A stretch of DNA of 64,000 bases, from the NCBI GenBank assembly GCA_946699065.1, contig CAMPDV010000017.1:744001-808000 (forward strand), given 5' to 3'. Shown here piece by piece: positions 1 through 64,000 of this stretch; position 1 is the stretch's first letter; every line of letters starts with the position of its first letter. Origin of the DNA: Loxodes magnus (lineage: Eukaryota > Ciliophora > Karyorelictea > Loxodida > Loxodidae). Both the position numbers and the translations under genes were made by a program. A model generated the notes under the pieces. The model was given only the letters and a program-made list of their open reading frames with translations. It was not told where the DNA came from and ran no database searches.

Positions 1-1082
1 AAATTTCTTCTTTCTAGTATTTATTATTTTTTCCATTAAGCTAATTCTAAGTTACCATTTTATATGTTAGAAAAGTCTTATGCTGACTTAATAGGTTTTG
101 AAGGTTCTATAAATAACAGTTATAAATATTAAACTTCTAATTTTTCTCTTCCCTTGTTATATATTTCGTGAGAATATCAGCTTTTATCATTATTATAAAC
201 TATAAAATCATTTAGCTCAATACTAAATTCCATATACTCTTCTTTAATTTCTCTTTACAAAAATTTAAGTTTCTTTTTTCCAATTTTAATTGAAGGCTTT
301 TAATATTGCTGAGTTTAATTGGCGCTGAAGTAATAAAAAGCTATAGCTATAACATTTTCTTCTACACCTTCTATCTATTTCTATTGCTAATAATACTCTC
401 CTGGCTGGATACTTATTATTTGACTCTTTACTATTACTTATAAAATTTAGTCCTCTAAGAATAATTATTTAGGAGAGAAAGGCTAAAAGTAAGGCAAACT
501 TTAAGTTAATAATTTGCTTATTACTTCATAAATATCCTTTTCTTTAGGATTAACTCCAGGAATTTAAGAAATAGAAATGCATTTTCCTTATTAAATTTAA
601 AAATCAGCAGGGACTAGATTTCAGTGATATTTTGGTATATTCAAATAAGGATCTATAATCTCTTATATAAGCACATCTTTCTATAGCAAATTGCTTTATA
701 TATTATTTCTCAAAAGATTGAACTTTTCCTAAAATTCTTATTTTTGGCTCTCATTCAGGAATTTTTTTAATTATATCGCTAACAATGGCTTTTTGAAAAC
801 GTTAGGCTCTTAAAAACTCTATGTAAATTTAATGTTGTCATACATTTGTAAGATGCAAGCATTGCATAGGCATATTTAGCACTTATTACACTTTCAACCT
901 TTTTCTCAAAGATTTTTTAATTTTAATGATGCGAAACAATTATCACATGCTAAATTTATTATCTTGCTGTTTAAGGGCAAGTCATTTACGATATCACAAG
1001 CACTACATTTATGCCCCTTAACAAATAAGTAAGAAAGTTCGTAATCACTTTTTTTAGTTTAAGAGCTGATATAAGTATACAT
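1..1082 (-). CDS. Cys-rich zinc-finger protein, copy 1 (C-terminus beyond window)
   Basis: This is the 5' part of a gene whose C-terminal coding end lies left of position 1. It starts at the ATG complementary to 1080-1082 and lines up base for base, with no indel, with the complete copy at 27613-29175, so the same protein is encoded. The N-terminal 76 residues hold paired cysteines (C26-x2-C29, C46-x2-C49, C65-x2-C68-x2-C71-x-C73-x2-C76), a zinc-binding pattern, followed by a Gln/Lys-rich region. In-frame UGA codons between the cysteine pairs read well as Trp. Substitutions against the other copy are scattered and leave the frame open. The family is not recognised; a RING- or PHD-like binding role is only an inference from the spacing. 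Confidence 0.6.
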
Positions 1083-1490
1083 TATAATAAATTTGATAAG
1101 CTCTCATTTAAATAAATATTCTATTGGATATTATTTAAATTATGTTATAATTTAAATATAAATTAAAATAATAGCTAAATTTTCTAGTTTAATATAGTTT
1201 CATTATAGTTTACTTAATCATATTCATAAATTATTTTACTATTTATCCTTAATCTTTTAATTAACTATAATGTTATTAATTTCATTCTTTATAAAATCTT
1301 CTAGTCAATTATTACATACAATAGCTTTATACATCACCGTTTAAATCCTAATCTAATTTGAGAATAATAGAGTATAATTAAATTTAAAGATATATTAGAT
1401 TATATAAGCTTAATATATTCAAATCACTATCAAATCTAATTAGATTATTTATAATTTTGCTAATAGAATCAGCTTTATATATATCTTTAA

Positions 1491-2270
1491 ATTTATTATT
1501 CTAGTGGAAAAGTTAGCTAGACAAGGATGATTTTGCTCTATTTAAAATATAGATAGAATATATTTATAATAAAGACTTATTGACTGTAATAGCAATTTTA
1601 CAGTAACTAATAAATAGAATATTAATTATCTTTTAGAATATTTGTATAGCATTTAATTTAATCTATTTATTAAGAAAAATATTTTAGTATATATAATAAT
1701 ATAAAGGAATGTCTTTATACTCTAAGCCAATAAAATATTAAACTTAAGTTAAAATAAATAAATAAATGTAAATACTTATTATAGATAATTCTAATTAGGT
1801 TAATACATTAAATCACTACAAAGCTATTTTATTGCTTAATATGTATATAAATATAATGCTTAATCTTATTAGCATAGTTTATTATTAATTATATCATTTT
1901 CAATTAAATTTTAATTTGCTTCTCTTTTCATTAAGAGAACTTTATTTTACTCTTAAAGCTACTCCGTTCTACGATGTTTCTTAATGAAAAAGATTATTCT
2001 TAAACCTCTTAGAAAAAAGAAAATTAAATTAAAGTCTTCAATAAGTCTTAGTTAAAAGTGAAGCCCCCATAACTTAAGAAGTTTTTATGAAATAAGATAA
2101 TTATAACAAAGATAAATTTTTAAAATTAGCTATTAGATTTTATATCATACCAAATGCCTTTTATATCCAATTAATAAAATTTTATTCTATAGCCTTTAGA
2201 GCTTTTATCAAATAGTTAAGATCAAAATAACTAAAAAGCTAAACGAATTCTATATAAACGTAAATTAACA
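1491..2270. other. Segment inverted relative to the duplicate copy; otherwise gene-free
   Basis: Sequence here matches 29583-31125 only as reverse complement, whereas both flanks match in direct orientation. For example, the stretch near 2140-2230 is the complement of 29600-29720, and 1500-1590 is the complement of 31000-31110. The junctions carry the short motif ATATCTTTAAAT. The partner also contains one inserted retroelement (29940-30677) that is absent here. No gene is evident in this AT-rich stretch, nor in 2271-2775. Confidence 0.6.
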
Positions 2271-2775
2271 AAATAAGAATATTTAGTTAATGAAGAGAAA
2301 TTATATAATAAATAAAGATTAATAAACTACTATCAACTTAAAATTATTTAGCTTTTAATTAAAATAAATCTAGCTATTAACTAAAGTTAAAAGATTTATT
2401 TTTCAAACTGAAAATAGATTTTTATTATGAAACTAATAATTTAACTTTAGCAAAGTGGTATCAATAATCAATTTTAATTAATTAAATAACTAGATATTAT
2501 CTTAATTATAACAACATTAATTATTAACTTATTTCTTTTAAGTTATAGAGGAAAATAAAATATATTTAAAACTAAGGATTTATAAAATAAAATAGTAAAT
2601 TATAACTATTATTCACACACTACTTTCATATATCTTTTAGCTTTTCTTGAAAAAATTTATTAAATCTAAGATTAAATCTTTTAGAGATATGACATTTATT
2701 AAGCATCAATGGTCACTTACTTCCAAATAATCTTTTAAAGTTAATAAATAAATTCATATTATTTATTATATATTT

Positions 2776-3268
2776 TTTTTTAAACCGCCATAGTTGTTCG
2801 AAGGTGAACAACAGGGTCATCTTCATCAGAGGTTGGGGAAGTTAAGTAACCATAATCGACTTTATGTCTTCCTCTGTTTTGGTTTGGCCTCGAGACATAA
2901 GATTCTTAGACCTTCGGCACTGGCTTAGTTTAGCTTTAATTCTGGAGCGAAAAAGAAATAATATTGCGAGCTTCATCAGAGGTGGGGAATTTAAGTACCC
3001 ATAATTGACGCATGCCGTCATCTGCTTTGGTGATGCAATGAGACACAATCCTGCCCTGTCCTTGGACCTCCAACAAGAAGAAAAGATTACGAGTATTCTT
3101 AAATTATATCAGTATTGAACATTTTTATCAGTACTGAATAATTATATCAGTATTGAACAAGGTCTACCAGTATCTGATAATTTTATCAGTAAATAACATT
3201 CTTGTCAGTATGAAACATTTTTTTTAAAGAGCTGCGCACCAATGAGAGTGCTACGCGCTCTATAATCA
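2776..3268. mobile_element. Composite short mobile-element insertion, non-coding
   Basis: About 490 bp of less AT-rich sequence is missing from the paralogous position near 31580, so this is an insertion. Near its left end lies a perfect hairpin, GTTGTTC/GAACAAC, at about 2793-2812. At the right end a long imperfect hairpin (3229-3260) has the motif GCGCACC..GGTGCTACGCGC type shared with other short elements here. Two diverged direct repeats of about 80 bp start at 2821 and 2971 with CTTCATCAGAGG. The flanks AAATTCATATTATTTATTAT and AAATTTATTTATCTATTATG look like an old, diverged target-site duplication. It could be one element or two nested ones. An open frame on the minus strand here shows no protein character. 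Confidence 0.5.
3100..3225. repeat. Degenerate tandem repeat, unit about 20 bp
   Basis: About six diverged units of a motif near ATCAGTATTGAACAWTTTT follow each other (ATCAGTATTGAAC, ATCAGTACTGAAT, ATCAGTATTGAAC, ACCAGTATCTGAT, ATCAGTAAATAAC, GTCAGTATGAAAC). They lie directly upstream of the terminal hairpin at 3229-3260, inside the insertion. Confidence 0.6.
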
Positions 3269-3631
3269 AATTTATTTATCTATTATGTAGATTTAGTTTG
3301 ATTTTAAGAGTTGTAACCCTTATATTAGCTAAGTTTTATATAATTTTAAAATTTAAAATTAAATAAACTAATTTTGATTAACATTAGACTAAAGCATTGT
3401 TTATTCATAAGAAAATTTTTAGATAATTAAATTAAATTTACTTATGTTTATCTTTTATAAGCATAGCTAATTTTATTTTCCTATTTACAATAACTTAAAG
3501 ATAAGAATAAAATAAGTTTATTTATTATTTAAGTTTGGAATAAATGTAGCTAAGATGATAGCAATATAACTTTAATTTACTTGGAAATTATAGTTTACTT
3601 ATTTAAATACAAATCTTCATAAATAATAAAT

Positions 3632-4045
3632 AAATATGCTTATAGAGCGTGTAGTACCTCGTTGACTCGCAGTTCTTTCAGTACTAATCTTTAATATTAA
3701 AAAAAGTATTCTCAAAAGCTTTATTTCATTCTTTTCGTCCATAGAGTCACTTCAGCTTCTCCAATTGGAGAATCTTCTTATTAAAAATTATTCTTAAATC
3801 TTGAATAAAATGCTTCAGTCTTCTTGAATAAGTTCCAAATAAGAATTAGTTATTAAGTTATTAATTAGAAGACCCGTCAGTCAAACTTTCATACTGCTAG
3901 AGCGAACCCTCGGGGTGAGTTAGGCATGTCTCAAGGGATTTTATCCATCCTTCCCCGTGGTAGCATCTAGTGCGAGATTACTCGCAATGAAGTATACACT
4001 GCACCAGATTACCTACTTGTTCTCCTGACGCAGCCGACATTCATT
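3632..4045 (-). mobile_element. Structured SINE-like element, copy a (partner 54350-54745)
   Basis: Non-coding, about 400 bp, with a second copy at 54350-54745 in the same orientation and no counterpart in the duplicated segment near 31900, so it is an insertion. On the minus strand the 5' part is unusually GC-rich and structured: a stem GCGAG-TAAT-CTCGC (plus 3979-3992), then conserved blocks including TCTAGCAGTATGAAAGTTTG. A long AT-rich middle follows, and the 3' end is the hairpin at 3645-3675 of the kind seen at 3229, 21236, 54353 and 63892. The structured head suggests derivation from a small RNA gene, but I could not match it to tRNA, 5S or SRP RNA. Confidence 0.6.
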
Positions 4046-4309
4046 TTATTTTATATAAAATATTCTTAATTAACTTTTATTATAAATTGTTTTATTTCTT
4101 ATGCTTCCATAACTAAAATTTAGATAATTAATTAACCAAAATTTTCTAAAAGAAACATACTTGCTACTATAGAAATGGAACAAATAAAAGATTCTAGAAA
4201 AATTCTAAGATATTTACTTAAAAATTAAATGTTTTGTAATTATTTTAAATTAATTATAAATGCAAAATATTATTAAGATGCTATTAAATATTAATTAAAT
4301 AATTGCAGG

Positions 4310-4605
4310 TACAAAATTTTGATTTTATGATTATTCTCTCCAGTTTTTAAGAAGGTCTCTGATTGAATTCAAAATCTTGAAGGGAAGGCATCTTATTCTT
4401 CAAATTTAGTAGGAACTTGAAATTTATGATTATGAGATATCCATTTACTACTCATGACGGAAACTGTTAACATGAATTTATCAGTAGAATATTTGTAAAG
4501 AAGCCATTTAGAGAATGTAGAACAGCAAGAGTTTTATTGTCCTCAAATTCTCAAAGTTAATAATTAAAGATATTTTTAGTATATTACATAGTTGAGAAGC
4601 ATCAC
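4310..4605. other. Insertion of unknown nature, absent from duplicate copy
   Basis: The flanks align with 32080-32160 but these roughly 295 bp do not. No hairpin, convincing gene or clear target-site duplication was found. The base composition is richer than the surrounding spacer. It may be a fragment of a decayed element or gene. Confidence 0.35.
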
Positions 4606-6144
4606 TTAAAAAAAGTTATTTTAAAATTATTAGAATATCACTTCATAATAAATCTATTCCTGCTTGTTTTCGTTTATTTTTTACTCTGATCTTATATTTT
4701 ATCTATATTTTCATTAGTGCTCCGTTAAATTAACTTAATGTGTTTACACTACTATTATATTTAATAAATTAATCCAAAGTAGTCATTTAAAAAATTAAAT
4801 ATTTTGATATTTTTCTTTATCATCATATAAATTTATTTATATCATTATCTATTTTTTTTCATATTTGAAATTCATTTTTTTAATTTTAAGTTATTAAAGT
4901 TATTTAGGCTAATACTTTAAGTTATTTAATAAATCAAATTATTAATGCATAAAGTGATTTTTCTCCCTTTAGCAATCGTTTCTCCATTCTGATTTTTTTA
5001 ATTTTTCTTTCTTATTTAATTTAGATCTGATAGAGCGCTAATCTTTCAAAAGAGCTATAAAATATTAAATTAAATTAAATTAATTTTCTGTTGAAATAAA
5101 ATTAATAATAAAGAATATTTTACAAAAGCAATAAAGCAACTGATTATTTATTAAATCTAAAGCTAAAAAGGAAGATGATAATAATGAGCAGAAAGAAGAA
5201 CTAATTAAAGAAAAATGATGAGATTAAGACAAGATTAAAAAATAATTTAAAAACATTTACTCTTCCATAATTGAAAAAAGCAATTCTTGCAGTTAAAGAC
5301 ATCAAAAACTCTTTTAATTTAAATTAAATTAATAAAATCTATTTATTTATTAAGCTAGATAGAACTAATAAAATATGATAATTTATAGATTTTCATTACA
5401 TTTTAACATGAATAAAAGGTTATTGAAGCTTGAAATGTAAAAATAAAAAATTGTTACTAAATAATTTAAAATATTTCTTTATTCTAAAATTTAAGTTCTA
5501 GCCATATATTATTTGTTATTTAAGTATATATTTATTTACTTTATTATAATTTTATCTTTTTATAAATTCGTTCTTTTTATTCAAAAATAAGCTAAACTAC
5601 AAGCTTTTTATAATAATATACCTAAATTTAGAGATAGAAATAAAATTAAGTTAATTTTTAAATTAGAAAAATTTAATTATCAAAGTTGCTTAAATATCTT
5701 AACAAAATATATAATGAGGCTAACTATTTTCAACTATTCTTATAAATTAATTTAAAGCATTCAAAATTAATACTAAAGTTTATTATTAATAATTTATATT
5801 TAGATAATATCCAAACTCACTAAAATATAAATAATACATTTTTTCAATAAATTAAAATTTTTAAATATCTTTTATAAATATAAGTGATAAATGATATTCT
5901 AAGTTTATAAATTTGATTTATATTAAATTTAAATAGAAATAAATTATTTAAAGTTAGAATTATTTATATTATAGTTTCATTAATTAACTCATTCACTTAA
6001 ATTTTTGCATAGTTTTATTTTTCATTATTTTTCTTTTATGTTTAGATGAAGATATAATTACTATATAGTTATTACTTATTAATATAATTTAAATACATTC
6101 TATCTAATTTAAAATTCTAAATTTTAAGTTTTTAAGTTTTTGAA
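4606..6144. other. AT-rich spacer with one element-tail fragment
   Basis: No gene recognised. At 5272-5332 a block containing AGCAATTCTTGCAGTTAAA followed by an AT tail recurs at 25690-25742; it looks like the 3' remnant of another retroelement family. Parts align weakly with 32140-32420, 33510-33720 and 35990-36440 of the duplicate copy. Confidence 0.5.
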
Positions 6145-9100
6145 TCATAACTTAGATAAGTTTAAAGTGGAATCAATAGATTCTTTATTTTCATTTTCTT
6201 TTTCCTCTTTAATTTAATTACTTCTTGCACTGATTTCCTAATTTTAGCTTAACTATTCTAGGCTATTTTTAAGAAAAGTATAACTTTAAAGTTTGGGTTC
6301 TTCTAAATTCTCTCTTTATTCTAATGCATCTATATAGAAACTTACTCTTGGCTCTTATTGTAGAAATAGTACTGAGTACGTTTTTTTCAGACAGCTGGGA
6401 ATCAGCAATTCCAGTTTTTTTGCTAATATTTTCTTCTACGACTATTTAAGTTTAAATCATTTTTATACTTAGAAATTATAACTCATTACTTAGCATCTAT
6501 TTCAGCTTTCTTTACTTTTCTGAAATGATAGCTTCTTTTTAATTGCTTTCAATACTTGCTAATAATTTATCTCTTGCTATCTAGACCCTTTCATTTTATG
6601 ACTATACGTGCTCATTCAACAATTATGGATTTGCTTTTAGTTTATACGCAAACCTAAATAAACCAACTAAATCAGGTTTTATCTATTTTAGGAGAGTAGG
6701 ATATCTTAGCATAACTGCAATACCTACTAATAAAATGAAAGTAATTCCAGATATTAGTAGTATTATCAAAACATTCTTCATCATTTAATTAGCATTAATG
6801 GATAACGATATTATTATTGCTATATACTAAATCATAAAAAGCAAAACAAATTATAGCCAATTAATTTTTAAGTAAGTAATGGGCTTTTTTACTAAAACAA
6901 TAAAAGCAAAAATAAAGAATAGGATTGAATAAATTATGCCATGGATTGTTGGGTAAAAGCTTTTAAGCATCTAGTTTATTATAGCTACAAATACTTAAAT
7001 TGTACTCTTTACTATAATAAACCAAGACTATTACTTTATATGAAGTATATCTCCTTATAGTTCCTACCAATGAGGACGCACTAATATAACTAGAGGCAAG
7101 TAAAAAACTAAAGCAACACTAGTAAGAGCTATAGTCTATATGTGTAGAGGTGATAAGCATTGCTAAGAGCAATCTAAGTCTAGAAAGCTTTCAGAAAGAT
7201 CTATTTTAGAATCTAAGTTATTATCTCTTCCATATATGCATTTATATGTTTTCGTTAAAATGAATATAATAGGAGTCAAAGTCATTTCTGTCAGAATCGG
7301 AGAAAAAATAAAGGACAATTTTCCAATGAACTTCAGTAATAAGTTTCTTTTATATTTAATTTCGAATTGAAATAAGAAGGCTAAAATTAAGATAACATTT
7401 AAAAAGGTAAAAGAGATGCTAAAATAATAACTTATTCAGAAAAAAAAGTTAGTCATCTATAAATTTCCAAAATTTAAAGAAATTGCTTAAACAATAGCAG
7501 TTACTATTTCAGGTAATAAATAACTAATATCAGGACCTAAGGCTATATATTATAATCATTGAATAATAATTGTTAGAATGAAAATTTCGTCTTCATTACT
7601 AATTCAATCTTCTTTGGTAAGAATATCAAATTTATTTTATTTCCAGATTTTATATCCAAAGATTGAAACTATTAAAGTTACTATTAAAACTGCAGCTGAC
7701 TCCAAAAATAAGGCTACATATCCTTTATGTCAAATTTTTACTCTCCTAACTGTAAAATCGCAGTTTGTTATATAAATATCAAAAGTATCTGAAGGAGTAC
7801 TAATTGTATTATCATTTCAAATAGGAGCTTTTGATAAAAATGTTCATACTACAGCACAAGTAGGACAGTACTAAAGGTAAGGAACTAATTGAAGGTTTCA
7901 GTTATAATCATACACATTATTAATGAAATAAAAGTTTAGATTATCTCTAAAGTTATTACTTTATTAAAACTTTACTGTGCCACTGCAACCTGTAAATTTA
8001 TCATTTCTTATGTTTTAAGATAAATCTTAAGAATTAGAATAATCTAAACCCTTATTAATGCAATTTTAAAGACCTCTAGCCAAAATTATAGGCAATTCTA
8101 TGTAATAACAAGTAGATATTTGTATGTCTATACATTTTCTTTGTACCTCTTATAGCTTTTATCCCTCTTCTCCTATATACTCAATAGGTGTTATAGTTAT
8201 AGATCCATGAAGTAATTTTTTTATTTTTAATAGTAATTCAGGACTATTTCCTTGATTTTCAAATGCATTAGCTGTATATAAAATCAAAAACGTAAAATCT
8301 CCTGGCTATCAGCCAAGTTACATTGTTGTATTAGCAATAGATTTTAATACATTAAGTGCAGGAAATGATAATATAATTTTAATCTCCTTTTACAGAAGTT
8401 AAAATGCAAGCTCTTAGTAATAAGTTAAATTTTGAGTTTTTTCTCTGGGAATCAAAGTAGAATTTTCATCATTTAAAATATGACTTCCAGTTTTGATTGC
8501 TCAGTTCTTTATTTTATCATGTATTTTTTAGTTTGAAGGCTCGAAGTGTTCAAATATTAGCCCAAATTAATTTCATTTGTTCTTTTTTAATAATTCAATA
8601 TACATATCTCCAAAAAACTGCCAGGATAGATAGTTGATAAATACATTTGGATACTATTTTATATTTTCTAATTAGTCCTCTCTAGTCACAATACTATAGG
8701 GAATTTCAACTTCCATAGCTCTTAAAACAAAATAAGAAGGATACCAACTTATTATAACTACGCTTCCTATATGTGCAGCGCCTAATTTAAAATAGTTATC
8801 CGTAAAAACTTATAAAGTAAAGTTTACATTATTTGATAATCCTCCATACGAAATGGGGTTTAGATTCAACAACTAGTTGGAAAGAATATTTCTTTCTTTA
8901 TTTATATAGTCAGCAATACATTAAAGGTGCTAAGGAGGGATAGATATTGGAGCCCAAGGATCTTGACCGCTTGGTTCATTTTTATTAGTTGAATAAGAAA
9001 TGTCTATACTCAAAATTTCAGGAGGAGAAGATTAAGTTGGTCCAGGATAAATAATTTCTGCTTTTTAAATAATTGATTTATCTGTTATTTAGAATACTTC

Positions 9101-10138
9101 TATTGGCTTTTTATTTTATACGTTATAAACTGAAAACTCTGGAATAATTTCTCCGTTTTATTTAAATATTAAGTTCTAAAATAATTTAAAGCTTTCTATT
9201 AGATTTAAATGCTAGTTGTTCATTTAAAACTAGTTCACTTTATCTATGAAAGTTAAGATCTGCAAGATGTAATATTAAGACATTTCTAAATAATTAGAAG
9301 GAATAAATCCTTTAGGTGCTAAGGCTATCATTCCATTATCTAAGCTATAAATATGGATTTTAGATAAATTATGAACTATTTAAGTAATTTCTGGTTTTAT
9401 AATATTTGAAGATTCTAGTCCTAATACTCAAGCGTAATTTTCTCCCGCCATTTAATAAAAAGTACAAACATTCAAAATAAAACCCTATCAGCATAAATCT
9501 GCCTACATCAATATTATTGATGAACCATTTAGTCTAATAGATTTAGGAATTTCAGTTAAAAGTCTTTTTTAAATGCTACTTTGATTGCATTAAGTTTAGT
9601 TTAAACCAAATTAAGAGTTTAGAGGAATATTCACAGATGTGACTATTTTAGAAAAGGATTAGTCTATAAATTCAGCAGGCTTGTAGAATCTTTTTTCTTA
9701 TTAGTTGATATAAGAAATCTTCTTGAACTTCAAATGCTAGAAAAGAGCTTATAAGGCCTAGCCTTCTTACTAATAGGTAGGCATTATCCAGTATAAGTTA
9801 TCTTGACTGAATGGTTAATCAGTTCTATAAGCAACTAAATGTATAAAATGAGGGTATAGTTAGTGAAGTCTATAAGTGTAATATAAGTTGAATGTAATAT
9901 CCAATATTATTTTTATACTAGAGGCTCTTACTAAACTCTATATTTCTTATGTTTGGAAGTTCTAAGTTTGTAGTTATAAAGGAATAGGAGTAAATTAAGT
10001 GCTATTAAATTTACTTGTATAGACTTAGTACGAAATAAAATCCGATAAAAGGGGAATAGTTTAAGGAGAACTTACAACAAGCATATTTAAGGAATGAGCT
10101 TGAAGTAAGACAGCAAAAGCTATTAAAACTTACAACAT
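6145..10138 (-). CDS. Receptor-like multi-pass membrane protein, copy 1 (one 16-nt intron)
   Basis: Predicted 1,325 residues once one 16-nt intron (6330-6345) is removed; it ends at UGA 6145-6147. The N-terminus (MLQVLIAFAVLLQAHS) is a signal peptide. A large extracellular part follows. Around residues 330-760 it looks like a type 1 periplasmic-binding (ANF-receptor) ligand-binding fold, with blocks such as KKNKWNQFGLIFE and TTMQLGWQPGDF, several N-glycosylation motifs and cysteines. Residues from about 790 to 1160 form seven or eight hydrophobic helices, then a charged Gln/Glu-rich cytoplasmic tail ending DSTLNLSKL. UAA/UAG read as Gln and UGA as Trp throughout. The paralogue at 36443-40400 keeps frame, intron and stop, which supports the model. 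A class-C GPCR-like receptor role is inferred; the true family is uncertain. Confidence 0.75.
6330..6345 (-). other. 16-nt spliceosomal intron in receptor gene, copy 1
   Basis: Minus-strand GTAAGTTTCTATATAG. The upstream reading frame (codon starts at plus position 2 mod 3) and the downstream frame (1 mod 3) join only if these 16 nt are removed; the codon A|AT (Asn) spans the junction. The same 16 nt occur unchanged at 36628-36643 in the paralogue although neighbouring coding bases have diverged. Confidence 0.8.
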
Positions 10139-10758
10139 TTTATTTGAAAGTTTTCTTAATATTTAAAATAAAGAAAAAATAAATGCTTAGTTTAATCCTT
10201 TAATTTTAAGTTAATAACTTTTAAAGTTTCTAAATTAAGAATTTATTGCTCCAGCTTAAATAATATGTTTAGTTGCCTTTTTAAATCTAAAATTATTTAT
10301 CTAGTCTAAAATAGCTGCTTTTAAAGAGTCAAATTAGGGAATAAAAATTATTTTATAGATGGAAGTTCTTTATTAAAAGTTTTCAAAAAGTCCTTTAATC
10401 TTAAAAATATATATTTAAGCAATATGGTAAAAATTATTGATTAAGGAATCTTTATGAGAAGATAATTCTAAAGAATAAAAGGAAATTTTGATGAATGTAA
10501 AGATTCTAAAATAAAATAATATTTAAATTAAAAAAAATTTATTAAAATTAGCCAATTTAATAATTCTCATTTAGTTATTTCCAAAAATTTTAATCAAAAA
10601 ATAATTTTATTTGGAAACATAATATAAAGTATATTATTTAGTTAATAATTTAATTAACTAATAGAAAGATATAAACATATCAGGTATGAAAAATTAAGAT
10701 TATTTTAAATAATAATAATTTAAAAATTATAATAAAGAATAAATCACTTACTACTTAA
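10139..10758. other. AT-rich spacer upstream of receptor gene
   Basis: No gene is recognised. It should hold the minus-strand receptor promoter. The right edge contains TTACTACTTAA, which recurs at 11602-11612 and may be the target-site duplication of the next element. Confidence 0.5.
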
Positions 10759-11601
10759 ATTATAAATCTATATAAATAAAAAGATGGTGGAATGGAACAA
10801 AGGCTTTCTCGACTAAAAGGCTTCTCGTAGCTCCTTAGATCAATCTTTCCAGCTCTAACAAACTCCAACAAAGACAAAAAAGAAATAATATTGTAAAATC
10901 TCAGAAGAAAAATAATTTCCTTCCAAGATTTCAAAAAAAAGTTACACCTTCGAACAACTTATGAACTAAGATAAAAAGTCTCTTTTTTAAATACTTTTTT
11001 ATTTACATTGATAAGGTAGAGAACCTCAAGCATTACGTCATGAGTTTACAATAAGACTTATAAGATCATGTCGAGGACGAGAGACCGCATAATGAATTTG
11101 TGATCAAAGAGGACATTAACAACAGATATTAAGAAATAGAATGCGATATAGTAAGAATTGATGAATAAATGGGAAAAAATTTCTTAAAGTAGGAAAACAC
11201 ATTTTAATAAATGACGGACATAAAAAAGAGACTAGGAAAATTAGAGGAATAAGACCTAAAAAGAAATAATGATCCGATGGTAATAGAAGAATAACCTATG
11301 ACGACAGAAAAAATTTTAAAGAAAAAATGCTATATATGCGGCAGTTTATTCCACTTATGAAAAAAGTGTAGGAGGAATTGGTAAATAAGAAAAAATATTT
11401 GGAAAGAACTTACAAATTTTTATCCTTCCCCGGATGGTTACTTTGAAGAAAAAAGATAACTCCAAGACCATTCGGAAAGCTCGGAAGTGAACTTGGGTGG
11501 AGACACCTGCGAGTCCGAGATCCTGTAAAAGGTAATGCAGGGGGTTATGGACCTATTAAGGAAACATTCCCTTATCCATAAAATTTTTAATTTAATTTAA
11601 T
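10759..11601 (+). mobile_element. ORF1-only retroelement H1 (CCHC zinc-knuckle protein, frameshifted)
   Basis: This copy is about 97% identical to H2 at 50395-51211. The ORF starts at the ATG inside GGAATGG (10791-10793), has a coiled coil, and encodes the intact knuckle CYICGSLFHLWKKC (C-x2-C-x4-H-x4-C) near 11325-11370. Compared with H2, one extra A in the A-run near 10931-10940 and one extra base near 10995-11010 shift the frame, so this copy is damaged. The 3' end carries the hairpin TTATGGA..TCCATAA (11545-11581) followed by a (TTTAA)n tail. The flanks share TTACTACTTAA (10748-10758 and 11602-11612), a probable 11-bp target-site duplication, with about 25 unmatched bases before the conserved 5' end. 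Confidence 0.75.
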
Positions 11602-11612
11602 TTACTACTTAA

Positions 11613-12400
11613 TTTAATTCAAATTAAGAAGTTAAAAGAAACAATTCAGTCTAAATCTAAAATTTATTTACATAAAATATATTAAAAAATTGTTTATCAT
11701 GATGTTTTTAAGGTAGAAAAAAGATAATAGAAAAATATAAGAATAAGAGAATAATTAAAAGTTAATATATTAATATTAAAATTTAATAAATAAATTTTAA
11801 ATAATAGCAATATTTCATAACTAAGAAGCATTATAAGTTAATAAATGAAATCTCAAATATAACTAGAATATTCTATTAATAAAATTTATTCTATTAAAAT
11901 TATAAAAAATTAAAAATAATTACTAATAACTTAATCATGCCCATAATTTAAATCAATAAAATGAAATATGAAAGATTATATAATAAAAGAGCAAAAAAAG
12001 AAACAATTTATTTTAAATAAATATTAGTAACTTTTTTAACTTTTTTATTTATCTACTTTAATATTTTATTTCAATTAAAAAAATTTATATTTTTATATCT
12101 TTTTCAATTTTATATATCCTTGTAAATAAGAAAATGATAAAAATTTTGTTTATTTATATAAAAGAATAAAAAATGAAGTATTAGTAAATTTTAAAGAAAA
12201 TAAAATAAATTTGGAAATAAAAAGCTTATTGGTTATTAAATTATTTAAAAATAAGAATTGATTTATATAATTAATATTAACAACTTTTTACTAAAAATAA
12301 AGCATAAATAAAATAATTAATTTAAATTATTAAAATCTTAAAATATAGAAATATATATTAAAAATAATCTAATTAAACTTAAATTTTCTTAAAATATATT
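11613..12400. other. AT-rich spacer
   Basis: Extremely AT-rich and low in complexity. No gene, RNA or repeat boundary seen. Confidence 0.5.
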
Positions 12401-13429
12401 ATGAAAGATCAATCTATTCAAGAGTATTTTGCTTTTTTTATGTATCAAACTAAAAAATGTTACAAGCGTATTTAAAGATGAAATTAATAATTTTTATCTT
12501 ACAACTATCTTTATAAAATAACTAAGCTGCTACTAATAAAAATAAAATTAATATTTATTTTTAATTTTTAAGCAGAAGATCTTGATAAAAATTTAATTAA
12601 AAAGCAAATAATTTTTAATTTTCTAGCAATGAATATAATATAAAAGTTTATACAATTATAAATTAAATTAAAGATTAACTTTATTTATTTAAAAAATTAT
12701 GTAATAATTTAATAAAAGACTAAGAAACTAATTTTTAAATTTATATATAGAAATATATGAGAATTTGAATTTCTAAAAATGGAATCTTTTTGATTTATCT
12801 GATATAAATTATTAAATGAAGAAGATTTCAAATTATTTTATAAAATATTTAAAAAATCTTAATCAAAATAAAAAAAAATTGTAAATCAAAATTTTGTAAT
12901 AAAAAATCCGCTTAAAGTTTGTTTTTTCCTAGCAAAATTAAAATAATTTAAAGATACTGAAGAAAATTATTTGTAATTATTTTCAAGGACCTAAGATAAT
13001 TTTGAATAAAAATTTTCATAAATTTATTTTATAATCTTTAATTAATATAAGAACTAAAAAAATATTATGTATAAGAATTTAGATTTAAAAAGAAAAAATG
13101 AAAATTTATTTACTTTTTATTTTTAAGTTAAGGTAATATTTTATTAATAATTAAATTTTATTTAAAAAATAATATTAATTTTACCTGTTAATTAAAATAA
13201 TTAATTTAAGAATTATTTTTATCAACCTCTTTAAATCAAAAAATGTTCTCCTTTATTAAATTAAAAAATTATAAATTAAAAGTTCTTTATTTAAATAATA
13301 TTAAATATATTTATTTTTAGCAATATATTGCACATTTATCTCTTATTTTAAATTTTCATTTTTATAGTTTTAAAGAAAATAATTTCATAATAGTAATTAT
13401 TGCAATTTTTAAGTTATAGATATCTTTGA
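12401..13429 (+). CDS. Possible orphan protein, about 342 residues
   Basis: One frame runs from ATG 12401 to UGA 13427-13429 with all internal UGA read as Trp. The middle part looks like protein, with mixed charge and blocks such as WYKLLNEEDFKLFYKIFKK and FVIKNPLKVCFFLAKLKQF. The last third is dominated by Ile/Phe/Asn/Lys and may be read-through of spacer, or a membrane segment. There is no second copy to test it. I do not recognise a family. An unrelated chance frame is a real alternative because open frames are cheap with this code. Confidence 0.3.
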
Positions 13430-13711
13430 TTTTTTTAATTAAAAATGGTATTATATTTACTCTCTAATCTGAGATTACTAAAATTCGATTCTGATGTCTC
13501 TTGTTGTAATCTTAATTTGATTTAAAAATTTATTTTATGAATCTTATGTAGTTTTTAATTTCTAAAATTCTTTAATTTTATAATTATAGATACAGATATA
13601 GATGTCTCAAGCAAAGCTTATCTAATAGAAATAAATTAGAATATTATTTAAATATTAGCTTTAATTAATTTATTATTCTTTCAATTCTTAAGCTTCATAA
13701 TTTTTCGACTT

Positions 13712-14029
13712 TTTTAATTAATTAATTTTAAACTTAAAGAGTTTTGAACTGCAACTTCTTGCAGTTTAACGACCCCAACACTCCCTTCATGGGATAACGG
13801 GGATATCCTGTTGCTTTCGAAAAGTAGCTGCCAGGGAGCTTCATCGCTATGGGCAGCCAGGCTTCAAGCCCCTACCAGGAGTGGATAATCAAAAGGAAGG
13901 CGTTCCCTTGCAAAGGTTGATTTTGACCAGGGACTTTCTCAACGACAGGAAAGGAACATGTTCCTAGCCATAAAACCAGAAAGTATGATTCAGAAGGTCA
14001 ATCTCAGCTCCCACCATCTTTTTAATTAT
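13712..14029 (-). mobile_element. SINE-like short element S2 with target-site duplication
   Basis: A 318-bp insertion flanked by a perfect 14-bp duplication TAATTTTTCGACTT (13698-13711 and 14030-14043). On the minus strand it begins AAAAAGATGGTGGG, like the coding elements, but has no coiled-coil or knuckle ORF. It ends in the hairpin AACTGCAA-GAAG-TTGCAGTT (13747-13766) and an AT tail (13712-13742). It is much richer in GC than its surroundings. It therefore has the termini of the ORF1-only elements without their coding part. Confidence 0.8.
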
Positions 14030-14110
14030 TAATTTTTCGACTTATAGATCAATTAATTCTACTATTATTTAATTTGAAGCAAAAAAAGAAAGTTAGAGGT
14101 AATGAAATAA

Positions 14111-15034
14111 ATGTTGTATTTGATATTTAGAGCTACTTTATAAAGTCTGAATAGTTTCTTAAGTTCATAAGATACTTTATTGTTGGAATTTGAATCTCTA
14201 AAGTATCAAACTAATACATCTTATTATTCTTATTCCTAATTTAATTTTTACAGCAATATTAGCTAATAGCTATTAGAATAAGAAATTATCTTGTAATTAA
14301 AGATAAATGAGTATGATATTTTTATGAATAAGTTTAATCTTAAAAATCTAATAATTAGCCTTAATAATCTTCCTTTATTGAAAAAGATTTATTTAAGTAT
14401 GTTTAAGTAGGTTATTATTTTATGATTCTTTATAAGATATAAAGTTATTTATTCTTTCTAAAAAGCATATTAGAATATAGAAATCCAATACAATAAAGAG
14501 TGAGTAGAGAAATAATAGACATTATTAGATGAAATTTAAAATAAAGTAGCAATATGTAAGGAATTCATCTCTTTATTTAGAAAAATTACAACATCAGACT
14601 TCTATTGCTTGCTTTAATAAGACTTTTATCTATTAATTTATAAAAGTATTAGTTTTTGGATGTACTTAATAGCTAATTTCCTAATTATATTGTTAATTTT
14701 TGTTGCCAAATACTGTGATTTAATTAATTTTAAGATACAAAGTAAAAGTGTTTTTAATAAAGAAATTATAAAACTAAGAAAAACTAGCAAAATAAGGAAA
14801 AGCTTTGAGATAAACACTAAAATGCCAATTTAATTTAATAGATTATCTTAATACTTTATTAGACTCCTAAATTTAATTTTACCATAATGCATTTTAAATT
14901 AAAATAAGCTATAAATAGATTGCTCCATTTAAATTATTAGTCTTAGCGTATTGGCTGCTTAAGAAATAATTATTGTAACTGGTTAATTAAGTACTAGGAT
15001 AGATAAGGTTTAATAGTATAGTGATATTAATTGA
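14111..15034 (+). CDS. Small membrane protein, 307 residues
   Basis: The ORF runs from ATG 14111 to UGA 15032-15034. The frame gives a coherent protein: a Gln/Ser-rich N-terminal half; an amphipathic middle containing IQNKVAICKEFISLFRK; a strong membrane helix around residues 181-202 (FWMYLIANFLIILLIFVAKY); and a basic stretch after it (KLRKTSKIRKSF). At least one further hydrophobic segment lies near residues 105-125. The last 80 bases lie inside the inverted duplication, so the other arm holds only a 3' fragment (63507-63579, split by an element). No family is recognised. The F-box gene starts 105 bp downstream in the same direction. The model rests on one copy. Confidence 0.5.
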
Positions 15035-15139
15035 ATAGAGTATTATAAGATGATTTGATTAGTTAAAGATGAAGATAGTAAAGGTTAGTTACTAAAACTA
15101 TTATAAGTCTAAGTAAAAATAATATTAAAATAAATTTAA

Positions 15140-17205
15140 ATGCATAGCTTAAGATAAGTTCCCGCTTCTTAGCATTCATAATAGGAACAAGAAGATAAAA
15201 TGTAGCAAGAAAGTAAAAATGTCTATAGCGAATCTAGGTAAAATACTCAATTAAGCTAGCAGTTAGTTTCTTCATAATAAGGATCTTCTTCTCAATCTTA
15301 AAAACTTCTCATACTAACAGAAGAATGATTATAGAGAACTTCTTTAGATAGTCAAAACAAAGGAATTCAAAAAAGATTGCTAGATATAGAATAATTACTA
15401 GGAAAAGAATAGGAATAAGAAGAATTAGTTCCAGCTAGTAAGATAACAAAAGCGAATTTATGGCAGAAAAAATATATTCTACAATTAATATTCTAGTATC
15501 TTAAGAATAAGGACTTCATTAAGCTTCAGCAAGTAAACAAATTTCTTAACTAATTAAATTTCTAGTACACCAAATGTAAAATATTTAACTACAATGGAAA
15601 TAAAAGCTATATAAAGAATAAGATACAATGAACCTTCAAATAACTAGTTATTTCTGATGTTAAAAGTTTAATTATTGATGCTACTTACTTATCAAATAGT
15701 TTATGTGATCTAATATAGAAAATATTTAATCAATGCATTAGACTAAAATAAAAAATTTAGAAAAGAAATAATTTAGTAAAGCTTCAAGAAATATAAATCT
15801 CATTTTGACCTGTATGGAATAGCATACCTCTTCCTAACTTATCAACGTGCTCAAACCTTAAAAAGTTATCTCTCAATAACATGGAATTATTTGACATCAA
15901 CTTATAATTTCTAGAAAATCTAGCATATTTAGAATATATCGAATTGAAGTTTAACTTTGGAAATCAAATAACAGGATCTTTTCTAACTTAATATTGCTAG
16001 CATCTTCAACTGAAAGTATTGAAGATAGAAAGTTAAAAAATTGATTACGAAGAAATAAAGAGTTATTTAGCCTTAAAGAAGCATCAATTAGAGGAAATTT
16101 CTATCAATAATAATGAATAAATTAACCTATTCATAGATTACTGTCCAAATCTTGTTAGGATACATCTGAAGTAAGCCCAATAAATCATTTAGCAAACTTT
16201 CTTCAAAATTGCTAATTCAAATATATAAAGCTTAGCTATAGAAAACGCAACAATTTCCTCTGAAGCTTGATCCCGTTTTTGATCTTAAAAGTATGGCAAA
16301 TTGGAATAAATAAAGATATCAAACTGTAAGAACTTTACTGATGAGCATTTTATAGCTTTATTATAAAACTGCCCTTATTTAAAAAAACTAGACATCTCTT
16401 CCTTAAATTAACTTAAGAATTAAACTGTTGAGGGCATAAAGAATTATGGACAGAACTACGAATAACTTTTTATAGAAGGAATGAACTTTCTAAATAATGA
16501 AACCTTACAATTAATTTTCTAAAGCTGTAAAAAGCTTTTACATATTAAGCTTCAATACATTTGCGAAATAAAAGCAGAAACATTCAAAATTATTGGTGAA
16601 AATTGTGAGTAGCTACATAAATTAGAAATGTTTGGCAGTTAAAGTTATGAGGAAAATTGAATTTAATAGATAGTAAATTATAAGAAAATGAAAGAACTTA
16701 GTCTAGTAAATTGTAAATTAAGAAATAGTGATGTATAATAAATCATTTCACATTGTAGTTATTTAAGCTATTTATGTCTAAATAACAACTAAAATATATC
16801 CTTAGGTGCCTTTCAATTAGAAGACTAAAATGGCCAAGAATATCTTTTATGGAAAAATATAAAATGCTTAGAAATTTATAATGTTTGAGTAAACTATCGC
16901 TGGATTTAGGAGATGAACTAAAGATTCAAACGAATAAGGATTCTTAACGAAATTTCAGAGAAAATAAAAGATGTAGAACTTGATTATAATGAGTTTGTAG
17001 AAGACTAGGAAAGTTAAGAAAGTTAAGAAAGTTAACTTTTAAATTTCTTATTAAGTAACTAGTAAATATCTTAAATTAAGAAACACTAAGTCAATGCATT
17101 TAATTAATAGCTTTATATTCCATAAGTAACTATGCTTCTAATCTTTAGAAATAGCTACTACTAATTTATCTAATTGATATTTCAAAGCTAATTTTTAATT
17201 GGTGA
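15140..17205 (+). CDS. F-box / leucine-rich-repeat protein, copy 1
   Basis: 680 residues if a 23-nt intron (17126-17148) is removed; ends at UGA 17203-17205. A Ser/Gln-rich N-terminus is followed at about residues 94-140 by an F-box-like segment (ILQLIFQYLKNKDFIKLQQV). Many leucine-rich repeats of FBXL type run from about 180 to 620 (LKKLSLNNMELFDINLQFL, LIFQSCKKLLHIKL, LSLVNCKL). The protein is probably a substrate-recognition subunit of an SCF ubiquitin ligase, with the F-box binding Skp1 and the repeats binding substrate. UGA reads as Trp in several repeats. A tandem ESQ repeat near the C-terminus has three units here and two in copy 2. The RING-finger gene lies downstream in the same orientation in both arms. 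A start at 15200 is an alternative. Confidence 0.75.
17126..17148 (+). other. Predicted 23-nt intron in F-box gene
   Basis: GTAACT...TTTAG. The other copy has a 25-nt version here (60534-60558) differing by two T residues. That would break the frame if exonic but is harmless if spliced, and removing either version leads to the same C-terminus ending ..SKLIFNW-UGA. Confidence 0.55.
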
Positions 17206-17910
17206 GTAATAGTTTAAAGGGAAAGAGGTTGATTTAAGATTTTATAAAATAGTATAAAAATGAATGTTCAGTAGTCTATTAAAATGAAAACTTTAATTTG
17301 ATTTACAAAGCAATTATAAATGCTTAGCTTGTATATTTGTATAATAAGCAAGAAAGATAAAAAAGAAAATAGACAAATAGAAAACTCTACTTTAGCAATA
17401 AATATTAGATTAGAGTTTAAATTAAACTTATCTTATAGAACTTTATGTAATATTAGTATTTTATTTATTATAAATATAAAGAGAATTATAGCAAATTAAT
17501 ATAGAAATAAATAATAATTTATATTAATTAAATATCTCATATTCATTTATTTATAATGTAAGTATAAATAACTTAGTAATCACCTATTAAAACTTTTATT
17601 ATATAGCTAAAGTTATATAATATTTTAACTATATAAATTAATATAATATGATCAACATTGCCATAATAATAACTTAATTACAATTCTTTAAAGAGAAACT
17701 AAGTAAGATAAATCTACTATCAAAATAAAAGGAAAACATCTCAGAGTATTAATAGTTTCTCTATGAATAATCAAAAGTAAAAATTAAATTATAAAATTTT
17801 GGATTTATTTATTACAAACTAAGGTAATAAATTAAAAACTTTCTGATGATAATTTAAATTTGGATTAAATAATCAGTCAAATATTAGTTTAAAGCCTATT
17901 TATAAATTAA

Positions 17911-19425
17911 ATGGATAAAGAGAAATTAGACACTAAACTTGCCTGCAATCTTTGCTTCTTACCTTTTAATTTGGGAAGTAATATTCCTAAAGATCTTTAT
18001 TGCTAATGTGTTTTATGTTTTGAATGCTGCAATAAGTATTAATTTTAAGAACAACTAATGTGTCCTTTTGATTATAATATGTTCAAATAGCAAGTTAAAG
18101 AATTATAAACTAATCCTAGGATTTTCTAATTACTCTAATCTCGCTAATAAAATAACAATCTGAAATAGGATTTTCTAAAACTAAAATAGATATAAAGAAT
18201 TACTATATATGAAGCATTTTAAGAATCTAAGACTTAAGCACTACGAAAAATACAAGAAACTTAAAACCAAATCTTCAACAAATTAGAATAAGTAAAATAG
18301 CTAAAAATACTAAACCTAAAGTAGATTATAGCTGAAAATGAATTAAGAAAAAGTAATGAAAGAAGCAACTACAAGTATTTTATATAAAATATAACTAATT
18401 TAAACTAAAGCGAAAGTTATATCTAAAAGTAACAATTTATAAAATACTTTAAATAAGCTGTTTAACTACAAAAACAATTATTTAACTTTTACGTTCCTAA
18501 TATTCTAATTACAATTTTATAATCTAAGATTGAAGAAACTAAAGAGAATTTGTATAGTTTATTTAGCTATTATTACTGTAAGATGAATGAGAAGAAGCAA
18601 ATAAAATTTACAAATCCTATAGAAAAAAGTAAAAAATTAGAAGAAACATCTTCATCTATTAATCAAATAAAAAAAGAGGTTAAATAAAAAACAATCGAAG
18701 AATATATTATAGAAACTTAATTTAATGATCCTTGAGCTTATGATCTATTATTTTTAAAATAAGATTTGATATAACTATCTGATAGAGGAAATCTCATTTT
18801 TGATCAATTATTGTTCGCGCTTTTCTAATATCTTTCGAGCTTTTAAAATTCTAAAGAAGCAATAGAAAATGAAGATTTAATAAGGCAACTGAAATAAATT
18901 GAAGAAGTTACTCCATCTAATATTATTTATTTTTGCATATAAAATATAGAAGGATAAAACATTTGGAATGTGAAAAATTAAAAAGGATACATTTGCTTTT
19001 AAATAAGTTAAGAATGTTAGTTTTATGGATTCTCATTTTTTCCTGCTGTATCAGAAAAAGATGCCATATTGATAAGTTAAGTTTAAATTTGAAGAGGAGA
19101 TTCAGTTCTTTTTGCTAATTAAAAAGATATTATTTACAATAGAAAAGATTATAAAAGAATTTAAAGTGGAAAAAATTGCAAAATTTCTCATAACATTAAG
19201 CCTGACGTAGTAGATATTTACCCCCATCAGTTATATATATTAGCATTTTAATTTTAAATAGGAAGTGCGCTATGCGGTACTGAAGAGATTTTTCTTACAA
19301 CTATAGATGAAAATGAATTTAAATTATAACTTTTCGAAGCAAAAGATATTCCAGCTAGAGACTTATCACTCTATAAAAAAGGAGTTCTTTCAGGCCTATA
19401 TTTCAGAAAAAAGATGATAATATAA
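17911..19425 (+). CDS. RING-finger protein, copy 1
   Basis: About 503 residues from ATG 17911. The N-terminus is a RING-type zinc finger, C12-x2-C15-x15-C31-x-C33-x2-C36-x2-C39-x11-C51-P-F-D54, with a C-terminal CPFD ligand as in some E3 ligases. A Gln/Lys-rich coiled-coil-like region follows to about residue 260, and then a more globular C-terminal region (residues about 270-500) ending RDLSLYKKGVLSGLYFRKK. It is probably a ubiquitin E3 ligase. It lies next to an F-box gene in both arms, which suggests but does not prove linked function. No in-frame UGA follows closely. The first in-frame UAA pair is at 19420-19425, and a UGA one frame away (19415) is identical in both copies, so the exact end is unresolved. 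Confidence 0.65.
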
Positions 19426-19914
19426 TAATTTTAGAATTTATATATTTTTTATATAAAGAAATTAAATTTTAACTAAAATTAAAGATAAAATTTAAAGCAC
19501 TAAATATAAACTTACTATAATATCTATTTTAATTATAAAAACTTATTAAAGATTATTTTCCTTTATTTAGTTTGCTTAAATTTAAGGTTTCTTAAGATTT
19601 AATAAATTAATATATAGAATTATATTTTCTTAGTGTTATGTATATTTGCATATTAATACATCAAATTATTTAGTGAATCAAATATTTTAAATAATAGTTC
19701 TTAATTTATTTTAATCCTTCTAAATGCACATTAATATAATAAATACAAATAATACTTAAATGTAGATAATTATTAATATAATAAAATAACTAAAATAACT
19801 AAAATAAACTAATAGCAATCTATTTTTAATTTTAGGTTAATATTTATAAATATGCTAATAGTGTTCTTTATTTACTCTAAACTTTTTTTTTCCTTAAAAT
19901 TCAAGCTAAAAATT
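19426..19914. other. AT-rich spacer within inverted arm
   Basis: Duplicated in the other arm (57790-58270). No gene seen. Confidence 0.5.
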
Positions 19915-20757
19915 AAAAAACTTTGTTAAAGTAGTCAGCCATCTGACCTATTCTATCAGCTTGTCTCCAATAGTTTGTCATGAATTCCTACTAGGCTTAG
20001 TTAGGTGGTGTAGCACTTCATTAGTGCACCATCCTTTAATATTCTGAATAGTTTTGGTCTTGCATATAGCGTTCCTAATTATATATCCAAGGATAAAGAT
20101 TTTAATTTTTTAAAAAAATTTCTATAAATTTTTCCGCTTTATTTTAGATATATCCTAAATAATTTTTTTAAATATCTTATTGATTCTTTCTTTAAATTTT
20201 GCTTAGTTAGTAACAATATTTTCATTGGTGTTATTTATTGCACACGTAGCATTTTATTCTTCTTTTAAACTATTATTCCTGTAACACTTATTTAATTTAA
20301 ATTTACTACTTATTTTAAATAAACGTTTACTGTTTATTTTAATTTGATGCTTCATTTTCTATTTCCATAGGATCTGATTAATTCTGTTAAAACGAAAATG
20401 GCGTTACCTGAATTTATTATTAATTTAAAGAATTCTTTGTTCCAGTTTGTTTTCTATTTCTTATGATGATTAATATTGTTTCTCAAGTAAAGACGATATT
20501 AGTTTTTCTAATTTTTCTACTTTATCAGTGAGGTATCTATTTTTAAACATAAACTCTTTTAATGACTTAGATAATATTTCTATTTGAGTTAACATCGGAA
20601 GTTTTTTTAATTCTGGATTTCTAAGTGGTTGATGTTCGTCATATCAATCATATTTCTCACTTTCACTCATTGTAATTATTTCGCTTTTTTGTTTTTTAGT
20701 GAATTTTCCTGTATAAATATTTTGTTCAAAGTTCTGTTATTTCTTAGAAGCCATTTT
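19915..20757 (-). mobile_element. Degenerate ORF1-type retroelement L, left-arm copy
   Basis: On the minus strand the ORF starts at 20757 (MASKKQQNFEQNIYTGKF) with a coiled coil (KVEKLEKLISSLLEKQY). No intact zinc knuckle could be made out downstream. The 3' part has the hairpin at 20004-20035 (GGTGATG..CACC type, with CTACRYC in the 3' arm) and a second stem, GTCAG..CTGAC, near 19938-19950. The twin copy is at 56937-57780. The inverted duplication ends exactly at this element's 5' end. Confidence 0.55.
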
Positions 20758-20829
20758 ATTGTATATATAATACTAATAATATCAGCTTTAAAAATTTATG
20801 AAACATGATCAGCTAAATTTTTCTTTTTT

Positions 20830-21865
20830 AAAATAAAAACTGTTTTTCACTTTTGTGTTACTAATATTTATCTTCACGTCTTCTCACCCTTAATGGCCAT
20901 CATCTCTCCATACCTTTTAAATTCATTTCTTTCTATAACTTTCACCTTCCGTTTTTACATAGAGTTTTCCAAAGTACTTTGAAATTTTGCTCTAGTTTTT
21001 ATTATTTATTTATTTATATCTTCAGCAATTCAAGTATATATGTCCAAATTTTTTACATATTTCGCATTTCTTTATATTTTTTGTAATAATATTGGGATTT
21101 TTCTCAGTTACCCAAGTTGTTTATTCTATTTGGCAATTTTATCTTAAAGATACTTAAGCTCGAAATTAAATTTATTCTTGAGTTATTGTCGAATTTATTG
21201 CAATTTTTTCCATTACAAAAAAAACTTTGAATAAAGTGCGCGTAGCACCTCAATGGTGCGCAGCACTATAAGAAATCAATTTTTAAATCTTTAAATTCCA
21301 ATATTCCTTTTGCATCTTCTCTTCTAATTATGGGCAAAGTTGCGGTTCCAATTCTCCAAAGCAAAGGATACCAACAGACGATTACAGGTAAATTTCCAAC
21401 CCATGATGAAGAAATTAATCTGGTCCAAAACTTGGAAGGTTTGCTTCTGAGTTAGTTCATCTTTGGGGAATTCTTTTAATATCTATAGAGGCAAGGTCCT
21501 CCCTATTTAATTAAATTATATAATAAATTTGGACATTAAGACTTCTAATGAATTATAGATTTAATTTGCTAAACTCTGATCTTCTTTTCTTTTGCTTTCC
21601 AGAAGCAATCTAAAATTTAGTTCTTCCTCTTTTAATACCTACATTTTTATTTTTATTTACTAAAATAAGGAATATAGCTATATCATTTCTTGATCATAGA
21701 CTTTCTCAAGCTTTTTTTCTTTTAAAATCTTGGATGTCCAATTTCTAGCATGAATAAAATGATCTTTTTTGAATTCTAGGTTCTTATTTGTCAATGGCCG
21801 ACTACGACTAGTCTGTTAGCTAAGAATTATAAATTTACATTTTAGGGTTTTTTTCCATTTTGATA
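20830..21865 (-). mobile_element. ORF1-type retroelement O, split by a nested short element
   Basis: Minus-strand 5' end near 21865 (ATG at 21856-21858). A coiled coil (LKEEELNFRLLLESKRKEDQ) is read from about 21700-21540. The intact zinc knuckle CEICKKFGHIYLNC is at about 21025-21075. The two parts are separated by the GC-richer block 21236-21510, which looks like a later insertion. The frame is not continuous along the whole element, so this copy is decayed. The ends and target-site duplication were not resolved. Confidence 0.5.
21236..21510 (-). mobile_element. Short SINE-like element S6 nested in element O
   Basis: Non-coding block, minus strand, ending in a strong hairpin (21236-21266) with GTGCTGCGCACC pairing to GGTGCTACGCGCAC. 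This is the terminal motif also seen at 3229, 3645, 54353 and 63892. Its 5' end is not exactly defined; it begins near AGGGAGGACCTTGCC. Confidence 0.5.
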
Positions 21866-22240
21866 TTTTAAATTGGTAAAGTAATAATTTATAGTTTTTA
21901 TTATATACTTTCTATTTTTAATAAAAATAATGAAAAATATATAAACTAATATTAAAAAATTAAGCTAAATAAAATTATTATTTGTTTATGAGAAAATATT
22001 TAACAGTTTTCATTTTAGAAAATTAGATTCAATTTATAAATAATTTTGACTTATGAATCAACCAATAATAAATTAAATTAGAACTAATTAAAAGTTGGAT
22101 TTATATACATTTAAAAAATTATTCATAACTACCAAAAATAAAAAAATATTTAAATATTAAAATATAAAATCTTACTTTTAAATAATAAGATTTTACTTAT
22201 TTAAAATTTATTATCAAATTTTCTTAATTAAGACAAATTT
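21866..22240. other. AT-rich spacer
   Basis: No gene or element recognised. Confidence 0.5.
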
Positions 22241-22252
22241 AAAATAAAATGT

Positions 22253-23076
22253 TTTTTATTTAGTAAACTAAAAGTCAAAAAAAGTTTGCGTTCCCTGGAA
22301 TCTAAACCAGGTTCTCGCTGCCAGTTTTTTAACGTGGTGGAAACCACGACCAAGTTTTTTAAGTGAGGTAACCACTATGATAATCTTCTTGTTCCGTTGG
22401 AAATCTTCTTCTTGAATACTCCTTATGGAGTTACGTATAGTCTTGTAAGTTATCTTCACGTCTTTTGATCTTCCTTTCTCTTTAGTTACTTAAAGCTTTG
22501 GCAAATCTTCAGTAAATGGTTATTTGAATGTCAGAACCAGCATCTTCTATATTTGGTGATTTAAGGCTTGAATTCTGGATATAAGTGGCTCTCTATCTTT
22601 TCTATTCTAGCTATTAGATTCTATTCTTATTTCAATTCTTATTAATTCTATTAGTTCTATGTTTTTTATTCTTATTCAATGTCCATTCTGTCAACTTTGC
22701 TAGATATAAATTAGGATTATAGTCAGAGTTGTTCTTTAGTCACTACTTGACTTTGTATCAGTTGATTCCTTAAACAGTTTGTTTCCTAATTAAGTTCTTC
22801 AATTGTATTTAGGAGTTCCCTTTTCTTTTCCGCGAGATTAAATATTACCTCATCCTGCTTTTAGAAATTTTTCTTCATAAGTCAAATTTGATTATTAATG
22901 ATTCGATTGTATCAGATTCCTGCTCCTTAGTATTCCCTTCAAGGCGCTTTCCTTTTACCGATGGAGGAGAGTCAGGGTCGGTAAGTTCTTTTATTTGATG
23001 TTCTATTTGCTTTTGTGCAAACTTTCTGGCTTTCTTTGCTTCAATTTTCTACTGCTTGCTTAACATCTTTTTTTTA
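22253..23076 (-). mobile_element. ORF1-type retroelement Q, knuckle mutated
   Basis: Flanked by a 12-bp target-site duplication AAAATAAAATGT (22241-22252, 23077-23088). On the minus strand it starts AAAAAAAGATGTTAAGC. The protein starts MLSKQQKIEAKKARKFAQKQ. The knuckle region reads CWFWHSNNHLLKIC, with the second Cys replaced by a UGA codon. The 3' part holds a perfect hairpin CGTGGT-TTCC-ACCACG (22333-22348) and a second one (CCTGG..CCAGG, about 22289-22313). The frame is broken in places. A 63-residue open frame here is only part of this 3' region. Confidence 0.65.
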
Positions 23077-23241
23077 AAAATAAAATGTATGTAGTTATAT
23101 TAAATGCTATTGAAAAATCTATATTATGAATAAAATGGATTAAAGCAAATGTGAAATTTAAATTTTATTTACATATAATTTATATATTTTTGTAATAAAA
23201 TTAAGCAAAACTATTTATTTTAAAATAAAAAAATATATATA

Positions 23242-24052
23242 GTTCTTAGGGAGAGCTTTACAGATATCTTCCATTTTCTCCTGCTCTCTCCTAAACTAAA
23301 GGATGTCGTAGGACATCACTAGTCCGCCATCCATGTCTCCTTCCCGAAATCCAATTATCCTTCAGGTTCCTTCTCCCGTTATTATAATCGTTACCTTTTG
23401 AGTTGTATAATTTCTTTCTGTAAATTTATCCTGTCCTTGTTGTTCAAAACGAAATAGTTCTTCTAAGATTTTATTCTTATTAGTTCTTTCAATTTCTAGT
23501 TTCTTTCAGCAATTTCTCCAGCAGTGGTTCCTTTAACATATATAGCACCGTATTTTTCTCCGATAGAATTTAATTTACTTTGTTTTTTATTATTAGAATT
23601 CCGATTCGATTCCATTGGGATATTTGGTTACTAATAAAATTATTTTTAGATTATTACTTGTTATTATTCTTATTTTTCTTAAAGTTACTTTATTTGATAT
23701 TCAAATTCAGAAAAATGAAATTGGAATATTTGAGGGACTTCGTTAAATTATTTATCAATTTATTCCAATTTAATTACTATTTACGATTAGATTTACTTAG
23801 TGATTCTTCTATAGAGGGGAATTATAGGTCTAATTATTAAATCAATTTTTCTAGCTTGTCTTCTAGTTTTTCTATCCTTTATCTTTGTAATTTTAATTCG
23901 TATTAGATATTTGATACTCTATGCTGCACCGATTAATGTAAGCTTCCTTCGATTATATTTCTTAGATTTATTGTGACTCTTATCAGTTAGATTAGATTAT
24001 TATTCTTGTTTTTTAAATGAGCCGAAAGAGGTCTATTTCTTAGGTGCAATTT
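23242..24052 (-). mobile_element. Decayed ORF1-type retroelement R
   Basis: On the minus strand the 5' end (near 24050) begins AAAAATTGCACC. The body is Gln/Lys/Glu-rich and coiled-coil-like. The 3' end carries two hairpins: GGATGGCGGAC..GTCC..CATCC (23301-23332), like those of element L and the short elements, and GGAGAGAGC..GCTCTCC (about 23250-23292). A short repeat AATATATA at both flanks could be a decayed target-site duplication. No intact knuckle was found. Confidence 0.4.
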
Positions 24053-24059
24053 TTCAATA

Positions 24060-24476
24060 TATAAAATAAATTTATTTACTAATAAACAAAAGAAAGATAG
24101 GAACAAAATTTTGAATTGTATTATTATTTTCCTAATTATAAGAAATCCTAACTATAAGACCTTAATTGAACGTAGCTAGACATTTATTTTGTACTAAAGT
24201 ATTTGAATTTTTTGCCTATAGAATATGAATTTATAAACTATGGTGATCTCTGTTTGCAAGACTAAACGATAGAATATTTACTATATGTCAGTTAAAAGAC
24301 TCTCCGGAGTGAGTAGTATGGCAAGAACTTATTTGTTTTCAAATTTTTCTAGTTAATTATATCAAATTTTTTCATTTATTTTAGAAAATTAAATTTTTTA
24401 ACAATTTCAAAGATTATTTTTTATCTTCCAGAAATAGTAAAGTTATTAAGCTTGCTAAATATTTTTACAAATTTTT
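24060..24476. other. AT-rich spacer
   Basis: No gene or element recognised. Confidence 0.45.
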
Positions 24477-24490
24477 GGATTTTATTTATA

Positions 24491-25380
24491 AAAAAAGATG
24501 TCAGGATTTAGACCATGATTTTTCGCGGTTACAAGAAAACAAGAGTTAGCAACTCCTAGAAAGACTAGAACCAGGAAAAGGGTACCAAAAAAGTTGCCTA
24601 TCAAAGCGAGTTTCCCACCTCTAAAGAAAAGCCTATGAAATATGATGAAAACATTATACATTCGAAGTCTCAAATTAAACTACAGTACAATATATGCTAT
24701 GATTAGTTGATTAGTTGATTAGTTGGTTAGTTTGGTGCTGAAAATCCAGGATTAGGTTAAAAACCTGAAGAAAGATAATAAGATACTGATGGAAAAATTT
24801 AAAATTACAGGAGAATTGAATCAAGATTCATGACCAAAAAAAGAGATCTTGACACATTAAAAAAAATTTCACAATTTCATAATAATTATCATAACACTAG
24901 CAATAGAAGCAGAAAGAGCAGGTCAATAAACCAGAAAAAATAGTAGAAAACCAGTGTTAAATGGACCTACAAGAATAAGGAAATGATCCTATGATAGTTG
25001 AAGGAGGAAAAAACTCAATATTTAAACCTAAACGAGAAGCAAAAAGATGTTATATTATAACCTTTGAATGTATATAAGAAAAAGATGCTAGAAATTTCAA
25101 AAATTAAAATAATAATGAAGTTACTCGAAGAAGTTGAAAAAAAAGAAGAAACAAAAGCAACTAAAACTAAAAAGAGAAATTTTATATTGCAACAAATTCT
25201 GAAAAATAAGCAAGATAAAAGATACCTATTATTATCTAGGCGAAAGGACACGTCTAGGACATTGTGCATAGAAAAGAAGAGTTTAGAGACATTCAAACTT
25301 TATATTTAACCTCTAAAGCAATCTAGAGGCTGATGGGAAAGAGATTGAAAACCTCCAAGAACGCCAAGCATTTTTTTTAT
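24491..25380 (+). mobile_element. Decayed ORF1-type retroelement I
   Basis: Starts AAAAAAAGATGTCAGGA (24490-24507). The coiled-coil part (VKNLKKDNKILMEKFKI) is homologous to the LQEEVRKLRKENEKL region of the intact copies. The knuckle region near 25049-25092 starts CYI but is frameshifted and has lost its His. The C-terminus ends ETFKLYI, like VLNIYI of element D. The 3' hairpin is CCTCTA-AAGCAATC-TAGAGG (25310-25329), followed by GGGAAAGAGATTGAAAACCTCC. The flanks GGATTTTATTTATA and GCATTTGTATTTATA may be a diverged target-site duplication. Confidence 0.55.
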
Positions 25381-25725
25381 TTGCATTTGTATTTATATTA
25401 TTTTTAAATGATTAAATTTTATATATTAAGAAAGTTTATACAATAAATACTACAACTAAATTAAATTTTAAATTAATTATATTTAGAAATATTCATTTTT
25501 AAATTGATTATGCAACTTTAATTTTAAGAGAAAATTTAAAAACCTAAAAGTAATGCTTTTTTTATGAAAATGACTACTTTAAAATAAAGGAAGATACAAA
25601 AGACGCTAAGAAAGCTAGGAGTTATTTAAAAATAATGAAATCAAGATGGCATTTTATAAAAAACTATTTAATTATATTTTAATTGAAGGAAGCAATTCTT
25701 GCAGTTAAATACATCTAAAATTCTT
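25381..25725. other. AT-rich spacer with element-tail fragment
   Basis: No gene. At 25690-25742 it holds the AGCAATTCTTGCAGTTAAA tail that also occurs at 5272-5332, a remnant of an older retroelement. Confidence 0.45.
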
Positions 25726-25738
25726 TTAATTCAAAATT

Positions 25739-26770
25739 AAATAAAACTACTGACTTAAAGAAGGGTTTTTTACCACTTTCTTAAAGAAAGAGAGAAACCA
25801 GGAACATCTTTTCTTGCTACATCTTAGCTTTAACTGACCCATTCTGTTTAAGAATAATAATTAATCAGCAAGAAATAAGCTTGAAAAATAAAGAAATAAT
25901 ATTCTCAATAATAGAAAATATAAAGAGACTTTCTTTTTCCAACAGACAAATAGGCATTAAAGAAACAAACAGAAAAGTAACTCAACTCTCAACACCTCCA
26001 TTGAAATCTAAAAAAGAGACAACTCAAATGAATCTCTAGAAATAATAATTAAAAAAATAATCAAGTCAAAGTACAATAATTCAATATGGACCCTGGTACC
26101 TTTTATTTAGATAATATTGAAATAGATAATGGACTCTTAAAGATGATACAGATAATATATCAACTTATAAAATAAATTAAAAAATTCGAAAATAAATTAA
26201 ACTCATAGAAAGAAGAAATGATCGAAATAAATCAAAACTTCATAAATCATGTAGATGATGATGAGGCCTATATAGTGAACCGAAGATATAAAGCAGGAAT
26301 CTATGAACGACTGACAGGGTTAGAAAATAACATTTTAATAATTTTAGAGAAAGACAATAAAATTGATTATAATTAGATTCAAGACTCCAATAAATTGAAA
26401 AAAATTGCCGACGTCTTCAAAAGGAACCCCATGGAAATAGAAAATAAAGAAAAAGCATTTCATAGAGCAAGTAAAAGATGTTACATTTACAACAGTACTT
26501 GACACTTGTGAAAGAAATGTTTTGAACAAAAAATAAGAAGTAACATCTGGCAAAATATAAAATTTATGGAATTGGAAGAAATAGCTACTGAATTTAATCC
26601 CTCAGTAACTGGAAAATTCGAGAGAAAGAAAAAATTTCGAATATAATATATAAAATAGCAAATAACTAGATGTTAAATGCAAGACAAAGAGAAAGTAGGG
26701 TTGTAAATTATTATATTACCAAATAAACTTTTACTTTTAAGCCGAAACGAAGTATTTTAATGACTAACGA
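25739..26770 (+). mobile_element. ORF1-type retroelement J, knuckle with Cys to Tyr change
   Basis: A 13-bp target-site duplication TTAATTCAAAATT flanks it (25726-25738, 26771-26783). The ORF resembles element C's N-terminus (LKKGFFTTFLKER against EGFKKGFYTTSS). It has a coiled-coil segment around 26150-26400 and the knuckle CYIYNSTWHLWKKC at 26484-26525, in which the second zinc ligand has become Tyr. The 3' end has a weak stem TACTT..AAGTA (about 26732-26754). Confidence 0.65.
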
Positions 26771-26783
26771 TTAATTCAAAATT

Positions 26784-27612
26784 TAAATTATAAAAAAATT
26801 AAAATTTAGATATCTAAGAACTCTATTGCATTAAAACTATCTAGATAATATAATATTCATAGAAAAATAAATAATTAAGACTTAAGAATCTAAAATGAAT
26901 AATTTAAATATTTAAGTAATAATTTCTTACTTTAAAGCTAAATTTATTTAATCATATGAATTTATTTTATAATCTAGATTTAATTTTATTTATAAGATAA
27001 ACATTATTACTATAAATTATTCCATTTTAAATACTTTAGTCTTAGAAAATATTTTCTCATATAAAAAATAAATTGAAATTAATTAAAAAAACTTATTAAA
27101 GAAAATAGTAAAAAATCTATAAAACTAGGAAATTATTTATTTTTAAAAACCTAATAGCAAAATCATCTTACTTAAACTCTTTTTAAGAATCTGTGAGATA
27201 GAAGTTTAGATTAAATAGATTTAGAGAAATTATGAAGAAGCAAAACAGATGAAACGTAAGATTTATAAAAAATAAGAGTTAAGAGTCATTATAAATAAAC
27301 AAGTAAAAGTAAGTTTAAGATAATAATTAATATATATTAATTAATTATAGAGAAATGCTAAAAAATAGTTACCTTATTAAAATTTTAGACAATAATTCTC
27401 TAATAATTCAAATATGAGGAAATTAATAATATTTATTTATTTTTTTATTTTAATAAGTTAATATAGAAATTTAACAAATAACTTAGTATTTTTCTTTCTT
27501 CTTTAAGTTAAAAACTAATGATCATATAGCAAGAAGCATAATTAGAATGATATTTTAATTTTTTTATAATAATTTAATTTATTTGAAAAGTTCTGATTTT
27601 TAATAATTAAGT
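26784..27612. other. AT-rich spacer
   Basis: No gene or element recognised. Confidence 0.45.
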
Positions 27613-29175
27613 TCAATATCTTCTTTTATTGAATGCAAATTTCTTCTAATTCCTGTGTTTTTATAAGCTTTTTATCAATTTATTTTAGTCTTTCTTAAAA
27701 ATCTTGCTTTCGTAGTGCTTTTTTTCGTTTAAAAAGTTTTTTTTTCCCTAATATTCTGGTTAGAATAATCGTCTCTTTTAAGAAAATTTTAAATTTCTTC
27801 TAATACTATAATGATCATATAATACCTATAAATCTTTATATGAAAAATTCTGAAAATCTTCTTCTCTTAATTGTTGTTGTGTATTAAATGTAAATAAATT
27901 AAATAATTATTATGTTTATTATCATAAATTATATCTATTTTGCTCAAATTCTAAAAAACGGTTATCCCAATGGGTTTCATAATTTATTTATTAGTGTATC
28001 TAATTTCTTCTTTATTCTTCACTTAAAAATCTATCCAAATTTTAATCTTCTATTAAATATAAACTTTCTTATTAATTAGATTCCCTGCCTTTTAAATTTC
28101 TTCTTTCTAGTATTTATTATTTTTTCCATTAAGCTAATTCTAAGTTACCATTTTATATGTTAGAAAAGTCTTATGCTGACTTAATAGGTTTTGAAGGTTC
28201 TATAAATAACAGTTATAAATATTAAACTTCTAATTTTTCTCTTCCCTTGTTATATATTTCGTGAGAATATCAGCTTTTATCATTATTATAAACTATAAAA
28301 TCATTTAGCTCAATACTAAATTCCATATACTCTTCTTTAATTTCTCTTTACAAAAATTTAAGTTTCTTTTTTCCAATTTTAATTGAAGGCTTTTAATATT
28401 GCTGAGTTTAATTGGCGCTGAAGTAATAAAAAGCTATAGCTATAACATTTTCTTCTACACCTTCTATCTATTTCTATTGCTAATAATACTCTCCTGGCTG
28501 GATACTTATTATTTGACTCTTTACTATTACTTATAAAATTTAGTCCTCTAAGAATAATTATTTAGGAGAGAAAGGCTAAAAGTAAGGCAAACTTTAAGTT
28601 AATAATTTGCTTATTACTTCATAAATATCCTTTTCTTTAGGATTAACTCCAGGAATTTAAGAAATAGAAATGCATTTTCCTTATTAAATTTAAAAATCAG
28701 CAGGGACTAGATTTCAGTGATATTTTGGTATATTCAAATAAGGATCTATAATCTCTTATATAAGCACATCTTTCTATAGCAAATCGCTTTATATATTATT
28801 TCTCAAAAGATTGAACTTTTCCTAAAATTCTTATTTTTGACTCTCATTCAGGAATTTTTTTAATTATATCGCTAACAATGGTTTTTTGAAAACGTTAGGC
28901 TCTTAAAAACTCTATGTAAATTTAATGTTGTCATACATTTGTAAGATACAAGCATTGCATAGGCATATTTAGCACTTATTACACTTTCAACCTTTTTCTC
29001 AAAGATTTTTCAATTTTAATGATTCGAAACAATTATCACATGCTAAATTTATTATCTTGTTGTTTAAGGGCAAGTCATTTACGATATCACAAGCACTACA
29101 TTTATGCCCCTTAATAAATAAGTAAGAAAGTTCGTAATCACTTTTTTTAGTTTAAGAGCTGATATAAGTATACAT
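27613..29175 (-). CDS. Cys-rich zinc-finger protein, copy 2 (complete)
   Basis: 520 residues, from the ATG complementary to 29173-29175 to UGA (27613-27615), in one frame without introns. The zinc-binding N-terminus has C26-x2-C29, C46-x2-C49, and C65-x2-C68-x2-C71-x-C73-x2-C76, with the sequence LWEKGWKCNKCQICLCNAC in which both Trp are UGA codons. The middle (about 90-330) is globular. The C-terminal third is Gln/Arg/Lys-rich (NLFTFNTQQQLREEDFQNF, then several KK/RR pairs) and ends FAFNKRRY. A UGA-UAA-UAA triplet inside the C-terminal part must be read as Trp-Gln-Gln if this end is right. A nucleic-acid or ubiquitin-related role is possible, but no family is recognised. Confidence 0.7.
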
Positions 29176-29939
29176 TATAATAAATTTGATAAGCTCTCAT
29201 TTAAATAAATATTCTATTGGATATTATTTAAATTATGTTATAATTTAAATATAAATTAAAATAATAGCTAAATTTTCTAGTTTAATATAGTTTCATTATA
29301 GTTTACTTAATCATATTCATAAATTATTTTACTATTTATCCTTAATCTTTTAATTAACTATAATGTTATTAATTTCATTCTTTATAAAATCTTCTAGTCA
29401 ATTATTACATACAATAGCTTTATACATCACCGTTTAAATCCTAATCTAATTTGAGAATAATAGAGTATAATTAAATTAAAGATATATTAGATTATATAAG
29501 CTTAATATATTCAAATCACTATCAAATCTAATTAGATTATTTATAATTTTGCTAATGGAATCAGCTTTATATATATCTTTAACTTACTTTTATATATAAT
29601 TCATTTAGTTTTTTAGTTATTTTAATCTTAACTATTTGATAAAAGCTCTAAAGGTTATAGAATAAAGCTTTATTAGTTTTATTTAATATAAGAGGCATTT
29701 GGTAAGATATAAAATCTAATAACTAATTTTAAAAATTTATCTTTATTATGATTACCTTATTTCATAAAAACTTGCTTAATTTATGGGATTTCCCTTTTAA
29801 TTAAGACTTATTGTAAATTTTAATTTAACTTACCTTTTTTTCAAGAAATGTTAAGAATAGTTTTTTAAACTAATAAAGATCATTGAACTAAATAACCTTA
29901 ATAGTAAAATATTATGCTCTTAATGAAAAAGCAGCATAT

Positions 29940-30677
29940 AAATAATGAAATTAAAATGTTCAAAAGTGCCAATCTGGATCATTTTCTTCTGTAAATATCT
30001 CCATGCTAGTTGCAATAGAGCCTCTAGTATTTTTCTTATTCTTTATGCCAATATTTATTCTAGAAATTCTAAAATTTTTAGCAATTCTTGTACAAATGTC
30101 ACTTACTCTTACAGTAGTAGCATTTCTTCCTTATTTACCTGATTGATTTTCGATTTATAACCTCTTTTTATTCTAATTCCATCTAATTTGTCTAATTAGT
30201 TATGTTTGTGCTAATATTCTTTTGCTTAATAAACTCCAACTCTTGTTTTTATACGATATTTCCAAGCCTTACTGTTTCTTATCTATGTTCAGTTTAAATG
30301 TTCCAATATGCTTGGAGTTCCCTTTCTTAGTTAATAATTCTAATCTCTAAGTTATCTTATCCAAGCGATAATAAGTTTCTTAGTTCTTAATTTTCCTACT
30401 TAAGCACTTTAATCTCTTCTTAGAGATTGGATATTTCAAATACTAGCTGTTAAATATTGATTTCCTTTTTAATTATCTTTGATGGAAGTTCTTTTCCTGT
30501 TATTATATTAGATTACTTTCTTTTTATTACTTTAGGAGGTGTTTATTATAGTTATTAGGTTCTTTATTAGTTTTGTAAATAGGGAGAAGAAGACTCTTGA
30601 TACTTTTTTATGCCTGTTTTTTTTCTTCTTTGCTAAAGAAAAAGCCGGGAAAAAGATTTGAAGACTCCATATTTTTT
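29940..30677 (-). mobile_element. ORF1-type retroelement N with intact zinc knuckle
   Basis: Flanked by the 12-bp duplication AAAGCAGCATAT (29928-29939, 30678-30689). The site is empty in the paralogous segment (near 1890-1915, inverted). On the minus strand the 5' end is AAAAAATATGGAGTC. The protein begins MESSNLFPGFFFSKEE, has a coiled-coil-like middle, and the knuckle CYYCKSKWHLYKNC is intact at about 30070-30111. At least one frameshift separates the start from the knuckle. It is shorter than its relatives (738 bp), and its terminal hairpin is weak. A 65-residue plus-strand frame over it is only a shadow. Confidence 0.75.
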
Positions 30678-30689
30678 AAAGCAGCATAT

Positions 30690-32415
30690 TAAAGTTTAAT
30701 TGAAAATGATAAAATGAATAATAATGCTAATAGACTAAGTTATTATATTTATAAATATAAAGCAATAAAATAGCTTTGAGATAATTATATGTATTAATTT
30801 AGAATCTTATTAAGATAGAGTTATCTATGATAATTATTTTGCAATTATTTGTAATTTAACTTTATTTTAATATTTATTAGTTTATGTAAAGGCATTCATT
30901 TAATACTATTAGATATTCTAAAATATTACATTTAATAAATAGATAAATAATTTAAATGCTAAGCAAATGTTCTGAAAGATATATTAATATCTAATTTATT
31001 AGTTACTGTAAAAATTGTTATTTCAGTCATTAAGTCTTAATTATAACTATAAATCTATAAATATTTTTAAATACAGCAAAATCTTCTTTGCTTATCTAAT
31101 TTTATACTAGAATAATATCTTTAAATAAAAGTAAATCAATTATAATAAGCTACTATCAATTTAAAAGAGCCTTAGTTATCTTAAATTAAAATAATGTCAG
31201 CTATTATCTTAAAACTATAAAGATTTATTATTTCAAACTGAAAAATAACTTTTATTAATGGAACTAATAAAGTAACTTAAAAAAAGTGCTATCAATAATC
31301 AATTTTAATTGATAGAGTAAATAAACGGTATCTCTATTACGATAAAATTAATTGTGGTCTTATATCTATTAAATTATAGACGGAAAAAGAAATATGTTTA
31401 CATTTAGGGATTTTTTAAATAAAATAGTAATAATTATCTATTACTCACACTACTACTATCATATATCTTTTTTGCATTAAAAATTTTGGGTACTAAAAAT
31501 TAAGGAATTTTAGTGATATGGAAAAACTGTAGTTATTTACATCCAAATCATTTTCTAAGTTTAATAAATAAATTTATACTTCTTGGTATGTAGGTCTAAT
31601 TTGATTTTTGGAGAAGTTAGCTAAAATTTATAAAATTTTATGTCTATAAATAATTTAATCTTGATTGAATTAAAATCAACTTAAAGAATTCTTCATCTAT
31701 TTAATTTTATATAATTAAACTTGATTTTACATTAATCTAATACTTATCTTTTATAAACATAATTATTTGTATTTTCCTTTGTAAAATAACTGAAAAAATG
31801 AGAAGAATATTTATTAGTTAGCATTATAATGTTAGCAACTAAGACGATAGAGATATTAGTTTTATAATTTATTAATTACTTATAAAATAGAATTTATCAT
31901 TAAACATAATTTTAATGATTTCTTCTTATTTTAGATTATTTTATTTCTTATGTTCTATAACTAAAAATTATAAATATTTATACTTTAAAAATAAAAAAAT
32001 AAATGTTTTAAAAATATTCTAAAATATCAACCTTTAAAATTTTAATTTTGTTATAATAATTTACTATTAATAGCATATTTAAAGGATCATTAAGATATTA
32101 TTTAATCATTGCTTTGCATATATAAAAATAATTAGCTCAAAATTATTTTAATATCACTTCTTAATACATTTTTTATTATATTTTTTGTGATTTTTTACTC
32201 TGGTATCATAGTTTATTTGGAATTTCAAGACATTCCATTCAATTTACTTATTGTGGATAAACTTGAATTTTACTTCTTAAATTATTAAAAGCAGTAATTT
32301 TTAAAATTAAATATATAGATATTTTTATTTATCATGATATAAATATATTTATTTAACCATTTAATTTTCTTTTTATTTTAAATATAATTTTTTAAATTTA
32401 AGCTTAATTCTTATA
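30690..32415. other. AT-rich spacer of duplication copy 2
   Basis: Aligns in pieces with 1491-1860 (inverted), 2271-2775, 3270-3630, 4050-4310 and 4606-4950. No gene recognised. Confidence 0.5.
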
Positions 32416-32430
32416 AATCATATTAAATTT

Positions 32431-33415
32431 GGAATAAAAAAATGGAATAAAGCTTCAGAAAGGGTTTCTACATCACCTCCTCGTATTAGGAGAGGAAACC
32501 GGAAGCTATCTCTCGATAGTCGTCTTCTTAATAACCCTAACCTTTTTCTTAATAACCTTAATTATTCGGGAAATAAACCAACTACGAGGAACGAAAATAA
32601 GTCCAGAAAACAACACATGTGGAAACACCTACGTCACAAGAAAAACCTAGGAAGCAACTGAAATCAGCTCTACATCAGGAGGTTTCTGAATTTAATCCTT
32701 CTGGCCAGATGAGCATGGAGTAGCTCATCAAAGTGGTACTTAACCTCCAGGAAGAGGTTAGAAAGCTAAGGAAGGAGAACGAGAAGCTAGCCGAACAAAT
32801 CCAACATAGGTTACAAGAAACCCTAGATCTCAGGATGGCAAACTAGGAGAGGGAACTTTACGCTCTTTGGAATTACTAGCGAGAGTAATTCAGTTAGACG
32901 AACTCCTAAGTACAGAGAATTCAAGATTAGAGTCAACAGATCGAAAACATATTACAAAGCCAGAAAAACCTCCAAAAAAAGCAGAACCCACTGGAGTAGA
33001 ATTTAAATTCCGATAGGATGGAAATAGAATAGACCTCTAAATTGGAAATGCAACAAGTACCGAAGGCAAGAAAACTGTGCTATTATTGCAAGAGTTCATG
33101 ACACCTATGAAGACAATGTGCAGCTTTCCAGAAAATCAAGGAGAAATCTTGGAAAAGACAAGTCCAAATATCATTAAGGAGAAAGAAAAATTAAATTTGA
33201 TGCAGAGAAAATGGGGAAGTATATAGAAAAAAATGGGATCTCGAACCTGAAAAACTTGGAGTAGGAGCAAGAACTAAATAAATTGTGAGAAAAAAGACAA
33301 GATGAACAAGATTCAAGGGAATTACGGTTAAACTCAAGTAAGAAAATTCTAATTTTAAAACTTCTTTTAAGCGGTGACTTGATATCACTGCCAAACAATT
33401 TTAATTTAATTAATT
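32431..33415 (+). mobile_element. ORF1-only retroelement A, intact reference copy
   Basis: A perfect 15-bp target-site duplication AATCATATTAAATTT lies at 32416-32430 and 33416-33430. The element is 985 bp: an A-rich 5' end (GGAATAAAAAAATGG), one ORF filling almost all of it, a 3' hairpin GCGGTGA-CTTGA-TATCACTGC (33371-33391), and an AT tail. No reverse transcriptase or endonuclease is encoded. The structure points to target-primed reverse transcription by a LINE machinery supplied in trans. The insertion is absent at the paralogous position near 4940. Confidence 0.9.
32442..33377 (+). CDS. ORF1-like coiled-coil / CCHC zinc-knuckle protein of element A
   Basis: 311 residues in one frame from ATG 32442 to UGA 33375-33377. 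The N-terminus is rich in Ser/Gln. Around residues 68-100 is a block conserved across the family (EKPRKQ, SALHQEV, FNPSGQMSMEQLIKVVL). A coiled coil follows (LQEEVRKLRKENEKLAEQ and on to about residue 190), then the zinc knuckle CYYCKSSWHLWRQC at about 213-226 and a basic tail. The layout recalls retroelement Gag or LINE ORF1 nucleic-acid chaperones, which bind element RNA. The stop codon lies in the 5' arm of the 3' hairpin. This is the cleanest copy in the window. Confidence 0.8.
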
Positions 33416-33430
33416 AATCATATTAAATTT

Positions 33431-33906
33431 TGATTTTTAGCTATTTAAATTAATTTTCCCTCCATAAGGCTAATTTTATAAATAATTTTATAAAATATAA
33501 ATTCCTATCTACAAGAAGTGATTTTCCTCTCTTTAACAACTAATTAAATCTATTCTTATTTTTAATTTTTATCTTATAATTTCATTTAATTCTGATAAAT
33601 ATCTAATCTTTTAATATTTAGCTAAAAATAATAAATAAACTTAAATTTGTTGTGTAAACAAAATTAAAAATAAAGAATATTTACTAAAAAGATATAGCAT
33701 CTGATTATTTGAGAATCTTTTAATTTACATAGATTAGATAGAATATATAAGATATTAAAAATTATGTTCCTTAATTATATTTTATTAATAATAAAATATT
33801 TAATGAAGATTTAAATAATAAAATTAAAAGCTTTTAAATAGATATATATCATTTAAGCTTCAGCTCTATATATATTATTTATTTTATGCTGATATTATTT
33901 TGGTTT
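33431..33906. other. AT-rich spacer
   Basis: Aligns in part with 4950-5170 of duplication copy 1. No gene recognised. Confidence 0.5.
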
Positions 33907-33922
33907 AATTGAAGTTTCCCTT

Positions 33923-34902
33923 AAAAAAAAAATGGAATAAAGTTTCAGGAAAGGCTTCTATACCACCTCTTCCTAAGCCAAAAAGGAAGAGAGGAAGCAG
34001 GAAACTATCTCTTCTCTGTCTTCTTAATAATAACCTTAATCTTCTTCTTAATAAAAACCTGAAACTTAACAAGATTAACAAAAGATAACCTTAAAGACAG
34101 CCCATACGGAAACCCCAACCCCAAGTGAAAAACCGAGGAAGCAGATGAAGTCTGCTCTCCACCAGGAGGTCTCTTAATTTAATCCTTCTGGCCAGATGAG
34201 CATGGAATAGCTCATAAAAGTAGTACTAAACCTCCAGGAAGAGGTTAAAAAGCTTCGCAAGGAGAACACGAAGTTGACGGAGCTGATCTCTCATGGAATT
34301 TAAGATACACTTGATCTTAGAATGGCCAATTAGGAGAGGGAACTCGACGCTCTTTAGAATTACTAACGAGAGTAATTTAGTTAGACGAACTCCTAAGTGC
34401 AAAAGATTCAAGACTAGAGCTAGCAGATCGAAAATATCTTACAAAGTCAGAAAAGCTTCCAAAGTTAGCAAATTCCATTGGAGTAAATTCTATCTGATAA
34501 GATGGAGATCGAGAAGAATCCTTAAGTTAAGATGAAAACTAATCAAAAACCTCGGATTGTGAAACTGTGCTACTATTGTAAAAGTAAATGGCACAAATGG
34601 AAGAACTGCGGTGAGTTTCGTAAAGTAAAAGAAATACATGGAAAAAACAAGTCTAGCAAAGAATAAGAAAGAGCAAGAACCAGATCTGATGTAGAACAAA
34701 TGGAGAAGTCTACAGATTGAAAAATAACCTTGAACTGGAAGAATTTGGAGATAGAGCTAAAATGAAATATAGTGGGAGATGAAAGATCAGAGGAGCAAGA
34801 CTCAAGAATCCTAGAACTAGAAACTAACAAGATAAAGATAACTTTAAAACTTCTTTTTAGTGGTGACTAATTGGCGCCACAAAACAATTTAAATTAAATT
34901 TA
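33923..34902 (+). mobile_element. ORF1-only retroelement B
   Basis: A perfect 16-bp duplication AATTGAAGTTTCCCTT flanks it (33907-33922, 34903-34918). It is closely related to element A. The ORF from ATG 33932 is open through the coiled coil (NLQEEVKKLRKENTKL) and the intact knuckle CYYCKSKWHKWKNC at 34569-34610. One base near the C-terminus puts the family's terminal UGA (34864-34866) out of frame. The 3' hairpin GTGGTG..CGCCAC (34860-34880) has different bases from A's but the same pairing. Confidence 0.9.
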
Positions 34903-34939
34903 AATTGAAGTTTCCCTTCCAAATAAATTTAATTTTTAA

Positions 34940-35870
34940 TTTAATTTATTTAATATTGTTTAGCAGTAGATTTCACATCTGACGCTTAAAATAAGCTTAT
35001 AAGTTTTATCTCTCCTCCAGTTGGTTTATTCCTCGTCGTCTTCTTCCAATAGGTCTTGTTAAATTCAGTCGCAGTGTATCTTGATTCAATTTTCTCTTAT
35101 AGATTCCTCCTTCCCAATTGCAAAACAGCATTTCTCTTTCCTTTTTTTCCTTGATTCAGTTTTTTTCTTGAATTGATAAAATTTCTTGCACTACTTGTAT
35201 AAGTGACCTTGTTAGCAACAAAAGTAGCATTTATTTAAAAATCTAATCTTCCTTGCTGTTCTTCCATTTGACTTGCTTCCTCCTATTTCCTCAATCTCCA
35301 TTTTGCAGTTTTAGTTAGGTTCCTTTTCAATTTGTTCCACTTGTTGTTGACTTTAAATTTTAAATTCCAATTGTGTATTTTAGCTCTGAATTTATTGTAT
35401 CTAAGATTTTTTCTAACTATTTTATTCTTTCTGGTACTTTCATAAAGCATCAATCTCCCTTTCCTAATTGACCATTCTAAGATCAAGTGTATCTTAAATT
35501 CCATGAGAGATCTGCTCTGTCAACTTCGTGTTCTCCTTACGAAGCTTTTTAACCTCTTCCTGGAGGTTTAGTACCACTTTTATGAGCTATCCATGCTCAT
35601 CTGGCCAGAAGAGTTGAACTCCGATACCTCCTGGTGTAAAGCCGACCTCAGTTGCTTCCTATGTTTCTCATTTGTTGGAGTTTCCATATGGATTGTATTT
35701 AGGTCTTGCTTTCGTTACTCTTGTTAATTTCCAGGTTATTAAGTAAGAAAAAGTTAGGGTTATGAAAAGAAGTCTGCTAAGAAATGGTTTCCTGCTTCCT
35801 CTCTTCTTTTTGGCTAAAGAAGAGGTGGTATAGAAGCCCTTTTTGAAACCTTCTACCATTTTTTATTTTC
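34940..35870 (-). mobile_element. ORF1-only retroelement C
   Basis: An 18-bp duplication AATAAATTTAATTTTTAA flanks it (34922-34939, 35871-35888). It lies just 20 bp beyond element B's right duplication, on the opposite strand. The minus-strand ORF starts MVEGFKKGFYTTSSLAKKK (ATG complement near 35858-35860). It has the conserved HQEV/FN..GQM block and a coiled coil, and the knuckle CYFCCQQGHLYKQC is intact at about 35184-35225. The 3' hairpin is at 34962-34986 (AGC..AGAT/ATCT..GCT), then an AT tail. Minus-strand frames of 60-70 residues in this block are fragments of the standard-code reading. Confidence 0.85.
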
Positions 35871-35888
35871 AATAAATTTAATTTTTAA

Positions 35889-36442
35889 ATATAAAAGCTA
35901 ACTTAAGAATAAAAGCCTTTATATCAATATACATAATTTAACGATAGAGGTTAAAATAAGTTTATTTTGAAATTAAACAAACTTATTTAAATTCTTACCA
36001 AATATAGAAAGAGATTAAAGCATTTCAATTATTATTATAAAATTAGATTTAAAGCATTCAAAATTAATGTTAAAGTTTATTGATGATAATCTATATTTAA
36101 TTATATTCAAAATAACTAAAAATTATACTAAATGTATTTTTAAATAAATTTAAATTTTAGGCATCTTAATTTAAATGTAATACATAATTTATATTCTAAG
36201 TGAATAAATCTATTTTAAATAAAAATAAAAATAATTTATCTTAAATTTAATTTATATTTATATCATAATTTAATTAAAACCATTCATCCACTTAAATGTT
36301 TACATACATTCATCCTTTCAATTCTTTCTTTTAAACGTAAATGAAAATATTAGTTCTATTTATTAAATATTATTTAAAAAAATTAGCTTCATTTATTTAA
36401 CTTATTTAAAAAGCTAAAGTTATAACCTTTTAAAACATGAAA
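35889..36442. other. AT-rich spacer downstream of receptor gene copy 2
   Basis: Aligns with 5640-6140. No gene recognised. Confidence 0.5.
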
Positions 36443-39400
36443 TCAAAACTTAGATAAGTTTAAAGTGTCATCAATAGAATATTTATTTTTATTTTTCTCT
36501 CTTTCTTTAATAATTTTTCTTTTTGCGTTGATTTCTTAACTATAACTTATTTATTCTAGATCTTGCTCAATAGAAGTACAATTTTAAAATTTAGATTCCT
36601 CTAAACTTTATCTTTATTTTAATTCATCTATATAGAAACTTACTTGTTGTTCTTATTGTAGAATCAATATTGATTATTTTTTTTTAAATATTTTCTTCTA
36701 TAGCTAGTTATTTTTAAATTGTTTTTATGCTTAGAAACTATGACTCTATTCTTAGCATCTATCTCAGCTTTCTTTATTTTTCTGAAATAATAGCTTCTGA
36801 TTAACTAATTTCAATACTTGCTAATAATTTATCTCTTGCTATCTAGACCCTTTCATTTTATGACTATACGTGCTTTTTCAATAATTATGGATTTGCTTTT
36901 AGTTTATATGCAAACCTAAATAAACCAACTAAATCAGGTTTTATCTATTTTAGGAGAGTAGGATATCTTAGCATAACTGCAATACCTACTAATAAAAGGA
37001 TAGTAATTCCAGATATTAGCAATATTATCAAAATATTCTTCATCTTTTCATTAGCATTAATGGATAATGATATTATTATTGCTATATACGAAATAGTAAA
37101 AAGCATAACAAATTATAGCCAATTAATTTTTAAGTAAGTAATGGGCTTTTTTACTAAAACAATAAAAGCAAAAATAAAGAATAGGATAGAATAAATTATG
37201 CCATGGATTGTTGGGTAAAAGCTTTTAAGCATCTAATTTACTACAGCTACAGATATTTAAATTGCACTCTTCACTATAATAAACCAAGATTATTACTTTA
37301 TATGAAGTATATCTCCTTATAGTTCTTACCAATGAGGGCGCACTAATATTGCTAAAGGTAAATAAAGAACTAAAGCAAAACTAGTAAGAGCTATTGTCTA
37401 TATGTGTAGAGGTGATAAGCATTGCTAAGAGCAATCTAAGTCTAGAAAGCTTTCAGAAAGTTAAATATTAGAATCTAAGTTATTATCTCTTCCATATATG
37501 CATTTATATGTTTTCGTTAAAATGAATATAATAGGAGTTAAAGTCATTTCTGTCAGAATCGGAGAAAAAATAAATGAAACTTAGCCAATAAACTTCAGTA
37601 ATAAGTTTCTTTTATATTTAATTTCGAATTGAAATAAGAAGGCTAAAATTAAGATAGCATTTAAAAAGGTAAAAGAGATGCCAAAATAATAGCTTATTCA
37701 GAAAAAAAAGTTAGTCATCTATAAATTTCCAAAATTTAAAGAAATTGCTTAAACAATAGCAGTTACTATTTCAGGTAATAAATAACTAATATCAGGACCT
37801 AAAGCTATAAATTATAATCATTGAATAATAATTGTTAGAATGAAAATTTCGTCTTCATTACTAATTCAATCTTCTTTGGTAAGAATATCAAATTTATTTT
37901 ATTTCCAGATTTTATATCCAAAGATTGAAACTATTAAAGTTACTATTAAAACTGCAGCTGACTAGCAAAATAGTGCTATGTAACCTTTATTGTAAACATC
38001 TACTCTTCTAACAGTAAAATCACAGTCTTCATCAAAAACATCGAAAGTGTCTTTAGGAGTAACGGTAGTGTTATCATTTCAAGTAGGAGCTTTTGCTAAA
38101 AACGTTCATACTACAGCACAAGTTTAGCAATACTAAAGATAAGGAACTAATTGTAGGTTTCAGTTATAATCATACACATTATTAATAAAGAAAAAGTTTA
38201 GATTATCTCTAAAGTTAGAGCTTTGCTAAAACTTTACTGTACCACTGCAGCCTGTAAACTTATTATTTCTAATGTTCTTTGATAAGAAATAAGGATTGGA
38301 ATAATCTTAAACTTTATCAAGGCAATTTTAGAGACCATGGGCAATTATTATTGGTTACTCTATGTAATAACAAGGAGAAATTTGAATGTCTATACATTTT
38401 CTTTGTACTTCTTATAGTTTTTATCCTACTTCTCCTACATATTCAATAGGCGTTATAGTGATTGATCCATGAAGTAACTTTTTTAATTTTAAAAGTTCTT
38501 CCGTACTCTTTGCGGAATTTTCAAATGTATTAGCTGTTCATAAAAATAAAAAGGTAAAATCTCCTGGTTCTCATCCTAGTTCCATTGTTTTATTAGTTAT
38601 GCGGCTAACTACATTAATTCCAGGAAAGGATATAATTATTTTGATCTCTTTTTATAAAAATTAAACTGCAAGGTTATCGTAAATAGAAAGATTTCAAGAT
38701 AACTCATAGGGAATAAAAGTTGAATTTTCATTATTTAAAATATGACTTCCAGATTTGATTGTTCAGTTTTTTATTTAATCATGTATTTTTTAATTTGAAG
38801 GCTCAAAATCTTCAAATATCAATCCAATTTAATTTCACTTGTTCTTACTTAAAAATTTGATATACATATCTCCAAAATACTACCAGGAAAGATAATTAAT
38901 GAATACATTTGGATTAACTTATGAACTTTTTACCTCATCCTCTCTAGTCACAATGGTATAGGGAATTTAAATATTCATTGCTCTTAAAACATAATAAGCA
39001 GGAAGCCAATTTATAATAACTATACTTCCTATATGAGCAGTACCTATACTAAAGTAGTTATTTATGAAAACTTATAAAGTGAAATTTAAATTAAAAGTTA
39101 TTCCACCAAATGAAAGAGGATTTAGCTTCAATAATTAGTTAGGAAGAATGTTTCTATCTCGATTTATATAGTCAACTATGCATGGAAGATGCAATGGAGG
39201 TATAGCTATAGCTGGTCAAGAAGGTTGACCATTTGGTTCGTTTGTGTTAGTTGAATAAGAAATTTCAATACTCAAAATTTCCGGAGGGGGAGATTAAGTT
39301 GGTCCAGGATAAATAATTTTTTTTTTTTTAATTATTGATTTATCTCTTATTTAGAATATTTCTACTGGCTCTTTATTTTAAAGGTTATAAACAGAAAACT

Positions 39401-40400
39401 CTGGGATGATTTGACCATTTGATTTAAATATTAAGTCTTTAAACAATTAAAAGCTTTCTATTAGATTTAAATGATAATTTTGAATTTAAAATTAATTCAC
39501 TTTATCTATTAAAGTTAAGATTTACAAGATGTAGTATGTTGACATTTCATAATAGTTAGAAGGAATAAATCCTTTAGGTGTTAAGGCTATCATTCCATTA
39601 TCTAAAATATCGATATGAATTTTAGATAAAATATGTATTATTTAAGTTATTTCTGGCTTTATTAGATTCGAAGATTCTAGTCCTATTACTCAAGCAAAAT
39701 TTTATCCAGCCATTTAGTAAAATGTACACATATTCAAAATATAGCCTTGTCAACATAAATCTGCTTACATCAGTATTATTGATGAACCTTCAAATCTGAT
39801 AGCTCTAGGAGTTTCAGTTAGCAGTCTTTCTTATATGCTACTTTGATTGCACTGATCTTAGTTTAAACCAAAGTAAGAATTTAGAGGAATATTCACAGAT
39901 GTGACTATTTTAGAGATGGATTAGTCTATAAATTCAGCAGGCTTGTAGAATCTTTTTTCTTATTAGTTGATATAAGAAATCTTCTTGAACTTCAAATGCT
40001 AGAAAAGAGTTTGTAAAGCTTATCCTTCTTATTAATAGGTAGGCATTATCCAGTATAAATTATCTTGACTTAAAGGTTAATCAGTTCTATAAGCAACTAA
40101 ATGTATAAAATGAGGATATAGTTAGTGTAGTCTATTAGTGTAATATAAATTGAATGTAATATCCAATATTATTTTTATACTAAAGATTCTTACTAATCTC
40201 TATATTTCTTATGTTTTGAAATTCTAAGTTTGTAGTTATAAAGGAATAGGAGTAAATTAAGTGCTATTAAATTTACTTTTATAGACCTAGTAAGAAATAA
40301 AATCCGATAAAAAGGGAATTGTTTAAGGAGAGCTCACAATAAGTATATTTATCGAGTGAACTTGTAATAAAACAGCAAAAGCTAATAAAGCTTTCAGCAT
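36443..40400 (-). CDS. Receptor-like multi-pass membrane protein, copy 2 (one 16-nt intron)
   Basis: 1,313 residues after removal of the intron 36628-36643. It starts MLKALLAFAVLLQVHS, a signal peptide, and ends DDTLNLSKF-UGA (36443-36445). Total coding length is divisible by three, with the frame kept from start to stop, as in copy 1. It has the same architecture: a large extracellular ligand-binding-like region, seven or eight membrane helices, and a charged cytoplasmic tail. Divergence from copy 1 is clearly higher in the extracellular part (for example the insertion/deletion differences near 38660-38700 and 39060-39110) than in the membrane region. Both genes look functional, which suggests a receptor family diversifying in its ligand-binding part. 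Substrate and signalling partners are unknown. Confidence 0.75.
36628..36643 (-). other. 16-nt intron in receptor gene, copy 2
   Basis: Identical to the intron of copy 1 (minus-strand GTAAGTTTCTATATAG). Removing it joins TTN|ELKQ in frame, parallel to AKN|ALEQ in copy 1. Confidence 0.8.
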
Positions 40401-40767
40401 TTTATTTAAATGTTTTCTTAACTTTAAATTAAAGAAAAAAGAAATGCTAAGAATAAATTATAAAATTGTTTAAAATAGATGAATATTTTATTGCAGTAAG
40501 CAGTATCATAAAGAATTATTATTAATTTATTATGTTTAAGGCATACTTATTTTATTATATTTAAGAAGTTATTGCTTAAATTATTAAAATCTAAGAATAA
40601 AAATACCGAAAAATGAAGGAAAACAAAGCATAGAAACTTAGAAAAGAAAAGCTTGGAGTAAAATTAGGCTAGAGAGAAGAAGCAGAAATATCCTGAATCT
40701 TCGTCTCTGTATCAAGGCAAATATATATAAGGAAGTTATAAAAATTTTTCAATAATTGAACAGGAAG
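40401..40767. other. Spacer upstream of receptor copy 2 and of the next gene
   Basis: Contains a divergent promoter region. Part of it (40610-40767) reads open in several frames, but no convincing start or protein could be assigned. Confidence 0.4.
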
Positions 40768-41952
40768 ATGATTACATAAATTAATAATATAGCAAAATGA
40801 AGAAAACTTTCTTCATGCAGATGAAATAATTTGCACATATAGAATAGCAGAATTTATAACACATATTGGACAAATACCTCAAAAGCAATATATTTATGGA
40901 AGTAATTTGTTCCGAAATAAATTTAACAGAAGAAAAATTTCGGTGTTAATCCTAAATCAATAAATGGAAAATTAAAATTTTTTACTGAAGAAACTAAAAC
41001 CGATAATGTGATTAATCAGGTAAATGAATAAATATAATTTGAAAGAACTGAGAGGATTTAAAAAACTTGAGAACTTTTTTCTAAAATAGAAAATAAATGG
41101 AAGATAAAGAGAGGCAATATTAAAATTCTTTCCAATATCTAATAAAACCTTTCTCTGGTTATAAAAGAATTAAAAGAAAAGAGGATTAAAGAACTTGAAG
41201 AGAACTAACAAGAATTTTTATATATAATAAAAGAGTCAATTAAAAAATAAGATACTGAATAAAGCTTAGTTAGAGGGAGACCACATACAAAAATACCTAA
41301 AAATCCAACCTCAATAAAAATTAGATAGCTGGAACTGCTTGAAAATCTAAATAAAGTAAAAATTTCTTAAAATCTAGTTGATTAAAAATTATTTAAAAAA
41401 TAGATGGTTAGATAGATAAATTCTGATGTATTTTAGAAGAGATCTGAAATTTAATTTCGTGAGGCTTATTTTTCGTTGCCTCTAGAATTGATATGCTAAA
41501 TAAATCCTTTCGATTACGGGCTTGGAACATTGTGTACCCTATTTTTTGAAAGTAAATATAACTGAAACTTTTCAAAATAAATTTTTAGGGGCTCTACTAC
41601 ACAAGATGGACTAATCCAGCCAACTTTGTAACAATGGCTAAATCTCTTCATAATCATCCAATTATTTATAATAATTTTATAGAAAATTTGCAACTTTCTT
41701 TAGTAGAAAGCAAGTTCTTATTTGGTCACCTTTTAGCAGTCCGGAATATCTGTCCTTTAAAACTTTTAGTTGGTTTTTTGCATAACAGACGCTAGGTAGT
41801 ATTTATTGAAAACCTGCAAATTATTTATGGTTTGTTTTGTGATTTTTGTAAGATAATAACATAATATCTCAAAATATTAGCCCTAAATCATGAAATTATT
41901 ACTAGTGTTAACATTTCGTAAAGGCTTAAAGATATAATTGCTATTTCGTTGA
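40768..41952 (+). CDS. Orphan protein, about 394 residues, coiled-coil middle
   Basis: One continuous frame from ATG 40768 to UGA 41950-41952 reads like a protein. The N-terminal quarter is of mixed composition (NFGVNPKSINGKLKFFTEE). A charged coiled-coil stretch (IKELKEKRIKELEENQQEF) follows around residues 145-165, then RPHTKIPKNPTS and QLELLENLNKV. The globular part (REAYFSLPLELICQINPFDY, IQPTLQQWLNLF) leads to a hydrophobic Cys-containing C-terminus. No family is recognised. The N-terminal 50 residues are least certain, since other frames are open there too. There is no zinc knuckle and no visible target-site duplication, so a cellular gene is more likely than an element. Confidence 0.5.
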
Positions 41953-42655
41953 TAGGGATTGATGGAAAACAAATTCAAAAACCCATCCATAAATAAGAAG
42001 GATGGAAAAAAAGAGGGTAGAATTTACTCCTAAAACTTATCTTAACTTTACATTTAAATTATTATTGTTATTAAAAAAGATAAATAAAATTACATTTTTA
42101 ATATAAAAATTATTTTATATATCTTAAATATTAAATCTAAAATATTAATACATTGCTAAATATACATAGAGAAGACTTATAAAATATGTTTTTAAATAAA
42201 AAAATATTAATTTTAAGTAAAACATTAAATTTCACTTATATATTTAATTTAAAAAACATTAATTAATTAATTTTTATTTGTTATATAGAAATAGGCAAAT
42301 AACAAAATTTTTAAATTGCTTAATTGATAATTTTTGAAATTTGTAATAAAATATTATCTAATATAATAAACTTAATTTTATCTAGTATAATAATCTTTAC
42401 TTTTACTTAAAAATAATTTATCATTAATATACAGATGTTTTAGTGAGATTTTTTATTAATAAATTTAAAATTTTTAAATAATTATATCCAAGTTTAGAAA
42501 AATAGTAATCATTATTTTTAAATTATACAGAGAAAATATTAACTTAAAAAATCAAACTACTATTATTTTTTAAGGTTTTAATTAATAGTTTAATAAAGTA
42601 TAAATTTTATATAATATAATATTTTACTTAAGATTTAAAAAAGATTTTACTTTCT
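41953..42655. other. AT-rich spacer
   Basis: No gene or element recognised. Confidence 0.45.
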
Positions 42656-42659
42656 AAGA

Positions 42660-43310
42660 TTTTCAAATTGCTTGTAGAGGTCCAGAATTTTTAAGATGGG
42701 TGGTTTCATGGTCTTTTTTAGGTAAGGAAGACCGGACACATCTTATTTTTCGTATGAGATTCTTTAAAAAATTTTTATTTTATTCCTGATTTGATAAGAT
42801 AGATTCATGTTGTTTCTTTTAGTGTTTTTGCTTCTTCCTATTTTTTAATTTTAAGTATTTTTTAATTAAATGTCAGCTTGATTGACAACATCAGCAATTT
42901 TTTCCTGCTTATTATTATTTGTGTTCTTTTTACCTAATTTTTTCAATATCTTTTGTTCTTTTAATAAGGGAACCTTAATCTTTATTTCTCTCTTATTAAT
43001 CTTTATATTGAGAAGCGAGTACATTCGATAATGAATTTTAGTTAACTTTATTTCTATTTTTTCTCACATAATATAATTTTTTCAATAGTAAATCTTTAAG
43101 TTGATCAATTTTAATGCTTAGTTGATTTTAATTGGTTAAAATTTTTTGTAACTAATTGGAAAGATTAAAGATTGTTTCCTCTTGTTTAACTATGACTTAT
43201 TTAAGGTTTAAAATTTTTCCTTTTCTAAATCAACAGTTTCAGAATTTACCATGTGTTTGCCTTAAGAAGGAGATAAAGAGCTTGATTAGTCAATAGCCTG
43301 CATTTTTAAT
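42660..43310 (-). mobile_element. Possible decayed ORF1-type element T
   Basis: On the minus strand, ATG near 43300 opens MQAIDQSSSLSPSQGKHM, followed by a Gln/Lys-rich coiled-coil-like stretch and a hairpin GGTCTT..AAGACC near the 3' end (about 42700-42725). No zinc knuckle or target-site duplication was found. A short cellular gene is an alternative. Confidence 0.3.
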
Positions 43311-43534
43311 TTTAGATCTTAAGGTTTTCTTCTAACCTTCTTGATTTCTCATTCGGTATGTTGTTTTAAAACAATAAACTTCTTTTTTATATAAACTTTA
43401 TATGCAATTAATATTAAAAAAAATAGCAAATTTAATTAAAATTAAATTTAGAAAGCTCAAGAGAAGAAACTGATTAGTCTAATTTTAAATGAATTACAAA
43501 TTATTTATAAATTATTTATTTATTTAATTTATAG

Positions 43535-44513
43535 AAGAAAAAATTAAAAAATGGTTGAAGGTTTCAAGTCAGGCCTCTATACCACCTCTTCCTAAGCCAA
43601 AAAGGAAGGGAGGAAGCAAGAAACCAAGTCTTAATAATCTTAACAATCTTCTCTATCACAACCTTAACCAACACTGAACTAACAACTTGGAATCTAACAA
43701 AAGAACAAAAGCCAACCTTGAAGAATATACACACGGAAACACCAGTCTCAGCTGAGAAACCGAGGAAGCAGATGAAGTCTGCTCTCCACCAGGAGGTATC
43801 AGAGTTCAACCCTTCTGGCCAGATGAGCATGGAGTAGCTTATCAAAGTGGTATTGAACCTCCAGAAAAGGTCAAGAGATTGAAGAAGGACAATGATATGC
43901 TGATGGCAAAGCTAGGCCTAGCAGAATGAATTGAGTCAAGACTTATGTCCTAGGAAAGAGATCTTAACGTCTTTTGGAATATCTCACAAAGTCAGACTAA
44001 CGAATCCTAAAATTAGCTTTAGAAACAGACTGAACTGGATAACAGACTTGGAAAAGTAGAAGAGAAATTGTAAACTTTTAAGAAAGAGTAAAGCGAAACT
44101 GGAGCTATGCAAATGGAAATCGAAGCCTAGAAAGAGCAAACAAATCAAGGAAAATAATTCAAAATAAAAAAGAAATGTTTCTGCTGTGGAAGCGTATGAC
44201 ATTTTTATCGGAAGTGTTAGAAATTCTAATAGAAATAAAGAAACTATTGGATAAAAGAACAAAAAAAGAACAAAAAAGAAGAAGTAAGAATGAAAAGAAT
44301 GTATTGCAACCTGGATGGTTCAATATACAAGATCAAGATGGAACCATATCAAGTAAAAGAAAGGAAAACCTGGAGAAACCCGAGTTCCCAATCTCGCTAA
44401 AATTGGACGTCTTAAACATTTATATTTAACAGCAGGGAGCATGAACTGCTGTCCTCCTGACGGGGTTGGAAATCCCTAAAACGGAAAACTTAAACTTAAA
44501 ATTAATATTATTA
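43535..44513 (+). mobile_element. ORF1-only retroelement D
   Basis: A 15-bp duplication TTATTTAATTTATAG flanks it (43520-43534, 44514-44528). It begins AAGAAAAAATTAAAAAATGG with ATG at 43551. The protein starts MVEGFKSGLYTTSSQAKKEG. The conserved EKPRKQMKSALHQEV / SGQMSMEQLIKVVLNLQ block is present after a frameshift. The knuckle CFCCGSVWHFYRKC is intact (44176-44217). The 3' end has two hairpins, CAGCAG..CTGCTG (44430-44451) and GGGG-TTGGAAAT-CCC (about 44462-44476). The GGGTTGAAAT-CCC motif is shared with elements E and F, which form a subfamily with it. Confidence 0.85.
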
Positions 44514-44528
44514 TTATTTAATTTATAG

Positions 44529-45296
44529 TATTATTTTATGAATTTCTTAATAATTTTAATTAAATAAATAAAGAATTTATAATATCTGAAATTATTAATA
44601 AATTCGTAAAATAATTTAAATTTTCAACTTATAAAAATGTCTATTTAATTCTATTAGTTTCTATAAATTAATGATACTTTTTAAAAATGAATCATTATTA
44701 TTTATTGGTATTTTATATTATTCTAAATAATCTAGGAAAATATGTATTAGGATTTATATTTATTTAATTATTTTATACTAAGATATTTTGCTATAAGTCT
44801 AATTTTATTTTTAGAATATAAATAAGAGAATAAAAAAATTAAAAGATTTTATTGTTTATAGTGCTTAAATTTGTATAAAATAATTAATTATTTTAGTATT
44901 TATTAAGGTACTTTGGCTAATTATACTTATAGTAGTTAAAGATTGCATTCAACTAAAACATACTAAGTTACGTTCAAATAGTAGTTATGTATAAAAATTA
45001 AATAATGGATAGAATTTTTTATTTAATTAGTACTATTAAAATTAGCCTATCATAGTTGTTTGAATAAGAACTAAAATATAGACATTAAATAGAAATCTAA
45101 TAATTGTTTAAATTAATAAATAAATTAAATAAATAATTTAATTAAAATAACTTAGACTAAAATTTAATTTTCTGAATTATATTTATAAACTAGCTAAATA
45201 CATTTAAGTATAAATTCTATTAGAATTTTTTAATTTATATATTTGGAAATTTTTTAAAAGGATTATATTTAAATAGATAGTTAAAAATTATATAAA
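44529..45296. other. AT-rich spacer
   Basis: No gene recognised. Confidence 0.45.
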
Positions 45297-47980
45297 AATG
45301 ACGATGAATATTGACTTAATTATAATAAAGAAAATCTTGAATGAGGATAAGAACTTGGGTAGGGTAGTTTTGGTACTGTTTATGAAGGAAAGTGAAATAT
45401 TAGTATGAACGTTGCTATAAAATAGCTTTTGAGCATTAACTTGACTGAAGATGTCAAATTTGATTTTTAGAATGAAATTTTAATTATGAATAAAATTAGA
45501 ATCCTAATATTGTTTTACTTTATGGTTGGTGTCCTAATCCTATGTGTCTTGTCATGGAAATTGTGACTTGTTCATTATATACCTTTCTACATAGCTTAAA
45601 AGACATTTCTTGAGATTTAGGATACTAAATATGCTTAAATATAACTTAAGGATTGCAACATTTGCATATTTTAAATATAATCCATAGAGATTTAAAAAGT
45701 ATGAATGTTTTATTAAATTCCAACTCAAGAGAAAATATGTGATTTCGGTCTTTCACGAATCGAATCACCATCTAAATCTTTAAGTACATAACGAAAAGTT
45801 GGAACAATTCGCTGAATGGCTCCTGAACTATTCGGAATGAAATCTGAATACAGTTACTAATCAGATATTTATGCATTAGAAATAATATTTTAAGAAATAT
45901 CAAGTAGAAGAATATCTTTTGAGTTTGTTTAAGATGGAAAATTAAAAGAAGATATAAAAAGTGGAGAGAGATGAAATAGCAGAAAACTGTCCTACAATTT
46001 TTAAAGAATTAATAGAAGGATACTGGAAATAAGAAACTAGCCAAAGAATTAGTTTAGAATAAATTAAGAAAAAATTGAATCCTTTTTGATTATTAGAAAC
46101 TGATTTTCCTGAATCTGTTAAAAGTAACACGAAATAAAATGTTCAAGAAGATAAATAAAACGTATTGACAGATAAAATTTTATAAGTAAGGCTTAGAATA
46201 GCAAAAGATTCATATGAAGGAGAAGTTTAAAATGCTAAAAAGCATGGATTTGGATAAATGAAATAAAAAAATGGAAATAGCTATTAAGGATAATGGATTG
46301 AAGATTTAAAGTAAGGAAAAGGAATTTATAGCAGTGCAAATGGAGAACTATATTAAGTAGAATTTTATAAAGATTTAAAACATTTATGTGGTGTATTAAA
46401 GTATTAAAATGGTGATAAGTATGAAGGAAATTTTTACTTCAGATTTAAATAAGTCTAAGGGTTATATTAATATGAAAACGGTGAATCGTATTAAGGAGAG
46501 TTTGCAAAAGATTAAAAAAATGGATATAGTGATATGAAATGATGGATCTAAATATGAAGGATAATATGTTGAAAATTGCAAACAAGGAAAAGGCAAATAT
46601 ACATATTCAAATGTTAGCTTTTATAATAATAATAATACTAATTTAAATGTTAAATGTTTAGAGATCTTTAAGGAATTTCAACCTCGTGATCTCAGGACCG
46701 GTTTTTTGAATTGGCCGAAACTAATCCCCTCTGCTACTCTTCTACAATCCCTCTTGCACGTTATATCATTTTGGTTTGTAAATCTATCCTTTGGTCGTTG
46801 GATAGAACTAACTGCAAAAATAGTCTCGTTGCTATAATTACTATTTGTAAAGTTATTTTTCTTGATTCTATTTTTTCCAATATTATTGTTTAATTTTTTA
46901 TAATTTTCAGCATTATCAATATTTGTGATTCCTGTTTCCACAAACTTAGCATTTTGGTTTAGGAATCTTGAATTTTTTATTCTAGATCTGATGCTGTAAT
47001 GGATAATTCCTAGACTCAATACCCATTGCCGAGGTTTGCTTCTGAATCAGCTCTGCTTACCATTGGGAGTAAGCTTCAACATCTGCTTCATCCGGAATTC
47101 CTAGAGCTATTCCTATTGAGCGAACAGTTTTTCCTACTGAGCCTATTTCATTGAATACACCATTTTATTCCCGATCGTAGGGCTCCATGAAACTCTCTTT
47201 CCATTCTTAGATGTCTGCAATCTAAGTCCTGAGGTTTCTATTTCCAATCCTGAGTTTCTTGATTTCCTCTTTGAGCTCTGAAAAAGATATCAGGATTTAT
47301 GCCTGTTCCTCTTGATACAGCTGCATAATGAATTCTCTTACAGCAGCTGCTTCTTAAGTCTCCAGCACTTTTCTTGGTTCTTCTTCTTCGTTTGGTGTGA
47401 CTTAATTTCCTTTTTGCCTCTTTATGCCCGTCTTTTTTGTTATTAGAGGAGTTTCTGGTCTGTTACTGTTTAAATTTTTGACCCCCTGCCTTGCTTCTTA
47501 GTCTCTTCAAAAGCAGAATAGGAGCTTTTTTGAAATCTTTCTACCATTTTTTTTAATGGTAGCTTTTATTAAGGAGACTTTTATACGGATAAAAAGCATG
47601 GGTAAGGAATAATGAAATGAAAAAATGGAGAAATGTATTAAGGAGAATGAGTAGAAGATTAAAAAGAAGGATATGGAACATATATTTATGAAAAGGGTGA
47701 AGTCTATAATTGTCAATGGTTTAAAGGTAAAATGCTTGGATAAGGAGTTATGAAATGAAACGATGGGAAAAGATATGAAGGAAATTGATTAAATAATTTA
47801 AAGCATGGAAAAGGAATACTATAATATTCAGAAGGAAGAATATTTGAAGGAGAGTTTTTATTTGATCAAAAACATGGTTTAGGAATAGTGAAATTGTCGA
47901 ATGGATAGAAATTTTAAGAAGGAGGAATTGAAGGAAAAGGCAAAAATTTAACTCAATATATTTCTCAAAAAGGAAATTGA
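45297..47980 (+). pseudogene. TKL-type protein kinase with MORN repeats, pseudogene interrupted by element E
   Basis: All kinase motifs can be seen, but in different frames: glycine loop GQGSFG, the VAIK lysine, HRDLKSMN, CDFGLSR and WMAPE, the last typical of tyrosine-kinase-like kinases. The C-lobe leads into MORN repeats (YQGQWIEDLKQGKGIY, YEGNF, YQGEF). Single-base losses near 45499, a small deletion near 45735, and shifts near 45963 and 46540 break the frame. Element E (46625-47554) then splits one MORN repeat: KYTYSN | GSFYQGDFY rejoin across it. More MORN repeats follow (KHGQGIMKWKNGEMYQGEW) to tandem UGA codons at 47978-47983. No in-frame ATG was found before the kinase domain. In life such proteins anchor a kinase at membranes; this copy is dead. 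Confidence 0.8.
46625..47554 (-). mobile_element. ORF1-only retroelement E inserted in the kinase-MORN gene
   Basis: The target-site duplication AATGKTAGCTTTTAT lies at 46610-46624 and 47555-47569 with a single mismatch. It lies within MORN-repeat coding sequence, and removing the element plus one duplication restores the repeat. The minus-strand ORF begins MVERFQKSSYSAFEE, contains PNEEEEPRKVLETQEAA and a coiled coil (SFSELKEEIKKLRIGN), and has an intact knuckle CQVCGNRNHKYWQC at about 46900-46942. The 3' end holds GAGATC..GATCTC (46661-46693) enclosing an AGG-TTGAAATT-CCT stem. The 113-residue frame at 46678-47019 is part of its C-terminal region in another frame. Confidence 0.9.
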
Positions 47981-48225
47981 TGAAATCTAAATATGAAAAA
48001 AAAATTTATTATAATTAGATAAATTTTTTTTCAAAATTTTTCACAATGAACATCATTTTATAAATGATTTACATAAAAATTTAATAAATTTATAATTAAT
48101 TATATTTTTTATTATAAATTTTTTCTTAAGTGAACTTGATTTTTTTATTAATAATTTTTAAAACTAATTTTATTATTTTATTAATAATTAAGTAATTTTT
48201 AGATTTTATTTTAATTTAAAATTTA

Positions 48226-49527
48226 TCATCTTGATAAAAAATTGAGGAATGTTTGAAAGTCATTTGTTTCTCTTTTTTATATCCAGTTTACTAGATAGAA
48301 TTTTACTAGCTTTCATACAATATTCACTAGGATGCAAATTGAGTTGTAAATATCTTCTGTATCAGTATATTATAATACAATCTGTTATATTTCTTCAAAA
48401 TTCTTATTTTTCTTCTTCATTCCAGAAACTGTCTTAATTCTTAATTAAGAGTAAAATTGAGTTTTAGAGTCAACATTTCTTTCAAAAATTATTTAGAATT
48501 AAAAAATAAAATAGTTTTTCTTTTTATTCCATCATTTTTTTAGTTTCTTTCATTTAATATTTTTCTGTTTTATCTAAAAGTATTTTAATTATGATTTATA
48601 TTCTAAAATTTCATTAAAAATTGCTTTTGTGAATATCCTGTTGGCTTAATTTGGTGAGATTAGTACTACTCTTTTCTAATTTCTGTTGATTCTATTTATT
48701 TGTTTAATTTTTTCTTTGGAATTTCAATATCTTCCCAATTAGATATTCATTCTTCAAAGTTAAAACAGTACTTAATAAGACTGAATCTTCTTTATTAACA
48801 AATTCTCTTTAAATTCACATAAAATAGTGTTAATTTAATTTAAAACTAAGTTATATTTTAACTTAAAAATTATTTTGTCTCTATTCTACTTTTTCGTGGG
48901 TTTTTGTTCCAGTTTTCTTATCGATGCGATATTCTTGAAAGCTGTATATGCTTTTAGACCAGTCTTAAAATAAAGCTTAAAGATAGATGTGTGTTCTCAG
49001 ATTTTTCTATTCATTTTAAATATGAGCGCTTTCTACAAATCCTCTCTATTGGGTCGCAGAATAGCATTTGCTGGTTGTAAAAATATTAATTCTTCTATTT
49101 TTTCCTGGCCTTTTTTTGCCAACTTTTGCTCTAAAATTCGCAAGTACTCTCTGTATTTGCATAAACTTCTATAAATTTATATAGAGATGTCAATCACTTC
49201 CATAGTAGTAACATGACTTGGATTGTTGGTACTAGTTCTAGGTAGGGAATGTAGGGATAATAAAGAAGTACTTTTGCTCTAGTTTCAGCGGATCCTGAAT
49301 GGCGTATGTTGACTAAAAAATAGCTACTTGTATTTATATAGCTTTTGTTTAATCCAGCTATTTGATTGTGCTATTTTTTTCTTGTATTTTTCTATGGTTT
49401 TTTTAGAATTTGCTCGCACGTCGAACATTCCCACTCAAGCTTAATTACTCTGGTTTAGTCACAATTTTTCACCTGGTGCCACTTCTAATAAAGGTTTATA
49501 TTATTTACTTGAGTATTGCTACTTCAT
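48226..49527 (-). CDS. Orphan basic protein, 433 residues
   Basis: One frame runs from the ATG complementary to 49525-49527 (MKQQYSSKQYKPLLEVAPGE) to UGA at 48226-48228, which is followed directly by UAA. It passes one internal UGA (48997) that would truncate the protein to 176 residues if it were a stop. The composition is steady and protein-like throughout: a Ser/Thr-rich stretch near residues 84-105 (LSLHSLPRTSTNNPS), amphipathic helices (YREYLRILEQKLAKKGQEKI), and long Lys/Gln-rich helical parts to the end. No zinc knuckle, membrane segment or known domain was recognised. The sequence upstream on the same strand (to about 49745) resembles a decayed element start (MMSIWNKGFLQQ). Read-through of spacer in the last third cannot be excluded. 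Confidence 0.45.
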
Positions 49528-50394
49528 CTCGTAAATCAGCAACCTCCAAAGTTAATTCTTCTTAATAGTCAGAGCTCAACAATGAGAAATCTCTAACAGA
49601 GGATATTTTCTACTGTTAAAAGTTTAAGTATCAGTGTATTTTTTTGTTGGTTTGTGGAATAAGATTTATTTGATTTTTTTCATCTTAATTGTTTCTTTTT
49701 CCCTTACTGCAGAAAACCTTTATTCCAAATTGACATCATTTTTTTACAAAATAATGCAAATACTCTAAAATTAATCAGTTTTTCAATCTTCATTAAATTT
49801 TTAGCCTTCGCTTATATGGAAATTTTATCTAATTTAAAAAAACTCAAAAGACCTTTATTTACCACGGTTTCGTTTTATTTTATCAAACTCCAGGATTCGA
49901 TATTTTCTAAATTAAGAAATGACTCCTCTCTTAGTAGTTAAATTCTAAAAACTATAAGCTAAAACTTATTTTTCTTTATTCCTATATATTGAATATTTAT
50001 AATTCTCTATCATAGAATATTTTGCATAAAAATTCTTCTTACTATCTTTTCTGCTAGACTTAATATCTTTAATGGATTTCAATTTCGTCACTATTTTTTT
50101 ATGATTTAAGACTTCTATAAAAAATTTTAAAGATTTAAAGCAATATCAAGCTGACTTAACATTTTTATGCACATTCTATCAAAATTAGTTTACTAAGATT
50201 ATTCCTTTTCATTAATTGAAGAGAAAAAAATTAAAAAATCTTAAGTATTCTTCCAAACTTTTTGTCATAAATAAGTTTTTTAAAGTTATATGTTATTTAT
50301 AATATATGATATTTTGTTAAGTCTTTTAACTTCATTATGAAAATTAAATATTATAATTTTAATTTATTATATAATTAAGCTACTTGATATTATA
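49528..50394. other. Spacer with possible element remnant
   Basis: On the minus strand, ATG near 49745 opens MMSIWNKGFLQQGKKKQ, reminiscent of element starts in this window, followed out of frame by a coiled-coil-like EEL..EVADLRDEVAIL. There are no hairpin, knuckle or target-site duplication. Nothing else is recognised. Confidence 0.3.
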
Positions 50395-51211
50395 GAAGGC
50401 GGAATGGAACAAAAGCTTTCTCGACTAAAAGGCTTCTCGTAGCTCCTTAGATCAATCTTTCCAGCTCTAACAAACTCCAACAAAGACAAAAAAGATATAA
50501 TATTGTAAAATCTCAGAAGAAAAATAATTTCCTTCCAAGATTTCAAAAAAAGTTACACCTTCGAACAACTTATGAACTAAGATAAAAAGTCTCTTGTTTA
50601 AATCATTTTTGATTACATTGATAAGGTAGAGAACCTCGAACATTACGTCATGAGTTTACAATAAGACTTATAAGATCATGTCGAGGACGAGAGACCGCAT
50701 AATGAATTTGTGACCAAAGAGGACATTAACAACAGATATTAAGAAATAGAATGCGATATAGTAAGAATTGATGAATAAATGGGAACAGATTTCTTAAAGT
50801 ATGAAAACGCATTTTAATAAATAACGGACATAAAAAAGAGACTAGGAAAATTAGATGAATAAGACCTAAAAAGAAATAATTATCCAATGGTAATAGAAGA
50901 ATAACCTATGAGGACAGAAAAAATTTTCAAGAAAAAATGCTATATATGCGGCAGTTTATTCCACTTATGAAAAAAGTGTAGGAGGAATTGGTAAATAAGA
51001 AAAAATATTTGGAAAGAACTTACAAATTTTTATCCTTCCTCGGATAGTTAGATTTGAAGAAAAAAGATAACTCCAAGACCATTCGGAAAGCTCGGAAGTG
51101 AACTTGGGTGGAGACACCGGCGAGTCCGAGATCCTATAAAAGGTAATGCAGGGGGTTATGGACCTATTAAGGAAACATTCCCTTATCCATAAAATTTTTA
51201 ATTTAATTTAA
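50365..51211 (+). mobile_element. ORF1-only retroelement H2, coding copy
   Basis: Twin of H1 (about 97% identical over 800 bp), 40 kb away and in the same orientation, so insertion of this subfamily is recent. The ORF opens at the ATG in GGAATGG (50404-50406) and is continuous through the knuckle. The 3' hairpin TTATGGA..TCCATAA lies at 51156-51192, followed by a (TTTAA)n tail. TATAATTTTAATT at 50352-50364 and 51212-51224 is a possible 13-bp target-site duplication. As with H1, about 35 extra bases separate it from the conserved 5' end, and the low complexity means this could be chance. Confidence 0.75.
50404..51060 (+). CDS. Coiled-coil / CCHC zinc-knuckle protein of element H2
   Basis: The ORF begins MEQKLSRLKGFSQLLRS and continues in one frame. 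A coiled coil (DYIDKVENLEHYVMSLQQDL, then DIKKRLGKLDEQDLKRN) leads to the knuckle CYICGSLFHLWKKC at about 50939-50980. The C-terminal end is not resolved; I mark the region past the knuckle to about 51060. It shares architecture, not close sequence, with the A-type proteins. The role is inferred to be RNA binding in retrotransposition. Confidence 0.65.
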
Positions 51212-51224
51212 TATAATTTTAATT

Positions 51225-51696
51225 AATTAAAATCTTACTATTTCCTCATTTAAATTTTTAAAAGTTAATGTAATTTGAATTTTTATTAATTTAAAGTAAT
51301 TTAAATTATTAAAGGTTTTACAATTTATAAATATTTTCTTAAATTCATATTTTTGATAAATTTCATCTATTTGAATTAGTGGAAAAAATAGTATTTAAGA
51401 TAAATTAAAATTGAAAAGTTTATAACTATAATTTTTAACTTTAAATAAAATTAAATCTATAGTCAATTTCAAAATTAAATCTGCTTTATTAATAAATAAA
51501 GATGATCAAATAAAAGCAATTTTAAAATAAGAAATGATTTAATATTTATTGAAATTGTTAATATTTATAAAAAGTCTTAAAAAATTATTTTTAATATATA
51601 TTAAATTATTCTGAAAAGTTTTAATATAATAGAGTGCTAAATACCTAAATTTTAGATTTAGCAATGCCTTATCAGGTGTTCTTTCCTCTTGAATAA
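51225..51696. other. AT-rich spacer
   Basis: No gene recognised. Confidence 0.45.
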
Positions 51697-53160
51697 TCAA
51701 CGTCTTAATATATTTCTCTGCTTTTAAGTGTAATCAATTTTTTAATCCTTCTCAATTTTAAAGGATCTTAATTTTTTTAATTTTTTATATTATTAATTAT
51801 TTATAGATAAATTACTAAGCCTCTCTGCTATTTTTTTTAGTCGAAAATTAACCTCTTGCTTTCCGATTTTCTGTTAGTTCCCTATTTAATTAATTATTTT
51901 CTTGTAAATACCTAATATAGTTTATAACAGAGTTTTAATTGTTTCCTTTACTTCCAAGACTTAAAATTTTAGGATCTGTTTCTCTGAGAATATTTATTAT
52001 TTCTCTTTTATTAATTCATAGTTAAAGTTGCTTACTTTTTTGCTTTATAAGATATTATAGATAGATAAATTAAAGTTTGGTGATCATGAGGGTATTTCAA
52101 CCCCTTCACACTGACCTCTAGATTTCTCCAGAAGTTAAAATTGAAAGTTTAAATTTTGCTACTTCCCATCATCTTGCCTTGCTTTCTTTTGAGTTCTTCA
52201 ATTCCACTAGTCCTCTTTCTTTTTGTAAATTTCTCAAGTGCATTCATATAAAGCATCTTTCTCTATCTTCTTTGTTGCAGTTGGATCTATCTCTTCTTTT
52301 TTTCTTGCTATTTTCTTTAGTTCTTCCAATATTCTTATTTGAACTTTAGAAATTCCTTGAATTTTATTCATAGGTGCTTTGCCGAGTTGCAGTAGTAGCA
52401 TCTCTTGACTATCTTGATTGGCTTCTCCTTCGTTTCTTTGTCAGTTCTCTCAATCAACATTGGATCTCCCTTTTGTTTGCTTAGCTTTCCTTCAAGTTTT
52501 TCCAATCTATTGCTCAGTTCCGATTGTTTCCGAAGCTAATTTTAGGATTAGAAATTCTGATCTTAGGATATGTTCCAAACGGCGCTTAGTCTCTTTCCTA
52601 GGACATTAGTCTTGATTCTATCTCTTCAGCTATGTTAAGCTATTGCATAAGCTTTCATTGTTCTTCTTGAGTTTCCTAACCTCTTCCTGGAGGTTCAGCA
52701 CCACTTGGATGAGCTATTCCATGTCCATCTGATCAGAAGGGTTGAACTCAGATACCTCCTGGTGGAGAGCAGACTTCATCTGCTTCCTCGGTTTCTCAGC
52801 TGAGACTGGTGTTTCCGTGTGGGTTGTCTTTGAGGTTTGCTTCCGTTTCACTTGTTAGATTCCAGGTTATTAAGAAGAAAAGGATTAGAGTTATGAGAAG
52901 AACGACTGTTAAGAAGTGGTTTCCTGCTTCCTCCCTTCCTTTTTGGCTTAGGAAGAGGTGGTATAGAAGCCAGGTTTGAAACCTTCCACCATTTTTTTTA
53001 TCCTTTATAAGATATTTATTCCTTTTTTAATATAATAATATTAATAAATTAATTTGAATCCTCTTTTAAATAATTATCATGGCTTTTGTCAAAAATATGC
53101 CAGTAAAGCTTTGATAGGATTCAATCTTGGCAATTTTGGTTTAGATTTTATAGCATCCAT
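51697..53160 (-). pseudogene. Small Lys/Gln-rich ORF interrupted by element F
   Basis: If element F and one target-site copy (960 bp, a multiple of three) are removed, a 167-residue frame runs from the ATG complementary to 53158-53160 (MDAIKSKPKLPRLNPIKALL) to UGA 51697-51699. It includes coiled-coil-like stretches (LEVKETIKTLLQ, VNFRLKKIAERLSNLSINN). No family is recognised. The reading depends on a single copy, and another frame over 51850-52040 is also open. It may be an older ORF1-type remnant or a small gene killed by the insertion. Confidence 0.35.
52057..53002 (-). mobile_element. ORF1-only retroelement F, knuckle with Cys to Phe change
   Basis: A perfect 14-bp duplication CTTTATAAGATATT flanks it (52043-52056, 53003-53016). 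The minus-strand ORF begins MVEGFKPGFYTTSS (5' end AAAAAAAATGGTGG near 53000). It keeps the ETPVSAEKPRKQMKSALHQ block and coiled coil and has CYYCNSAKHLWIKF, in which the last zinc ligand is Phe. The 3' end carries AGGG-TATTTCAA-CCCCT (52089-52105), the same stem as in D and E. A 63-residue plus-strand frame here is a shadow. Confidence 0.9.
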
Positions 53161-54007
53161 TCTGCTTTCTTTCAAAAAGTATAATGACTAATAATTGCAA
53201 AATTTAATCATTTTTTAATTTTTTTAATTAGATCTTTGAAAATTATGAATGTGGCTTATTATCCTTTATCCCCATTCATTTAATTATGTTCAAGTTTGCA
53301 TTATTTCATCTTTAAAAATTTTTTCCTTTTCATGATAAGAAATTTCTAATAATCTTAGGGATTGTACCTTTTCAATAGTTATTACACTTCCTCAAAGGCA
53401 GGTTTACTTTATAAAAAAACAATTATTGGCTAATTAGAACTTAATCTTGCAACTTTCAAAAGTAGTTATAAAATAATATTTACCTTTTGACAAATTCCAT
53501 AAAAATATAATACTATATTTTCAATCTTATAATGGAATATAAGTATTATAATTATTTTAAGATTACTTCAGCAAAAGATTTAAGGCTCAGAAATAAAGAG
53601 TTTTCATTTCAAATTAAATGCATATTATTTGTCTTTTTTCAATGTAGGTAGATTATTTGGACTCTCAAATAAAGATTTTCCATAGTTCGCTAATTTTTCA
53701 GAATCAAGAAAATAAATATAGAGGAAATGCAAAGAAGGCATTATCGAGACAACATACAAGGATAAGAGAATATGATAATTTTATTCAAAATACAATGGAT
53801 TGAACTTAGTGATTTCAGGAAATTAAAACTCCTAAGATCTTAAGCATACAAATTTTTTACTTAATCTTAATCTTTAAAGTATTATTTATATACTGATATT
53901 AAAGAATTTATTGACTTAAAATATTCGAAAAGGTTGTAAATAAATAAAAATTAAAAAAATTAAAATTTTATGCTTTAAACATTTTTTTAGATATTTCACT
54001 ATGAATT
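53161..54007. other. AT-rich spacer
   Basis: No gene recognised, although parts of 53230-53900 are less AT-rich than typical spacer. Confidence 0.4.
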
Positions 54008-54025
54008 TTTAATTTTTTTTGAAAA

Positions 54026-54294
54026 CATAAAAAATGGAAGTTAACTGGAATTGACTGTGGATTCCGGTATTTCTTAATCGAGCAAACGGAGATGCGCAAT
54101 TAATACTTGACATCAACACAGTTGGAAAACTTTCAGCTTTGAGGGCGAAATCATTGCATTTCGATCTAACCCTTTCTAGCCTTTCTTGAGGAAAGGCAAG
54201 TATTATATAGGTGGTATCATAGAAAGAAGCAAGAGATTGAACCCTTTGTGGGTTCAATAAAACTGAAAGGAAAACCTATTTTAATTTAATTTAA
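54026..54294 (+). mobile_element. SINE-like short element S1 with target-site duplication
   Basis: A 269-bp insertion flanked by TTTAATTTTTTTGAAAA (54295-54311) and the same with one extra T (54008-54025). It begins CATAAAAAATGG, like the coding elements. It is non-coding in any recognisable sense. It ends with the perfect 8-bp hairpin TTGAACCC-TTTGT-GGGTTCAA (54237-54257) and a (TTTAA)n tail. An 82-residue minus-strand frame over it has no support. Confidence 0.85.
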
Positions 54295-54349
54295 TTTAAT
54301 TTTTTTGAAAAATTAAAAATATCTTTTAAATAAATAAATAAAAATTATT

Positions 54350-54745
54350 ATAGAGCGTGTAGCACCTCATTGGCGTGCAGCTCTTTCAATATTAATATTA
54401 ATATTAATATTAAGAAAAATGTTCTTATGTTTCATGTTAAAATTCTAGAAGTCCAATGAGTTATGTCAACTTCTCCAAATGGGGAAGCTTCTTATTAAAA
54501 ATTATTCTTAAATCTTGAGTCAAATGTTTTAGTTTTCTTGAATAAGATCCAAATAAGAATTAGTTATTAAGTCATTAATTAGAAGGCCCGTCAGTCAAAC
54601 TTTCATACTGCTAGAGAGAATCCTCGGGCTAAGTTAGGCATGTCTCAACGGAGCTTATCCACTTCCCCGTGGTGGCATCTAGTGCGAGATTACTCGCAAG
54701 ACAGCATATAATGCACCAGATTACCTACTAGTTTTTCTGATGCTT
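54350..54745 (-). mobile_element. Structured SINE-like element, copy b (partner 3632-4045)
   Basis: The GC-rich, structured head (plus 54570-54735) with GCGAG-TAAT-CTCGC and TCTAGCAGTATGAAAGTTTG is conserved with copy a, while the AT-rich middle has diverged. It contains a short (AATATT)n run at 54390-54415. The 3' hairpin lies at 54353-54383 (GAGC..CACC / GGTGC..GCTC). No clear target-site duplication; AATAAAATT-like stretches at both ends are too simple to judge. Confidence 0.6.
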
Positions 54746-56936
54746 TAATAAAATTCAAGAACAACAAAAATCTAATAATTTAAAAGACAATATAAAAAAT
54801 ATATTTGAGTCGAAAAATAGCATTTTTATATATATCTAATTTATATAATATAATATAAAATAAATTAAAAAAAGTGATATTAATAAGCAAATTAAAATAT
54901 TAATTTACGTTTTATTTTATTTAAAAATAGTTTTTTTTTAATTAATTTATATTTTTTGCAATATAAACAATCTGGAAATACTTATTCTATTAAAATAACT
55001 ATTCTTAATATTCTGGCATCTTTAATTGTTAGTATTACTTATTTCAATTAAATTCATTTTATAATGTCCTTACGAGAAAGTATGTTTGATGATTAAACTT
55101 TCCGGCCTAATCTTTAGGCAATGTCTAGCCACAATCGATTCTGTAACCTATGCAAGCATTTCAAAAGATTAAACTCCAATTTCCTTATCGAAATCTCATC
55201 TTCCAGAAAAGAAAAAGAGTTATATCATCTTGCAAAAATTCCAAAATAAGCAATAAGCCAAAATAATACTCTTTGCACTGTTTTCTTCTCTTTTATTTTA
55301 ATTATTATATAAAATACTTAATATGAAAGCAAAACAAGAAATTATTTATTAAAAAACGATAGAAATAAGTCTTATTATATAAAAAGTTTAAATTAGAAAT
55401 TTTCTACAACTTTTAATTAAGGAGTTTAGTGTCTAAATGCATTCAATTAAAGGAGTATAGTTTATTTCATTCAGATTTAAAATTACTTTCAAGTAAATTT
55501 AAAATGAAACTTTAATTATTTAAAATAATATAAAATAAACTATCAAATGAATTTCTTACAAATAAATTTGTACAAATTTGAAATTTTATGAAATTTAATT
55601 AATATTTCTTATGTTACATTCTTTAATCATTTATAAATAATGATTAACTATTTTATTTAAAATATTTAAAATATCTATATTTTTATGTTTTTTTAATATT
55701 AATAAAGATCATCTTATTTCTAGCTGTAGAGATCTTCTTCTTAATTATGTTGACAAATATTTCTGATTTATTTTTTGCTTTTACTTGGTTATTAAAACTC
55801 TTTTTATTACAATAGTTAAAATTATGCTTTAAAACTTAATTTTTATTTTACATTTGATTTTAAACTTTCTTTACTCGATTTAGATTATTACTCAAAAAAA
55901 CATCTCAAATAGAAAAATAACAAGCTAGAGAGTATATAATTTATATAAAAATAAAGATTTAAAAATTATATATTTTTATTTAATTTAACTATATTTATAT
56001 GTAGAATTTATGTATGATTTATATGATTAGACTATGCAAGAAAGACAACATTAAAATTACCAAATAATCTATTATTATAAATAATATCAAAATTTAATAT
56101 TTAAAATATATAAAAATAAGATGCATAAATTTCCTTTTTTTAATCAAAATAAATTAATAAATTATTAAAAAGTTTACAAGCTTTAAATATTTTTCTATTT
56201 CATGAAGGTAAAAAAAGGTATAAAAATTTAACTAACGAGTTATAAACAAAAAATTATCATTGAAATTAAAAAAAATTAATTTTGAAAGCAAAAGAAAAGA
56301 TATACAGTAATTTTTTATATTTTGAGGAAATTAATTTCTTGTCGTATTAATTATTCTGAAAAATCTCTTAATGGATATATATAGAAGATTCAGCCGATTA
56401 ATTTCTGCAAACAGAGCCACCATGCTTAATAAATGCAACTATTAATCTTAAGCTTAAAAACTTTGACAAAGACCAAATAATTTTCCAGTTACATTCCTTT
56501 TAAGATTTTAAAACTAGGAATCTCTTACAGTTAAAGTATAATATGAAAATTCAAATTTTTTCTCCTACTATAATTTTGTTTTTTAGTAAATAAATTTATT
56601 TTAAAATAAATTATTTTGCTTAATTTTATTATAAATATATATAAGCTATATATTAATAAAATTTAAAATTTACTTTTACTTTAATCCATTTCATCAAATT
56701 CTAGAAATATTAGATAATTTATTGTATTTTGAAATTAATTTTATTTTGAAATTTTGTTATAATTAAGTAAAATAATGATATATTTTTAATAAATAAAATT
56801 ATATTATTTAAAAAGTAAGATTTAAATTTTAAATACTGAGTTATTTTCTTATTTTAAGATATACAAAAAATATTAATTTTTCATTTAATTTATAACTTAA
56901 ATTTTTTTTATTCTTACATATTAAATATAAAATGTC
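54746..56936. other. Long AT-rich spacer
   Basis: About 2.2 kb with no recognised gene, RNA gene or element. A less AT-rich patch at 55070-55260 has no identifiable content. Confidence 0.45.
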
Positions 56937-57780
56937 TTCTAAGAAATAACAAAACTTTGAACAAAATATTTATACAGGAAAATTCTCTAAAAAATAAAAA
57001 AGCGAAATAATTAAAATGAGTGAAAGTGAGAAATATGATTGATATGACGAACATCAACCACTTAGAAATCCAGAATTAAAAAAACTTCCGATGTTAACTC
57101 AAATAGAAATATTATCTAAGTCATTAAAAGAGTTTATGTTCAAAAATAGATACCTTACTAGAAAAATTAGATAAATTAATAACTTCTTTGCTTGAGAAAC
57201 AATATTAATCATCATAAGAAATAGAAAACAAAATGGAACAAAGAATTCTTTAAATTAATAATAAATTCAGGTAACGCCATTTTCGTTTTAACAGAATTAA
57301 TCAGATCCTATGGAAATAGAAAATGCAGCCTCAAATTAAAATAAACAGTAAACGTTTATTTAAAATAAGTAGTAAATTTAAATTAAATAAGTGTTACAGG
57401 AATAATAGTTTAAAAGAAGAATAAAATGCTACGTGAGCAATAAATAACACCAATGAAAATATTGTTACTAACTAAGCAAAATTTAAAGAAAGAATCAATA
57501 AGATATTAAAAAAAATTATTTAGGATATATCTAAAATAAAGCGGAAAAATTTATAGAAAATTTTTTTAAAATTAAAATCTAATCCTTGGATATATAATTA
57601 GGAACGCTACATGCAAGACCAAAACTATTCCGAATATTAAAGGATGGTGCACTAATGAAGTGCTACATCACCTAACTAAGCCTAGTAGGAATTCATGACA
57701 AACTATTGGAGACAAGCTGATAGAATAGGTCAGATGGCTGACTACTAAGGCTTTAACAAAGTTTTTTAATTTTTAGCTTG
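56937..57780 (+). mobile_element. Degenerate ORF1-type retroelement L, right-arm copy
   Basis: Twin of 19915-20757. The ORF starts MSSKKQQNFEQN (ATG near 56932) and then MSESEKYDWYDEHQ. In this copy small changes near 57150 break the coiled-coil frame. The 3' hairpin is at 57642-57672 (GGATGGTGCAC..GTGCTACATCACC) with a second stem at about 57732-57747. Confidence 0.55.
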
Positions 57781-58256
57781 AATTTTAAGGAAAAAAAAAG
57801 TTTAGAGTAAATAAAGAACACTATTAGCATATTTATAAATATTAACCTAAAATTAAAAATAGATTGCTATTAGTTTATTTTAGTTATTTTAGTTATTTTA
57901 TTATATTAATAATTATTTACATTTAAGTATTATTTGTATTTATTATATTAATGTGCATTTAGAAGGATTAAAATAAATTAAGAACTATTATTTAAAATAT
58001 TTGATTCACTAAATAATTTGATGTATTAATATGCAAATATACATAACACTAAGAAAATATAATTTTATATATTAATTTATTAAATCTTAAAAAACCTTAA
58101 ATTTAAGCAAACTAAATAAAGGAAAATAATCTTTAATAAGTTTTTATAATTAAAATAGATATTATAGTAAGTTTATATTTAGTGCTTTAAATTTTATCTT
58201 TAATTTTAGTTAAAATTTAATTTCTTTATATAAAAAATATATAAATTCTAAAATTA
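57781..58256. other. AT-rich spacer within inverted arm
   Basis: Copy of 19426-19914; no gene. Confidence 0.5.
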
Positions 58257-59771
58257 TTATATTATCATCTTTTTTCTGAAATATAGGCCTGAAAGAACTC
58301 CTTTTTTATAGAGTGATAAGTCTCTAGCTGGAATATCTTTTGCTTCGAAAAGTTATAATTTAAATTCATTTTCATCTATAGTTGTAAGAAAAATCTCTTC
58401 AGTACCGCATAGCGCACTTCCTATTTAAAATTAAAATGCTAATATATATAACTGATGGGGGTAAATATCTACTACGTCAGGCTTAATGTTATGAGAAATT
58501 TTGCAATTTTTTCCACTTTAAATTCTTTTATAATCTTTTCTATTGTAAATGATATCTTTTTAATTAGCAAAAAGAACTGAATCTCCTCTTCAAATTTAAA
58601 CTTAACTTATCAATATGGAATCTTTTTCTGATACAGCAGGAAAAAATGAGAATCCATAAAACTAACATTCTTAACTTATTTAAAAGCAAATGTATCCTTT
58701 TTAATTTTTCACATTCCAAATGTTTTATCCTTCTATATTTTATATGCAAAAATAAATAATATTAGATGGAGTAACTTCTTCAATTTATTTCAGTTGCCTT
58801 ATTAAATCTTCATTTTCTATTGCTTCTTTAGAATTTTAAAAGCTCGAAAGATATTAGAAAAGCGCGAACAATAATTGATCAAAAATGAGATTTCCTCTAT
58901 CAGATAGTTATATCAAATCTTATTTTAAAAATAATAGATCATAAGCTCAAGGATCATTAAATTAAGTTTCTATAATATATTCTTCGATTGTTTTTTATTT
59001 AACCTCTTTTTTTATTTGATTAATAGATGAAGATGTATCTTCTAATTTTTTACTTTTTTCTATAGGATTTGTAAATTTTATTTGCTTCTTCTCATTCATC
59101 TTACAGTAATAATAGCTAAATAAACTATACAAATTCTCTTTAGTTTCTTCAATCTTAGATTATAAAATTGTAATTAGAATATTAGGAACGTAAAAGTTAA
59201 ATAATTGTTTTTGTAGTTAAACAGCTTATTTAAAGTATTTTATAAATTGTTACTTTTAGATATAACTTTCGCTTTAGTTTAAATTAGTTATATTTTATAT
59301 AAAATACTTGTAGTTGCTTCTTTCATTACTTTTTCTTAATTCATTTTCAGCTATAATCTACTTTAGGTTTAGTATTTTTAGCTATTTTACTTATTCTAAT
59401 TTGTTGAAGATTTGGTTTTAAGTTTCTTGTATTTTTCGTAGTGCTTAAGTCTTAGATTCTTAAAATGCTTCATATATAGTAATTCTTTATATCTATTTTA
59501 GTTTTAGAAAATCCTATTTCAGATTGTTATTTTATTAGCGAGATTAGAGTAATTAGAAAATCCTAGGATTAGTTTATAATTCTTTAACTTGCTATTTGAA
59601 CATATTATAATCAAAAGGACACATTAGTTGTTCTTAAAATTAATACTTATTGCAGCATTCAAAACATAAAACACATTAGCAATAAAGATCTTTAGGAATA
59701 TTACTTCCCAAATTAAAAGGTAAGAAGCAAAGATTGCAGGCAAGTTTAGTGTCTAATTTCTCTTTATCCAT
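58257..59771 (-). CDS. RING-finger protein, copy 2
   Basis: Mirror of the gene at 17911 with no indel anywhere (coordinates pair to the sum 77682). The start ATG is complementary to 59769-59771. The RING cysteines C12/C15/C31/C33/C36/C39/C51 and D54 are all conserved. A few substitutions, such as the change from CCATATTG to TCCATATTG in the C-terminal domain, alter single residues. The same uncertainty about the stop applies (in-frame UAA pair at about 58257-58262). Both copies appear intact, and near identity suggests recent duplication or gene conversion. Confidence 0.65.
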
Positions 59772-60476
59772 TTAATTTATAAATAGGCTTTAAACTAATA
59801 TTTGACTGATTATTTAATCCAAATTTAAATTATCATCAGAAAGTTTTTAATTTATTACCTTAGTTTGTAATAAATAAATCCAAAATTTTATAATTTAATT
59901 TTTACTTTTGATTATTCATAGAGAAACTATTAATACTCTGAGATGTTTTCCTTTTATTTTGATAGTAGATTTATCTTACTTAGTTTCTCTTTAAAGAATT
60001 GTAATTAAGTTATTATTATGGCAATGTTGATCATATTATATTAATTTATATAGTTAAAATATTATATAACTTTAGCTATATAATAAAAGTTTTAATAGGT
60101 GATTACTAAGTTATTTATACTTACATTATAAATAAATGAATATGAGATATTTAATTAATATAAATTATTATTTATTTCTATATTAATTTGCTATAATTCT
60201 CTTTATATTTATAATAAATAAAATACTAATATTACATAAAGTTCTATAAGATAAGTTTAATTTAAACTCTAATCTAATATTTATTGCTAAAGTAGAGTTT
60301 TCTATTTGTCTATTTTCTTTTTTATCTTTCTTCCTTATTATACAAATATACAAGCTAAGCATTTATAATTGCTTTGTAAATCAAATTAAAGTTTTCATTT
60401 TAATAGACTACTGAACATTCATTTTTATACTATTTTATAAAATCTTAAATCAACCTCTTTCCCTTTAAATTATTAC

Positions 60477-62535
60477 TCACCAATTAAAAATTAGCTTTGA
60501 AATATCAATTAGATAAATTAGTAGTAGCTATTTCTAAAGATTAAAGAAGCATAGTTACTTACGGAATATAAAGCTATTAATTAAATGCATTGACTTAGTG
60601 TTTCTTAATTTAAGATATTTACTAGTTACTTAATAAGAAATTTAAAAGTTAACTTTCTTAACTTTCCTAGTCTTCTACAAACTCATTATAATCAAGTTCT
60701 ACATCTTTTATTTTCTCTGAAATTTCGTTAAGAATCCTTATTCGTTTGAATCTTTAGTTCATCTCCTAAATCCAGCGATAGTTTACTCAAACATTATAAA
60801 TTTCTAAGCATTTTATATTTTTCCAGAAAAGATATTCTTGGCCATTTTAGTCTTCTAATTGAAAGGCACCTAAGGATATATTTTAGTTGTTATTTAGACA
60901 TAAATAGCTTAAATAACTACAATGTGAAATGATTTATTATACATCACTATTTCTTAATTTACAATTTACTAGACTAAGTTCTTTCATTTTCTTATAATTT
61001 ACTATCTATTAAATTCAATTTTCCTCATAACTTTAACTGCCAAACATTTCTAATTTATGTAGCTACTCACAATTTTCACCAATCATTTTGAATGTTTCTG
61101 CTTTTACTTCGCAAATGTATTGAAGCTTAATATGTAAAAGCTTTTTACAGCTTTAGAAAATTAATTGTAAGGTTTCATTATTTAGAAAGTTCATTCCTTC
61201 TATAAAAAGTTATTCGTAGTTCTGTCCATAATTCTTTATGCCCTCAACAGTTTAATTCTTAAGTTAATTTAAGGAAGAGATGTCTAGTTTTTTTAAATAA
61301 GGGCAGTTTTATAATAAAGCTATAAAATGCTCATCAGTAAAGTTCTTACAGTTTGATATCTTTATTTATTCCAATTTGCCATACTTTTAAGATCAAAAAC
61401 GGGATCAAGCTTCAGAGGAAATTGTTGCGTTTTCTATAGCTAAGCTTTATATATTTGAATTAGCAATTTTGAAGAAAGTTTGCTAAATGATTTATTGGGC
61501 TTACTTCAGATGTATCCTAACAAGATTTGGACAGTAATCTATGAATAGGTTAATTTATTCATTATTATTGATAGAAATTTCCTCTAATTGATGCTTCTTT
61601 AAGGCTAAATAACTCTTTATTTCTTCGTAATCAATTTTTTAACTTTCTATCTTCAATACTTTCAGTTGAAGATGCTAGCAATATTAAGTTAGAAAAGATC
61701 CTGTTATTTGATTTCCAAAGTTAAACTTCAATTCGATATATTCTAAATATGCTAGATTTTCTAGAAATTATAAGTTTATGTCAAATAATTCCATGTTATT
61801 GAGAGATAACTTTTTAAGGTTTGAGCACGTTGATAAGTTAGGAAGAGGTATGCTATTCCATACAGGTCAAAATGAGATTTATATTTCTTGAAGCTTTACT
61901 AAATTATTTCTTTTCTAAATTTTTTATTTTAGTCTAATGCATTGATTAAATATTTTCTATATTAGATCACATAAACTATTTGATAAGTAAGTAGCATCAA
62001 TAATTAAACTTTTAACATCAGAAATAACTAGTTATTTGAAGGTTCATTGTATCTTATTCTTTATATAGCTTTTATTTCCATTGTAGTTAAATATTTTACA
62101 TTTGGTGTACTAGAAATTTAATTAGTTAAGAAATTTGTTTACTTGCTGAAGCTTAATGAAGTCCTTATTCTTAAGATACTAGAATATTAATTGTAGAATA
62201 TATTTGTTCTGCCATAAATTCGCTTTTGTTATCTTACTAGCTGGAACTAATTCTTCTTATTCCTATTCTTTTCCTAGTAATTATTCTATATCTAGCAATC
62301 TTTTTTGAATTCCTTTGTTTTGACTATCTAAAGAAGTTCTCTATAATCATTCTTCTGTTAGTATGAGAAGTTTTTAAGATTGAGAAGAAGATCCTTATTA
62401 TGAAGAAACTAACTGCTAGCTTAATTGAGTATTTTACCTAGATTCGTTGTAGACATTTTTAGTTTCTTGCTACATTTTATCTTCTTGTTCCTATTATGAA
62501 TGCAAAGAAGCGGGAACTTATCTTAAGCTATGCAT
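60477..62535 (-). CDS. F-box / leucine-rich-repeat protein, copy 2
   Basis: 677 residues: exons 60559-62535 and 60477-60533 around a 25-nt intron, ending at UGA 60477-60479. Start ATG complementary to 62533-62535. It is identical in layout to copy 1 (F-box near residue 94, leucine-rich repeats after it) but lacks one ESQ unit near the C-terminus (9 bp, in frame). That length variation in a Glu-Ser-Gln repeat is the only indel in the coding part, which shows both copies are under frame constraint or only recently separated. Probable SCF-type ubiquitin-ligase subunit. Confidence 0.75.
60534..60558 (-). other. Predicted 25-nt intron in F-box gene copy 2
   Basis: Minus-strand GTAACT...TTTAG, two bases longer than in copy 1. 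An alternative donor GTAAGTAAC four bases upstream exists only in this copy. Confidence 0.5.
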
Positions 62536-62645
62536 TTAAATTTATTTTAATATTATTTTTACTTAGACTTATAATAGTTTTAATAACTAACCTTTACTAT
62601 CTTCTTCTTTAACTAATCAAATCATCTTTATAATACTCTATTCAA

Positions 62646-63493
62646 AAAAAATGTCGGACTTCAAAAAGGAACTTTTTAGCTCCTAAGAAATAGTAGGCTA
62701 CCATGTAGCGAAAATAGGAGGAGAAAAAACAGATTCAAAAAGTTGCACATGTAATAATGCCAACATCGATAAAAAATCCAGGAAGCAAGTGAAGTCAGCT
62801 TTGCATCAAGAGATTAAGGAATTCAATTCCTCTGGCTAGATGAGTATGGAATAATTCATCAAAGTAGCACTAAACCTCCAAGAAGAAGTCAGAAAGTTAG
62901 AAAAGAGAATGAGAAGCTGACAGAAAGATCCAGCACGGACTTCATGACACCTTAGACCTCAGAATGGCCAATTAAGAGAGGGAGATCGACTCTCTTTGGA
63001 ATTACTAACGAGAGTAATTCAGTTAGACGAATACCTAAGTGGCGAGGATATAAGCTAAAAATTCTTAGATTGAAATTTTTTTTTACAGAGTCAGAAGACA
63101 CAGATTTAACTAGAACAGAACGAAAAGATGAAGATTGAAAAAACTCCTCAAGAAATAAAGAAAGAATAAAAATTGATTAGGATTAAGAAACTAGACTATT
63201 ATTGTAAAGGTAAATATAATCTGTGGAAGAACTGTGCAGAATTTTGTAAAGTCAAGGAAAAATAATGTAAAAAACAAATCTAATAACGGATAAAGAGAAA
63301 AATTAGATCTGGTGAGTAGAGAATGGAGCGTTTACAGGTTGAAAATGGATTTGGATCCAGAATTAGAAATTTTAAGATAGAAATACAACAAGTCAAGAAT
63401 CTCGAGTGCTAGAGCTCGTAAAAACTAGACTCAAACTTCGAAATTTTTTTTAAGCGGTGATTTGTCGGACACCGCGAACATTTTAATAATATT
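62646..63493 (+). mobile_element. ORF1-only retroelement G, decayed, inserted in the right arm
   Basis: The 14-bp duplication AATAYTCTATTCAA lies at 62632-62645 and 63494-63507 with one mismatch. The left arm preserves the empty site at 15031-15044 (complement of the same 14 bp). It begins AAAAAAATGTCGGAC. It retains the HQEI/FN..GQMSMEQFIKVALNLQ block and coiled coil, but the knuckle is DYYCKGKYNLWKNC, with the first Cys and the His both lost. The 3' hairpin GCGGTG..CACCGC is at 63454-63475. The element sits exactly at the stop codon of the membrane-protein gene fragment. Confidence 0.9.
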
Positions 63494-63599
63494 AATATTC
63501 TATTCAATTAATATCATTATATTATTTAAACCTTATCTATCATATACAAAACTTGTTATAATAAGTATTTCTTAAGCAGTTCATTTATTTTATAATAAG

Positions 63600-63915
63600 A
63601 TAATTTAATTTAATTAAATAAGGAAGAGAAATCTTCAACTGAGATTGATTTAAACTCCGGTACCAGGAAATGCCCATATGCGAAGAACCGAGCAAGAAAT
63701 TTGGTTGGAGCCAAAAGAAACAATGAGATATTAAATAACGCTAATGATAAAAGATGCCAATGATTAAGATCGATTATGGTAATGTTCTCGGTCACACTCT
63801 ATAGACTAAAAAATCAAAAGGAAATGCTAGCTTTGGAGAAGACTACAATGAAGAAACTTTTTAACTTAAAAAAAATTTATTAACTGCGTGCGAATGAGGT
63901 GTTATGCTCTCTATA
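63600..63915 (+). mobile_element. Probable short SINE-like element S5
   Basis: GC-richer, non-coding block just outside the inverted arm. It ends with a hairpin-like motif CTGCGTGCGAATGAGGTG..GCTCTCTATAAT (about 63884-63916) related to those at 3229, 21236 and 54353. Flanks ATAATTTAATTT (about 63599) and ATAATTTGAATTT (about 63914) could be a target-site duplication with one extra base. A 61-residue minus-strand frame here has no support. Confidence 0.45.
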
Positions 63916-64000
63916 ATTTGAATTTTTTAATATACTAAGATAAATAATTGATAAATAGAGAAATTCATTATAATTTTAATTTATTAAAATTATATATCAT

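Follow-up and report, generated by a model that had tools for sequence, protein, structure and literature searches.

Probable non-autonomous retroelements with a single gag/ORF1-like reading frame in the karyorelict ciliate Loxodes magnus

Described elements that lack a reverse transcriptase

In the ciliate Paramecium tetraurelia, seven solo ORF1 elements (A-G) have been described that encode nothing but an ORF1 with a zinc finger at its end; mobilisation in trans has been suggested for them (PMC5405496). We analysed a stretch of 64,000 nucleotides of the Loxodes magnus genome, hereafter termed the window, and found units that likewise combine a ciliate host, an ORF1 with a terminal zinc finger and the lack of a reverse transcriptase (RT). 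The Loxodes units are repeat-tailed, as are three of the seven Paramecium elements, which carry a (TAAA)n 3' repeat (PMC5405496). Compared by description only, the Loxodes units differ in that their knuckle is followed by a C-terminal motif and their 3' end bears a hairpin. In addition, the Paramecium zinc finger resembles that of the ORF1 in LINE groups 1-3 (PMC5405496), whereas our searches in Loxodes found no LINE with an ORF1 of the type carried by element A, the main unit of this study. ORF-only retroelements in ciliates are already known from Paramecium, in contrast to the preliminary description of this DNA, which held that no such family had been described in ciliates; the Loxodes units add another case.

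The protein of HeT-A, an element of Drosophila telomeres, is a knuckle-bearing Gag. To our knowledge, an action in cis of the element's own protein on the RNA of an RT-less element is an open point for HAL1, HeT-A, and the solo ORF1s. HeT-A resembles element A in encoding no RT, and the one that it uses is likely that of another element; HeT-A (PMC5537684) is telomeric, whereas element A inserts in AT-rich sites with target-site duplications (TSDs). Mammalian HAL1 is, like element A, non-autonomous and encodes ORF1p alone, and it derives from L1 (PMC5753468), whereas element A has only its 5' end in common with a LINE known here. A 5' end shared between autonomous and short elements is represented by the 77-nt Pr77 of trypanosomatid L1Tc/ingi elements (PMC4748587, PMC4035085, PMC8190864). 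In contrast to Pr77, no HDV-like ribozyme was found in the Loxodes window, in which nothing reached an Rfam gathering score.

The published description of the Loxodes genome reports LINEs, many unclassified repeats, and Helitron labels that are likely spurious (PMC11441545). The words CCHC, SINE, ORF1, nonautonomous, and gag are absent from its main text, and in the open-access literature we found nothing on solo-ORF1-type elements in Loxodes.

Element A and the marks of its insertion

Element A lies where the preliminary description had placed it, and its ends are sharp, with copies elsewhere starting and ending alike and then diverging. Its features are as follows.

32431..33415, + strand: element A, a complete ORF-only retroelement (genome matches; ends seen in 37 copies)
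32442..33377, + strand: ORF of element A, 311 codons followed by TGA (translation under table 27; stop chosen by inference)
33078..33119, + strand: CCHC knuckle CYYCKSSWHLWRQC, in which both W codons are TGA
33198..33236, + strand: C-terminal motif WCRENGEVYRKKW, with similar motifs in units B, C, E and G
33371..33391, + strand: 3' hairpin GCGGTGA-loop-TCACTGC, from folding, enclosing the terminal TGA
32413..32430, no strand: left copy of the TSD, score 15
33413..33430, no strand: right copy of the TSD, score 15

The element is 0.98 kb long and is composed of an A-run, an ATG, a single frame of 311 codons, a 3' hairpin, and an AT-repeat tail. The frame is read with a reassigned code, as had been proposed: TAA and TAG encode Q, and TGA encodes W as well, with two sense TGA codons in the knuckle. 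These were found at codon 220 in all 23 A copies and at codon 223 in 22 of the 23, and unit B has TGG at the corresponding positions. The karyorelict code is table 27, in which UGA is read as tryptophan or as stop (PMC11441545), and RVT_1 matches in the assembly read through three to nine TGA codons, with seven to nine in most of the 150 matches listed. Counted from the inferred terminal TGA, the 3' UTR of element A is 38 nt, and the published median for Loxodes is 41 bp (PMC11441545); an alternative stop is the TGA at codon 288.

The predicted protein runs from a Q/S-rich start through an E/K/L/Q-rich stretch and an MEIE motif to the CCHC knuckle and the C-terminal motif, the pattern of which matched five times in the window compared to no match in the reversed window. 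Because a Pfam scan of element A gave nothing better than E 0.51, the term knuckle refers to the motif and its recurrence among units. A search of the PDB returned one match at chance level (E 0.068), and no relative was found in viral contigs or in phage records.

Searches of the 705.7-Mb assembly gave 3832 loose candidates for element A, the best 40 of which comprise, besides the window copy, 39 copies that are 90-95% identical over nearly the full length; this choice by best score is biased towards full-length copies. We fetched 37 copies with their flanks; they represent 22 independent sites, and 15 were dropped from the TSD and decay counts as same-site duplicates. The fetched copies begin at the same A-run and ATG, finish in the same hairpin and AT repeat, and diverge beyond, two of the A copies (L056 and L106) starting about 20 nt further in.

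Flanking repeats that are not duplicated in most copies had been named beforehand as an observation that would speak against independent ORF1-only elements, and the opposite was seen. None of the 23 sites of the A family (22 plus the window copy) scored below the 95th percentile of control pairs with left and right flanks swapped, and 21 exceeded it, with a mean score of 15.2 compared to 8.0 in the swapped controls. The best-matching flank stretches measured 11 to 29 nt, with mismatches in the longest. At least one A copy is truncated at the 5' side (L107, which begins near nt 534 of element A in DNA unrelated to it), and another (C135, L119) matches nt 1-91 of the last 95 nt of element A and lacks the A 5' end where it would be expected, consistent with 5' truncation. 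Furthermore, the site of unit F, described below, is uninterrupted in the other arm of a 5.7-kb inverted duplication, near 15031-15045; the duplicate of element A is too diverged for an exact placement of the empty site, and the site of units B and C could not be placed.

Elements of the non-LTR type insert by target-primed reverse transcription, which characteristically leaves variable TSDs, 5'-truncated copies, and a repeat tail. With variable TSDs, 5' truncation, and a precise empty site, the A-type units spread by non-LTR-type retrotransposition. Their earlier classification as ORF1-only elements of the non-LTR type agrees with our findings of a single ORF with a knuckle, TSDs, 5' truncation, and no RT or endonuclease within a unit. 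Overall, the units are very probably non-LTR retroelements of a non-autonomous kind, each coding for a single gag/ORF1-like protein and no RT. That they are instead remnants of a DNA transposon or Helitron is barely credible: their TSDs vary in length, a 3' repeat tail is present, 5' truncation occurs, and the Pfam scan detected no transposase or helicase domain in element A. In favour of a Helitron origin, a repeat family is labelled "Unknown/Helitron-2" in a figure legend of PMC11441545 and might correspond to A-type units.

Related units in the window and selection on the reading frame

At least 13 units in the window are related to element A by sequence, 5' start, or knuckle, namely A-G, the 5' half of H, I, J, X1, X2, and Y; the letters are labels of this analysis and cannot be mapped onto those used before. 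At least 15 units of one layout had been counted previously; the A-rich 5' ends, the 3' hairpins, and the AT tails of that layout were seen here as well, and the lower count is the one we reached. The units other than element A for which positions were set are listed here.

33923..34899, + strand: unit B, 71% identical to A, frame changes after the knuckle, TSD score 16
34940..35870, - strand: unit C, 72% identical to A over the first half of C, frame changes, TSD score 18
52057..52995, - strand: unit D, knuckle damaged, TSD score 15
43535..44513, + strand: unit E, frame changes, TSD score 15
62646..63492, + strand: unit F, site uninterrupted in the other arm of the duplication, TSD score 12, as high as the best control
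29943..30677, - strand: unit G, with knuckle, TSD score 12, matching the highest control
46625..47554, - strand: unit Y, with knuckle, TSD score 12, matching the highest control
10782..11624, + strand: unit X1, 95.7% identical to X2, alignment stopping at both ends
50394..51233, + strand: unit X2, pair of X1, TSD score 10, not above control
21523..21863, - strand: unit H, represented by its 5' half alone and abutting a SINE-like repeat (genome search)
25754..26800, + strand, 3' end approximate: unit J, with the 5' signature (score 48 to the F1 5' end) and a knuckle minus one Cys

TSDs of 12-18 bp had been reported for ten units, and this was borne out in part. Against a control of 90 swapped pairs (95th percentile 10, maximum 12), eight of the ten units tested scored 12-18, F, G, and Y among them merely equalling the control maximum, and X2 failed with a score of 10. 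Unit H scored 8, an unfair test given that its 3' end belongs to another repeat. The window yielded no tRNA or Rfam match, and the ORF is under selection; the units are therefore unlike SINEs, which are non-coding and carry a pol III promoter. The tail of the F type occurs at 10 places in the genome, of which the one in the window was read.

The knuckle C-x2-C-x4-H-x4-C, placed close behind K or R, was found in nine units (A, B, C, E, G, I, X1, X2, and Y) and not once in the reversed window. One cysteine is missing in units D and J. All four ligands are kept in six of eight A-family proteins (A and seven copies), L058 and L074 being without the last cysteine, and N113, C213, C216, and H221 are invariant in an alignment of 13 relatives.

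Several other repeats were noted in the window. The block at 21.2-21.9 kb was considered as an ORF-only unit with a LINE tail and rejected, as it consists of the 5' half of H and, joined to it, a separate SINE-like repeat of about 310 bp: apart from the window itself, the scored matches to the block as a query cover either positions 2-346 (four matches) or 334-663 (35 matches), and none of them covers both. The hairpin and T-run at the end of this SINE-like repeat (21206-21527, - strand) are those of LINE F1b, and 35 of 40 scored matches cover the repeat alone. A second repeat, of about 850 bp and bearing an ORF, starts with ATGGCTTCTAAGAAATAA (MASKKQ) and extends on the - strand from 20758 to about 19900, with a duplicate near 56930-57780 on the + strand; other genome matches place its 3' end near 19864-19908. 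The idea that this MASKK repeat shares the LINE F1b tail was dropped, since in the three copies fetched the tail is preceded by AAGGCTTTAACAAAG, in contrast to F1b, and the TSD scores of all three (6, 8, and 7) do not exceed the control (6-10). Its 736-nt query gave 40 scored matches that cover it nearly in full, two being the window's own and the other 38 about 94% identical. A repeat of about 420 bp, present at 3620-4031 and 54327-54743 as a pair of 83% identity with an F1-like LINE tail, is perhaps another SINE family. The window also contains the inverted duplication 15031-20779 / 56905-62645 (5.7 kb, 98.6% identical), with unit F in one arm, and the direct duplications 5550-10190 / 35861-40451 (84%) and 1-1493 / 28094-29585 (99.3%); A, B, and C sit in gaps of an extension of the former direct duplication.

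Comparison between families revealed purifying selection on the ORF, with changes private to single A copies being near-neutral. For A and B, dN/dS was 0.17 in frame and 1.07 and 1.12 out of frame; the in-frame value was 0.19 for A-C and 0.17 for B-F, the other two frames of these three pairs ranging over 0.80-1.16. A frame effect was seen in six of seven pairs, weaker in B-C (0.43) and B-D (0.40); it was absent in D-E (0.56 versus 0.58 and 0.75), and for A-F the corrected ratio is undefined (pN 0.26, pS 0.77). Bootstrapped in-frame pN/pS values were 0.31 (0.24-0.40) for A-B, 0.41 (0.34-0.50) for A-C, 0.36 (0.28-0.45) for B-F, and 0.33 (0.26-0.42) for A-F, and in all four pairs codon position 3 was richest in differences. 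Along the A-B alignment, pN was lowest at codons 1-25 and 76-205 (0.10-0.11), and codons 276-311 were unconstrained (pN 0.34, pS 0.31). A count of synonymous and nonsynonymous changes in the knuckle had been suggested beforehand; for A-B the knuckle was not the best-kept part (pN 0.28, pS 0.97), the coil-like stretches having a pN of 0.10.

Within family A, private changes numbered 260 nonsynonymous to 114 synonymous, a ratio of 2.28 compared to 2.37 expected without selection, and shared changes 93 to 49 (1.90). The plain pairwise pN/pS was 0.54, lowest at codons 76-130 (0.36); this value owes partly to the mutation spectrum, yet the decay of family A is not purely neutral. Because the ORF is selected between families while private changes look neutral, the protein appears to matter for spread. 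That copy-making lineages keep the protein would be best explained by its acting on its source RNA, and the earlier suggestion that the protein may do so is favoured by the selection between families.

Retrocopies of a host gene family, that is processed pseudogenes, would equally be expected to show purifying selection between families, and they would fit the near-neutral changes inside one. We nevertheless consider this origin improbable, as the units end in a hairpin and AT repeat instead of a poly(A) tail, have a 5' end in common with a LINE, and number at least 13 in 64 kb. It is also unlikely, if slightly less so, that the ORF is a passenger, with LINE proteins alone moving the element and the protein selected for a cellular role. 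The modest conservation of the knuckle between A and B relative to the coil-like stretches would suit a passenger; selection in several families at once would be simplest if each needs its own protein.

The 5' end shared with LINE F1 and the search for an RT donor

The first ~70 nt of element A nearly match the 5' end of LINE F1, which is abundant in the genome, and the 5' ends of B, C, and D likewise beat all of their shuffles against F1. The corresponding features are given below.

32437..32506, + strand: 5' signature common to element A and LINE F1 (local score 67 versus a shuffled maximum of 30; 0 of 2000 shuffles as high)
32463..32500, + strand: possible 5' hairpin inside the ORF of A, with counterparts in B, C, D, J and F1

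The possible hairpin was assessed in eight distinct sequences. Paired cells reached 96.6% compared to 89.8% in shuffles (0 of 500 as high) and the covariation score 0.351 compared to 0.203 (0 of 500), in tests that related rows inflate; slid versions attained at most 78.2% pairing and 0.221 covariation. Three pairs change on both sides, a count not above shuffles (258 of 500), nor is the number of pair types (491 of 500), and the minimum-energy folds of unit E and of F1 copy L112 do not contain the hairpin. The 5' signature probably represents a promoter or an RNA element that was either passed down from a LINE or exchanged with one.

LINE F1 measures about 5.5 kb in the copy read, encodes an endonuclease (E 4e-13) and an RT (E 2e-35), and may belong to the LINE families of 5-6 kb described in PMC11441545. 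Its start was seen in three of four F1 5' regions. F1 thus has in common with A the 5' signature and the possible hairpin, and differs in its endonuclease and RT, in the remaining body of its ORF1, and in its 3' end, a different hairpin followed by a (TTTA)n tail. At the protein level, the match comprises about 21 N-terminal residues (E 1.6e-5, against the F1 and F2 proteins), so that the likeness to HAL1 drawn in the preliminary description is a loose one.

These data bear on whether the units arose from one full LINE by deletion, in the manner of a true HAL1, with ORF1 kept and ORF2 lost. The shared first ~70 nt would be in line with such a descent, as would the F1 ORF1, which starts with MVSFKKGFYTTSSEQERKPE and is followed by a CCHC knuckle in another frame of the copy read. 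However, no window unit matches the F1 or F2 proteins beyond about 21 residues at E 1e-3, and F1 has another hairpin and tail. A HAL1 is a LINE minus ORF2 with the same 3' end; the F1 tail differs, and no other donor was present among the scored matches. Likewise, no match was confined to the tail among the best 40 of 109 candidates for the last 95 nt of element A: all 40 match from nt 4 or before to nt 89 or beyond, over at least 86 nt. Being parts of a longer element with an internal RT had been named in advance as an outcome contrary to independent units, and among these 40 near-complete 3'-end matches no such element was found. We regard HAL1-type descent as possible though unlikely, a better prospect than either retrocopies or a passenger ORF, and retain the reading of the units as non-autonomous elements in their own right.

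The search for an RT donor gave the following results. The A tail occurs at 34 places in the genome within two mismatches, compared to none for the reversed pattern; 22 of them are among the best 40 A matches, and seven more were read, of which five (L105, L106, L120, L121, and L122) have the A 5' part or nearly so, L107 is the truncated copy, and C135 is without it. None of the best 40 A matches lies within 10 kb of an RT match (150 of 3403 listed) or an endonuclease match (150 of 2075 listed), and a search of the window with the RT and endonuclease sequences from F1 and F2 gave no match. No LINE with the A tail was found among the matches listed, the LINEs read being F1, F1b, F2, and a few loci of other clades. 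F1 itself is mildly disfavoured as donor: two F1 copies were scored, and neither showed a detectable TSD (both 8, against controls of 7 and 9). The LINE loci L077 (F2) and L082 revealed no A-like ORF1 or tail, the 3' end of L082 not having been located. In L083 and L084, a weak match to the knuckle (E 0.27 and 0.10, respectively) lies outside the frames of the LINE and may represent a separate decayed unit in each; the 3' end of L084 was likewise not located.

Two further observations concern LINE-related sequences. The lineage of L080 and L083 seems to end in CAATATTCTTAAATATTG and AAACTATTATATTTTAATTAATTAATT, loosely like the AT tail of element A. Contigs C5131 and C20 contain tandem RT matches with a period of 2532 bp in both and of 2504 bp in C5131.

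With regard to the proposed mobilisation in trans, the units must borrow an RT, none being encoded within them, and the mobilising LINE was not found among the matches listed; by exclusion, element A would be mobilised in trans by a LINE. The element RNA would be transcribed from its own 5' end and then translated, and the resulting protein would bind the RNA from which it came, for which reason the ORF would be kept by selection. The RNA would subsequently be passed to the RT and endonuclease of a LINE, which would recognise the 3' hairpin and tail and copy the RNA in by target-primed reverse transcription.

Selection between families together with near-neutral changes in single copies argues that an element requires its own protein in order to spread. 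We tentatively suggest, as a picture that is less likely than not, a karyorelict ecology of RT-less elements: many diverged families, each with a gag-like protein under purifying selection for its own RNA, might combine a 5' hairpin module common with an abundant LINE with a different 3' recognition tail, the 5' and 3' control modules being reassorted between LINEs and protein-coding satellites. No extensive DNA elimination is reported for Loxodes (PMC11441545), and such copies would therefore stay in the transcribed nucleus. A-type units may make up part of the large unclassified repeat fraction of the Loxodes genome.
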